The notes under the pieces: model-generated
What the model was told of the DNA's origin: nothing
Database searches by the model: none
What the model saw: only the letters and a program-made list of their open reading frames with translations
Made by a program: the position numbers and the translations under genes
Part shown: positions 1 to 35,183 of the stretch, piece after piece
How the letters are laid out: every line of letters starts with the position of its first letter
How positions within the stretch are numbered: position 1 is the stretch's first letter
Source: Tahibacter caeni
GTDB taxonomy: Bacteria; Pseudomonadota; Gammaproteobacteria; Xanthomonadales; Rhodanobacteraceae
Assembly (NCBI RefSeq): GCF_024609805.1
Contig: NZ_JANFVR010000014.1
Location: 1 to 35,183, forward strand
Length of the DNA stretch: 35,183 nt
Direction of reading: 5' to 3'

Positions 1-175
1 TCACCTTCAGCGGATACGGCGGCCGGCCGTTCCCCGCCTTCGGGTACACCGGTTCGATCAGATTCAACAGGATCGTCCACGGAATCACCTGCTCCATCTC
101 CGCCAGGAACGTCTCCCGGCGTGTCCGCTTGCGCTTGCTCGCGTACTCCCCGTCGCCAAAGCTCATCTGGTCCAT
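1..175 (-). CDS. IS5-family transposase, N-terminal part (runs off the window)
   Basis: The minus-strand frame begins at an ATG at 175 with MDQMSFGDGEYASKRKRTRR and continues through V-I-P-W, L-I-E-P-V-Y-P-K and G-N-G-R-P-P-Y-P-L. This is the conserved N-terminal region of IS5-subgroup DDE transposases, which cut and paste the element. Only about 58 residues are visible, before any catalytic aspartate, so intactness cannot be judged. A second in-frame ATG at 166 is possible, but the longer start matches the usual family beginning. The gene sits at the edge of the AT-richer island and probably contributed to its mobility. Confidence 0.8.
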   Translation of the reverse strand, partial: MDQMSFGDGEYASKRKRTRRETFLAEMEQVIPWTILLNLIEPVYPKAGNGRPPYPLKV

Positions 176-243
176 CGCGCGCGGTCCTCGTCGGGTAGTG
201 GCACTATCTCAGCACAATGGGGCGGACTTGTTCAGACCTTCCC
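1..243 (-). mobile_element. IS5-family insertion sequence, 5' end only
   Basis: The window opens inside an insertion sequence that reads leftward. The transposase start lies at 175, and the DNA between it and about 243 is the non-coding end of the element. On the minus strand that end begins near GGGAAGGTCTGAACAAGTCC, which looks like a terminal inverted repeat. The following CTAA or TAA is compatible with the short target duplication of IS5 elements. The other end lies outside the window, so neither the inverted repeat pair nor the duplication could be confirmed. Confidence 0.7.
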
Positions 244-303
244 TAACTGAATCTGTTATCGGCCGGTAGTATTCCGTGCGTATTGCAAAAGAGGGGGTTC
301 GCC

Positions 304-1266
304 ATGTTCTTTACAAATGTCAGCGAGAGTAATCTTGGCCGGCGGTATGAGCGACTGCTTATGGTGTCTGCACCACTTGCGGTTGCCGAAATTCTCGTCC
401 TTTTAGTTTCCTACGCAGGTACAAACGCAATAGATCGAGTGCGCGGCTCGTGCTTGTCGAAATACGCTACAGCGCTCGAAGCGAATCTAGACAAACTCGA
501 ATCCGCTTGGGATCCGAAAAGGGCAGAGCCAGGACATTGGTCCTATGGGCTGGAGCAATTCCTTGTTCATCAGCAAATTCGAAAAATAGTGAGGGAAGTC
601 CCCATGTCAATCGGGGAAATCGACTGCCTCAGTGTTGAAAACGAGATCACTATTCCGGAGGTAAGAGAAAAGCCCGCTGTCTTAGTGGAGCGGCTTAAGG
701 TCGAGGCCAGCAAGCTTCTAAAGACGCCGCTCGCTGTCGGCAAGGTAACTCTTCCAGACAAAGCCTCCGTCAGCTTCATAGGGATGAAGTTCGAAGTCGA
801 GGTCACAGATCTCGCTCGAATTCTTCAGCTCGTGCTTGGTCCGGTGATCTTGCTTTGGCTTGGCAGTCTCTCAGCAACTCGAAACGCTGAAACACAGAAG
901 ATCGCTGTAACCGAGCAATTCGAGAAAGTTTTTCCACACTACGTCAATGGATATCCCACCGGGAACATGCTCATCATCAAAAGGAAGTCTCGATATCTTC
1001 CCAGGCCGGAAAGCTGGATATTCTTTTTTTACGCAATTGCGAGAGTGGTAGGGTTCGTACTAATCACCGCGGTGCCTGTCGGGGGCTACTTGGCAAGTGT
1101 TGCGATTGACTTTCCCCGTTCTTCCTGGCTCTTCTATGTAGTTCCAATGTTCGTCACCATAAGCTACTTCATGAACTGGGCAATCGAATTCATGCCTTGG
1201 CACTATACCAAACATTTTCCAAGTAAGTTTGATCGCGACGACCCACGCAGCCACAACTTGATGTAG
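304..1266 (+). CDS. hypothetical multi-pass membrane protein
   Basis: I do not recognise this family. The ATG at 304 is preferred because a GAGGGGG ribosome-binding sequence lies at 291-297; an upstream TTG at 283 has no such site. The predicted 320-residue protein has hydrophobic segments near residues 20-43, 174-192, 237-267 and 276-299. A soluble region of about 130 residues lies between the first and second. This suggests a four-helix inner-membrane protein with one large domain on one side. No catalytic motif is visible. Base composition is clearly lower in GC than the chromosome to the right. It lies between an IS5 and an IS3 element near a probable antiphage gene, so it was probably acquired horizontally. 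A link to defence is only a guess. Confidence 0.75.
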   Translation: MFFTNVSESNLGRRYERLLMVSAPLAVAEILVLLVSYAGTNAIDRVRGSCLSKYATALEANLDKLESAWDPKRAEPGHWSYGLEQFLVHQQIRKIVREVPMSIGEIDCLSVENEITIPEVREKPAVLVERLKVEASKLLKTPLAVGKVTLPDKASVSFIGMKFEVEVTDLARILQLVLGPVILLWLGSLSATRNAETQKIAVTEQFEKVFPHYVNGYPTGNMLIIKRKSRYLPRPESWIFFFYAIARVVGFVLITAVPVGGYLASVAIDFPRSSWLFYVVPMFVTISYFMNWAIEFMPWHYTKHFPSKFDRDDPRSHNLM

Positions 1267-1354
1267 CAATGCCCTTATCAGTCCATCGGCAACGGTCCAT
1301 CCCCCTTAAAGTGAAGCCACCGAATAGTAGAGACTCTCGGCAAAGGAGAGTCTC

Positions 1355-1621
1355 ATGCGGAAGTCGAAGTACAGCGAAGTGCAGATTGCGGCGATCTTGA
1401 AGGAGGCGGAAGCCGGTGTGTCCGTGGCGGAAGTGGCGCGCAAACATGGGATCAGCGCAGCGACGTTCTACCAGTGGCGATCGAAGTACGGCGGCATGGA
1501 GGTGTCCGACCTGCAGCGGATGCGCGAGCTGGAACAGGAGAACGCCCGGCTCAAGCGTCTGTACGCGGACCTGAGCCTGGACCACTCGATCCTCAAGGAG
1601 ATGCTGACAAAAAAGTTCTGA
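1355..1621 (+). CDS. IS3-family transposase OrfA
   Basis: This 88-residue protein has a helix-turn-helix (residues about 8-45, including V-A-E-V-A-R-K-H-G-I-S and T-F-Y-Q-W-R-S-K-Y) followed by a leucine-zipper-like segment (L-E-Q-E-N-A-R-L-K-R-L). This is the standard DNA-binding OrfA of IS3 elements. The start ATG follows an AAAGGAG-like site. Near the end, A-AAA-AAG at 1609-1615 lies in the right phase for programmed -1 frameshifting, which would join OrfA to OrfB as the full transposase. OrfA itself looks intact. Confidence 0.92.
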   Translation: MRKSKYSEVQIAAILKEAEAGVSVAEVARKHGISAATFYQWRSKYGGMEVSDLQRMRELEQENARLKRLYADLSLDHSILKEMLTKKF

Positions 1622-2445
1622 CGCCCGAGCAGCGCCGAGCGGCGGTGGATTGGGCGATGGATGAGAAGCAGATCAGTCAGCGGCGAGCTTGCCGTATCAC
1701 GCAGCAGCCGCGTGTGACCCAGCGGCGGCAATTGCGCGGTCGGACCGTGAATGACGCCTGCGTTGAGTCGCGACTGCAGGCATTGGCCGAAGCGCATCCG
1801 GCCTGGGGTTGCCCACAGTTGCACCGGCAGTTGCGGCAGGAGGGCCATGTGATCAACCACAAGCGGACGTGGCGCCTCTATAGCGCGCTGGGACTGACCT
1901 TGCGTCGCCGGCGTCGGCGGCGGCCGATCGAGCGCGAGCCGCAACCTTTGTTGCAGCCGCTGCAACCCAATGCCTGCTGGTCGCTGGACTTCATGCACGA
2001 CGCGTTGGCCAATGGCCGAGCATTCCGGGCGCTGAATGTGATTGACGACTACGCGCGCGATGCGCTGGCCATAGAGATCGACTTCAGCCTCAGTGGTTCG
2101 CGTGTGGTTCGGGTGCTTGAGCAGCTATGCGAATGGCACGGCAAGCCCGTGATGATTCGTAGCGTCCAGGCTTGGGCGCGTGCCAAAGAAGTCACCTGGC
2201 ACTTCATTGAGCCGGGGTGTCCGGCGCAGAACGCTTACATCGAGCGATTCAATGGGACCTTCCGCGTCGAAGTGCTCGATGCGAACTGCTTCCTGACCTT
2301 GGCCGACGTGCGCGCGGAAACGCAGCGGTGGCTACCCATCTACAACGAGCAACGCGCTCATCAGTCCATCGGCAACCTGCCTCCGATGGCCTTCAAGCGA
2401 CAGTGGCAGCAGCGTCAGTCTCTACTTTCGGCTGGTATCGGTTGA
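1615..2445 (+). pseudogene. IS3-family transposase OrfB, lacking its second catalytic Asp
   Basis: This is the -1 frame relative to OrfA, reached by slippage at 1609-1615. It encodes an HTH_21-like segment and then the rve integrase core. The first catalytic Asp is in W-S-L-D-F-M-H-D, and the final Glu is in Q-N-A-Y-I-E-R-F-N-G. The middle motif, normally R-S-D-N-G-P-E-F plus several residues, is absent: the sequence jumps from V-M-I-R-S directly to V-Q-A-W-A-R at about 2163. An in-frame deletion of roughly 10-13 codons is the simplest reading. Without the second Asp the DDE site cannot work, so this copy should be immobile unless helped in trans. The exact deletion size needs an intact relative for comparison. 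Confidence 0.8.
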
Positions 2446-2467
2446 GGGGTATGGACCCGCTCCAACC

Positions 2468-4963
2468 TTACCAAAAACGGAGCCAGTCACTTCGGAAGTC
2501 TCGGAGCTTATTCTCAAAAGAACTCTGGCTGGTGGCAATTCGATCCGCAGAGTGCATCCAATCTTCCCACATGCTCGCGAGTTTGCTTCGAAAGCTGGGG
2601 CGTTCTTTCAGTAAATTTCTTAGCTGAAGTGCGTAGGTAAAAAACGTGATGTAAGGATGTTCACGTAACTCTCCGGATCCCGGGTTGCTTCGACTATCAA
2701 GTAGGGCGGCGTTGCCTTCCGAGAAAAAATCCCACGCGTCGTCTGGTGTTATGTTGGGCTGAACCGCCGCGCGGCATCTGACGACTCCTAACGTGTTTAG
2801 AGAAAAAGCGTGTCTGTGGAGCGAAACGCTTCGTTTCGAGAAAGAGTACGCTGTATCATGGCTTCCTGCGTCACTTTCCAGAAGTGCTCGTTGGTCCCAA
2901 TAGCGCCCGTTCCAAGAATAGTGCGTGCTCAGTTCCGAATACCACTCTCTAGCTGCTCGCGTGTTCTGCCCGAAGAGTGCGAGAACAACGCGCCGATCCA
3001 TCATTGCTCTTAGCAACCGATATGAGTATGTGCGGTTTCCCATTACTTGAGGGTTCAAAAGTGGCGAAATCAGTGCTGCGATATTCTTTGTTACATTATA
3101 AATTAGTGGAATGTTCAAATAGTCTTTTACAAAATGGTCTGCAAGTTGGCGGTGGCGCAGACGAAATCCGTTTCGGTCAACAACTAAGATGTCCCCGAAA
3201 ATCTCTCTGAAATCCTTGGTTAGATCGCCTTGTTGCCCGCTTCCTTTCATGAGCTGAGTTGCAATCGCCGTCGGTAGAGAGTAGCCAAGTCTATGCGTGA
3301 GGGCCGCTCCAGCAAGGACATTAACCTGTGATGTAGTTAGCGTACCTGTAAGCCTTTGATACTCTTGATCCATCCTGCGACGAAAGCCTCCGCCACCTTC
3401 TAAAGCGCTTAAGCTGGAAAAGAGGTCTCCACTATGGTCTTTTAGAAAAAAATCCCTCCACTCCTTAATGCTCCATTCCGTTGCCTGCCCCATGCGGCCG
3501 AAAGTGAGTCGACGCTCCCTGACTCTTTCAACATCGTTTCGATGAATAGTTCGATACACAAAGATTCTTGCATCAAAGTTGAGGTCGGATCGTAGCGCTT
3601 CGGTTCGAGCGTCCCGCTCTGCCAGAATTACAACTGCTCTCGTTCCGTGGGCTTCAATTTTCTTTAGAAGATCTCCAATGCCTTCTCCAAAGTCACCGGC
3701 ATTGTCAAAAATGAGTATCGAATTCGGGTTCGCTGCGAGCCAGGTGGCGATGGATTCCGTATCAATTGACTTTTCTTCACGAAAAATATAGGGACGCTTG
3801 CCGTGCGAAATGGCGACTCGGGCAAGTCGGAATAATGCGGAGCTGCGACCAGACGCGGGGGAGCCGGAGAGCAAGGCGACCCTCAGGTCGGTAGTACCTT
3901 GAGCGTCTTCGAACAGGTATTCACTTGCTTCTTCAGTTTTATGAAGAAATGCATCCTTATTAGCAAGAATATCTTGCCATGTAGGTTCATCTCCGCCAAA
4001 AAAATCTCGGTTATTCCTTTGACGATTTTCAGTCAAAGAAAGCGTGTCGAATTGTTGAATAAACGATATTTGAGTCGCAGTGCTAAGTGCTCCAGCCGAT
4101 CGCCCAGGATTTTCTACGAGGAATTGATCCAAGTCGCTCTGAAGCGCCTCAAAGAACACCTCTGCTGAGCATTCAGCTACTGCAATATTCCTCCGCTCTA
4201 ATTTTTTTCGCTGGCGAGAATCAACGGATTTCAGCACCGCAATTGTGCTTCGGCCGGTTGCCTCATAAGAGTTGGTGCCTCTTTCCAATGCAATTTCGAG
4301 GTCGAATTCTTCGCGTAGAGTTGCTCCGACCACTAGGAACGGTCGTTGATACCAGTTGCTCCAGAATTCTGAGTGCCAACTGCCATGTCCGAGAAGCGCG
4401 CCAGCATACTCTTCTAGCGAAAATATTAAACCTCTCAGTTCCTCGTCTAGGAGCTTCGCCCTGCCGTGCAGGTGAATTACCTGAATTTCGGTACTTCCAG
4501 CAACATCAGCTTTGAGCCTGTCTTGCCAATTTGTGACGTTTATTCTGTAGTCGCACAAGGGGTTCTTTTGAGCATTATCAAGCACATCATCTATGTTTAG
4601 GTTCCATATTCTAGCCCACCGAAATTTCAATACCTTGTAGTGCCAAGTGGGAACAGTGTTTAGAAAGATGCTTTTGAGGTAGTTCGAAAGTCTTTTCCTG
4701 CCGCAGTTTTCGCTATGGATAGCATCTTCGTACACTTCCTTTAGGTTGCCGAGCTCGCTTTCCGAGAAACCCAAAGAGAAGTCTTTGTTGATTCTTTCTG
4801 AAAGGCCCCAGCCGGTTGGTAAAGTTTCTCCGCTGTTTGCTGAAATAGCTGAGCAGCTAAATCCCGCGCCTAGCAGTAAATGGTAGTCGCCTTCAAGCAC
4901 TCCTTCTACGAGTTGAAGTGCGAGCTCGCGGGATAGTCCTACAGTCTCAAGGTGCTTTGTCAT
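2468..4963 (-). CDS. SIR2-domain / P-loop (STAND-like) protein, probable antiphage effector
   Basis: This 831-residue protein has an N-terminal SIR2_2-type domain (about 20-285). Visible motifs are the nucleotide-binding L-L-L-G-A-G-F-S (about 30-36), N-x-D in L-N-I-D-D-V-L-D (about 122-128), the catalytic-type His in I-H-L-H-G (about 166) and F-L-V-V-G-A-T-L-R-E. A P-loop NTPase follows, with Walker A G-S-P-A-S-G-R-S (about 367-374), Walker B I-L-I-F-D-N-A (about 416-422) and a sensor-like L-A-E-R-D. The C-terminal 250-300 residues look alpha-helical and repeat-like. In known systems (ThsA, DSR proteins, Avs5) SIR2 domains destroy NAD+ after phage sensing, and STAND modules do the sensing. 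Its low GC and IS neighbours support horizontal gain. No obvious partner gene is adjacent. The upstream ribosome site is weak. Substrate and trigger are inferred. Confidence 0.85.
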   Translation of the reverse strand: MTKHLETVGLSRELALQLVEGVLEGDYHLLLGAGFSCSAISANSGETLPTGWGLSERINKDFSLGFSESELGNLKEVYEDAIHSENCGRKRLSNYLKSIFLNTVPTWHYKVLKFRWARIWNLNIDDVLDNAQKNPLCDYRINVTNWQDRLKADVAGSTEIQVIHLHGRAKLLDEELRGLIFSLEEYAGALLGHGSWHSEFWSNWYQRPFLVVGATLREEFDLEIALERGTNSYEATGRSTIAVLKSVDSRQRKKLERRNIAVAECSAEVFFEALQSDLDQFLVENPGRSAGALSTATQISFIQQFDTLSLTENRQRNNRDFFGGDEPTWQDILANKDAFLHKTEEASEYLFEDAQGTTDLRVALLSGSPASGRSSALFRLARVAISHGKRPYIFREEKSIDTESIATWLAANPNSILIFDNAGDFGEGIGDLLKKIEAHGTRAVVILAERDARTEALRSDLNFDARIFVYRTIHRNDVERVRERRLTFGRMGQATEWSIKEWRDFFLKDHSGDLFSSLSALEGGGGFRRRMDQEYQRLTGTLTTSQVNVLAGAALTHRLGYSLPTAIATQLMKGSGQQGDLTKDFREIFGDILVVDRNGFRLRHRQLADHFVKDYLNIPLIYNVTKNIAALISPLLNPQVMGNRTYSYRLLRAMMDRRVVLALFGQNTRAAREWYSELSTHYSWNGRYWDQRALLESDAGSHDTAYSFSKRSVSLHRHAFSLNTLGVVRCRAAVQPNITPDDAWDFFSEGNAALLDSRSNPGSGELREHPYITFFTYALQLRNLLKERPSFRSKLASMWEDWMHSADRIATSQSSFENKLRDFRSDWLRFW

Positions 4964-5359
4964 TTGAAGTAGCTGCCGAAATTAGTGGCCTGTTCGAGGA
5001 ACAGAGTTTGGTTGTATATTTCAGTGCGTCGTAGATGCAAAAAGCGGCGCTCGATCGCTGGGTCTTGGCTTAGGGGGAACCTGTGGGTCGCCGCTGTTGA
5101 TAGTGCAAATATTATTTCGATTCCAGCGAGAAGCATCACTTGGGCAATGTTTTGTATCCTTCGATAACCAATCTCTCCGTGCTTAACAAGTGATTAAGTT
5201 GATAAGAGAAGGGGGCACGGCATTGCGAACAACAGCGTAACTCGCCAGTGCTTCTTCGTATTTCCCTCGTTTAAATTTTCTCTAGACTTGGAGAATGCGT
5301 GAAAAAAGCTTCACTTCATGACTGGTCGGGTCGTGCTGAATTGATATCGGGTTTAATCT
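4964..5359. other. non-coding AT-rich stretch at the island's right edge
   Basis: No convincing gene is present; the only open frames are short, with poor codon bias. The stretch must contain the promoter of the leftward SIR2 gene. Several AT-rich hexamers exist, but no -35/-10 pair with proper spacing stood out. GC rises sharply to the right of this region. Confidence 0.5.
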
Positions 5360-5999
5360 CATGCATGAAAGCGTAAGCGGCTTGGCCCCAATCGACTGAA
5401 GATCGCTGTGATGCCAGGTTTCATTGCCACCGCGGTTACGCTCCAGCCGGTACGATAGCGACGATGCCGGCTTCGCCGTCTCCCGCCATGCGATCAGCTG
5501 CGGCTTCGCATCTGGGTAGAACTCGTAGAACTCCGGCTGCGCTGTGGCTGGTGAGTTGTGTGATCTTGAGTCTGTTCTTGTCGTCGGCGACGTAGGCGAA
5601 CAACGAGGCGTTGGTCGTGCCGACGACGAAGCCGTTCGCGTCGTTGAGTTTTCCGCCGACGTTGAACATTTTGTAGGCACGTCGCTGTCGTTCCACGTAG
5701 TCGCACGGGCCAGGGAAGTTGTTGCGGAATTCGCCATCGGCGAGAGTGTCGATGTCGGTGATGATCAGGCCTTCTTCGCTATCCGTGATGAAGGCGTAGC
5801 GATGGATCAGGTGCGTCGGTTGTTTATTGCTGGCCGGAACCTTTCTTGCAGCCTCGTTCCGGGACAACGGCAAGGGCGGGATGTTGGCGGGTTCGGCGCA
5901 ATTCGCGCTATCCGGCGCCGCAGTGGCGTCTTGGTCTACGGTTCCAATGACGTAGGTCTGCTCATGAAAGCCAACGTCGTACATCGAAACGTCAGTCAT
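5360..5999 (-). pseudogene. decayed partial copy of the decahaem LVIVD protein (C-terminal part)
   Basis: Two minus-strand frames together match the C-terminal propeller of the protein at 6714-10616. One frame gives Y-A-F-I-T-D-S-E-E-G-L-I-I-T-D-I-D-T-L-A-D-G-E-F-R-N-N-F. The other then gives L-A-R-A-T-T-W-N-D. The first resumes with F-N-V-G-G-K-L-N-D-A-N and A-S-L-F-A-Y-V-A-D. The second resumes with P-Q-L-I-A-W-R-E-T-A-K-P. At least three frameshifts are therefore needed. About 125-130 residues of the intact protein, between W-N-D and the F-N-x-G-G-K segment, are missing. No haem motif is present. It is a degraded duplicate, probably left by a tandem duplication or recombination near the island border, and it should make no functional product. 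Confidence 0.85.
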
Positions 6000-6220
6000 G
6001 ACCCGCCCCCTGTATGGCAAAGTCGAAACGCAACCCCGATTGTCTTGCGCCCGCGCCGGTTGATGTCGGATAGGGGCGTGCGGCTGACAATAGGACTCGG
6101 CGGCGTTCAATGCAAGTTGCCATGTCCACCTTTACCGCTCGTTCGGTAGTCGGCGGGTCACTTGGCTTGGCTTGACGCAGTTTGCAGTGCGTCAATTTCC
6201 GCAAGCGCAGATGTATCGTT

Positions 6221-6580
6221 TTACTCTGTCGCTGTAATTTGTGCCGTTTGAAGAAGAGCTGCAGCCTCAGGGGATCTGCCTGTATCGAGCAGCGCTCGCG
6301 CCAGCCCTATCTGCTTAGTATGGAGGCTTTCGTCGGGAAACTCGGAGGACTGGGCGATCGCGAGTCGATACAGCTTTGTAGCGGCCCGCGGCCCCGTCGT
6401 GAAATCGGCCAGTGTCTCGGTAAGAAACGGATCTGGCTGACCAAGACGGCTCCGGTGGAGTGTTCGCAGGCGGCGGTAGGCGCCGCGGCGCGCGCGTGGG
6501 TTGCCGGCTTCTATGGCGTTGGCGATTCGCAGGGCGACTACGAGAATACGGTCGTAGAGGGGTTGGGGGATGTTTCGCAT
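6221..6580 (-). CDS. small hypothetical protein, possibly TPR-like
   Basis: This 119-residue frame starts at ATG 6580 (MRNIPQPLYDRILVVALRIA). The composition is soluble and mainly helical. The C-terminal stretch A-R-A-L-L-D-T-G-R-S-P-E-A-A-A-L-L-Q-T-A resembles one tetratricopeptide unit. There is no signal peptide or membrane segment. It lies downstream of the decahaem gene on the same strand, separated by a palindromic repeat, and upstream of the decayed copy. The family is not recognised. It could be a real small gene or the remnant of a larger TPR protein. Confidence 0.5.
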   Translation of the reverse strand: MRNIPQPLYDRILVVALRIANAIEAGNPRARRGAYRRLRTLHRSRLGQPDPFLTETLADFTTGPRAATKLYRLAIAQSSEFPDESLHTKQIGLARALLDTGRSPEAAALLQTAQITATE

Positions 6581-6642
6581 GGGGTTGCGAATGTGGTCAG
6601 TCGTGGAGCTGCCTATACAGTTGTGTTGCGGCGGTGCGGCTG

Positions 6643-6687
6643 AAACCCATTCCCACCCATGCCCTCCCCTTGAAGGGGAGGGTTTTT
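6643..6687. repeat. palindromic repeat, copy 1
   Basis: This copy carries the lead-in AACCCATTCCCACCCATG followed by a palindrome at 6662-6682. The palindrome has arms CCCTCCCCTT and the reverse complement around one central G, and five T residues follow. The same unit recurs at 10599-10641 and, inverted, at 10741-10786. For plus-strand transcripts, stem plus T-run could act as a terminator; this was not established. Confidence 0.85.
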
Positions 6688-6713
6688 GTGCTTTTCGGGA
6701 TGTCGGTTATCCG

Positions 6714-9700
6714 TCAAGGACGGCGCTTTGACTCGGTGGTTTTGGGGCGCGCTGTGTTCGCGGGTACCGCATCGCTGACCCCCCAAGGCTTCCCATCCGC
6801 ATCGAGATACAACCTCTGCATCTCCTCCAACGTAAACGGCCTGGACCCGATACGCCCAAAGATCGCAATCTGATGCCCGGTCTCGTCGACACCGCGATCG
6901 CGCTCCAGCCCACGCGATAGCGACAACGCCGGCTTGGCCGTCTCGCGCCACGCAATCAGCTGCGGCTTCGGATCGGGGCTGAACCCATAGAACTTCGGCT
7001 GCGACTCGGGGCTGGTCAGCTGGATCACCTTGAGCCCGTTCTTGCCGTCGGCGACGTAGGCGAACAGCGAGGCATTCGTGGTGCCGACGACGACGTCGTT
7101 CGCGTCGTTGAGCTTCCCGCCGGCGTTGAACATCTCGTAGAGCTGCGGCTGTTCGGGCCGCGTGATGTCGACTATGGCGAGGCCTTCGGCGCCGTTGGCG
7201 ATGTAGGCGTAGGTGCGGGCCAGGTGCAGCTTGCGCGGGTCGGACAGGCGCAGGAATGCGCCCGGCACTTCGCGCGCGTCGGCGGGCTTGGTCACGTCGA
7301 TGACGTGCAGGCCGTCGGCGGCGGTGACGAAGGCGTAGCGGAACTGGACCTGCACGGCGCGCGCGTTGGCGATCGGTACGGTCGCGAGCACGCGCGGCTT
7401 CAGCGGGTCGTCCATGTCGAGCACGACGACGCCGTTGTTCGTGACGACGTAGAACGTGGTGCCGGCGATCGCGAGGTGCTTGGCGCCGGTCAGCACGCCG
7501 CCGTCGTTCCACGTGGCGGCGCGGGTCAGGAAGTTGTTGCGGAATTCGCCGTCGGCCAGCGTATCGATGTCGGTGACAATCAGGCCTTCTTCGGCGTCGG
7601 TGATGAACGCGTATTTGTAGATCGCGTGCATCGCCTGTTCCTGGTTGGCCTCGATCTTGCGCGCGTTCTGGTTGCGGGCGTAGGAGACGGGCTGGGTCGT
7701 GGCGAGCTGTACGCAGGTCGCGTTCTTGCTCGCGATGTGCGTGTCCTGGCCCAGGGGCGAGGAGGGCGCCGTGATGATGCGTTCGGAGAAGCCCTTGTTG
7801 GCGATGCTGGCGACGTCGTAGACGCGCATGCCCTTGGTGCCTTCGGCCACGTAGAGGTATTCGCCGCGTAGCTGGATGCATTGCGCGGTGCCGGCGTTGT
7901 GTTCGTAGGCTTCCTGCAGGCGCTGGCCGGCCTTCTGGTGGTTGGCGTACCAGTCGGGGTAGGCGTAGCGCTGCAGATAACTGCCGATGACGGCCTGCGG
8001 CTCGTCCCATTCGGTCACGCGGATGGCGCCGATTTCGCCGTCGCCGCCGACCCAGGCATTGAAGCCGACGAAGTCGACGAAGCGCGTGCCGAGCAGCAAC
8101 GTTTGAGCCAGTATCGCGTTGTTGTCGTTGTCCTTGGACAGGTGGCAGTCGGTGCAGGTCTTGGTTTCGGTCTTGCGCTCGGTGTGCGGGTAGTGCGGCG
8201 CGAAGGCCTGCGAGGAGTAGCCGGCCGCGGACACGGGCGGCTGCTGGATGTAGATGCGTTCGCGGTTGATGTTGGTGGAGGACAGCACGAGCGCCGAGGA
8301 CGAGCGCACCGGCGCGACCTTGTGGTCCTTGATGCCGCCGTGCACGCCGAGGAAGAACATGTCGTCGCGCGCGACCTGCGGGTTGTAGGTCGCGAAGTTG
8401 CGCGTGATGCCGCCTTCGTACTTGTGCCGCTCGGTCTGCGCGTTGGCCTGGATCGGCAGGTGGCAGCCGCCGCAGCTCGTGGTCCACGAGGTGTGGCAGG
8501 AATAGCAGAGCATCTTGTCTTCGCCGTGCGCGCGCTGGTCGAGCGGCACGTCGGCGCCGAAGGTCTGCTTGGCGGTGTCGCGCGACATCGCATGCGCGCG
8601 CGTGGCCTTCTCGTTGTAGTTCGGCGAGGCCGGGTTGGACACGTCCTTGGTCAGGCTCATGGTCCATTCCAGGCCCGGCGTCACGGCCGAGCGCTGGATC
8701 AGCTGGTCGCCGACCCATTCGAAGCGCTTCTTGCCGTCGGGGTTGCGGATCAGCGCGAGGTCATGGCCGGCCTTCGGTGCGGCCGGGCCCGAGGTCTTCA
8801 AGGTCGGCAACGCATCGACGGTGCCGTGGCAGTCCTGGCACTGGATCTCCACACCGCCCATGACTTCGGCCTTCAGATAGCCGTTGCCGTGCGCATCTTG
8901 AGAGAAATGGCAGTCCACGCACTGCATGCCGACGTCGACGTGGATCGACGACATATGCACGGCTTTCTTCCATTTCTCCGGATCGTTGTCGTCGATCTTT
9001 TCCTGCTTCGCGTCGAGCAGGTTGCCCTTGCGGTCGCGCGCGTAGATGCCGCGGAAGTTCCAGCCGTGGCCGTGGTAGTCGGCGAACTGGGTGTCCTTGA
9101 GCTGCGGATTGAGCAGCGATACGTCTTTCAGGAAATCGACGTCGCGCCACTTGCCGCGGATCGCCGCTTCCTCGGGATTGCGCGCGAGGGTCTTGAAGAT
9201 TTCCTCGTCGTCCGGGTAGTGCTGCTTCTCCGGCCACATGAACGGTGCGTCGGACTCGTAGTCCCACATGGTGTAGCCGAGCATGGAGTTGATGAACATG
9301 TTCGGCTGATGCATGTGGCAGATCATGCATTGGCTGGTCGGGATCTGCCGCGTGAACTCGTGCTTGATCGGGTGGCCGGATTCGCCTTTCGGAATCGTCG
9401 GATCGACCTGCGCGCTCATGCCCATGTTGCCGTACTTCGCATGGATGGCCGAATGGCGCGGGTCGCGGTCGTTCGCGTAGATCACGTGGCACGCGGAGCA
9501 GCCCGAGGAGCGGAAGTCGCCGGGGTTGTCGTTGGTGCCGAGGAACCAGGTGAACGGATCGTTCAAGCGCGTCTTGTGGATGTTGAGTACCGGGATCGCG
9601 ACGCGGCTGCCGGTGCCGGGACCGCGGTTGGACTGCTTGAGGTCCGGGCGGCCCGGTTCTTCCAGGCGCTGGATCGCGCCGGTTTCGCTCGGCACGCCGA

Positions 9701-10616
9701 TTTCGGGGAACAGGTTGCCGATGTTGCGGCCGCCGCGCTCGAACACGCGGAACACGTCGGCCGGCGGCACGGTTTCCCAGGCTGGCATCGGGTTGATCTT
9801 CGGCAGGATGCCGGCGGCGTCCATGGCCGCGTCGTTCTCGATGCCGTTGGACACGGCGGCGGGCTTGCCGTCGCGCGTATAGGCTTCGCCGAGGATGGAA
9901 TGCTTGTACGGCAGGATGCCGTTGTTGTACGCGGCCGCGCCCCAGAACATCGCGGCGTTGGCCATCAGGCTCTTTTCGGCCTGCTGGATCAGCGGCAGAT
10001 GGCAGGCGCCGCAGCTCTCGCGTGCGATGCGCAGGTCGCCGGGGTTGATGAAGCGCGCGAACTCGGGGGCTTCCTGCGTCAGATGCGTATAGCTGCGCGG
10101 CGGGTTCGCGCTGTTCGGCCAGCGCTCGGGGTATTGCGGCAGCACGTGCGCCTTGTCCATCGCGGCGATGTAGCCGGCGCTGTAGTTGCGCGGTGCGCCG
10201 CCGCCGGCGGTGTCGGAGTAGGGGATGTCGGCGTGCTTGTCGCCGTTCTTGCCGGGCGCGGCGCTTTCGGCGACGGCGGGGTTGCTGCCGAACACGGTCG
10301 GGTCGCCGCCGTGGCAGTCGGTACAGCCGAGCACGACGGCCGGGCTCGCGTGCATGGTCTTGCGGTCGGACGCGGTATGGCAGGACACGCAGCCAGCGGA
10401 TTTCGCATCGGCCTGTTCCCAGGTCTGGAAGGCCGGCGCGGGCGGGGCGGTGACGTAGGTGCGTTCGACTTTTTCGGGTTCGCCGGAGGCGTGGGTGAGG
10501 GTGGGGCTCAGGAGTGCGAGGAGCGTGGCTGTTGCTATGGCCAGGAATGAGCGATGCGAGGACGGTTTGTCGGCGCGCTTTGTCTTGAAGTCAAAGGCAA
10601 ACCCATCCCCACCCAT
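6714..10616 (-). CDS. secreted decahaem c-type cytochrome with C-terminal LVIVD propeller
   Basis: Numbered from ATG 10616 (1300 residues). A signal peptide covers about residues 14-44 (hydrophobic F-L-A-I-A-T-A-T-L-L-A-L-L, then T-H-A-S). Ten CXXCH haem-c motifs follow at about residues 76, 98, 202, 373, 430, 566, 593, 704, 715 and 821: CVSCH, CTDCH, CGACH, CSACH, CMICH, CVDCH, CQDCH, CYSCH, CGGCH, CTDCH. From about 915 there are six LVIVD-type beta-propeller repeats, for example Y-L-Y-V-A-E-G-T-K-G-M-R-V-Y-D-V and Y-A-Y-I-A-N-G-A-E-G-L-A-I-V-D-I. It is probably exported and haem-loaded in the periplasm, and may be surface-exposed with the adjacent barrel as an electron carrier. Starts at ATG 10868 or GTG 10877 are also open and carry an excellent ribosome site, but they place about 84-87 repeat-derived residues before the signal peptide. 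Confidence 0.9.
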   Translation of the reverse strand: MGGDGFAFDFKTKRADKPSSHRSFLAIATATLLALLSPTLTHASGEPEKVERTYVTAPPAPAFQTWEQADAKSAGCVSCHTASDRKTMHASPAVVLGCTDCHGGDPTVFGSNPAVAESAAPGKNGDKHADIPYSDTAGGGAPRNYSAGYIAAMDKAHVLPQYPERWPNSANPPRSYTHLTQEAPEFARFINPGDLRIARESCGACHLPLIQQAEKSLMANAAMFWGAAAYNNGILPYKHSILGEAYTRDGKPAAVSNGIENDAAMDAAGILPKINPMPAWETVPPADVFRVFERGGRNIGNLFPEIGVPSETGAIQRLEEPGRPDLKQSNRGPGTGSRVAIPVLNIHKTRLNDPFTWFLGTNDNPGDFRSSGCSACHVIYANDRDPRHSAIHAKYGNMGMSAQVDPTIPKGESGHPIKHEFTRQIPTSQCMICHMHQPNMFINSMLGYTMWDYESDAPFMWPEKQHYPDDEEIFKTLARNPEEAAIRGKWRDVDFLKDVSLLNPQLKDTQFADYHGHGWNFRGIYARDRKGNLLDAKQEKIDDNDPEKWKKAVHMSSIHVDVGMQCVDCHFSQDAHGNGYLKAEVMGGVEIQCQDCHGTVDALPTLKTSGPAAPKAGHDLALIRNPDGKKRFEWVGDQLIQRSAVTPGLEWTMSLTKDVSNPASPNYNEKATRAHAMSRDTAKQTFGADVPLDQRAHGEDKMLCYSCHTSWTTSCGGCHLPIQANAQTERHKYEGGITRNFATYNPQVARDDMFFLGVHGGIKDHKVAPVRSSSALVLSSTNINRERIYIQQPPVSAAGYSSQAFAPHYPHTERKTETKTCTDCHLSKDNDNNAILAQTLLLGTRFVDFVGFNAWVGGDGEIGAIRVTEWDEPQAVIGSYLQRYAYPDWYANHQKAGQRLQEAYEHNAGTAQCIQLRGEYLYVAEGTKGMRVYDVASIANKGFSERIITAPSSPLGQDTHIASKNATCVQLATTQPVSYARNQNARKIEANQEQAMHAIYKYAFITDAEEGLIVTDIDTLADGEFRNNFLTRAATWNDGGVLTGAKHLAIAGTTFYVVTNNGVVVLDMDDPLKPRVLATVPIANARAVQVQFRYAFVTAADGLHVIDVTKPADAREVPGAFLRLSDPRKLHLARTYAYIANGAEGLAIVDITRPEQPQLYEMFNAGGKLNDANDVVVGTTNASLFAYVADGKNGLKVIQLTSPESQPKFYGFSPDPKPQLIAWRETAKPALSLSRGLERDRGVDETGHQIAIFGRIGSRPFTLEEMQRLYLDADGKPWGVSDAVPANTARPKTTESKRRP

Positions 10617-10641
10617 GCCCTCCCCTTGAAGGGGAGGGTTT
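10599..10641. repeat. palindromic repeat, copy 2, overlapping the cytochrome start
   Basis: The palindrome at 10618-10638 has the same arms as copy 1. On the minus strand its right arm reads AAGGGGAGGGC and runs directly into ATG at 10616, so the repeat supplies a Shine-Dalgarno-like sequence and a start codon. It also encodes the in-frame peptide N-P-P-L-Q-G-E-G-M-G-G-D-G if translation begins further upstream. Confidence 0.85.
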
Positions 10642-10740
10642 GCAATGGCGCGCTTCGGCTGAAGGTACGGAACCGATGCGGCGCGCTTCGCTTCTAGTGG
10701 CCGGCTCGACGGGTTTCGCCACGCCCCGAGAGAAAAGCGT

Positions 10741-10786
10741 GAAAAACCCTCCCCTTCAAGGGGAGGGCATGGGTGGGGATGGGTTT
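10741..10786. repeat. palindromic repeat, copy 3 (inverted relative to copy 2)
   Basis: The palindrome at 10747-10767 is followed by GCATGGGTGGGGATGGGTTT, the reverse complement of the lead-in of copies 1 and 2. Copies 2 and 3 face each other across about 105 bp, so the whole interval could fold into one large hairpin. Read leftward in the cytochrome frame it encodes P-H-P-C-P-P-L-E-G-E-G with no stop codon. Confidence 0.85.
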
Positions 10787-10867
10787 CGCCGTCGCTCACC
10801 ACCACCCGCCGAGACGCAGCAACATCACGCCCACCCGTGATCGAAAAAATCCCGACCGTCTTCCCCA

Positions 10868-10881
10868 TGGCAGTCACCTCA
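10868..10881 (-). promoter_or_regulatory. strong ribosome-binding site overlapping the barrel gene stop
   Basis: On the minus strand the barrel gene's stop TGA (10881-10879) runs into GAGGTGA (10880-10874), five bases before ATG at 10868. This is typical of translational coupling to a downstream gene. It indicates that the cytochrome gene originally started here, before palindromic repeats came to lie in its 5' part. Confidence 0.6.
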
Positions 10882-12693
10882 GTAGGTCAGGATCAGATTG
10901 CCGAGCACCGTGTAGTACAGCGACTTCTGGTCGCCGTAGAGATCCTTGAAGCCGGACCCCGGCACCAGCGCCGCGCCGGACAGGCGCAGCACGGCGTTCT
11001 GTGTCGCGAACGGGCGCCAGATCCAGGCGACCGAGACGTCGGTGCCGATGTGGCGGCCGATGCCGGCTTGGTTGCGCGCGGTCTCGAGGATCTCGGTCTT
11101 GTCGAACCAGAGTTCGTTGAGGTTGCCGGACAGGCGCGACTGCGGCGTCAGGTCGAAATCGGCGCCGATGCCGACCAGGCGCAGGCCGGGATTGTCGAAG
11201 TTCGACTGGCCCTGTTCCTTGGACGGACGCAGGTCCGGCAGCAGGCCGTTGCGCTGCGAGATGGCCACGCCGCCGCCGCCGATCAGCGGCACGTTCTGGC
11301 GGATCCAGTAGCTCGTGTCGGCGCCGGCGAAGATGGGGTTTTCAAAGACCGCGTCGTAGCCGGTCGAGCGGTCGTCGAACGGATCGTCGTCGCCGCTGGC
11401 GTAGGCGGCCGACAGGCGCGCGCGGATCCAGTCGAAGTCCATCGACGCTTCGGCCGCAAGGAAGCCCGCGCGGATGTCGGTGCCCTGCGCAATGAACACG
11501 CCGGCCGACTGGTCGCCGATCGCGTAGTAGGCCGATACGGTCAGGTTGACGCGGCCGATGTGCCCGTCGCCGTTGTAGCCCAGATACGTCACGTCGTACT
11601 CGCGCGGCGCTTCGCGGCCGATCGCCGCGGGTCGCACGATGAAGCCGTTGGAATCGTAGAACGGCGTGGTCTCGCGGTTGCGGTTGTGCAGTATCGTCGC
11701 CTGCGAGGTGAAGCCGCGGAACGGGAAGTCCTGCCGATAGAGATTGGCGACAAAGATGTCGTCCTTGCGCAGGCCCTCGGTCACGTCGTTGAGGCCCGAG
11801 TTCAGGTCCTTCTCCAGGCGCCGGAACCAGGCCAGGTTGTACTGCCAGCGGTTGGAGTCGCGCGTGCCGAAGAAGCGGATGCCGGGCTGGTTGTCCTGGA
11901 ACAGGAAACCGCGGAAGTCGCTCGAGAACGGCTGTATGCCGACGCGCAGGTCGTCGAAGTCGTAGCGCGGGCGTTCGCTGGAATAGTCCCAGGTGAAGAA
12001 CAGCTCCTGCAGGCCGACGAAGCCGTCGTCGCGCGTCTCGCCGAAGGTCGGATCGACCGTCAGCGCGCGCGTTTCCTCGGTGTGCACGCGGTTGTAGTTG
12101 AAGGCCAGGGTGGCCTTGAACTCGTATTCGGGCGGCTTGAACGTGGTGTCGCCCTTGTAATAGACCGCGCTCGCGATGAAGGTCTGCGCGGCGATCAGCT
12201 GGTTCACGTCGCCGAGGGTGTCGTTCGTGCCGGGTTCGCTCGGCGCCTGCGGCGCGGCCGGCGTGGGGATGCTGCGCGGCTCGATCAGGGTGTCGGACAC
12301 GCCGAGCAGGTTCAGGAACCAGTCCTTGCCGTGGATCGGCTTGTCGGCCTTGAGCGTGTTCTGGTTGTACGGGTCGTACCACGGATGCTTGAAGCCGAGC
12401 GCTTCCATGATGCGCCAGCGGTCGGGCACCGGGATGAACTCGCCGGCCTGGTCGACCGGCGCCGGATCGACGTTGTCGGGGTTCTGCAGCGCCTCGGGTG
12501 TCCAGCGCTCGTACGGATGGCCGGGCCGGCGGCGCGGAATTTCCGAGGCCAGCGGATCGTAGGTCGGCGCGGGCAGCAGCTGGGTCAGTTCCAGCCAGTG
12601 CAGGCCGATCGCGCTCGTGTCGGCGTGGGCGGCCGCCGGCGCGAACGCCGCGGCGAGAGTCAGGACCAGCGGACGCAGGCGGAGTCGGCGCAT
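10879..12693 (-). CDS. outer-membrane beta-barrel protein (porin-like partner of the cytochrome)
   Basis: This 604-residue protein has a signal peptide ending near residue 24 (L-A-A-A-F-A-P-A-A-A-H-A). The mature region is rich in alternating aromatic/polar strands such as A-T-L-A-F-N-Y-N-R-V, V-N-L-T-V-S-A-Y-Y-A-I and S-V-A-W-I-W-R-P-F. It ends in L-I-L-T-Y, the terminal aromatic typical of outer-membrane barrels. No CXXCH motif is present. The ATG at 12693 lies one base after the stop of the lipoprotein gene, and the decahaem gene follows. The order resembles porin-cytochrome conduits (MtrB with MtrA/MtrC, OmbB with OmaB/OmcB), where the barrel holds a multihaem chain. Clear similarity to MtrB was not visible by eye, so the conduit role is inferred from context. 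A substrate porin is the main alternative. Confidence 0.85.
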   Translation of the reverse strand: MRRLRLRPLVLTLAAAFAPAAAHADTSAIGLHWLELTQLLPAPTYDPLASEIPRRRPGHPYERWTPEALQNPDNVDPAPVDQAGEFIPVPDRWRIMEALGFKHPWYDPYNQNTLKADKPIHGKDWFLNLLGVSDTLIEPRSIPTPAAPQAPSEPGTNDTLGDVNQLIAAQTFIASAVYYKGDTTFKPPEYEFKATLAFNYNRVHTEETRALTVDPTFGETRDDGFVGLQELFFTWDYSSERPRYDFDDLRVGIQPFSSDFRGFLFQDNQPGIRFFGTRDSNRWQYNLAWFRRLEKDLNSGLNDVTEGLRKDDIFVANLYRQDFPFRGFTSQATILHNRNRETTPFYDSNGFIVRPAAIGREAPREYDVTYLGYNGDGHIGRVNLTVSAYYAIGDQSAGVFIAQGTDIRAGFLAAEASMDFDWIRARLSAAYASGDDDPFDDRSTGYDAVFENPIFAGADTSYWIRQNVPLIGGGGVAISQRNGLLPDLRPSKEQGQSNFDNPGLRLVGIGADFDLTPQSRLSGNLNELWFDKTEILETARNQAGIGRHIGTDVSVAWIWRPFATQNAVLRLSGAALVPGSGFKDLYGDQKSLYYTVLGNLILTY

Positions 12694-12694
12694 G

Positions 12695-14749
12695 TCACTT
12701 GCCCTCGCAGACGTACTGCGCGGTGGAATCGAGGAACGGCGATTGCGGGCACTGCACGTAGGACAGGCGCGCGCCCAGCGGCACGAGGCGGTCGGCGCGC
12801 AGCGCGATCGACGCGTTGCCGACGCCGGTGTTCAGGCTGGAGCCGGCGTTGTGCAGGCCGAGGAAGGCGACGAGGTCGCTCTGGTCGGTGCCGTCGCCCG
12901 AGGCCGCGACACCGCCGATCAGGGTGTTGCCGCGATAGATCGGGAAGCCGCCGCCGAACAGGGTCATGCCGTTGGGCAGGCGCGGGATGCCGGTGCAGTT
13001 CGTGCCGACGTCGGCGAGCGGCGTCGGATTGCCCGGCGTCGGCGCCGGCACGAGCGGGTTGCCGTCGAGCGTCAGCGCGAGGCCCTTCTGGTTCAGGTAG
13101 AACGCTACGTGATTGGCGATCTGGTTGTAGACGAGATCGAGCTCGAGGCCGTCCTGGAACGGACTCCAGCGATCGAACGGCAGGCTCAGCGGACCCGGCG
13201 GCGTGCCCGGCACGCCGTCCGGATAGAACGGCCTCGACAGATTGCCTATCGTGCGCAGCGAATACGCGGTCTGGCCGTCGCTCCAGGCGGTCGGCAGGCC
13301 GAGGAAATTGCGCAGCTGGCCGACGTAGGCGTTCGGCGCGCTCTGGGCGACCGTGAACAGGTCGAGCTGGTTGCCGGTGGGCACGCCGGCGCGCAGGTAG
13401 CGCGCGTTGCCCGTGGTCGCGATGTCGGTTGCGGTGAAGGTGCCCGAGAAGAACGCGGCCGTGCGCGCCTTCTGCGTGGTCACGTCGACGGCGTCGACGA
13501 GCGCGTCGCGCGAGCGGGCCAGCGCGAGCACGACGCCGTTCGTGTCGACGACGACGACGGTCTCGCCGGCGCGCGAGCCGAGCGGCTTGCGTACCTGCGC
13601 ACGCGTGCGCGCGGCGACCTTGAGCGCTTCCTGCACGATCGTGCGGACTTCGTTCTGGGTCAGCGCGGCCGTGCCGTCGGTGCCGGCGCGCGGCGGATAG
13701 CGGTTGGTGCCGGTGCCGTCGTCGAGCACGAACGCGTCGAGACCCGGATAGTCGGTCGTGTCCGGGCGTATGCCCGATTCGACGGTGCCGAGCGCGAGGC
13801 CGCGCAGCACGACCGGCTCCGCATAGCCCGGCATGCGCAGCAGCGCGCCGTCGGCGGCGGTCAGGTTCGCGAAGGCCGGCGCCGTGGCCGGGTCGCGCGC
13901 GAGGTCGGAAAATTCCACATCGGTAAAACGCAGGCTCAGGCCGCCGGCCGTGATGCGGTCGGCGCGGCGGTCCTGCGGGGCGGCGAAGCCATACGTCGCG
14001 GCCAGCGCGACGTATTCGTCGAGATTGCGGTCGCGGTCGCCGGCGTTGTCGTCGAGGCTGTAGAACGGATCGGCGCCGGCCGCGGCGACCGCGCCGACCG
14101 GCACGCCGGCCTTGTACAGCGGAATGCCGCCGGGATCGGGCGACAGGCCGATCGGCGAGCGGTGCGGGCCCGCGTTCGTGCCGCTGCCCGCAAAGCGCGC
14201 GCTGATGTCCGAGCACGGCAGCTGCGAGAACTGCACGCCGAACAGCGGACCCGAAGGCGCGGTGCGGTCGCCCGGGTTGAAATGCTCCTGCGCGATCTGG
14301 CCGGCCGTGCGCGAGGTGAACGCGTTGCCTTCGGAGGAGAAGTAGACCGAGGTCAGCGCCTTGGCCAGGGCCGCGAATTCGGCCGGCACGTCGAGGCCTT
14401 CGAGGCCGCCGGTGACGGCGCGGCCCGAGCTGACGCGGACGAACGGGGGCGCGCCGGCCATCGCGTAGGCCGCGAGCACGTTGCCGACGCGGTCGACGAC
14501 GACGAACGTGGCCGGCTTGCCCTGGGCGCGCGCCTCGGCCACGCCCTGGGCGATGACCTTGCGCACGTCGTCCTCGGTCAGGAAGGACTGGGCATTGCCG
14601 CAGTTGCCGCTGCAGCCCGAGTCCACGGTGCCCGGATTGGTCGGCGGCGGTGCCGTCCCGACGGTGCTGCCGGAGTTGCTGCCGCCGCTACAGGCGGTCA
14701 GGGCCAGGCAAAAGCCGGCCAGCATCCAGCGAAACGGCGCGCTCCCCAT
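12695..14749 (-). CDS. lipoprotein with two HbpS/GlcG-like (DUF336) domains
   Basis: This 684-residue protein begins MGSAPFRWMLAGFCLALTAC. The L-T-A-C lipobox predicts cleavage before Cys20 and lipid anchoring. Two regions resemble the haem-binding HbpS/GlcG (DUF336) fold. The first begins L-T-E-D-D-V-R-K-V-I-A-Q-G-V-A-E-A and contains A-T-F-V-V-V-D-R-V-G-N-V-L-A-A-Y. The second begins L-T-Q-N-E-V-R-T-I-V-Q-E-A and contains E-T-V-V-V-V-D-T-N-G-V-V-L-A, followed by T-T-Q-K-A-R-T-A-A-F-F-S-G. A GGAGG site lies 8 bases before the ATG. It heads the three-gene set and is tightly coupled to the barrel gene, so it may help haem handling or assembly at the outer membrane. Two DUF336 units in one lipoprotein of this length is unusual for a family that is often about 140-190 residues. 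Confidence 0.8.
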   Translation of the reverse strand: MGSAPFRWMLAGFCLALTACSGGSNSGSTVGTAPPPTNPGTVDSGCSGNCGNAQSFLTEDDVRKVIAQGVAEARAQGKPATFVVVDRVGNVLAAYAMAGAPPFVRVSSGRAVTGGLEGLDVPAEFAALAKALTSVYFSSEGNAFTSRTAGQIAQEHFNPGDRTAPSGPLFGVQFSQLPCSDISARFAGSGTNAGPHRSPIGLSPDPGGIPLYKAGVPVGAVAAAGADPFYSLDDNAGDRDRNLDEYVALAATYGFAAPQDRRADRITAGGLSLRFTDVEFSDLARDPATAPAFANLTAADGALLRMPGYAEPVVLRGLALGTVESGIRPDTTDYPGLDAFVLDDGTGTNRYPPRAGTDGTAALTQNEVRTIVQEALKVAARTRAQVRKPLGSRAGETVVVVDTNGVVLALARSRDALVDAVDVTTQKARTAAFFSGTFTATDIATTGNARYLRAGVPTGNQLDLFTVAQSAPNAYVGQLRNFLGLPTAWSDGQTAYSLRTIGNLSRPFYPDGVPGTPPGPLSLPFDRWSPFQDGLELDLVYNQIANHVAFYLNQKGLALTLDGNPLVPAPTPGNPTPLADVGTNCTGIPRLPNGMTLFGGGFPIYRGNTLIGGVAASGDGTDQSDLVAFLGLHNAGSSLNTGVGNASIALRADRLVPLGARLSYVQCPQSPFLDSTAQYVCEGK

Positions 14750-15331
14750 CGCAGCATCCTCCGAGTGGGCAGGACGCGAGGCGCCTGCTCAGTGCTCATC
14801 AGTGTTTCCCCGCGGCGATGGTAACCCAGGACGCCGCCGGTTTGACGCCGTTTCCCCTGCGTTATCAGCGATGTCAGCTTTCCTGCTCGTCTTGCGTATC
14901 TGGTCCGAATGCGCGGCGGACCGTCCGCCGCCGGCAGGCCGGCGCAGGACGCCCGATGCAGGGCCCGGGCCCGGCCACGGCAGCGCCGCCGTCGATGCTG
15001 CGGCGCACCCATTCGCCGGCGCTTGGCAGCGGCCGCGCGCATTGCCATCGCCTTCACGCCGCCTGCGCCGCAATGGCCCGGCTCCGCCGCCGCGGAGCCC
15101 AGTGCGGCCCCGTCCAGCGGCCTATGGACCTCGTCGCCGGCTTTGTTATGGTCGGGAGGTCCGCCGGTCCGAAAGCTCCGCACAGGAACGGGAAGGATCC
15201 TCGCCGGTGCTCGTACCGGCCGGATCGCGGATGACGAAGGGTGCGAAGCACGTCCGGCCTGCGGCCCGGCGCGTCTTCTTGCGTTGCGGAAATTAACTAG
15301 TCCACTTTTGTATTCCGGGGGTATATCGATC
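14750..15331. other. divergent intergenic region, about 580 bp
   Basis: This lies between the leftward lipoprotein gene and the rightward subtilase gene. No gene with convincing start, codon bias and motif was found, although GC-rich open frames run through it. It should contain the two divergent promoters; a well-spaced -35/-10 pair was not identified. Confidence 0.5.
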
Positions 15332-18300
15332 ATGCGAACCACTGTATTGCGCCAGCGGACCGCGCTCGTCGCGGCGATCGCTGCCGTCGTGTTCAGCGCC
15401 GGCGCGTCGGCCGGCCATTTCGGCGAGGCGGAGAACTTCGCCTCGAGCGCGCCGCGCGCGGCCAGCGACAGCGCCGCCCGCTCGCGCTTCATCATCGGGT
15501 TCAAGGACGCGCCGCTGGCCCTGGCCGCCGGCATTCCGCGCCAGGAGAACCGGCGCATCGCGCTCGAGTCGATGCCGGCGCAGAGCTACGTCGCGCAGCT
15601 CGCGGCGCGCCAGGACCAGTTCCTCGCCGAGGCCTCGCAGCTGCTCGGCCGCGACGTGCCGGCGCTGATGCGCTTCCAGCACGCCTACAACGGCGTCGTG
15701 CTCGAACTGACCGACGACGAAGCCGGCCTGCTGCGCGCGCATCCGTCCGTCGTCCGCGTCGAGGCCGAGCAGCTGCTGCCGCTCAACACCGACCGCGGTC
15801 CGACCATGATCAACGCGCCGGCCGTCTGGGACGGCAGCGGCACGCTCGGCAATCTCGCGACCAAGGGCGAGGGCGTGGTCATCGGCGTCATCGACAGCGG
15901 CCTCAATGTCGCCAGCGACGCCTACGCGGCGATGGGCAGCGACGGCTACGCGCACGTCAACCCGCTCGGACCGGGCAGCTACCTCGGCTGGTGCAATCCG
16001 TCCAATCCGAACCACGTCGCCGGCCGCGACGTCTGCAACGACAAGCTGATCGGCGGCTGGGACTTCATGGACGCGCTGGCGGCCTCGCCGAACGTCGAGG
16101 CGCGCGGCTTCGAGGACGAGGGCGGCCATGGCTCGCACACCTCCAGCACTGCGGCCGGCAACGCACGGCAGGTCACGTTCAACGGCATCACGCGCAACGT
16201 CTCGGGTGTCGCGCCGCACGCCAACCTCGTGATCTACGACGCCTGCTACACGAGCTCCAGCGGCGGCCTGTGCCCGACCACGGCCACCACGGCCTCGGCC
16301 AACCAGGCCGTCGCCGACGGCGTCGTCGACGTGCTGAGCTTCTCGATCGGCGGCGGCACCTCGCCGTGGACCGACACGACCTCGCAGGCCTTCCTGGCCG
16401 CGCAGAACGCCGGCATCATCGTTTCCGCATCGGCCGGCAACTCGGGCCCGACGCCGGCCACGCTCGGCCACGTCGAGCCCTGGACGATCACGGTCGGCGG
16501 CACCATGCACGACCGCGTGTTCGGCTTCAATTTCAACCTGACCGGCCCGGGCTCGCCGCCGGCCAACACGCAGAACATCACCGTGCGTCCGGGCGCCGCG
16601 CCGATCGCGTCGGCCACGCTGACCGCGCCGATCATTCCGAGCCCGAACTTCGCCAACGGCGCGACCGACGGCTGCACGGCGTTTCCGGCCGACACGTTCC
16701 GGCGCGGCGGCATCTCGGGCATCGCGGTGCTGCACCTGGACGCGGTGACCAGCAGCTGCGCGAGCGGCGCGCGGCGCACGGCGGCGCTGAACGCGGGCGC
16801 GGCCGGCGTGATCTTCGTCGACGTCGCGCCGCTGAACCTCGGCGCGAGCGGCACGAGCTATTCCATGCTGATGCGCGACTGGAACAACGTCGCCGCGCAC
16901 ATCGCGACCGATCCGTCCAACGCGAACGCGTCGATCGCCGTGCCGCTGAACGTCGGTCCCGGCGCGCCGGATGCGGTCTACTACTCGACCTCGCGCGGCC
17001 CGAGCCCGATCAGCCTGCTCAAGCCCGACCTCGCCGCGCCCGGCGTGGAGATCCTCGCGGCCTACACGCGCTGGGTCGCCGCGGCGCCGGCGCCGTTCGG
17101 CGGCGCGGTGAACACGGCGAACAACAACATCGCCAACGTGCTGAGCGGCACGTCGATGGCGGCGCCGCACGTCGCCGGCGCGGCCGCGCTGCTGCGCGCG
17201 CTGAACCGCTCGTGGACCCCGGCGCAGGTGAAGTCGGCGCTGACGACGACGGCCAGGCCCGACCTCATGGAAGTCGACGGCGTGACGCCGACGACGCCGT
17301 TCGCGACCGGCGCCGGCCGCATCGACGTGGCCCGCGCGAGCAAGGCCGGCCTGATCCTCGACGAAAGCGCCGCGAACTACGTAGCGGCCAATCCGGCCGC
17401 CGGCGGCAACCCGTCGCAGCTGAACATCGCGAGCTTCCAGAACCTGTCCTGCGTCGGCACCTGCACGTTCCCGCGCACGTTCAAGAGCACGCGCACGGCG
17501 CCGGTGACCTGGACCGCGACCGTCAGCGGCTTCCCGGCCGGCGCGGTGACCCTGGCCCCGGCTTCGTTCACCGTGGCCAATGCGGGCACGCAGGCGGTCA
17601 CGTTGTCGGCAGATTCGCTGCAGCTGCCCGACGGCCAGACCGTGTTCGGCGAAGTCGTGCTGACGCCGAGCAATCCGGCGATCCCGGTCTCGCGCATGCC
17701 GGTCGCGCTGCGCAAGGCGCTGCCGGAAATCGACGTGTCGCCGACCTCGCTGAGCGCGAGCGTGCCGGCCGGCCAGTCGGTCACGCGCAACCTGACCGTG
17801 GCCAACCTCGGCAACCCGAGCGTGGTCTGGGACATCGACACGTCCGGCACGGCGCAGTCCAACCTGCTGCGCCAGGCCTTCGACGGCGTCCGCGGCAATG
17901 CGTCGGACTTCTTCATCGGGTCCAACGGCGGCTTCTACCAGGCGGAAGACTTCATTTCGCCGGACAACGCCACCTTGCGCAGCATCGACGTCGAAGGCTT
18001 CATGACCGGCACCGGCGGCACCCTGCAGGCCACGGCCACGCAGATCACGTTCAAGCTGTACGCCGATGCGGCCGGCATGCCGGCCGGCCATCCGGAAGCC
18101 GGCACGGGCGGCGAGCTGTATTCGTGCACGCGCACGCCGAGCGGCGTGAACAGCGCGGGCCTGACGTTCCGTTCCACCGACGGCGCGCTGTTCGGCCTCA
18201 ACGTCAACGACGCCGCGGCGGCGGGCTGCCCGGCGCCGCCGGCGCTGACGGCCGGCGTGCGCTACTGGGCGCTGGCCTATCCGACCGTGCCCGGCACGAG

Positions 18301-18706
18301 CTCGTCGCGCCGCTGGATCCTCGGCCGCGCGACGACGCACAACGGCCTGCCCGGCATGTCGCTGACCTCGACCGCGCTCGGCGGTACGGCGACCTGGACC
18401 GCGCTCGCGCCGGTGGCCGGTCCGCCGGCGTCGCTGGAATCGCTCGCGGTCAGCGTCACGACCAACGTGACCTGCGGCGCGCCGTGGCTCAGCGCATCGC
18501 CGAACGCCGGCAACCTCGGTGTCGGCGGTTCGGACACGGCGGTCGTCACGGCCGATGCGTCCGCGCTCGCGATCGGCAACTACCGCGGCTTCGTCTGCGT
18601 CGACAGCAACGGCACCGATGCGGATGAACCCAAGACCGCCGTGCTGTTCTCGCTCGACGTGAACGACCGCATCTTCGCCAGCGGCTTCGAAGCGCCGGCG
18701 CCGTAG
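15332..18706 (+). CDS. secreted subtilisin-like serine protease (S8) with PA-type insert
   Basis: The start ATG at 15332 gives a signal peptide (MRTTVLRQRTALVAAIAAVV, cleavage near A-S-A/G). The open frame further upstream has no such feature. The 1124-residue protein has an inhibitor-I9-like propeptide (from about residue 50, R-F-I-I-G-F-K-D). Its S8 domain has catalytic Asp188 (V-I-D-S-G), His266 (G-H-G-S-H) and Ser608 (G-T-S-M-A-A-P-H-V-A-G). Between His and Ser lies a PA-like insert, common in large secreted subtilases. The C-terminal half is beta-rich (fibronectin-III/immunoglobulin-like) and ends R-I-F-A-S-G-F-E-A-P-A-P, resembling a short C-terminal tail found on exported proteins of this bacterial group (my recollection, not checked). 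It digests proteins outside the cell. It is monocistronic, with a strong terminator downstream. Confidence 0.95.
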   Translation: MRTTVLRQRTALVAAIAAVVFSAGASAGHFGEAENFASSAPRAASDSAARSRFIIGFKDAPLALAAGIPRQENRRIALESMPAQSYVAQLAARQDQFLAEASQLLGRDVPALMRFQHAYNGVVLELTDDEAGLLRAHPSVVRVEAEQLLPLNTDRGPTMINAPAVWDGSGTLGNLATKGEGVVIGVIDSGLNVASDAYAAMGSDGYAHVNPLGPGSYLGWCNPSNPNHVAGRDVCNDKLIGGWDFMDALAASPNVEARGFEDEGGHGSHTSSTAAGNARQVTFNGITRNVSGVAPHANLVIYDACYTSSSGGLCPTTATTASANQAVADGVVDVLSFSIGGGTSPWTDTTSQAFLAAQNAGIIVSASAGNSGPTPATLGHVEPWTITVGGTMHDRVFGFNFNLTGPGSPPANTQNITVRPGAAPIASATLTAPIIPSPNFANGATDGCTAFPADTFRRGGISGIAVLHLDAVTSSCASGARRTAALNAGAAGVIFVDVAPLNLGASGTSYSMLMRDWNNVAAHIATDPSNANASIAVPLNVGPGAPDAVYYSTSRGPSPISLLKPDLAAPGVEILAAYTRWVAAAPAPFGGAVNTANNNIANVLSGTSMAAPHVAGAAALLRALNRSWTPAQVKSALTTTARPDLMEVDGVTPTTPFATGAGRIDVARASKAGLILDESAANYVAANPAAGGNPSQLNIASFQNLSCVGTCTFPRTFKSTRTAPVTWTATVSGFPAGAVTLAPASFTVANAGTQAVTLSADSLQLPDGQTVFGEVVLTPSNPAIPVSRMPVALRKALPEIDVSPTSLSASVPAGQSVTRNLTVANLGNPSVVWDIDTSGTAQSNLLRQAFDGVRGNASDFFIGSNGGFYQAEDFISPDNATLRSIDVEGFMTGTGGTLQATATQITFKLYADAAGMPAGHPEAGTGGELYSCTRTPSGVNSAGLTFRSTDGALFGLNVNDAAAAGCPAPPALTAGVRYWALAYPTVPGTSSSRRWILGRATTHNGLPGMSLTSTALGGTATWTALAPVAGPPASLESLAVSVTTNVTCGAPWLSASPNAGNLGVGGSDTAVVTADASALAIGNYRGFVCVDSNGTDADEPKTAVLFSLDVNDRIFASGFEAPAP

Positions 18707-18747
18707 CGCGGACGCGCGCCGGCGTCGCTGCCGGCGCGGCTTTCCGG

Positions 18748-18779
18748 GCCGACCGTCTTCGGACGGTCGGCTTTTTTTT
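18748..18779 (+). terminator. Rho-independent terminator of the subtilase gene
   Basis: A perfect 10-bp stem (GCCGACCGTC and its complement) is closed by a TTCG tetraloop and followed by eight T residues, 42 bp after the protease stop. This is a textbook intrinsic terminator. Confidence 0.95.
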
Positions 18780-18888
18780 GTGGGCGCGTGTCCGGCCCGC
18801 GCGGTGCGGGCCGGAACGTGCGGGCCTGCGGTGCTGCGCGAATGGTGCGTCGCGCGGGTTGCCGGCAAGCCGCCGGCGAAACGCAACG

Positions 18889-19080
18889 TCACGGTGTCAG
18901 GGGCGGCGTCGAGGTGCCGAGGCGTTGCCAGAGCAACTCGCCGGCCCGGATGCCGAGCGCGAAGCCACCCACCAGGAACGGCACGCTTCCAAACAGGCAG
19001 ACGGCGTGGACGACTCGGTCGAATGGCCGGAAGAAAAACGGGGCCGGTTTCCTCGGTCGCTTCGATTCGTGATGGAGACC
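18889..19080 (-). pseudogene. start-less reading frame, possible small membrane protein or remnant
   Basis: On the minus strand, directly after the FHA-decahaem gene, one frame reads R-P-F-D-R-V-V-H-A-V-C-L-F-G-S-V-P-F-L-V-G-G-F-A-L-G-I-R-A-G-E-L-L-W and stops at 18891-18889. Its third codon positions are almost all G or C and it contains one plausible transmembrane helix, so it looks like real coding sequence. However, no ATG, GTG or TTG lies before the hydrophobic part: the frame is blocked upstream by a stop overlapping the end of the decahaem gene. It may be a frameshifted extension of that gene, a remnant, or a gene with a non-standard start. Confidence 0.35.
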
Positions 19081-19084
19081 GGCC

Positions 19085-20767
19085 TCAAAGCTTGTTCAAG
19101 CTCAACGTCGTCGACTGATGGTAGCGATGGCAGTCCACGCAGGTGCTCGCGACCTTGCTGCCGCCGTTGGCGCCGGCATGGCACTGGCGGCAGTTCGCGA
19201 TGTCGGGGATCAGCAGGTCGCTGGCGCTCTTGGATTCGGCGGCCTTGTGGCAGTCCTTGCAGTCCATCGTCGAGTGCTTGGCGTGCGTGAACTTCGCTTC
19301 GCCGTACCAGATGCCCGAGACGCGCACGGGCGCGATCTGCCAGCCCGATCCCGGTGCGGCGCCCGCGGCGGCCGGCCGCGTGACCGTGTGGCAGGTCACG
19401 CAGGCGCGGCCGGTGAAGACGCTGTCGGCGACCTGGCGCGACTTGTCGCGGGCCCAGCTCAGCGCCTCGATGGTCTGCTGCTGGCTCAGCGGCGGGTCGC
19501 CGGGACGGCGTCGCTGCTGCACGAAGCCCGGCGCGCTGGTTTCGGTGTAGCCGCCTTCGAGCGCGCGCCTGGCGTAGTAGTCGTCGAGCATGTAGACGAC
19601 CTCGGCGACCTTCGCGTGCGGCACCTGGCGGTCGGGCGCGAACGTGTCGAAGCCGAGCGTATGGCAGTCATGGCACATGCTCTCGAAGTCGACCGGCTTC
19701 ATCGCGAGGCCGCCGGCATCGGGCTGGTGGCAGCTCGCGCAGGTCAGCGTGCGGCGGCCCGACGGCGCGTTGAGATCGGGCTTCAGATGCTTGGCATGGT
19801 CGAACTTCAGGCCTGAGTTTTCCTTGAGCCCGGCGGTCAGGGTCGTCAGCTGCGGCGCGAAGCGGCCGTTCGCGTCCCAGGCCGGCAGGCGCACGCGGAA
19901 TTCCGGATGGGTCTTGCCGAAGTCGCGCGCGTCGGCGAGCGCGCTCGCGTTCTGCGTGCGCGCCGCCAGGTCGGTATGGCAGTCGGCGCAGAGCTTCTGG
20001 TCGGTGTTGACCATGCCGTCGAGGCCGAGGTGATCCTGATGGCAGCTGCCGCAGCGCGCCTCGCCGAGCTGGGGCAGGTTGAAGCGCGCCGGGTCCGCGT
20101 GCGCGGCCATCTTCGTATGGCAGCTCGTGCAGGCCGTGTCGCGCACGGTCAGGAACGGCGTCCGGTGGCATTGCTTGCAGTCGTCGCCGAAGAAGCGGTG
20201 CGCCGCGTCGAGCGGGCCCGGATTCCAGCTCGCCGTCGTCGGCAGGCCGACGTGGCCCATGAACTTGCCGAGGGCCGGCACGAAATGCGTCGCGGCCGGC
20301 AGCAGCAGGCCGAAGCCGAGCACGAGCAGGAACAGGATCCACGACGGCGCGCGCTTGCCGAGCCAGGTTTCCTTGAGCGAGGTCGGCTTTGCACGCTTGG
20401 CCTTGGCGGCCTCCTGTTCGGTCTTGTCGAGCGTGGAGATCTCGACCGCGGCCTCGAAATCGCGCGGCGGATCGAGCAGCACGATGCGCGTGGAGGCGAT
20501 CTCGACGACCGCGCCGGCGCCGACGTTGGTCGAGTAGGTCAGCTCGCCGTTGACGCGGATGCCGGCCAGGATCAGCGACTCGACCGTGTAGCGGCCCGGG
20601 CTGGTCGAGGTCACGCGCGCATGGTTCAGCGCGGCGCGGATGTCCGACAGGAAGATCGCCTGGTCGGCGGCGCGGCCGATCGACAGCACGTCGCCGAAGT
20701 GCACGTCCTCCTCGTACGAGACGGCGCCCTTGCCCTGCTTGAGTACCCGACGGATCAGCCAGCGCAT
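19085..20767 (-). CDS. FHA-like domain fused to a membrane-anchored decahaem cytochrome
   Basis: This protein has 560 residues. The N-terminal 100 resemble a forkhead-associated domain: F-G-D-V-L-S-I-G-R (24-32), S-D-I-R-A-A-L-N-H-A-R-V (41-52) and R-V-N-G-E (71-75). FHA domains bind phosphothreonine peptides. One transmembrane helix follows at about 141-161 (W-I-L-F-L-L-V-L-G-F-G-L-L-L). The rest is predicted to be periplasmic, with ten CXXCH motifs: CKQCH (from 197), CTSCH, CGSCH, CADCH, CASCH, CHDCH, CVTCH, CKDCH, CRQCH and CVDCH. It should accept electrons from the membrane cytochrome b encoded 15 bp upstream and pass them into the periplasm. The fusion links a cytoplasmic signalling-type domain to an electron-transfer chain. 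The ATG at 20767 was used; the FHA assignment is by motif only. Confidence 0.88.
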   Translation of the reverse strand: MRWLIRRVLKQGKGAVSYEEDVHFGDVLSIGRAADQAIFLSDIRAALNHARVTSTSPGRYTVESLILAGIRVNGELTYSTNVGAGAVVEIASTRIVLLDPPRDFEAAVEISTLDKTEQEAAKAKRAKPTSLKETWLGKRAPSWILFLLVLGFGLLLPAATHFVPALGKFMGHVGLPTTASWNPGPLDAAHRFFGDDCKQCHRTPFLTVRDTACTSCHTKMAAHADPARFNLPQLGEARCGSCHQDHLGLDGMVNTDQKLCADCHTDLAARTQNASALADARDFGKTHPEFRVRLPAWDANGRFAPQLTTLTAGLKENSGLKFDHAKHLKPDLNAPSGRRTLTCASCHQPDAGGLAMKPVDFESMCHDCHTLGFDTFAPDRQVPHAKVAEVVYMLDDYYARRALEGGYTETSAPGFVQQRRRPGDPPLSQQQTIEALSWARDKSRQVADSVFTGRACVTCHTVTRPAAAGAAPGSGWQIAPVRVSGIWYGEAKFTHAKHSTMDCKDCHKAAESKSASDLLIPDIANCRQCHAGANGGSKVASTCVDCHRYHQSTTLSLNKL

Positions 20768-20782
20768 GCGTTCGGTCTCCGC

Positions 20783-21691
20783 CTACCAGTAGAAAAACAC
20801 GGACACGACGTGGGCGAACAGGGCGGCCACGGTCGCGAAGGACAGCGGCACGTGGATGTACAGCCAGACCTCCATGAGCGCCTGGTACTGGATGTCGCGC
20901 GCGACGCGCGAGGCCAGCACCTTCTTGCGCGAGAGCAGGTCGATGAGCTTGCGCAGCGCCTCGGCCTGGCGGTCGTTCGTGCCGCTGGCGAGGAAGTCGA
21001 CCATCGCGAAGATGGTCTGGCCGGACTTCGCGCCGCCGGCCGCGGCCTGCGATTTCTCGCGCGCCTCCAGCGCCGCGCGGATGCCGGCCAGCGCCGCGTC
21101 GGAATCGTCGCGCGCGCGCAGCTGGGCCAGCACGCCGCCGCCCAGGCGCGTGTTCTGGATCGAACGCAGCACGATGCCGTGGACCTTGGGGTCGATGCCG
21201 TCGGCCAGCGCGAGCGCGTTCTGGTCGAGCTCGCCGATTTCCTCGAGCATCGCGCTGCGCGTCGCGCTCTCGCGGTTGCGCGTCATCAGGGTCGGGTAGC
21301 GCAGATAGCAGTAGACCCCGAAGAAGCCCGAGACGATCACGAGCAGCATCAGCACGAGAAAGAAGGTGTGCAGGTTCCAGCCGACCTGGAAGCCCGCGTG
21401 CAGCAGCGCGATCAGGATCAGCGCCGTGCCGAGGTAGACGTGCGCCGACAGCCAGCCGCGCAGGTTCGAGGTGCCCGAGTACGAACGCTTGCGGATGCCG
21501 AAGAACATCAGCCAGAGGATCAGCAGCCCCGCGATCGTGCCGAGGGTGTAGCCGAGCCAGGTGCCGCCGTTCGGCGGCACGGCCGGCGAGTGCAGCGCGT
21601 AGGCGAGCAGCGAGACCAGCGACAGCGCGAGCGCTATCCAGAGCCAGCGCGATCCCGCGTGATTGAGTATGGATTCGTGGCGCGCGTTCAT
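20783..21691 (-). CDS. cytochrome-b-like dihaem membrane protein
   Basis: This 302-residue protein has five hydrophobic segments, near 17-34, 46-65, 82-100, 107-130 and 275-300. Two helices each carry a His pair 14 residues apart: His84/His98 (H-V-Y-L-G-T-A-L-I-L-I-A-L-L-H) and His280/His294 (H-V-P-L-S-F-A-T-V-A-A-L-F-A-H). This is the spacing used in membrane cytochromes b to hold two b haems between two helices. A charged soluble loop of about 140 residues separates the last two helices. The gene is 15 bp upstream of the FHA-decahaem gene, so it probably moves electrons from quinol or the FeS/FAD partner across the membrane to the decahaem domain. The family is not named with certainty; it resembles cytochrome b561 or ferric-reductase-like bundles. 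Confidence 0.8.
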   Translation of the reverse strand: MNARHESILNHAGSRWLWIALALSLVSLLAYALHSPAVPPNGGTWLGYTLGTIAGLLILWLMFFGIRKRSYSGTSNLRGWLSAHVYLGTALILIALLHAGFQVGWNLHTFFLVLMLLVIVSGFFGVYCYLRYPTLMTRNRESATRSAMLEEIGELDQNALALADGIDPKVHGIVLRSIQNTRLGGGVLAQLRARDDSDAALAGIRAALEAREKSQAAAGGAKSGQTIFAMVDFLASGTNDRQAEALRKLIDLLSRKKVLASRVARDIQYQALMEVWLYIHVPLSFATVAALFAHVVSVFFYW

Positions 21692-21771
21692 GCGCTGTCC
21701 CTGTGCGATCGGGCGTTGAAGGTCGCGTACTGCGATGGCTTTGGGTGGCGGTATCGCGGCGGCGCATCGAT

Positions 21772-21864
21772 CCTCTCCCCCAAGCTTGCTTGGGTGAGCG
21801 GGGTGCCGTTCGGAACCGAAGGTTCTGGCGCCCCCGGACGTTCCGACTGCCGTCCGGGGAGAGG
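21772..21864. repeat. multi-stem palindromic element
   Basis: Outer arms CCTCTCCCC (21772-21780) and GGGGAGAGG (21856-21864) enclose two further stems: CCCAAGC/GCTTGGG (21779-21794, overlapping the outer arm by two bases) and CCGGACG/CGTCCGG (21834-21857). It fills most of the 268-bp gap between the zinc-ribbon gene and the cytochrome b gene. Confidence 0.7.
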
Positions 21865-21959
21865 GAGCGTTGTGTCTGTCTTTCCGATCTGGCCCGGTGG
21901 AACAACGGGCCGGACTGCGCCTGGCCGCAGCGACGGGCCGGACGGCCGAGGCGGCGGGC

Positions 21960-22406
21960 TCACGCCTCGTCCTCCGGAAACCGGCGCGCGAGCCGCGCGC
22001 GGACGCGGCGCAGGCCGTAGATGCCGATGCCGAGAAACGTCACGGCGCCGGTTGCCGTTGCCGCGACCCATTTCCAGTAGCGAGCCGGTTCCTCGTGCCG
22101 CAGGATCACGACGGGAGGGCCCTTGCCGCCGTGGAACACGGCGCCGAAGCCGAGCTGCGCGACGAGGACGAGCAACAGGAATCCGCCGGCGATGCAGCAG
22201 GTCCAATAGCGGTCGAGAGGCCGTTGCGCCGCCTGTTCGTCGCGTTCGCGCAGCAGGCGCCGCGTCTGTCGCTTGCGCAGCAGCACCGGATCGACGGACG
22301 GTGCCGGATAGAACGTGCGTCCGCACTGCGTGCAGGCACGCCGGCTCCAGTCGGGCGCCGTCTGTTCGGTCTGGCAATGCGGGCAGGTCGCGCGCGCGTC
22401 GCTCAT
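21960..22406 (-). CDS. zinc-ribbon membrane protein
   Basis: This 148-residue protein has two CXXC pairs near the N-terminus (C-P-H-C at 8-11 and C-T-Q-C at 25-28) that form a probable zinc ribbon. A charged stretch follows, then two transmembrane helices (about 69-91 and 111-131). It begins 20 bp after the oxidoreductase gene on the same strand, so co-transcription is likely. No catalytic motif or haem site is visible. A structural, assembly or docking role for the redox module is inferred from position only. Confidence 0.75.
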   Translation of the reverse strand: MSDARATCPHCQTEQTAPDWSRRACTQCGRTFYPAPSVDPVLLRKRQTRRLLRERDEQAAQRPLDRYWTCCIAGGFLLLVLVAQLGFGAVFHGGKGPPVVILRHEEPARYWKWVAATATGAVTFLGIGIYGLRRVRARLARRFPEDEA

Positions 22407-22426
22407 CGGGAGCCGCTCCGCGCACG

Positions 22427-24841
22427 TCAGCGCCGGCTCTGCGCATACGCCGGAAATTCCTCCGGCGAGATGCGGATGGCCGCGCCGGTCGGGCAGGCGC
22501 GCACGCAGGCGGGACCGCCTTTTTCATCCTTGCACATGTCGCATTTGACGGCCTTCTTTTCCTTGGGCTCCTTGCTCTTCTTCTTCGCGTCGTAGGGCGC
22601 TTCGCCCGGGCCCGGCCCGAGGCCGAACAGCAGCCAGCTCAGCAGGCCCGGCTTCTTCGGCGGCTTGGTCGCCATGTGGATGACGCCGTAGGGGCAGTTG
22701 CGTTCGCAGTTGCCGCAGCCGATGCAGTTGTCGGCAATGTAGACCTCGCCGTTCGGCGCGCGGCGCAGCGCGTCGGGCGGGCAATCCTTCATGCAGTGCG
22801 GATGCTCGCAGTGCCGGCACGAGGTCGGCACGTGCACGCTCGCATAGGTCGGGCCGGCCTCGCGGTCCAGGCGCGAGGTGCCGCCGTGGGTCTCGGCGCA
22901 GGCCTTCTCGCAGTTGTCGCAGCGCACGCAGAGCGACTCGTCGATCAGCAGGATGTCGGTCGCTTCGCCGGCGCCCTGGGCGAGCAGGAACTGGATGATG
23001 TCGCCGCCGGCCGGCAGCGCCTGCATGGCCAGGTTCGACGCGGCGCGCTGGCGGTATTCGGCCTGCAGGCGCAGCTTGAGCACGGGCATGCGGTTGACGA
23101 GCTTCTTGAAGCTCTCGCCGTCCAGGCGCACGGTCTCGGTCGCGATCGCCGCGCGCGCCGTGGCCGAACGGCGCGACTCGCCGAGCAGCGCCATCTCGCC
23201 GACGTAGTTGCCGGCCGGCACGTAGGACAGCACGACTTCCTTGCCGGCGATGTTGCGCGAGATCGTCAGCGAGCCCACGCGCACGAGGTGCAGGCAGTCG
23301 CCGACCTCGCCTTCGTTGAACAGGATGTCGCCGGCGGCGAACTTCTGCAGGGTGGCGCCGGCGACCATGTCCTTGAGCTGCGCGGCCGTGGCTTCGGGCG
23401 CGAAGCGCGACTGGATCGCGCGCAGGATGAACACCTCGTCGATCTCGCGCTTGACCGCGGCGACCGAATTGATCAGCCGGTTCATCGAGCGCCGCGGCGT
23501 CTCGATCAGCACGCAGCCGTTGCCGGCCGTGACCGTGGCCGAGCGGCGCCGGCCCGAGATCAGGCCCATCTCGCCGAAGAACTCGCCGCGGCCGAGCGTG
23601 ATGAACTGCTTGCCGTCTTCGTCGAGCGCGATGCGCACTTCGCCCTCGACGATGGAATAGAAGCTGTTGGTGTAGTCGTTGCGGCGGAACACGATATCGC
23701 CGGGCTTGGGCGTGCGCAGGTCCGAGTCGAGCATGAACTCGCGCAGCTGCAGCGGCGTGATGTGCGACAGCACGCGCACGTTCTGCTGGATGCGCGCGAG
23801 CGTGTCGTCGACGGAGCGGAAGCCCGGCATCGCGCCGAGCTTGGCCTTCAGCAGCGGCTCGTCGGCCGGCTCCACGCGCTCGCCGCGGATGTACTCGACG
23901 ACTTCGTAGCCCTGGTTCATCGCCTGCTTGATCAGCGGATAACCGCCGAGCGCGCCGACGATGTAGAGGCCCTTGACGTTGGATTCGTACTGCGGGCTGA
24001 TGGCCGGCACGGCGGCCGGGTCCTTGCTCGGAAACGTCACGCCGCAGGCTTCGACGAAGCTGCGCGGCGCGGTCGCGCCGAGGCGGCCGATCACGCGGTC
24101 GATCAGCAACTGGGCCTTGCCGTTGGGGGTGGACAGGATCAGGCGGCCCTTCTTGCGGCCGACGCTGAGCGCGTCGACGCGTTCGGGCGCGGCGTTGTAG
24201 TAGCACTCGATCGCGCCGTCCTCGATGGCCTTGAGGATGGCCGCCTCGTTGCCTTTCTTGGCGCGGGCGAATTCGTCGCGGCGATTGACGATGACGACGT
24301 TGTTCTGTTTCGCGAGCGCGACCGCGTTCTCGATCGCCGCATCGCCGGCGCCGACGACGACGATGGTCTCGCCTTCGTATTCGTCCGGATCGTCGAGCTG
24401 GTACTGCACGAACGGCAGGTCTTCGCCGGGCACGCCGAGCTTGCGGATGTTGCCCTGCAGGCCGATGCCGAGCACGACGAATTGCGCCTCGATCGTCGCG
24501 CCGTTGGCGCACTTGAGCTCGAAGCTGCCGTCCTCGCGCTTCTTTATCGCGCTGACTTCGTGGCCGTGGCGCACGTTGATCTTGAGCCGCGCGGCGGCTT
24601 CGTCCCAGGCGCCGAGGATGCTCTCGCGCGAGCCGGCCTTGAACGGCACGGGCGAACGCAGCGGCAGTATCCCTGGCTCGTCCATGACGAACTTGCCCTT
24701 CTGGTAGCGGTAGATCGTGTTGGACAGGTGCGGCTCGGCTTCGAGCAGCACGTGCGACTCGCCGCGCTCGGCCGCGCGGGCGGCGGCCGACAGGCCGCCC
24801 GGACCGGAACCGACGATGGCTATCCGGAAACGCTCGCTCAT
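22427..24841 (-). CDS. FAD/NAD(P) oxidoreductase fused to two cyclic-nucleotide-binding domains and a polyferredoxin
   Basis: The ATG at 24841 follows GAGGAAGGA, giving 804 residues; the frame stays open 120 bp upstream without motifs. The N-terminus is a thioredoxin-reductase-like two-dinucleotide-domain flavoprotein (G-S-G-P-G-G at 11-16; second Rossmann motif V-V-G-A-G-D-A-A near 165) without the CXXC disulfide. Two cNMP-binding domains follow (about 350-460 and 470-590), each with a phosphate cassette: F-G-E-M-G-L-I-S-G-R-R-R-S-A-T and V-G-E-M-A-L-L-G-E-S-R-R-S-A-T. The C-terminus has four Cys groups typical of a 4x[4Fe-4S] electron-transfer subunit: CVRCDNCEKAC, CRHCEHPHCMKDC, CIGCGNCERNC and CDMC...CVRAC. 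Electrons could pass from NAD(P)H through FAD and FeS clusters to the cytochrome b, with cNMP control. It heads the operon. Confidence 0.92.
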   Translation of the reverse strand: MSERFRIAIVGSGPGGLSAAARAAERGESHVLLEAEPHLSNTIYRYQKGKFVMDEPGILPLRSPVPFKAGSRESILGAWDEAAARLKINVRHGHEVSAIKKREDGSFELKCANGATIEAQFVVLGIGLQGNIRKLGVPGEDLPFVQYQLDDPDEYEGETIVVVGAGDAAIENAVALAKQNNVVIVNRRDEFARAKKGNEAAILKAIEDGAIECYYNAAPERVDALSVGRKKGRLILSTPNGKAQLLIDRVIGRLGATAPRSFVEACGVTFPSKDPAAVPAISPQYESNVKGLYIVGALGGYPLIKQAMNQGYEVVEYIRGERVEPADEPLLKAKLGAMPGFRSVDDTLARIQQNVRVLSHITPLQLREFMLDSDLRTPKPGDIVFRRNDYTNSFYSIVEGEVRIALDEDGKQFITLGRGEFFGEMGLISGRRRSATVTAGNGCVLIETPRRSMNRLINSVAAVKREIDEVFILRAIQSRFAPEATAAQLKDMVAGATLQKFAAGDILFNEGEVGDCLHLVRVGSLTISRNIAGKEVVLSYVPAGNYVGEMALLGESRRSATARAAIATETVRLDGESFKKLVNRMPVLKLRLQAEYRQRAASNLAMQALPAGGDIIQFLLAQGAGEATDILLIDESLCVRCDNCEKACAETHGGTSRLDREAGPTYASVHVPTSCRHCEHPHCMKDCPPDALRRAPNGEVYIADNCIGCGNCERNCPYGVIHMATKPPKKPGLLSWLLFGLGPGPGEAPYDAKKKSKEPKEKKAVKCDMCKDEKGGPACVRACPTGAAIRISPEEFPAYAQSRR

Positions 24842-25198
24842 TCCTTCCTCGCTGGGCCGGCCTCGCGGCCGCCGGGCTGTCGTTGCGGGAGCGCGCCGCC
24901 GCGGACGGCGGCCGGAGGCGGTGCCGTCGGCTCCGCTTCCTGCGCAGCGACTGTAACGCATCGCCGGGCCGATTCATGACAGGAAAGCGCGCCGGCCGGC
25001 ATACTCGGCCGCGGCGCGAATGGAGACCGGTATCTTCCGAACGATCGACGTTTCTGCTTTCGCCGTCGGAGCCCCCTTGAGTCAAGGGGGCGGCCGAAGG
25101 CCCGCGACGCGGGCCGTCGGCGGGGTTGTGGGGGTGAGCGGCACGTCGAAAGAGGCGTGCTGCGGACGCGGGTTCGGTCCTTACTGAGAGACGCGGGG
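24842..25198. promoter_or_regulatory. divergent intergenic region between redox operon and acetyl-CoA hydrolase gene
   Basis: About 355 bp separate two divergent starts, so promoters for both must lie here; none is clear by eye. The region contains a palindrome at 25071-25091 (arms GCCCCCTTGA and complement around one G) and a second stem GGCCCGC/GCGGGCC at 25099-25115. No gene is supported. Confidence 0.5.
25071..25115. repeat. GC-rich double palindrome
   Basis: The first palindrome has 10-base arms with a single central G, the same architecture as the three repeats around the decahaem gene, and shares their CCCCTT/AAGGGG core. The second stem has 7-bp arms and a GAC loop. Together they form two adjacent hairpins upstream of the hydrolase gene. 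Confidence 0.7.
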
Positions 25199-27349
25199 AT
25201 GCGGCATGTGGAACGGCTGACGGCGGTGGCGGAAACGGTGGCGCGCATCCTGGCCCATGGCGGCGGCCAGCTGCGCCTGGCCGCACCGCTGGGGCTGGGC
25301 AAGCCCAACGTGCTGCTCAATGCGCTGTACGAGGCCGTCGTCGCCGACGAGCGCCAGTCGCTGCACGTCTTCACCGCCCTGTCGCTGCTGCGGCCCAAGG
25401 CGGGGTCGGAGCTCGAACGGCGCTTCCTGCAGCCGTTCGTCGAGCGTCATTTCGGCGCCGACTATCCGGACCTCGCCTACGCGGTCGCGCTGCGCGACGG
25501 CACCTTGCCGGCGCGCGTGCGAGTCAGCGAGTTCTACCTGCAGTCCGGCGCGTTGCTGCGCAACGACCGCGCCCAGCGCGAGTATGCGAGCCTCAACTAC
25601 ACCCACGTCGCGCGCGATCTCGCCGGCGCCGGCATCAACGTCGTCGTGCAGCTCGTCGCGCGCCGCGTCGACGGCGGCCGCGAGCGCCTGAGCCTGGCCA
25701 GCAATCCCGACGTGACCCAGGATCTGCTCGACGAGATGGCCTCGGCCGGCAAGCCGCGGCCGCTCGTCGTCGGCGTGGTGCATCCGCGCCTGCCGTTCGT
25801 CGCGAACGAGGCCGAGGTCAACGCGGATTTCTTCGACCTGCTGCTCGACGACCCGGCCTGCGACCACGTGCTGTTCGCGCTGCCGCGCGAGCCGGTCAGC
25901 GCGGCCGAGTTCGCGCTCGGCCTGCACGCGAGCAGCCTGGTGCGCGACGGCGGCACCTTGCAGATCGGCATCGGCGCGCTGTCGGACGCCGTCGTGCACG
26001 CGCTGCTGCTGCGCCAGCGCAACAACGAGGCCTATCGCGGCGCGCTCGAGGCGGTCGGCGGCGCGGGGCCGCTCGCGGCGGCGGTCGGCGGGCTCGGGCC
26101 GTTCGTGCACGGCCTCTACGGCGCGAGCGAGATGGTCATGGACGGCTTCATGCACCTGGCCAAGGGCGGCGTGCTCAAGCGCCGCGTGTACGACGACTTC
26201 GCGATCGAACAGGCCCTGGCCGAAGGCCTGATCGGCGACACCCTGCGCACCGGCGACGTCGAGCGGCTGTATGCGGCCGGTGCCTTGCCGGCGCTGATCC
26301 ATCTGCCGGAGCTCGCGCGGCTCGTGCGCTGCGGCCTGCTGCCCGAGGGCAGCCGCATCGAGGCCGAGCAGGTGCTGCTGCCCGACGGCACGGCCGTGCC
26401 CTGCGACCAGCGCGAGATGAGCGCGCGCGCCGCACTGGGTCGCGCCATGACCGGCCGCCGCCTGCGCGACGGGCGCTACCTGCGCGGCGCGTTCTTCCTC
26501 GGCTCGGCCGAGTTCTACCGCTGGCTGGCCAGCCTGGACGGCGACGACTTCGACGGGCTGTCGATGACGCGCGTGTCGGACATCAACCAGCTCTACGGCG
26601 GCCGCGAGACCCTCGACGCGCTGCAGCGCCGCGACGGCCGCTTCTTCAATACCTGCATGATGGCCACCGCGCTCGGCGCGGCCGTGTCCGACGCGCTGGA
26701 GGACGGCCGCGTCGTCAGCGGCGTCGGCGGCCAGTACAACTTCGTCGCGATGGCGCACGCGCTGCGCGACGGCCGTTCCGTGCTGATGCTGCGCGCGAGC
26801 CGCGGCAGCGGCGCGGCCGCGCGCCCGAGCATCCTCTGGAACTACGGCCATACGACGATTCCGCGTCATCTGCGCGACGTCTACGTCACCGAGTACGGCG
26901 TGGCCGACCTGCGCGGCAAATCCGACGAGGACTGCGTCAAGGCCATGCTCGCGATCAGCGATGCGCGCTTCGTCGACGGCCTGGCCGCGCAGGCCAAGGC
27001 GGCCGGCAAGCTCGCGCCGGAATTCCGGGTGCCGGACGAGTGGCGGCGCAACACGTCCGAGCGGCTGGCCGCGGCGCTCGCGCCGTTCGCGCGGCGTGGC
27101 CTGTTTGATGCATTCCCTTTCGGCACGGATTTCACGCCGGTCGAGCTGCAATTGGCCGGCGCGCTGCGCTGGCTCAAGCAGCGCGGCGCGGGTTGGGGCG
27201 GGCGCCTGGATCTGTTGCGGCGGGCGCTGTTCGGGGGTGCGGCGAGGGCGGAAGAGGCCGAGGCGCTCGCGCGGATGGACCTGGCCGCACCGCGGACGGC
27301 CGGGCAGCGCGTGCTGCGCCGGCTGGTTCTGGCCGGGCTGCGCCGGTGA
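25199..27349 (+). CDS. acetyl-CoA hydrolase/transferase family protein
   Basis: The chosen ATG at 25199 (MRHVERLTAVAETVARIL) gives 716 residues; a purine-rich GAGAGACGCGGGG precedes it. The N-terminal part contains the family's L-G-L-G-K-P-N-V-L-L-N-A-L. The C-terminal acetyl-CoA hydrolase/transferase domain has G-V-G-G-Q-Y-N-F-V (about 506-514), the I-L-W-N-Y-G-H-T-T-I-P-R segment and V-T-E-Y-G-V-A-D-L-R-G. Related enzymes move CoA between acids such as acetate and succinate or hydrolyse acetyl-CoA. The protein is longer than the 430-550 residues of classical members, with about 130 extra residues at the C-terminus. Substrate cannot be told from sequence. It is followed 81 bp later by the PilZ-like gene. 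Confidence 0.88.
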   Translation: MRHVERLTAVAETVARILAHGGGQLRLAAPLGLGKPNVLLNALYEAVVADERQSLHVFTALSLLRPKAGSELERRFLQPFVERHFGADYPDLAYAVALRDGTLPARVRVSEFYLQSGALLRNDRAQREYASLNYTHVARDLAGAGINVVVQLVARRVDGGRERLSLASNPDVTQDLLDEMASAGKPRPLVVGVVHPRLPFVANEAEVNADFFDLLLDDPACDHVLFALPREPVSAAEFALGLHASSLVRDGGTLQIGIGALSDAVVHALLLRQRNNEAYRGALEAVGGAGPLAAAVGGLGPFVHGLYGASEMVMDGFMHLAKGGVLKRRVYDDFAIEQALAEGLIGDTLRTGDVERLYAAGALPALIHLPELARLVRCGLLPEGSRIEAEQVLLPDGTAVPCDQREMSARAALGRAMTGRRLRDGRYLRGAFFLGSAEFYRWLASLDGDDFDGLSMTRVSDINQLYGGRETLDALQRRDGRFFNTCMMATALGAAVSDALEDGRVVSGVGGQYNFVAMAHALRDGRSVLMLRASRGSGAAARPSILWNYGHTTIPRHLRDVYVTEYGVADLRGKSDEDCVKAMLAISDARFVDGLAAQAKAAGKLAPEFRVPDEWRRNTSERLAAALAPFARRGLFDAFPFGTDFTPVELQLAGALRWLKQRGAGWGGRLDLLRRALFGGAARAEEAEALARMDLAAPRTAGQRVLRRLVLAGLRR

Positions 27350-27430
27350 CCCCGCGATCCGGTGATGAGCAATCTCAGGGCGACGATCTAGACTGATGAC
27401 CACGCACGGGAAATCACAGGGACACGCGCG

Positions 27431-29179
27431 ATGAACGACTGGCTGGCCCGTCTCTCCGACGATTGGCCGGAGCGCCATCCGCCGCTGCGCGGCGATTTCG
27501 CCACCGACGCCAAAGGCGTGCGCCAATGGCTGAGCCAGCTGCCACTGGCCAATCCGGCCGCGACCTCGCGCCAGCTGCTCGATGCGCTGATGGTCATGAA
27601 CCGCACGCGCCTGGAGGCGCAGCAGCGCCTCGAAGCGCTGGAGCTGCTGCGCGGCCCGGTGCTGCAGGTCATCGGCACGATCGACCGGCTGGTACTGCTC
27701 GAGACCTTTCCGCTGCCGCCGGCCAAGCTGCAGCAGGCGCGCGCGGCGCAGGACTTCGAGCGCGAGATGGGCCTGGGCTACGTGCAGGCCTTGCACGACT
27801 TCTGCGCACCGGCCGGCAAGGTGCCGTTCCTCAAGGGAAAACCCGTCGCGCTCGTGACCGTGCGCGCGCTGCAGCACTACGGCAATCTGCTGGCCAAGGC
27901 CTATACGCTGTATCACACGCCGCCGCAGGGCGTCTGGCTGCGCCTGCACGACATCTATGCCGCCGCCGTCGCGCTGCGCCTGGACGACAAGGCCGTGGCC
28001 GACCCGAGCCTCGGCGGCGCCGAGCTCACGGCGCGGCATGCGTATGCGCATGCCCTGCTGCTCGCGCTGAGCAATCCGTACCGCTACACCCAGCGCGAGA
28101 TGACCGACGTGTTCGCGCTGACGCGCGCGCTCGCGCCGTACTGCCAGATCAGTCCCGGGCGCAGTGCCGGGGGCGGTTTCGCCGTGCTGACCGACCGCGA
28201 CCAGGGCGTGGGCTACGTGCCCGAGGAGCGCCGGCTCGCCGAAGCCGGCCTGCTGTCGTTCGATCCGCATCCGGTGCAGCAGATGGTCGAAGGCCACGTG
28301 CGCCTGCTGCCGCCGGGCGCCGACCTGCTGAGCTTCCGGCTCAAGGGCGGCCCCTCGGTGCAGGCGCGCCGCGTCGTCGTCGAGCGGCTCATGCGCAGCT
28401 GGGCCGGCAGCGCCGAGCGCGGCCATGCACGGCTGCCGGCCGGGCATCAGCTCGATACGGTCGTCGGGCTGCACGGCCTGCATTACGTGCTCGCCGGCAA
28501 TCAGGATTTCGACGCGTTCCTGCGCCGCGTGCGCGGCCAGGCCGTCAGCCAGTCCGATCGCGACTTGGCGACGTCGTGGCTCAGCCAGAGCAGCGAGCTC
28601 AAGCCCGTCGTGCAGCGCGCCCAGGTGCTCGACCAGAGCCTCGGCGGCTACCGGCTGGTCTGGGACAAGGCCGACCTGGCCCGGGCCAAGGTCGGCGAGC
28701 TGGTCGGCCTGACGCCGGCCGCGGCCGACGCCGAACACGACGAGGAACGCGACTGGATGGTCGGCGTGATCCGCTGGATCCGCATCGACGACGCCGACTC
28801 GGTCGACGCAGGCATCGAGCTGCTCGCGCGCCGCGCGCAGCCGGTCGGCATCGCGAGTTTCGAGCCCACCGGCCCGGTCCGCGCGGCCATGCGCGGCGTG
28901 CTGCTGCTCGACCAGGACAACGGCCATGCGATGACCGTGCTCGCGCCGCATCCGTTCGACCGCCATGCGAGCGAGCTGGAGCTGACCCGTCCGGCCGATC
29001 CGCTGGACTGGGAAGCGCGCGCGAGCGTCGCGCGCCTCGGCGACGTGACCGTCGTCGACGCGAGCAACGCCTACCAGCGCGTGCTGATCGGCCGCGCGCC
29101 GACCGCGCAGGAGCTGGCCGATTCGGCCGCCGTCGAGGAGGCCGAGGAAGCCGAACGCGCCGACGGGACGACCGGGTAG
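27431..29179 (+). CDS. PilZ-like, possible cyclic-di-GMP-binding protein
   Basis: This 582-residue soluble protein has no signal peptide and is mostly helical in its first 300 residues (M-N-R-T-R-L-E-A-Q-Q-R-L-E-A-L-E-L-L-R-G-P-V). The C-terminal part (about 430-560) contains D-W-M-V-G-V-I-R-W-I-R-I followed by a small beta-rich region, resembling a degenerate PilZ fold. The organisation resembles large gammaproteobacterial proteins annotated as cyclic-di-GMP-binding. A clear RxxxR plus D/NxSxxG pair was not found, so ligand binding is uncertain. The gene stands alone between the hydrolase and ispG, with the ATG preceded by ACAGGGAC. Confidence 0.6.
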   Translation: MNDWLARLSDDWPERHPPLRGDFATDAKGVRQWLSQLPLANPAATSRQLLDALMVMNRTRLEAQQRLEALELLRGPVLQVIGTIDRLVLLETFPLPPAKLQQARAAQDFEREMGLGYVQALHDFCAPAGKVPFLKGKPVALVTVRALQHYGNLLAKAYTLYHTPPQGVWLRLHDIYAAAVALRLDDKAVADPSLGGAELTARHAYAHALLLALSNPYRYTQREMTDVFALTRALAPYCQISPGRSAGGGFAVLTDRDQGVGYVPEERRLAEAGLLSFDPHPVQQMVEGHVRLLPPGADLLSFRLKGGPSVQARRVVVERLMRSWAGSAERGHARLPAGHQLDTVVGLHGLHYVLAGNQDFDAFLRRVRGQAVSQSDRDLATSWLSQSSELKPVVQRAQVLDQSLGGYRLVWDKADLARAKVGELVGLTPAAADAEHDEERDWMVGVIRWIRIDDADSVDAGIELLARRAQPVGIASFEPTGPVRAAMRGVLLLDQDNGHAMTVLAPHPFDRHASELELTRPADPLDWEARASVARLGDVTVVDASNAYQRVLIGRAPTAQELADSAAVEEAEEAERADGTTG

Positions 29180-29302
29180 GGCCGTTGCCTGCCGCGCGCG
29201 TTCGCGGGAAGAGACGCGTCGGGGCACGGCGGAATCCCGGCCCGAGCGGCAGGACGACCGTCTCCGCTAGAATCCGGCTTTGCATTTCCCTCCTGTCTGC
29301 GC

Positions 29303-30580
29303 ATGAGCTCCGAATCCGAAACTTCCGCGGCTGCGGCCGAACCGGCCCGCGTGGCGGCCGCCCTGCCGCGCCGTGCCAGCGTCGGCGTCGACGTGGCCGG
29401 CGTGCTGGTCGGCGGGTCTGCGCCGATCGTCGTGCAGTCGATGACCAATACCGATACCGCCGACGTCGCGGCGACGACGAAACAGGTCGCCGAGCTCTGG
29501 CGCGCGGGCTCCGAGCTCGTGCGGCTGACCGTCAATACGGCCGAGGCCGCCGCGGCCGTGCCGCGGATCCGCGAGCGGCTGGACATGATGGGCGTCGGCG
29601 TGCCGCTGATCGGCGACTTCCACTACAACGGCCATACCCTGCTGACCCAGGAGCCGGCCGCGGCGCAGGCGCTGGCCAAGTACCGCATCAATCCGGGCAA
29701 CGTCGGCTTCGGCAAGAAGAAGGACCTGCAGTTCTCCACGATCGTCGAGCTCGCGATACGCCACGGCAAGCCCGTGCGCATCGGCGCGAACTGGGGTTCG
29801 CTGGATCAGGAACTGCTCGCGCGCATGATGGACGAGAACCACGAGCGCGCGCGGCCCTGGGACGCGGCGCGCGTCATGCGCGAGGCGCTGATCCGCTCGG
29901 CGCTGGACTCGGCGGCGCGCGCCGAGGAGATCGGTCTCGCGCGCGAGCGCATCGTGCTGTCGTGCAAGGTCTCGGGCGTGCAGGAACTCATCGCGGTCTA
30001 CCGCGACCTCGCCGCGCGCAGCGACTACGCGCTGCACCTGGGCCTGACCGAGGCCGGCATCGGTTCCAAGGGCATAGTCGCGTCCAGCGCCGCGCTGGCG
30101 GTGCTGCTGCAGGAAGGCATCGGCGACACGATCCGCATCTCGCTGACCCCCGAGCCACAGGAGCCGCGCACGCGCGAGGTCATCGTCGCGCAGGAGTTGC
30201 TGCAGACCATGGGCCTGCGCGCGTTCACGCCGCTCGTCACGGCCTGCCCGGGCTGCGGCCGCACGACCTCGACGTTCTTCCAGGAGCTGGCCAAGACCGT
30301 GCAGGACCACGTCCGCGCGCGCATGCCCGAATGGCGCATCCAGTACGACGGCGTGGAGAACCTGACCCTCGCGGTCATGGGCTGCGTCGTCAACGGGCCG
30401 GGCGAATCCAAGCACGCGAACATCGGCATCTCGCTGCCGGGCAGCGGCGAGGCGCCGGCGGCGCCGGTGTTCATAGACGGAGCCAAAGTACAGACCCTGC
30501 GCGGTGACACGATCGCGCAGGATTTCGTCGCAATCGTCGAAGGCTACGTCGCCGAGCGCTACCGGGCCAAGGCGGGCTGA
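29303..30580 (+). CDS. ispG: 4-hydroxy-3-methylbut-2-enyl diphosphate synthase
   Basis: This 425-residue protein matches the bacterial IspG (GcpE) family along its length. The N-terminal TIM-barrel part has [14 protein letters not shown] and L-V-R-L-T-V-N-T. The C-terminal part provides the [4Fe-4S] ligands in C-P-G-C-G-R-T (Cys315 and Cys318) and [10 protein letters not shown] (about Cys361). It converts the cyclic diphosphate MEcPP to HMBPP in the penultimate step of the MEP isoprenoid pathway, in the cytoplasm, taking electrons from a flavodoxin or ferredoxin. The ATG at 29303 starts about 25 residues before the conserved region. A TAGAAT hexamer about 35 bases upstream could be a -10 box. 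Identification is firm. Confidence 0.97.
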
Positions 30581-30614
30581 GCCCTCCGGCTCCGGTCCCG
30601 CGCCGGAAAAAGTC

Positions 30615-30641
30615 GCGCCGGCCTGTCGATCCGGCCGGCGC
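30615..30641 (+). terminator. possible weak terminator hairpin after ispG
   Basis: A perfect 9-bp stem (GCGCCGGCC and complement) with a nine-base loop begins 34 bp after the ispG stop. No run of T follows, so it may be a transcript-end structure rather than an intrinsic terminator. Confidence 0.4.
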
Positions 30642-30755
30642 TGCTTCGACGCACCGGTCAGAGCAGGGCGTCCGCGGACGCCGGCTCGTCTCTCCGGCAC
30701 GGCGCGCCGCCGGCGCGTCGCCGGTCCGTCGTCAGCACCGACCAGGAGCCTTCGC

Positions 30756-31193
30756 ATGAAACTCAACGCTTACCTGACCTTCAACGGCAACTGCGCTCAG
30801 GCTTTCGCCTATTACGCCGAGCACCTCGGCGGCCACGTCGTCGCGTCGATGACCTTCGGCGATGCGCCCGAGGGCGGCGGCGGCGGTCCCGAGGCCGCCG
30901 ACAAGATCATGCACGCCTGCCTGATGATCGGCGAGCAGGCGCTGATGGGCTCCGACGCGGTGACGCCGTACTGCCCGTACGAGCCGCTCAAGGGCGTCTC
31001 GATCGCGCTGCATCCGGATTCGGCGGAGGAAGCCGAGCGCCTGTTCGCCGCGCTGTCGGCGAACGGCAAGGTCGAGATGCCGCTGCAGCAGACCTTCTGG
31101 GCCACGCGCTTCGGCAGCTGCACCGACCAGTTCGGCGTGCCGTGGATGGTCAACTACATGGAAGCCGAGAAGACGGACTGTCCGAAGCCGTAA
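30756..31193 (+). CDS. VOC-superfamily (PhnB/glyoxalase-like) protein
   Basis: This 145-residue protein begins MKLNAYLTFNGNCAQAFAYY, the hallmark of PhnB-like members of the vicinal-oxygen-chelate superfamily. The second half has V-S-I-A-L-H-P-D-S-A-E-E-A-E-R-L-F and ends F-G-S-C-T-D-Q-F-G-V-P-W-M-V-N-Y, again typical. AGGAG about 8 bases before the ATG fixes the start. Members bind a metal or act as antibiotic- or metabolite-binding folds; many have no known reaction, and none is assigned here. It is probably a single gene, followed by a long hairpin. Confidence 0.9.
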   Translation: MKLNAYLTFNGNCAQAFAYYAEHLGGHVVASMTFGDAPEGGGGGPEAADKIMHACLMIGEQALMGSDAVTPYCPYEPLKGVSIALHPDSAEEAERLFAALSANGKVEMPLQQTFWATRFGSCTDQFGVPWMVNYMEAEKTDCPKP

Positions 31194-31542
31194 GCGCGCG
31201 GCAGAGCGACGCCCAACCCGTCCCCAAGCGCGGTACGCGCTTGGGGACGAGGCGCGATTCGCCGATCGCCGAGGCGCCGGTGTTTCGCGTTGCGTTTCGG
31301 CGTTGTGTTCTGCGCGCAGGCCGTTCGTTGAAGCACCTGCGCCGTACTGGCGGATGGTTCTTCCTTTCGCCAGGCTTTCTCCCGACGCGTCGCGCCTGGA
31401 GAACAGCCTCTTCGCGCAGCGCCGCAATCCAGAGTCCGTCGCCAGCGATTACCGCGACGAATCGGCGATTCCGGTATCGCCGCGCGCGCAACGCCGCCGC
31501 GCCGCCGGCTAGACTGCCGGCTTTTCCTGGCGGAGTTCCCTC
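31194..31542. other. intergenic region with a long perfect hairpin
   Basis: The main feature is an inverted repeat at 31219-31249: 14-base arms CGTCCCCAAGCGCG around a GTA loop, 26 bp after the VOC gene stop, without a T-run. The rest has no convincing gene. A TAGACT hexamer about 30 bases before the next start could be a -10 box. Confidence 0.6.
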
Positions 31543-33447
31543 ATGCTGCAGCGTCTGTCGTGTTCGCTCGCGTTCGTCGCGGCCGCATTCGTGTTCGCGG
31601 CGCCGCCGCTGCCGGCGGACGAGGCGGCGCCGCGCATTCTCGTCGGCGAGCAGGCCGGCGCGTCCTGGCGCATCGACGTGCCGGCGAACTGGAACGGCAG
31701 CCTGCTCGTGTTCTTCCGCGGCAACAGCGCGCAGAAGGAACGCTACGACACGACGCCGTACACGGCCGGCGGCCGGCGCATCATGCTGCAGCGCGGCTTC
31801 GCGCTGGCCCAGTCCGGCTATGCGCGGGCCGACTGGAACATCGCCGACGCTTATGCCGACACCGAATGGGTGCGCCGCCACTTCAACGCGACCATCGGCA
31901 AGCCCAAGCACACGTACGCGATCGGCCAGTCGATGGGCGGGCTCGGCGTGGCCTATGCGCTGGAGCGTCGCGACACGCCGTACGACGGCGGCCTGTCGCT
32001 GGCCGGCACCCTCGGCGGCGGCGATGCCCTGTTCGAGCAGGCGTTCGTGCAGCTGGCCGCGTTCGACCATTACCTGCCCGGCGTCATTGGGCCGCTCGCG
32101 CCGGTGCCGTCGGCCCAGGCGCTCGACGCTGCGGCCGTGCGCGCGCTCGATGCGGCGGTGCAGGCCAGCCCCGACGCGGCGAAACGGCTGGCCGCGCTCA
32201 TGAGCGTGCCGGTGGAGCAGATCGGCGAGCAGACCGCGATCAACCGCGACCTCGTGCGCCGCCTGCAGCAGCTCGCCGGCGGCAACGCGGTCGGCAATGC
32301 GAACTGGCTGTACAGCGGCAGCGGCGACGACGCGGCGCTGAACGCCGGCGTGCGCCGCTATGCGGCCGACGCGCGCGCGTTCGAATTCCTCAAGCGCAAC
32401 TACGTGCCGAGCGGCCAGCTCGCGAAACCGCTGCTCGCGCTGCAGACCGTGCACGATCCCATCGTCAGCGCGGCAGCGACGAACAGTTACGCGAGCGCCG
32501 TGCAGCGCGCCGGGCGCAGCGCCCAGTTCGTGCAGCAGTACGTGCCCGGCGAGCAGCACCTGGGGTTCGAGGTCGGCCAGATCGTCGCGGCGATCGATGC
32601 GCTGCGCGGCTGGGTCGAGCGCGGCGAACGCCCGTTCTCCGGCATGCAGCCGCCCGCTGCGGCGGTCGAGGGCGGCATCGCGGCACCGGCGGCCGCAACG
32701 GCGCCGAGCGAGCCCATGCCCGAGCATGCGACGTTCACGCTCGACTCGGCGGCGCTGAAGGAAACGCGCCGCATCGCGGTCTACACGCCGCCGGGTTATG
32801 CGGCCGACGCGGCCGCGCGCTATCCGCTGCTCGTCATGCCCGACGGCGGCGTGGCCGAGGACTTTCCGCACGTGGCCACGGTCGTCGACCGCGCGATCCG
32901 CGCCGGGCAGATGCCGGCGCTGGTCCTCGTCGGCATCGAGAACACCGAACGCCGCCGCGACATGACCGGACCCACCGAGGTCGAGTCGGACCGCAAGATC
33001 GCGCCGCGCGTCGGCGGCTCGGCCGCGTTCCGCGCGTTCGTGCGCGACGAACTGCTGCCGCAGGTCGCCGCGCGCTACCGCGTCAGCGACGAGCGCGCGA
33101 TCGTCGGCGAATCGCTGGCCGGCCTGTTCGTGCTGGAAACCTGCGTCGAGGAACCGCAGCTGTTCCGCACCTGCATCGCGCTGAGCCCGAGCGTGTGGTG
33201 GAACCGCGGCGCGCTCGTGCGCGCATTGCCGGCGCGGCTGAAGGCCAGGCCCGACTGGCACGCGCGCTGGTACGTGGCCACGGCCGGCGACGACGAGACC
33301 CCCGAGTCGGCCGCGCTGATCGAGACCTTGCGCGCCGATGCGCCGGCCGGTCTGCAGTGGCAGTACGAACCGCGGCCGGACCTGCGCCACGACAACATCT
33401 ACCGCAGCCTCGCGCCGGCCGTGCTGCCGAAGCTGCTGCAGCCTTGA
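31543..33447 (+). CDS. secreted double alpha/beta-hydrolase (two fused hydrolase domains)
   Basis: This 634-residue protein has a signal peptide (MLQRLSCSLAFVAAAFVFAA). Domain 1 (about 25-370) is an alpha/beta-hydrolase with nucleophile Ser130 in G-Q-S-M-G-G, a candidate acid in T-V-H-D-P-I and His in G-E-Q-H-L-G-F. Domain 2 (about 400-632) resembles the Fes/IroE-like esterase-D family: R-R-I-A-V-Y-T-P-P-G-Y, L-L-V-M-P-D-G-G, nucleophile Ser524 in V-G-E-S-L-A-G-L and His616 in R-H-D-N-I-Y-R. An alanine/proline-rich linker joins them. Both catalytic sets look complete. It would hydrolyse esters or peptides in the periplasm or outside; the substrate is unknown. Siderophore esters are one possibility for domain 2, but no siderophore genes are nearby. 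Confidence 0.85.
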   Translation: MLQRLSCSLAFVAAAFVFAAPPLPADEAAPRILVGEQAGASWRIDVPANWNGSLLVFFRGNSAQKERYDTTPYTAGGRRIMLQRGFALAQSGYARADWNIADAYADTEWVRRHFNATIGKPKHTYAIGQSMGGLGVAYALERRDTPYDGGLSLAGTLGGGDALFEQAFVQLAAFDHYLPGVIGPLAPVPSAQALDAAAVRALDAAVQASPDAAKRLAALMSVPVEQIGEQTAINRDLVRRLQQLAGGNAVGNANWLYSGSGDDAALNAGVRRYAADARAFEFLKRNYVPSGQLAKPLLALQTVHDPIVSAAATNSYASAVQRAGRSAQFVQQYVPGEQHLGFEVGQIVAAIDALRGWVERGERPFSGMQPPAAAVEGGIAAPAAATAPSEPMPEHATFTLDSAALKETRRIAVYTPPGYAADAAARYPLLVMPDGGVAEDFPHVATVVDRAIRAGQMPALVLVGIENTERRRDMTGPTEVESDRKIAPRVGGSAAFRAFVRDELLPQVAARYRVSDERAIVGESLAGLFVLETCVEEPQLFRTCIALSPSVWWNRGALVRALPARLKARPDWHARWYVATAGDDETPESAALIETLRADAPAGLQWQYEPRPDLRHDNIYRSLAPAVLPKLLQP

Positions 33448-33450
33448 ATC

Positions 33451-33486
33451 GCGGCGGACCGCCCGCCATCGTGGGCGATCCGCCGC
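33451..33486. other. 14-bp-arm hairpin between hydrolase and ChaC-like gene
   Basis: Arms GCGGCGGACCGCCC and GGGCGATCCGCCGC pair with one mismatch around an 8-base loop. It sits immediately after the hydrolase stop and 13 bp before the next ATG. It could limit read-through or affect translation of the downstream gene; there is no T-run. Confidence 0.5.
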
Positions 33487-33499
33487 CATCCGCATTCCG

Positions 33500-34051
33500 A
33501 TGACCACGACCACGACTGCCGCCGGCGAATCGATCTGGCTGTTCGGCTACGGCTCGCTGATCTACAAGGTCGATTTCCCGTACCTCGAGCGCCGCCGCGC
33601 GCGCCTGCAGGGCTGGGCGCGGCGCTTCTGGCAGGGTTCGCACGACCACCGCGGCACGCCCGAGGCGCCGGGCCGCGTCGTCACGCTCGTCGCCGAACCC
33701 GGCGCGGTCTGCGTCGGCATGGCCTATCGCGTGACGCCGGCGGTGTTCGCGCATCTGGATCATCGCGAGAAGAACGGCTATCGGCGCATCGCGGCGGATT
33801 TCCGTTTCGACGACGGCAGCGAAGTGCGCGGCGTGGTCTACGTCGCTGCGCCCGGCAACGAGGCTTATCTCGGGCCGGCCGACGAGGAGGCCATCGCGCG
33901 GCACATCGCCGGCGCGCGCGGCCCGAGCGGTGCGAACCGCGACTATCTGCTCGCGCTGGCCGAGGCGCTGCGCGAGCTCGGCAGCGACGACGCGCACGTG
34001 TTCGGCATCGAGGACGTGCTGCGCCGCATCGGCGACGGTACGACGGACTGA
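33500..34051 (+). CDS. ChaC-like gamma-glutamylcyclotransferase
   Basis: This 183-residue protein has the family signature W-L-F-G-Y-G-S-L-I-Y-K near the N-terminus and L-D-H-R-E-K-N-G-Y-R-R in the middle, which contains the conserved catalytic-type Glu. ChaC enzymes cleave glutathione to 5-oxoproline and Cys-Gly in the cytoplasm. The ATG at 33500 begins MTTTTTAAGES, placing the fold start at the usual distance. The frame is open further upstream, but that part overlaps the preceding gene. No good ribosome site is visible, and a hairpin lies just upstream. Activity on glutathione is inferred from family. Confidence 0.9.
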   Translation: MTTTTTAAGESIWLFGYGSLIYKVDFPYLERRRARLQGWARRFWQGSHDHRGTPEAPGRVVTLVAEPGAVCVGMAYRVTPAVFAHLDHREKNGYRRIAADFRFDDGSEVRGVVYVAAPGNEAYLGPADEEAIARHIAGARGPSGANRDYLLALAEALRELGSDDAHVFGIEDVLRRIGDGTTD

Positions 34052-34113
34052 CGGGGTCCCGGCCGCGAGCCGCTCCGACGCGGGCGATGCGCCGGGGTGA
34101 GTGTCGCGAGGGA

Positions 34114-35175
34114 TCAGCGGCGCGTTGCCGGTTTCGCTCGCTTTGCGGCGGTCGCCGGCGCGGCGCGCGCCGACATCGACGCTCCGGATCGTTTCGTCAC
34201 CGGCTTCCGTGCCGTCGGTTTCTTTGCCGCCGCTTTGTTCGTCGCGGCTTTCGCCGGCGCCTTCGCCGCCGCAACGTCGTTCGCGGCGGGTTTCCTCGCC
34301 GGCGTCTTCGCCGCCGGCGCCGGGGTGCCGGCGGGGGTCTTCCGCACGGCTTTCGTCGCGGTTCCGGTCGGCGCCGCCGTTGCCGTTTTCGGCGTCGGCG
34401 TCGATTTCGGCTTCGCCGCAGCCGCCTTCGCCGCGAGGCGCGCGACGACGGCGGCGCTCGTGAGCTCGCGCAGCGCGTCCTTGCCGATCCAGCGCGGCGT
34501 CGCCACGGTGGCCGCGGCAAGACGGCGCGCGACGGCCACGGCGGCCGCATGCAGCGCGGCGTTGCGCCGGCCGATGCCGCGCAGCGCCCAGTTCACGGCC
34601 TTCCTGACGAAGTTGCGCGGGTCGCCGGCCGCGGCTTCGACGAGCTCGAGGCCGCGCAGGAAGCGCGCGTCGCCGCTGTGGCGATCGTGCAGGCTCAGGC
34701 TCGCGAGCAATGCGAACGCGCCGCGCTTGACGAATTCCTCAGGCCGCTGCGCCCACCGTTCGATCTGTTCCCAAGCCAGCGGCGAGCGATCGAACAGCGC
34801 GAAGCAGGCCGTGTCGCAATGCGCCCAGTTGTCGATGCCGGCGATCCAGCGCTCCATCTGCGCCGCATCGACCCGCGCCGGGTCGGCGACGTAGCACGCG
34901 AGCATGCGCGCCTCGTAGACGTCGCTGCGCCAGAGCGCCTCGGCCAGCGCGTGGTCGCGGCCCAGCGATTTGGCCAGCGATTGTATGTCGCGCATTCCTA
35001 CGCCGAGCGCCTTGTCGTTCGGGATCGCGAAGCGCGTCATGCCCTCGCGCGTCGCCGCGTTCGCGCGCGACGTCAGCGCGGCGATCGCCGCCGTGCAGCG
35101 CGCCGCGACGTCGGTCGACGCGCTTGCGGCGGGTACTGCCGTCGACGGGCGCGCGCGGCGGGCGGCTGTGGCCAT
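34114..35175 (-). CDS. AlkD-like DNA alkylation repair protein with histone-H1-like tail
   Basis: Residues about 25-240 match the AlkD HEAT-repeat fold: A-L-W-R-S-D-V-Y-E-A-R-M-L-A, W-I-A-G-I-D-N-W-A-H-C-D, E-E-F-V-K-R-G-A-F-A and N-F-V-R-K-A-V-N-W-A-L-R-G-I-G. AlkD proteins remove bulky or positively charged alkylated bases such as 7-methylguanine derivatives. After residue about 250 comes a roughly 100-residue low-complexity tail of Lys, Ala, Pro and Thr (K-P-A-A, K-A-P-A-K-A-A), like bacterial histone-H1-type proteins, which should bind DNA nonspecifically. The ATG at 35175 gives an additional Ala-rich N-terminus; a later start is possible. It converges with the ChaC-like gene, 62 bp apart, with no clear terminator between them. 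Confidence 0.88.
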   Translation of the reverse strand: MATAARRARPSTAVPAASASTDVAARCTAAIAALTSRANAATREGMTRFAIPNDKALGVGMRDIQSLAKSLGRDHALAEALWRSDVYEARMLACYVADPARVDAAQMERWIAGIDNWAHCDTACFALFDRSPLAWEQIERWAQRPEEFVKRGAFALLASLSLHDRHSGDARFLRGLELVEAAAGDPRNFVRKAVNWALRGIGRRNAALHAAAVAVARRLAAATVATPRWIGKDALRELTSAAVVARLAAKAAAAKPKSTPTPKTATAAPTGTATKAVRKTPAGTPAPAAKTPARKPAANDVAAAKAPAKAATNKAAAKKPTARKPVTKRSGASMSARAAPATAAKRAKPATRR

Positions 35176-35183
35176 GGACGTCA

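Follow-up and report, generated by a model that had tools for sequence, protein, structure and literature searches.

A conserved gene cluster of Tahibacter caeni and other Pseudomonadota that may encode a cyclic-nucleotide-gated electron chain across the cell envelope

The window analyzed here is the whole stretch of 35,183 nucleotides of Tahibacter caeni (contig NZ_JANFVR010000014.1, positions 1 to 35,183, forward strand), and the genes of concern are collected in Table 1. A first-pass annotation had placed four genes on the minus strand between 19085 and 24841, encoding a flavoprotein, a zinc-ribbon membrane protein, a cytochrome b and a decahaem protein with an FHA-like domain, and all four open reading frames are found there and had been read correctly. 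The limit set at 19085 was wrong, since the cluster runs on to about 6714. Past an inserted peptidase gene the minus strand resumes with three members of the same cluster that had been overlooked: an HbpS-like lipoprotein, a barrel of the outer membrane, and a second decahaem cytochrome, which ends in an LVIVD propeller. The peptidase ORF can be regarded as an insertion because two relatives (L013 and L014) have no such ORF at the corresponding place and show a shorter distance between the genes on either side.

Table 1. Genes of the cluster and the ORF inserted into it (positions in the window; aa, amino acids).
Feature	Position	Strand	Basis
Core gene 1, cytoplasmic flavoprotein, 804 aa	22427..24841	-	Pfam; invariant residues in 80 sequences; PDB matches
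Zn-ribbon protein, 148 aa, accessory	21960..22406	-	Four CxxC-type Cys by eye; hydrophobic segments
Core gene 2, di-haem cytochrome b, 302 aa	20783..21691	-	Conserved His; PCC3/PCC4 inner-membrane-protein signature
Core gene 3, FHA/decahaem protein, 560 aa	19085..20767	-	Pfam; conserved residues; structure model; Foldseek
Inserted ORF, reads as subtilisin-like peptidase, outside the system	14909..18706	+	Missing here in L013 and L014
Outer-part gene 4, lipoprotein (LTAC lipobox), 684 aa	12695..14749	-	PF03928, E 1.2e-20; three HbpS-like stretches
Outer-part gene 5, outer-membrane beta-barrel, 604 aa	10879..12693	-	AlphaFold model, pTM 0.69
Outer-part gene 6, exported decahaem cytochrome c, start codon uncertain	6714..10616	-	10 CxxCH; C-terminal LVIVD propeller

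The flavoprotein has an FAD/NAD(P) part (residues ~5-311), two cNMP-binding domains (~379-458 and ~490-600) and four [4Fe-4S] sites (Cys 638-783), much as the first-pass annotation had described it. This layout is borne out by Pfam (Pyr_redox_3 with E 2.7e-30, cNMP_binding in two stretches with E 2.2e-39, and several Fer4 models) and by matches in the PDB to PKA/CRP, ferredoxin-NADP reductase and formate-hydrogenlyase/HycB chains. Across the 80 genome loci that we compared (~56-98% identity, with 98% to the metagenome-assembled genome SCN 69-320 and 92% to T. harae and T. aquaticus), the 16 cluster cysteines, arranged as four groups of four, are invariant (80/80). After the nucleotide fold there follows the stretch NRRDEFARAK, which we take to resemble the NADPH motif of thioredoxin reductase; its N186 and R187 are kept in 80/80 sequences and R188 in 48/80, and NADPH is the probable nucleotide of this protein. 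Assignment to the thioredoxin/bacillithiol disulfide reductases was rejected, with no CxxC before residue 638, a cysteine at position 15 in only 5/80 sequences, and a score of 114 bits against a cut-off of 340 for TIGR04018.

The cytochrome b has five hydrophobic regions, the sequence SGFFG at 121, and the motif WX3HX13H at both 80 and 276. The two His pairs 14 residues apart that had been noted at first reading prove to be invariant or nearly so, with H84/H98 kept in 70/70 and H280/H294 in 68/70 homologues. In two genomes the flavoprotein and the cytochrome b form a single ORF (G131, 1120 aa; G248, 1125 aa) in which both His pairs are kept. A sequence search against the PDB gave no relatives, and no ferric-reductase transmembrane domain was found in Pfam at E up to 1.

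In the third core protein, a cytoplasmic FHA domain (~27-105) is followed by one membrane helix (138-167), with positive charges just before it, and by ten CxxCH motifs on the periplasmic side, all ten of which are kept in 66/69 homologues. Pfam reports FHA at 21.6 bits, just above its cut-off of 20.7, and Cytochrome_C7. The FHA fold is also found by profile matches in the PDB to GarA (E 2.4e-9), OdhI and Rv1747, and by Foldseek, which aligns the FHA part of the model (pLDDT ~90) to GarA/OdhI with E ~3e-6; the earlier description of a decahaem protein with a single helix and an intracellular FHA domain was therefore upheld. The model as a whole has a mean pLDDT of 69; apart from the FHA domain and some short stretches its quality is too low to show how the haems pack.

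The presence of cNMP and FHA domains had led to the proposal that the chain is switched both by a second messenger and by phosphorylation, and the two halves of this proposal fared differently. In the FHA domain, G31 and R32 are kept in 69/69 sequences and H49 in 60/69, while two usual phosphothreonine contacts are replaced in most of the family: the Ser position (A46) is Ala in 45/69, and the Asn position (A68) is Ala in 39, Ser in 10 and Gly in 8 of 69. A phosphorylation switch is thus unlikely given the loss of two standard contacts, and the role of phosphothreonine reader was rejected for this domain; it most likely docks the cytochrome to the flavoprotein and cytochrome b. The cNMP folds, on the other hand, are real by Pfam, and their binding residues are intact, with the cassettes G423 E424 R431-433 and G548 E549 R558 each present in 80/80 sequences. 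The residue after the last cassette Arg is mostly Ser or Thr, and so cAMP and cGMP are not distinguishable as ligands. One might suppose that the cNMP and FHA domains serve purely in structure or assembly and that the chain is constitutive, as the altered FHA contacts would allow. We find this quite improbable, since relic domains would not need to keep Glu and Arg in both cNMP pockets in all 80 sequences, down to ~56% identity, and since a nucleotide cyclase adjoins the operon in five loci.

In these five loci (L083:2533-7989, L038, L065, L074, L087) the enzyme is a CHASE2-adenylate/guanylate cyclase, encoded upstream of the flavoprotein gene on the same strand, and in L065, L074, L083 and L087 it is followed by genes for a TPR protein and a FecR-domain protein. 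It is a possible source of the ligand there; the window itself has no CHASE2-nucleotide cyclase.

The lipoprotein and the second decahaem protein were placed in the envelope by eye, from their signal sequences, the latter putatively at or beyond the outer membrane. Its Pfam matches are LVIVD (PF08309, E 1.5e-19) and Cytochrome_C7, and a sequence search against the PDB gave no relatives. The barrel has a signal peptide and a C-terminal Tyr, and matches no Pfam family. Its predicted model resembles the AlgE/OprD class of 18-strand barrels, with AlgE (Z 25.5, rmsd 3.4, 362 residues aligned) and also OprD-family barrels as the PDB matches. When the large barrels of the MtrB type were considered, the matches listed (Foldseek/VIA) were of AlgE/OprD/OmpF type, with MtrB not among them. 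The barrel may hold a cytochrome, as MtrB does, or it may pass something else.

The first-pass annotation had also proposed a check of co-occurrence, expecting its four genes to be conserved together. We ran this check, and the gene families are kept together with the exception of the zinc-ribbon gene; the cNMP and FHA folds, whose failure was also to count against the proposal, stood up as well. Among the 57 loci in which 7.9 kb or more lie downstream of the flavoprotein gene (loci being cut at contig ends), the cytochrome b and FHA-decahaem genes follow in 55, and the three form a conserved triad. The zinc-ribbon protein, for which membrane helices are predicted and no Pfam family lies above cut-off, has homologues only in two loci of the Tahibacter group among all those compared (L003, 70%, and L007, 27%), and its gene is missing even from a relative with a 98%-identical flavoprotein. 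Being absent from nearly all loci, it is ruled out as a core member and is a local addition to the cluster. Downstream of the flavoprotein gene, the HbpS-like lipoprotein is found in 48/57 loci, the barrel in 49/57 and the decahaem-LVIVD protein in 44/57, the last figure being an undercount because the loci end.

The same association is seen at the level of the phylum, the gene set being common to many bacteria from soil and water. In a draw of 398 Pseudomonadota genomes, searched with a first filter that may miss distant members, the flavoprotein and the FHA-decahaem protein occur in an identical set of 15 (Fisher p 1.7e-27, kinship ignored), and the barrel occurs in 12, all inside this set (p 1.6e-20, kinship likewise ignored). 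The second decahaem protein is present in 11 of the 15. These positive genomes span seven families, one of which (f55) contributes seven. The link between triad and barrel is more than adjacency, since in three genomes (G307, G440, G487) the two are kept apart, either by >600 kb or by being on different contigs. Another three (G131, G248, G099) have the triad with neither barrel nor second decahaem protein, so that in these the chain may go no further than the periplasm and would need another acceptor.

Other arrangements of these genes are also seen. Five loci, mostly of Betaproteobacteria (L067, L081, L088, L091, L092), have the order lipoprotein, barrel, LVIVD cytochrome, C554-type cytochrome and flavoprotein, with no cytochrome b or FHA protein within the flanks examined; the inner partner is presumably rearranged or different in these. 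In L043, L060, L063, L071 and L075 the flavoprotein or triad adjoins another outer set with a multihaem cytochrome, C554-type cytochromes, and an ORF without Pfam match at the barrel position. The inner module seems to be interchangeable between outer conduits.

That these components form one redox chain, from NAD(P)H through FAD, FeS clusters and b haems to c haems, as the gene order had first suggested, is supported by the domains and the conserved cofactor ligands. Further evidence for the chain comes from the conserved gene set, the fusion of flavoprotein and cytochrome b, and the phyletic linkage of the barrel. In the reading that we favor, with a probability of roughly 0.5, this is a cNMP-gated, outward trans-envelope electron chain. 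NADPH would reduce the FAD of the flavoprotein in the cytoplasm, and electrons would pass through the four [4Fe-4S] clusters to the two-haem cytochrome b, across the inner membrane, and on to the ten periplasmic c-haems of the FHA-anchored cytochrome. From there they would reach the decahaem-LVIVD cytochrome, aided by the barrel and the HbpS-like lipoprotein, and finally an extracellular acceptor, which may be a metal oxide, a humic quinone or O2. The cNMP domains, placed between the flavin and FeS parts, could act as an allosteric gate on the drain of NADPH. NADPH has a potential of about -0.32 V, so that outward flow would be downhill; inward flow to NAD(P)+ would not. Counting against this reading are the genomes that have the triad alone, the betaproteobacterial loci that lack cytochrome b and FHA protein, the porin-like form of the barrel, and the inward direction proposed for the related conduits PCC3 and PCC4.

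The closest relatives of this system are PCC3 and PCC4, two putative conduits of iron oxidisers that are proposed to run inward, to quinones, and whose inner-membrane protein of ~300 aa, of unknown function, has five helices, SGxxG and two WX3HX13H motifs (He et al. 2017, PMC5566968). The cytochrome b encoded here has exactly this signature, and its profile retrieves one PCC3-like locus (L150, with the cytochrome b, 24- and 27-haem proteins and a large ORF at the porin position) and two PCC4-like loci (L149 and L151). In the latter two the partner Fe-S protein has cNMP domains and keeps the Glu/Arg cassette intact in one of them, and a separate NAD-binding/2Fe-2S protein is encoded nearby. Electron entry through a cNMP-FeS protein therefore seems general to PCC4-like loci and the present system, which differs in its FAD fusion and its FHA anchor. 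The signature and the retrieved loci likewise speak for a chain that runs inward, from extracellular Fe(II) or Mn(II) through the outer cytochrome and the cytochrome b to the quinone pool or, uphill, to NAD(P)+, as was proposed for PCC3 and PCC4. We consider this possible but doubtful: a cytoplasmic flavoprotein that takes NAD(P)H, has four FeS clusters and in two genomes is one protein with the cytochrome b points to a nicotinamide partner and not only a quinone; electrons from Fe(II) would have to climb steeply to reach NAD(P)+ at neutral pH, with no coupling subunit seen; and many hosts are, judged by name, ordinary heterotrophs.

In composition the system shares with PCC4 the di-haem b protein, an adjoining Fe-S (PF13247) protein (present here upstream of the inner-membrane protein), a 10-haem cytochrome and, in L149 and L151, the cNMP domains of the Fe-S protein. 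PCC4 differs in having its NAD/flavin part as separate NAD_binding_1/Fer2 proteins, whereas the FAD domain is here fused to the cNMP-FeS part, and in having three periplasmic cytochromes of 4, 5 and 10 haems and none extracellular, in place of the inner 10-haem and the 10-haem LVIVD proteins. An FHA domain on the 10-haem protein, and the barrel, HbpS-like and LVIVD-decahaem genes, further set the present system apart. With PCC3 (PMC5566968, PMC10734462) it has in common the same kind of cytochrome b and inner and outer multihaem cytochromes. Both also have an outer barrel, which may or may not be homologous, as the barrel profile gave no match in a PCC3-like genome (G242). The periplasmic and extracellular cytochromes of PCC3 have median haem numbers of 21 and 34, with ~22-39 aa per haem, whereas those found here have 10 and 10 haems (560 aa and ~1300 aa, or ~56 and ~130 aa per haem), as do their homologues. 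The haem numbers and the composition of the system place it in neither PCC3 nor PCC4. The main texts that we found on PCC3/PCC4-type systems do not mention cyclic nucleotides. A published table lists, with no remark on partners or function, a “Forkhead-associated protein” of 10 haems that occurs in 27 members of the Gallionellaceae (cluster 403; PMC10734462, Table 1); judged by its label alone, it probably belongs to the same family as the FHA-decahaem protein.

The Ext cluster of Geobacter (PMC5877670) similarly brings together a porin, a cytochrome b and multihaem cytochromes, and the second decahaem protein is distantly like ExtM, matching model NF040943 with E 5.7e-22 and 77.8 bits against a cut-off of 800. 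This likeness to a selenite/tellurite cluster, together with HbpS-like domains named after haem degradation and binding, could indicate a dedicated trans-envelope reductase for detoxification or assimilation, tuned by cNMP and acting on a metal or metalloid oxyanion, or on haem or ferric iron via the lipoprotein. Such a specialized role seems unlikely to us, as ExtI, ExtP and other Ext components are unmatched by their own NCBIfam models and the similarity to ExtN and to the Rieske protein ExtO is weak (21-22 bits); what resemblance there is may reflect nothing beyond common multihaem folds. The Ext cluster, for its part, has no reported cNMP or FHA proteins. Membership in it was ruled out, with ExtM below cut-off and no ExtI or ExtP match. 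The MtrCAB, MtoAB and PioAB systems share the concept of a multihaem conduit through the outer membrane, but the decahaem proteins score far under the DmsE/MtrA and OmcA/MtrC models and the barrel lacks a Pfam family. The FHA protein reaches 24.4 bits against a cut-off of 192.2 for TIGR03508 (MtrA/MtoA, DmsE family) and 14 bits against 209.3 for TIGR03507 (OmcA/MtrC), which the outer cytochrome does not match, and both assignments were rejected.

The open literature searched, with subscription papers, supplements and preprints lying outside the search, holds no account of this system. The earlier statement that no described system has this set is partly wrong: it may hold for the set itself, but it passed over the PCC3/PCC4 signature of the cytochrome b and the cNMP-FeS protein of PCC4-like loci. 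The best reading is of an undescribed system, akin to PCC3 and PCC4 as a variant, that is most likely a cNMP-gated exporter of electrons from NADPH to the outside. A working analogy is offered by the eukaryotic NADPH oxidases and ferric reductases, in which electrons pass from NADPH to FAD, to two b haems held by His pairs 14 apart, and to the outside; the present system differs in lacking a match to the ferric-reductase transmembrane domain and in adding FeS clusters and c-haems. More tentatively, one can then imagine a bacterial trans-envelope NADPH oxidase, gated by a second messenger, whose electrons would end perhaps on minerals or on O2, in the latter case yielding extracellular superoxide, a notion that would extend to the PCC4-like conduits with the same cNMP-FeS protein.

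If the outward chain is right, ~4% of the sampled Pseudomonadota species (15/398), many of them ordinary aerobic heterotrophs, have an unnamed electron conduit that is missed by current markers of extracellular electron transfer. The cNMP-regulated FeS (flavo)protein would fill the place of the inner partner that the PCC3/PCC4 cytochrome b has lacked, and the quinone-linked model proposed for these conduits would become nicotinamide-linked. It would also be a candidate for the poorly explained extracellular superoxide or metal reduction by heterotrophs, the enzymes producing bacterial extracellular superoxide being mostly unknown (PMC6414704). Were cNMP to control an electron-transfer chain directly, respiration would gain a new mode of regulation and, if the trans-envelope NADPH oxidase is real, a respiratory-type chain would be switched by a cyclic nucleotide at its electron-input subunit and not via transcription.

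Some features at the margins of the cluster may also be recorded. Repeats of ~45-50 bases lie at 6634-6686, 10596-10655 and 10743-10793 of the window, and the same repeats occur at several places in L013, including the gap where the zinc-ribbon gene is missing; they are REP-like and seem to mark insertion points of the cluster. The end of the cluster looks rearranged: part of the second decahaem protein's LVIVD tail is present again as a decayed copy (5357-5993, minus strand, matching residues 951-1045, 1172-1219 and 1220-1283), and beyond it lies an ORF resembling an IS transposase (1474-2445). Within a stretch of lower G+C (0.50-0.52), an ORF of 831 aa (2468-4963, minus strand) with a GAGFS-type N-terminus is matched weakly to Avs5 by PADLOC (E 2e-4) and is a possible SIR2/STAND-type defence gene on an island.
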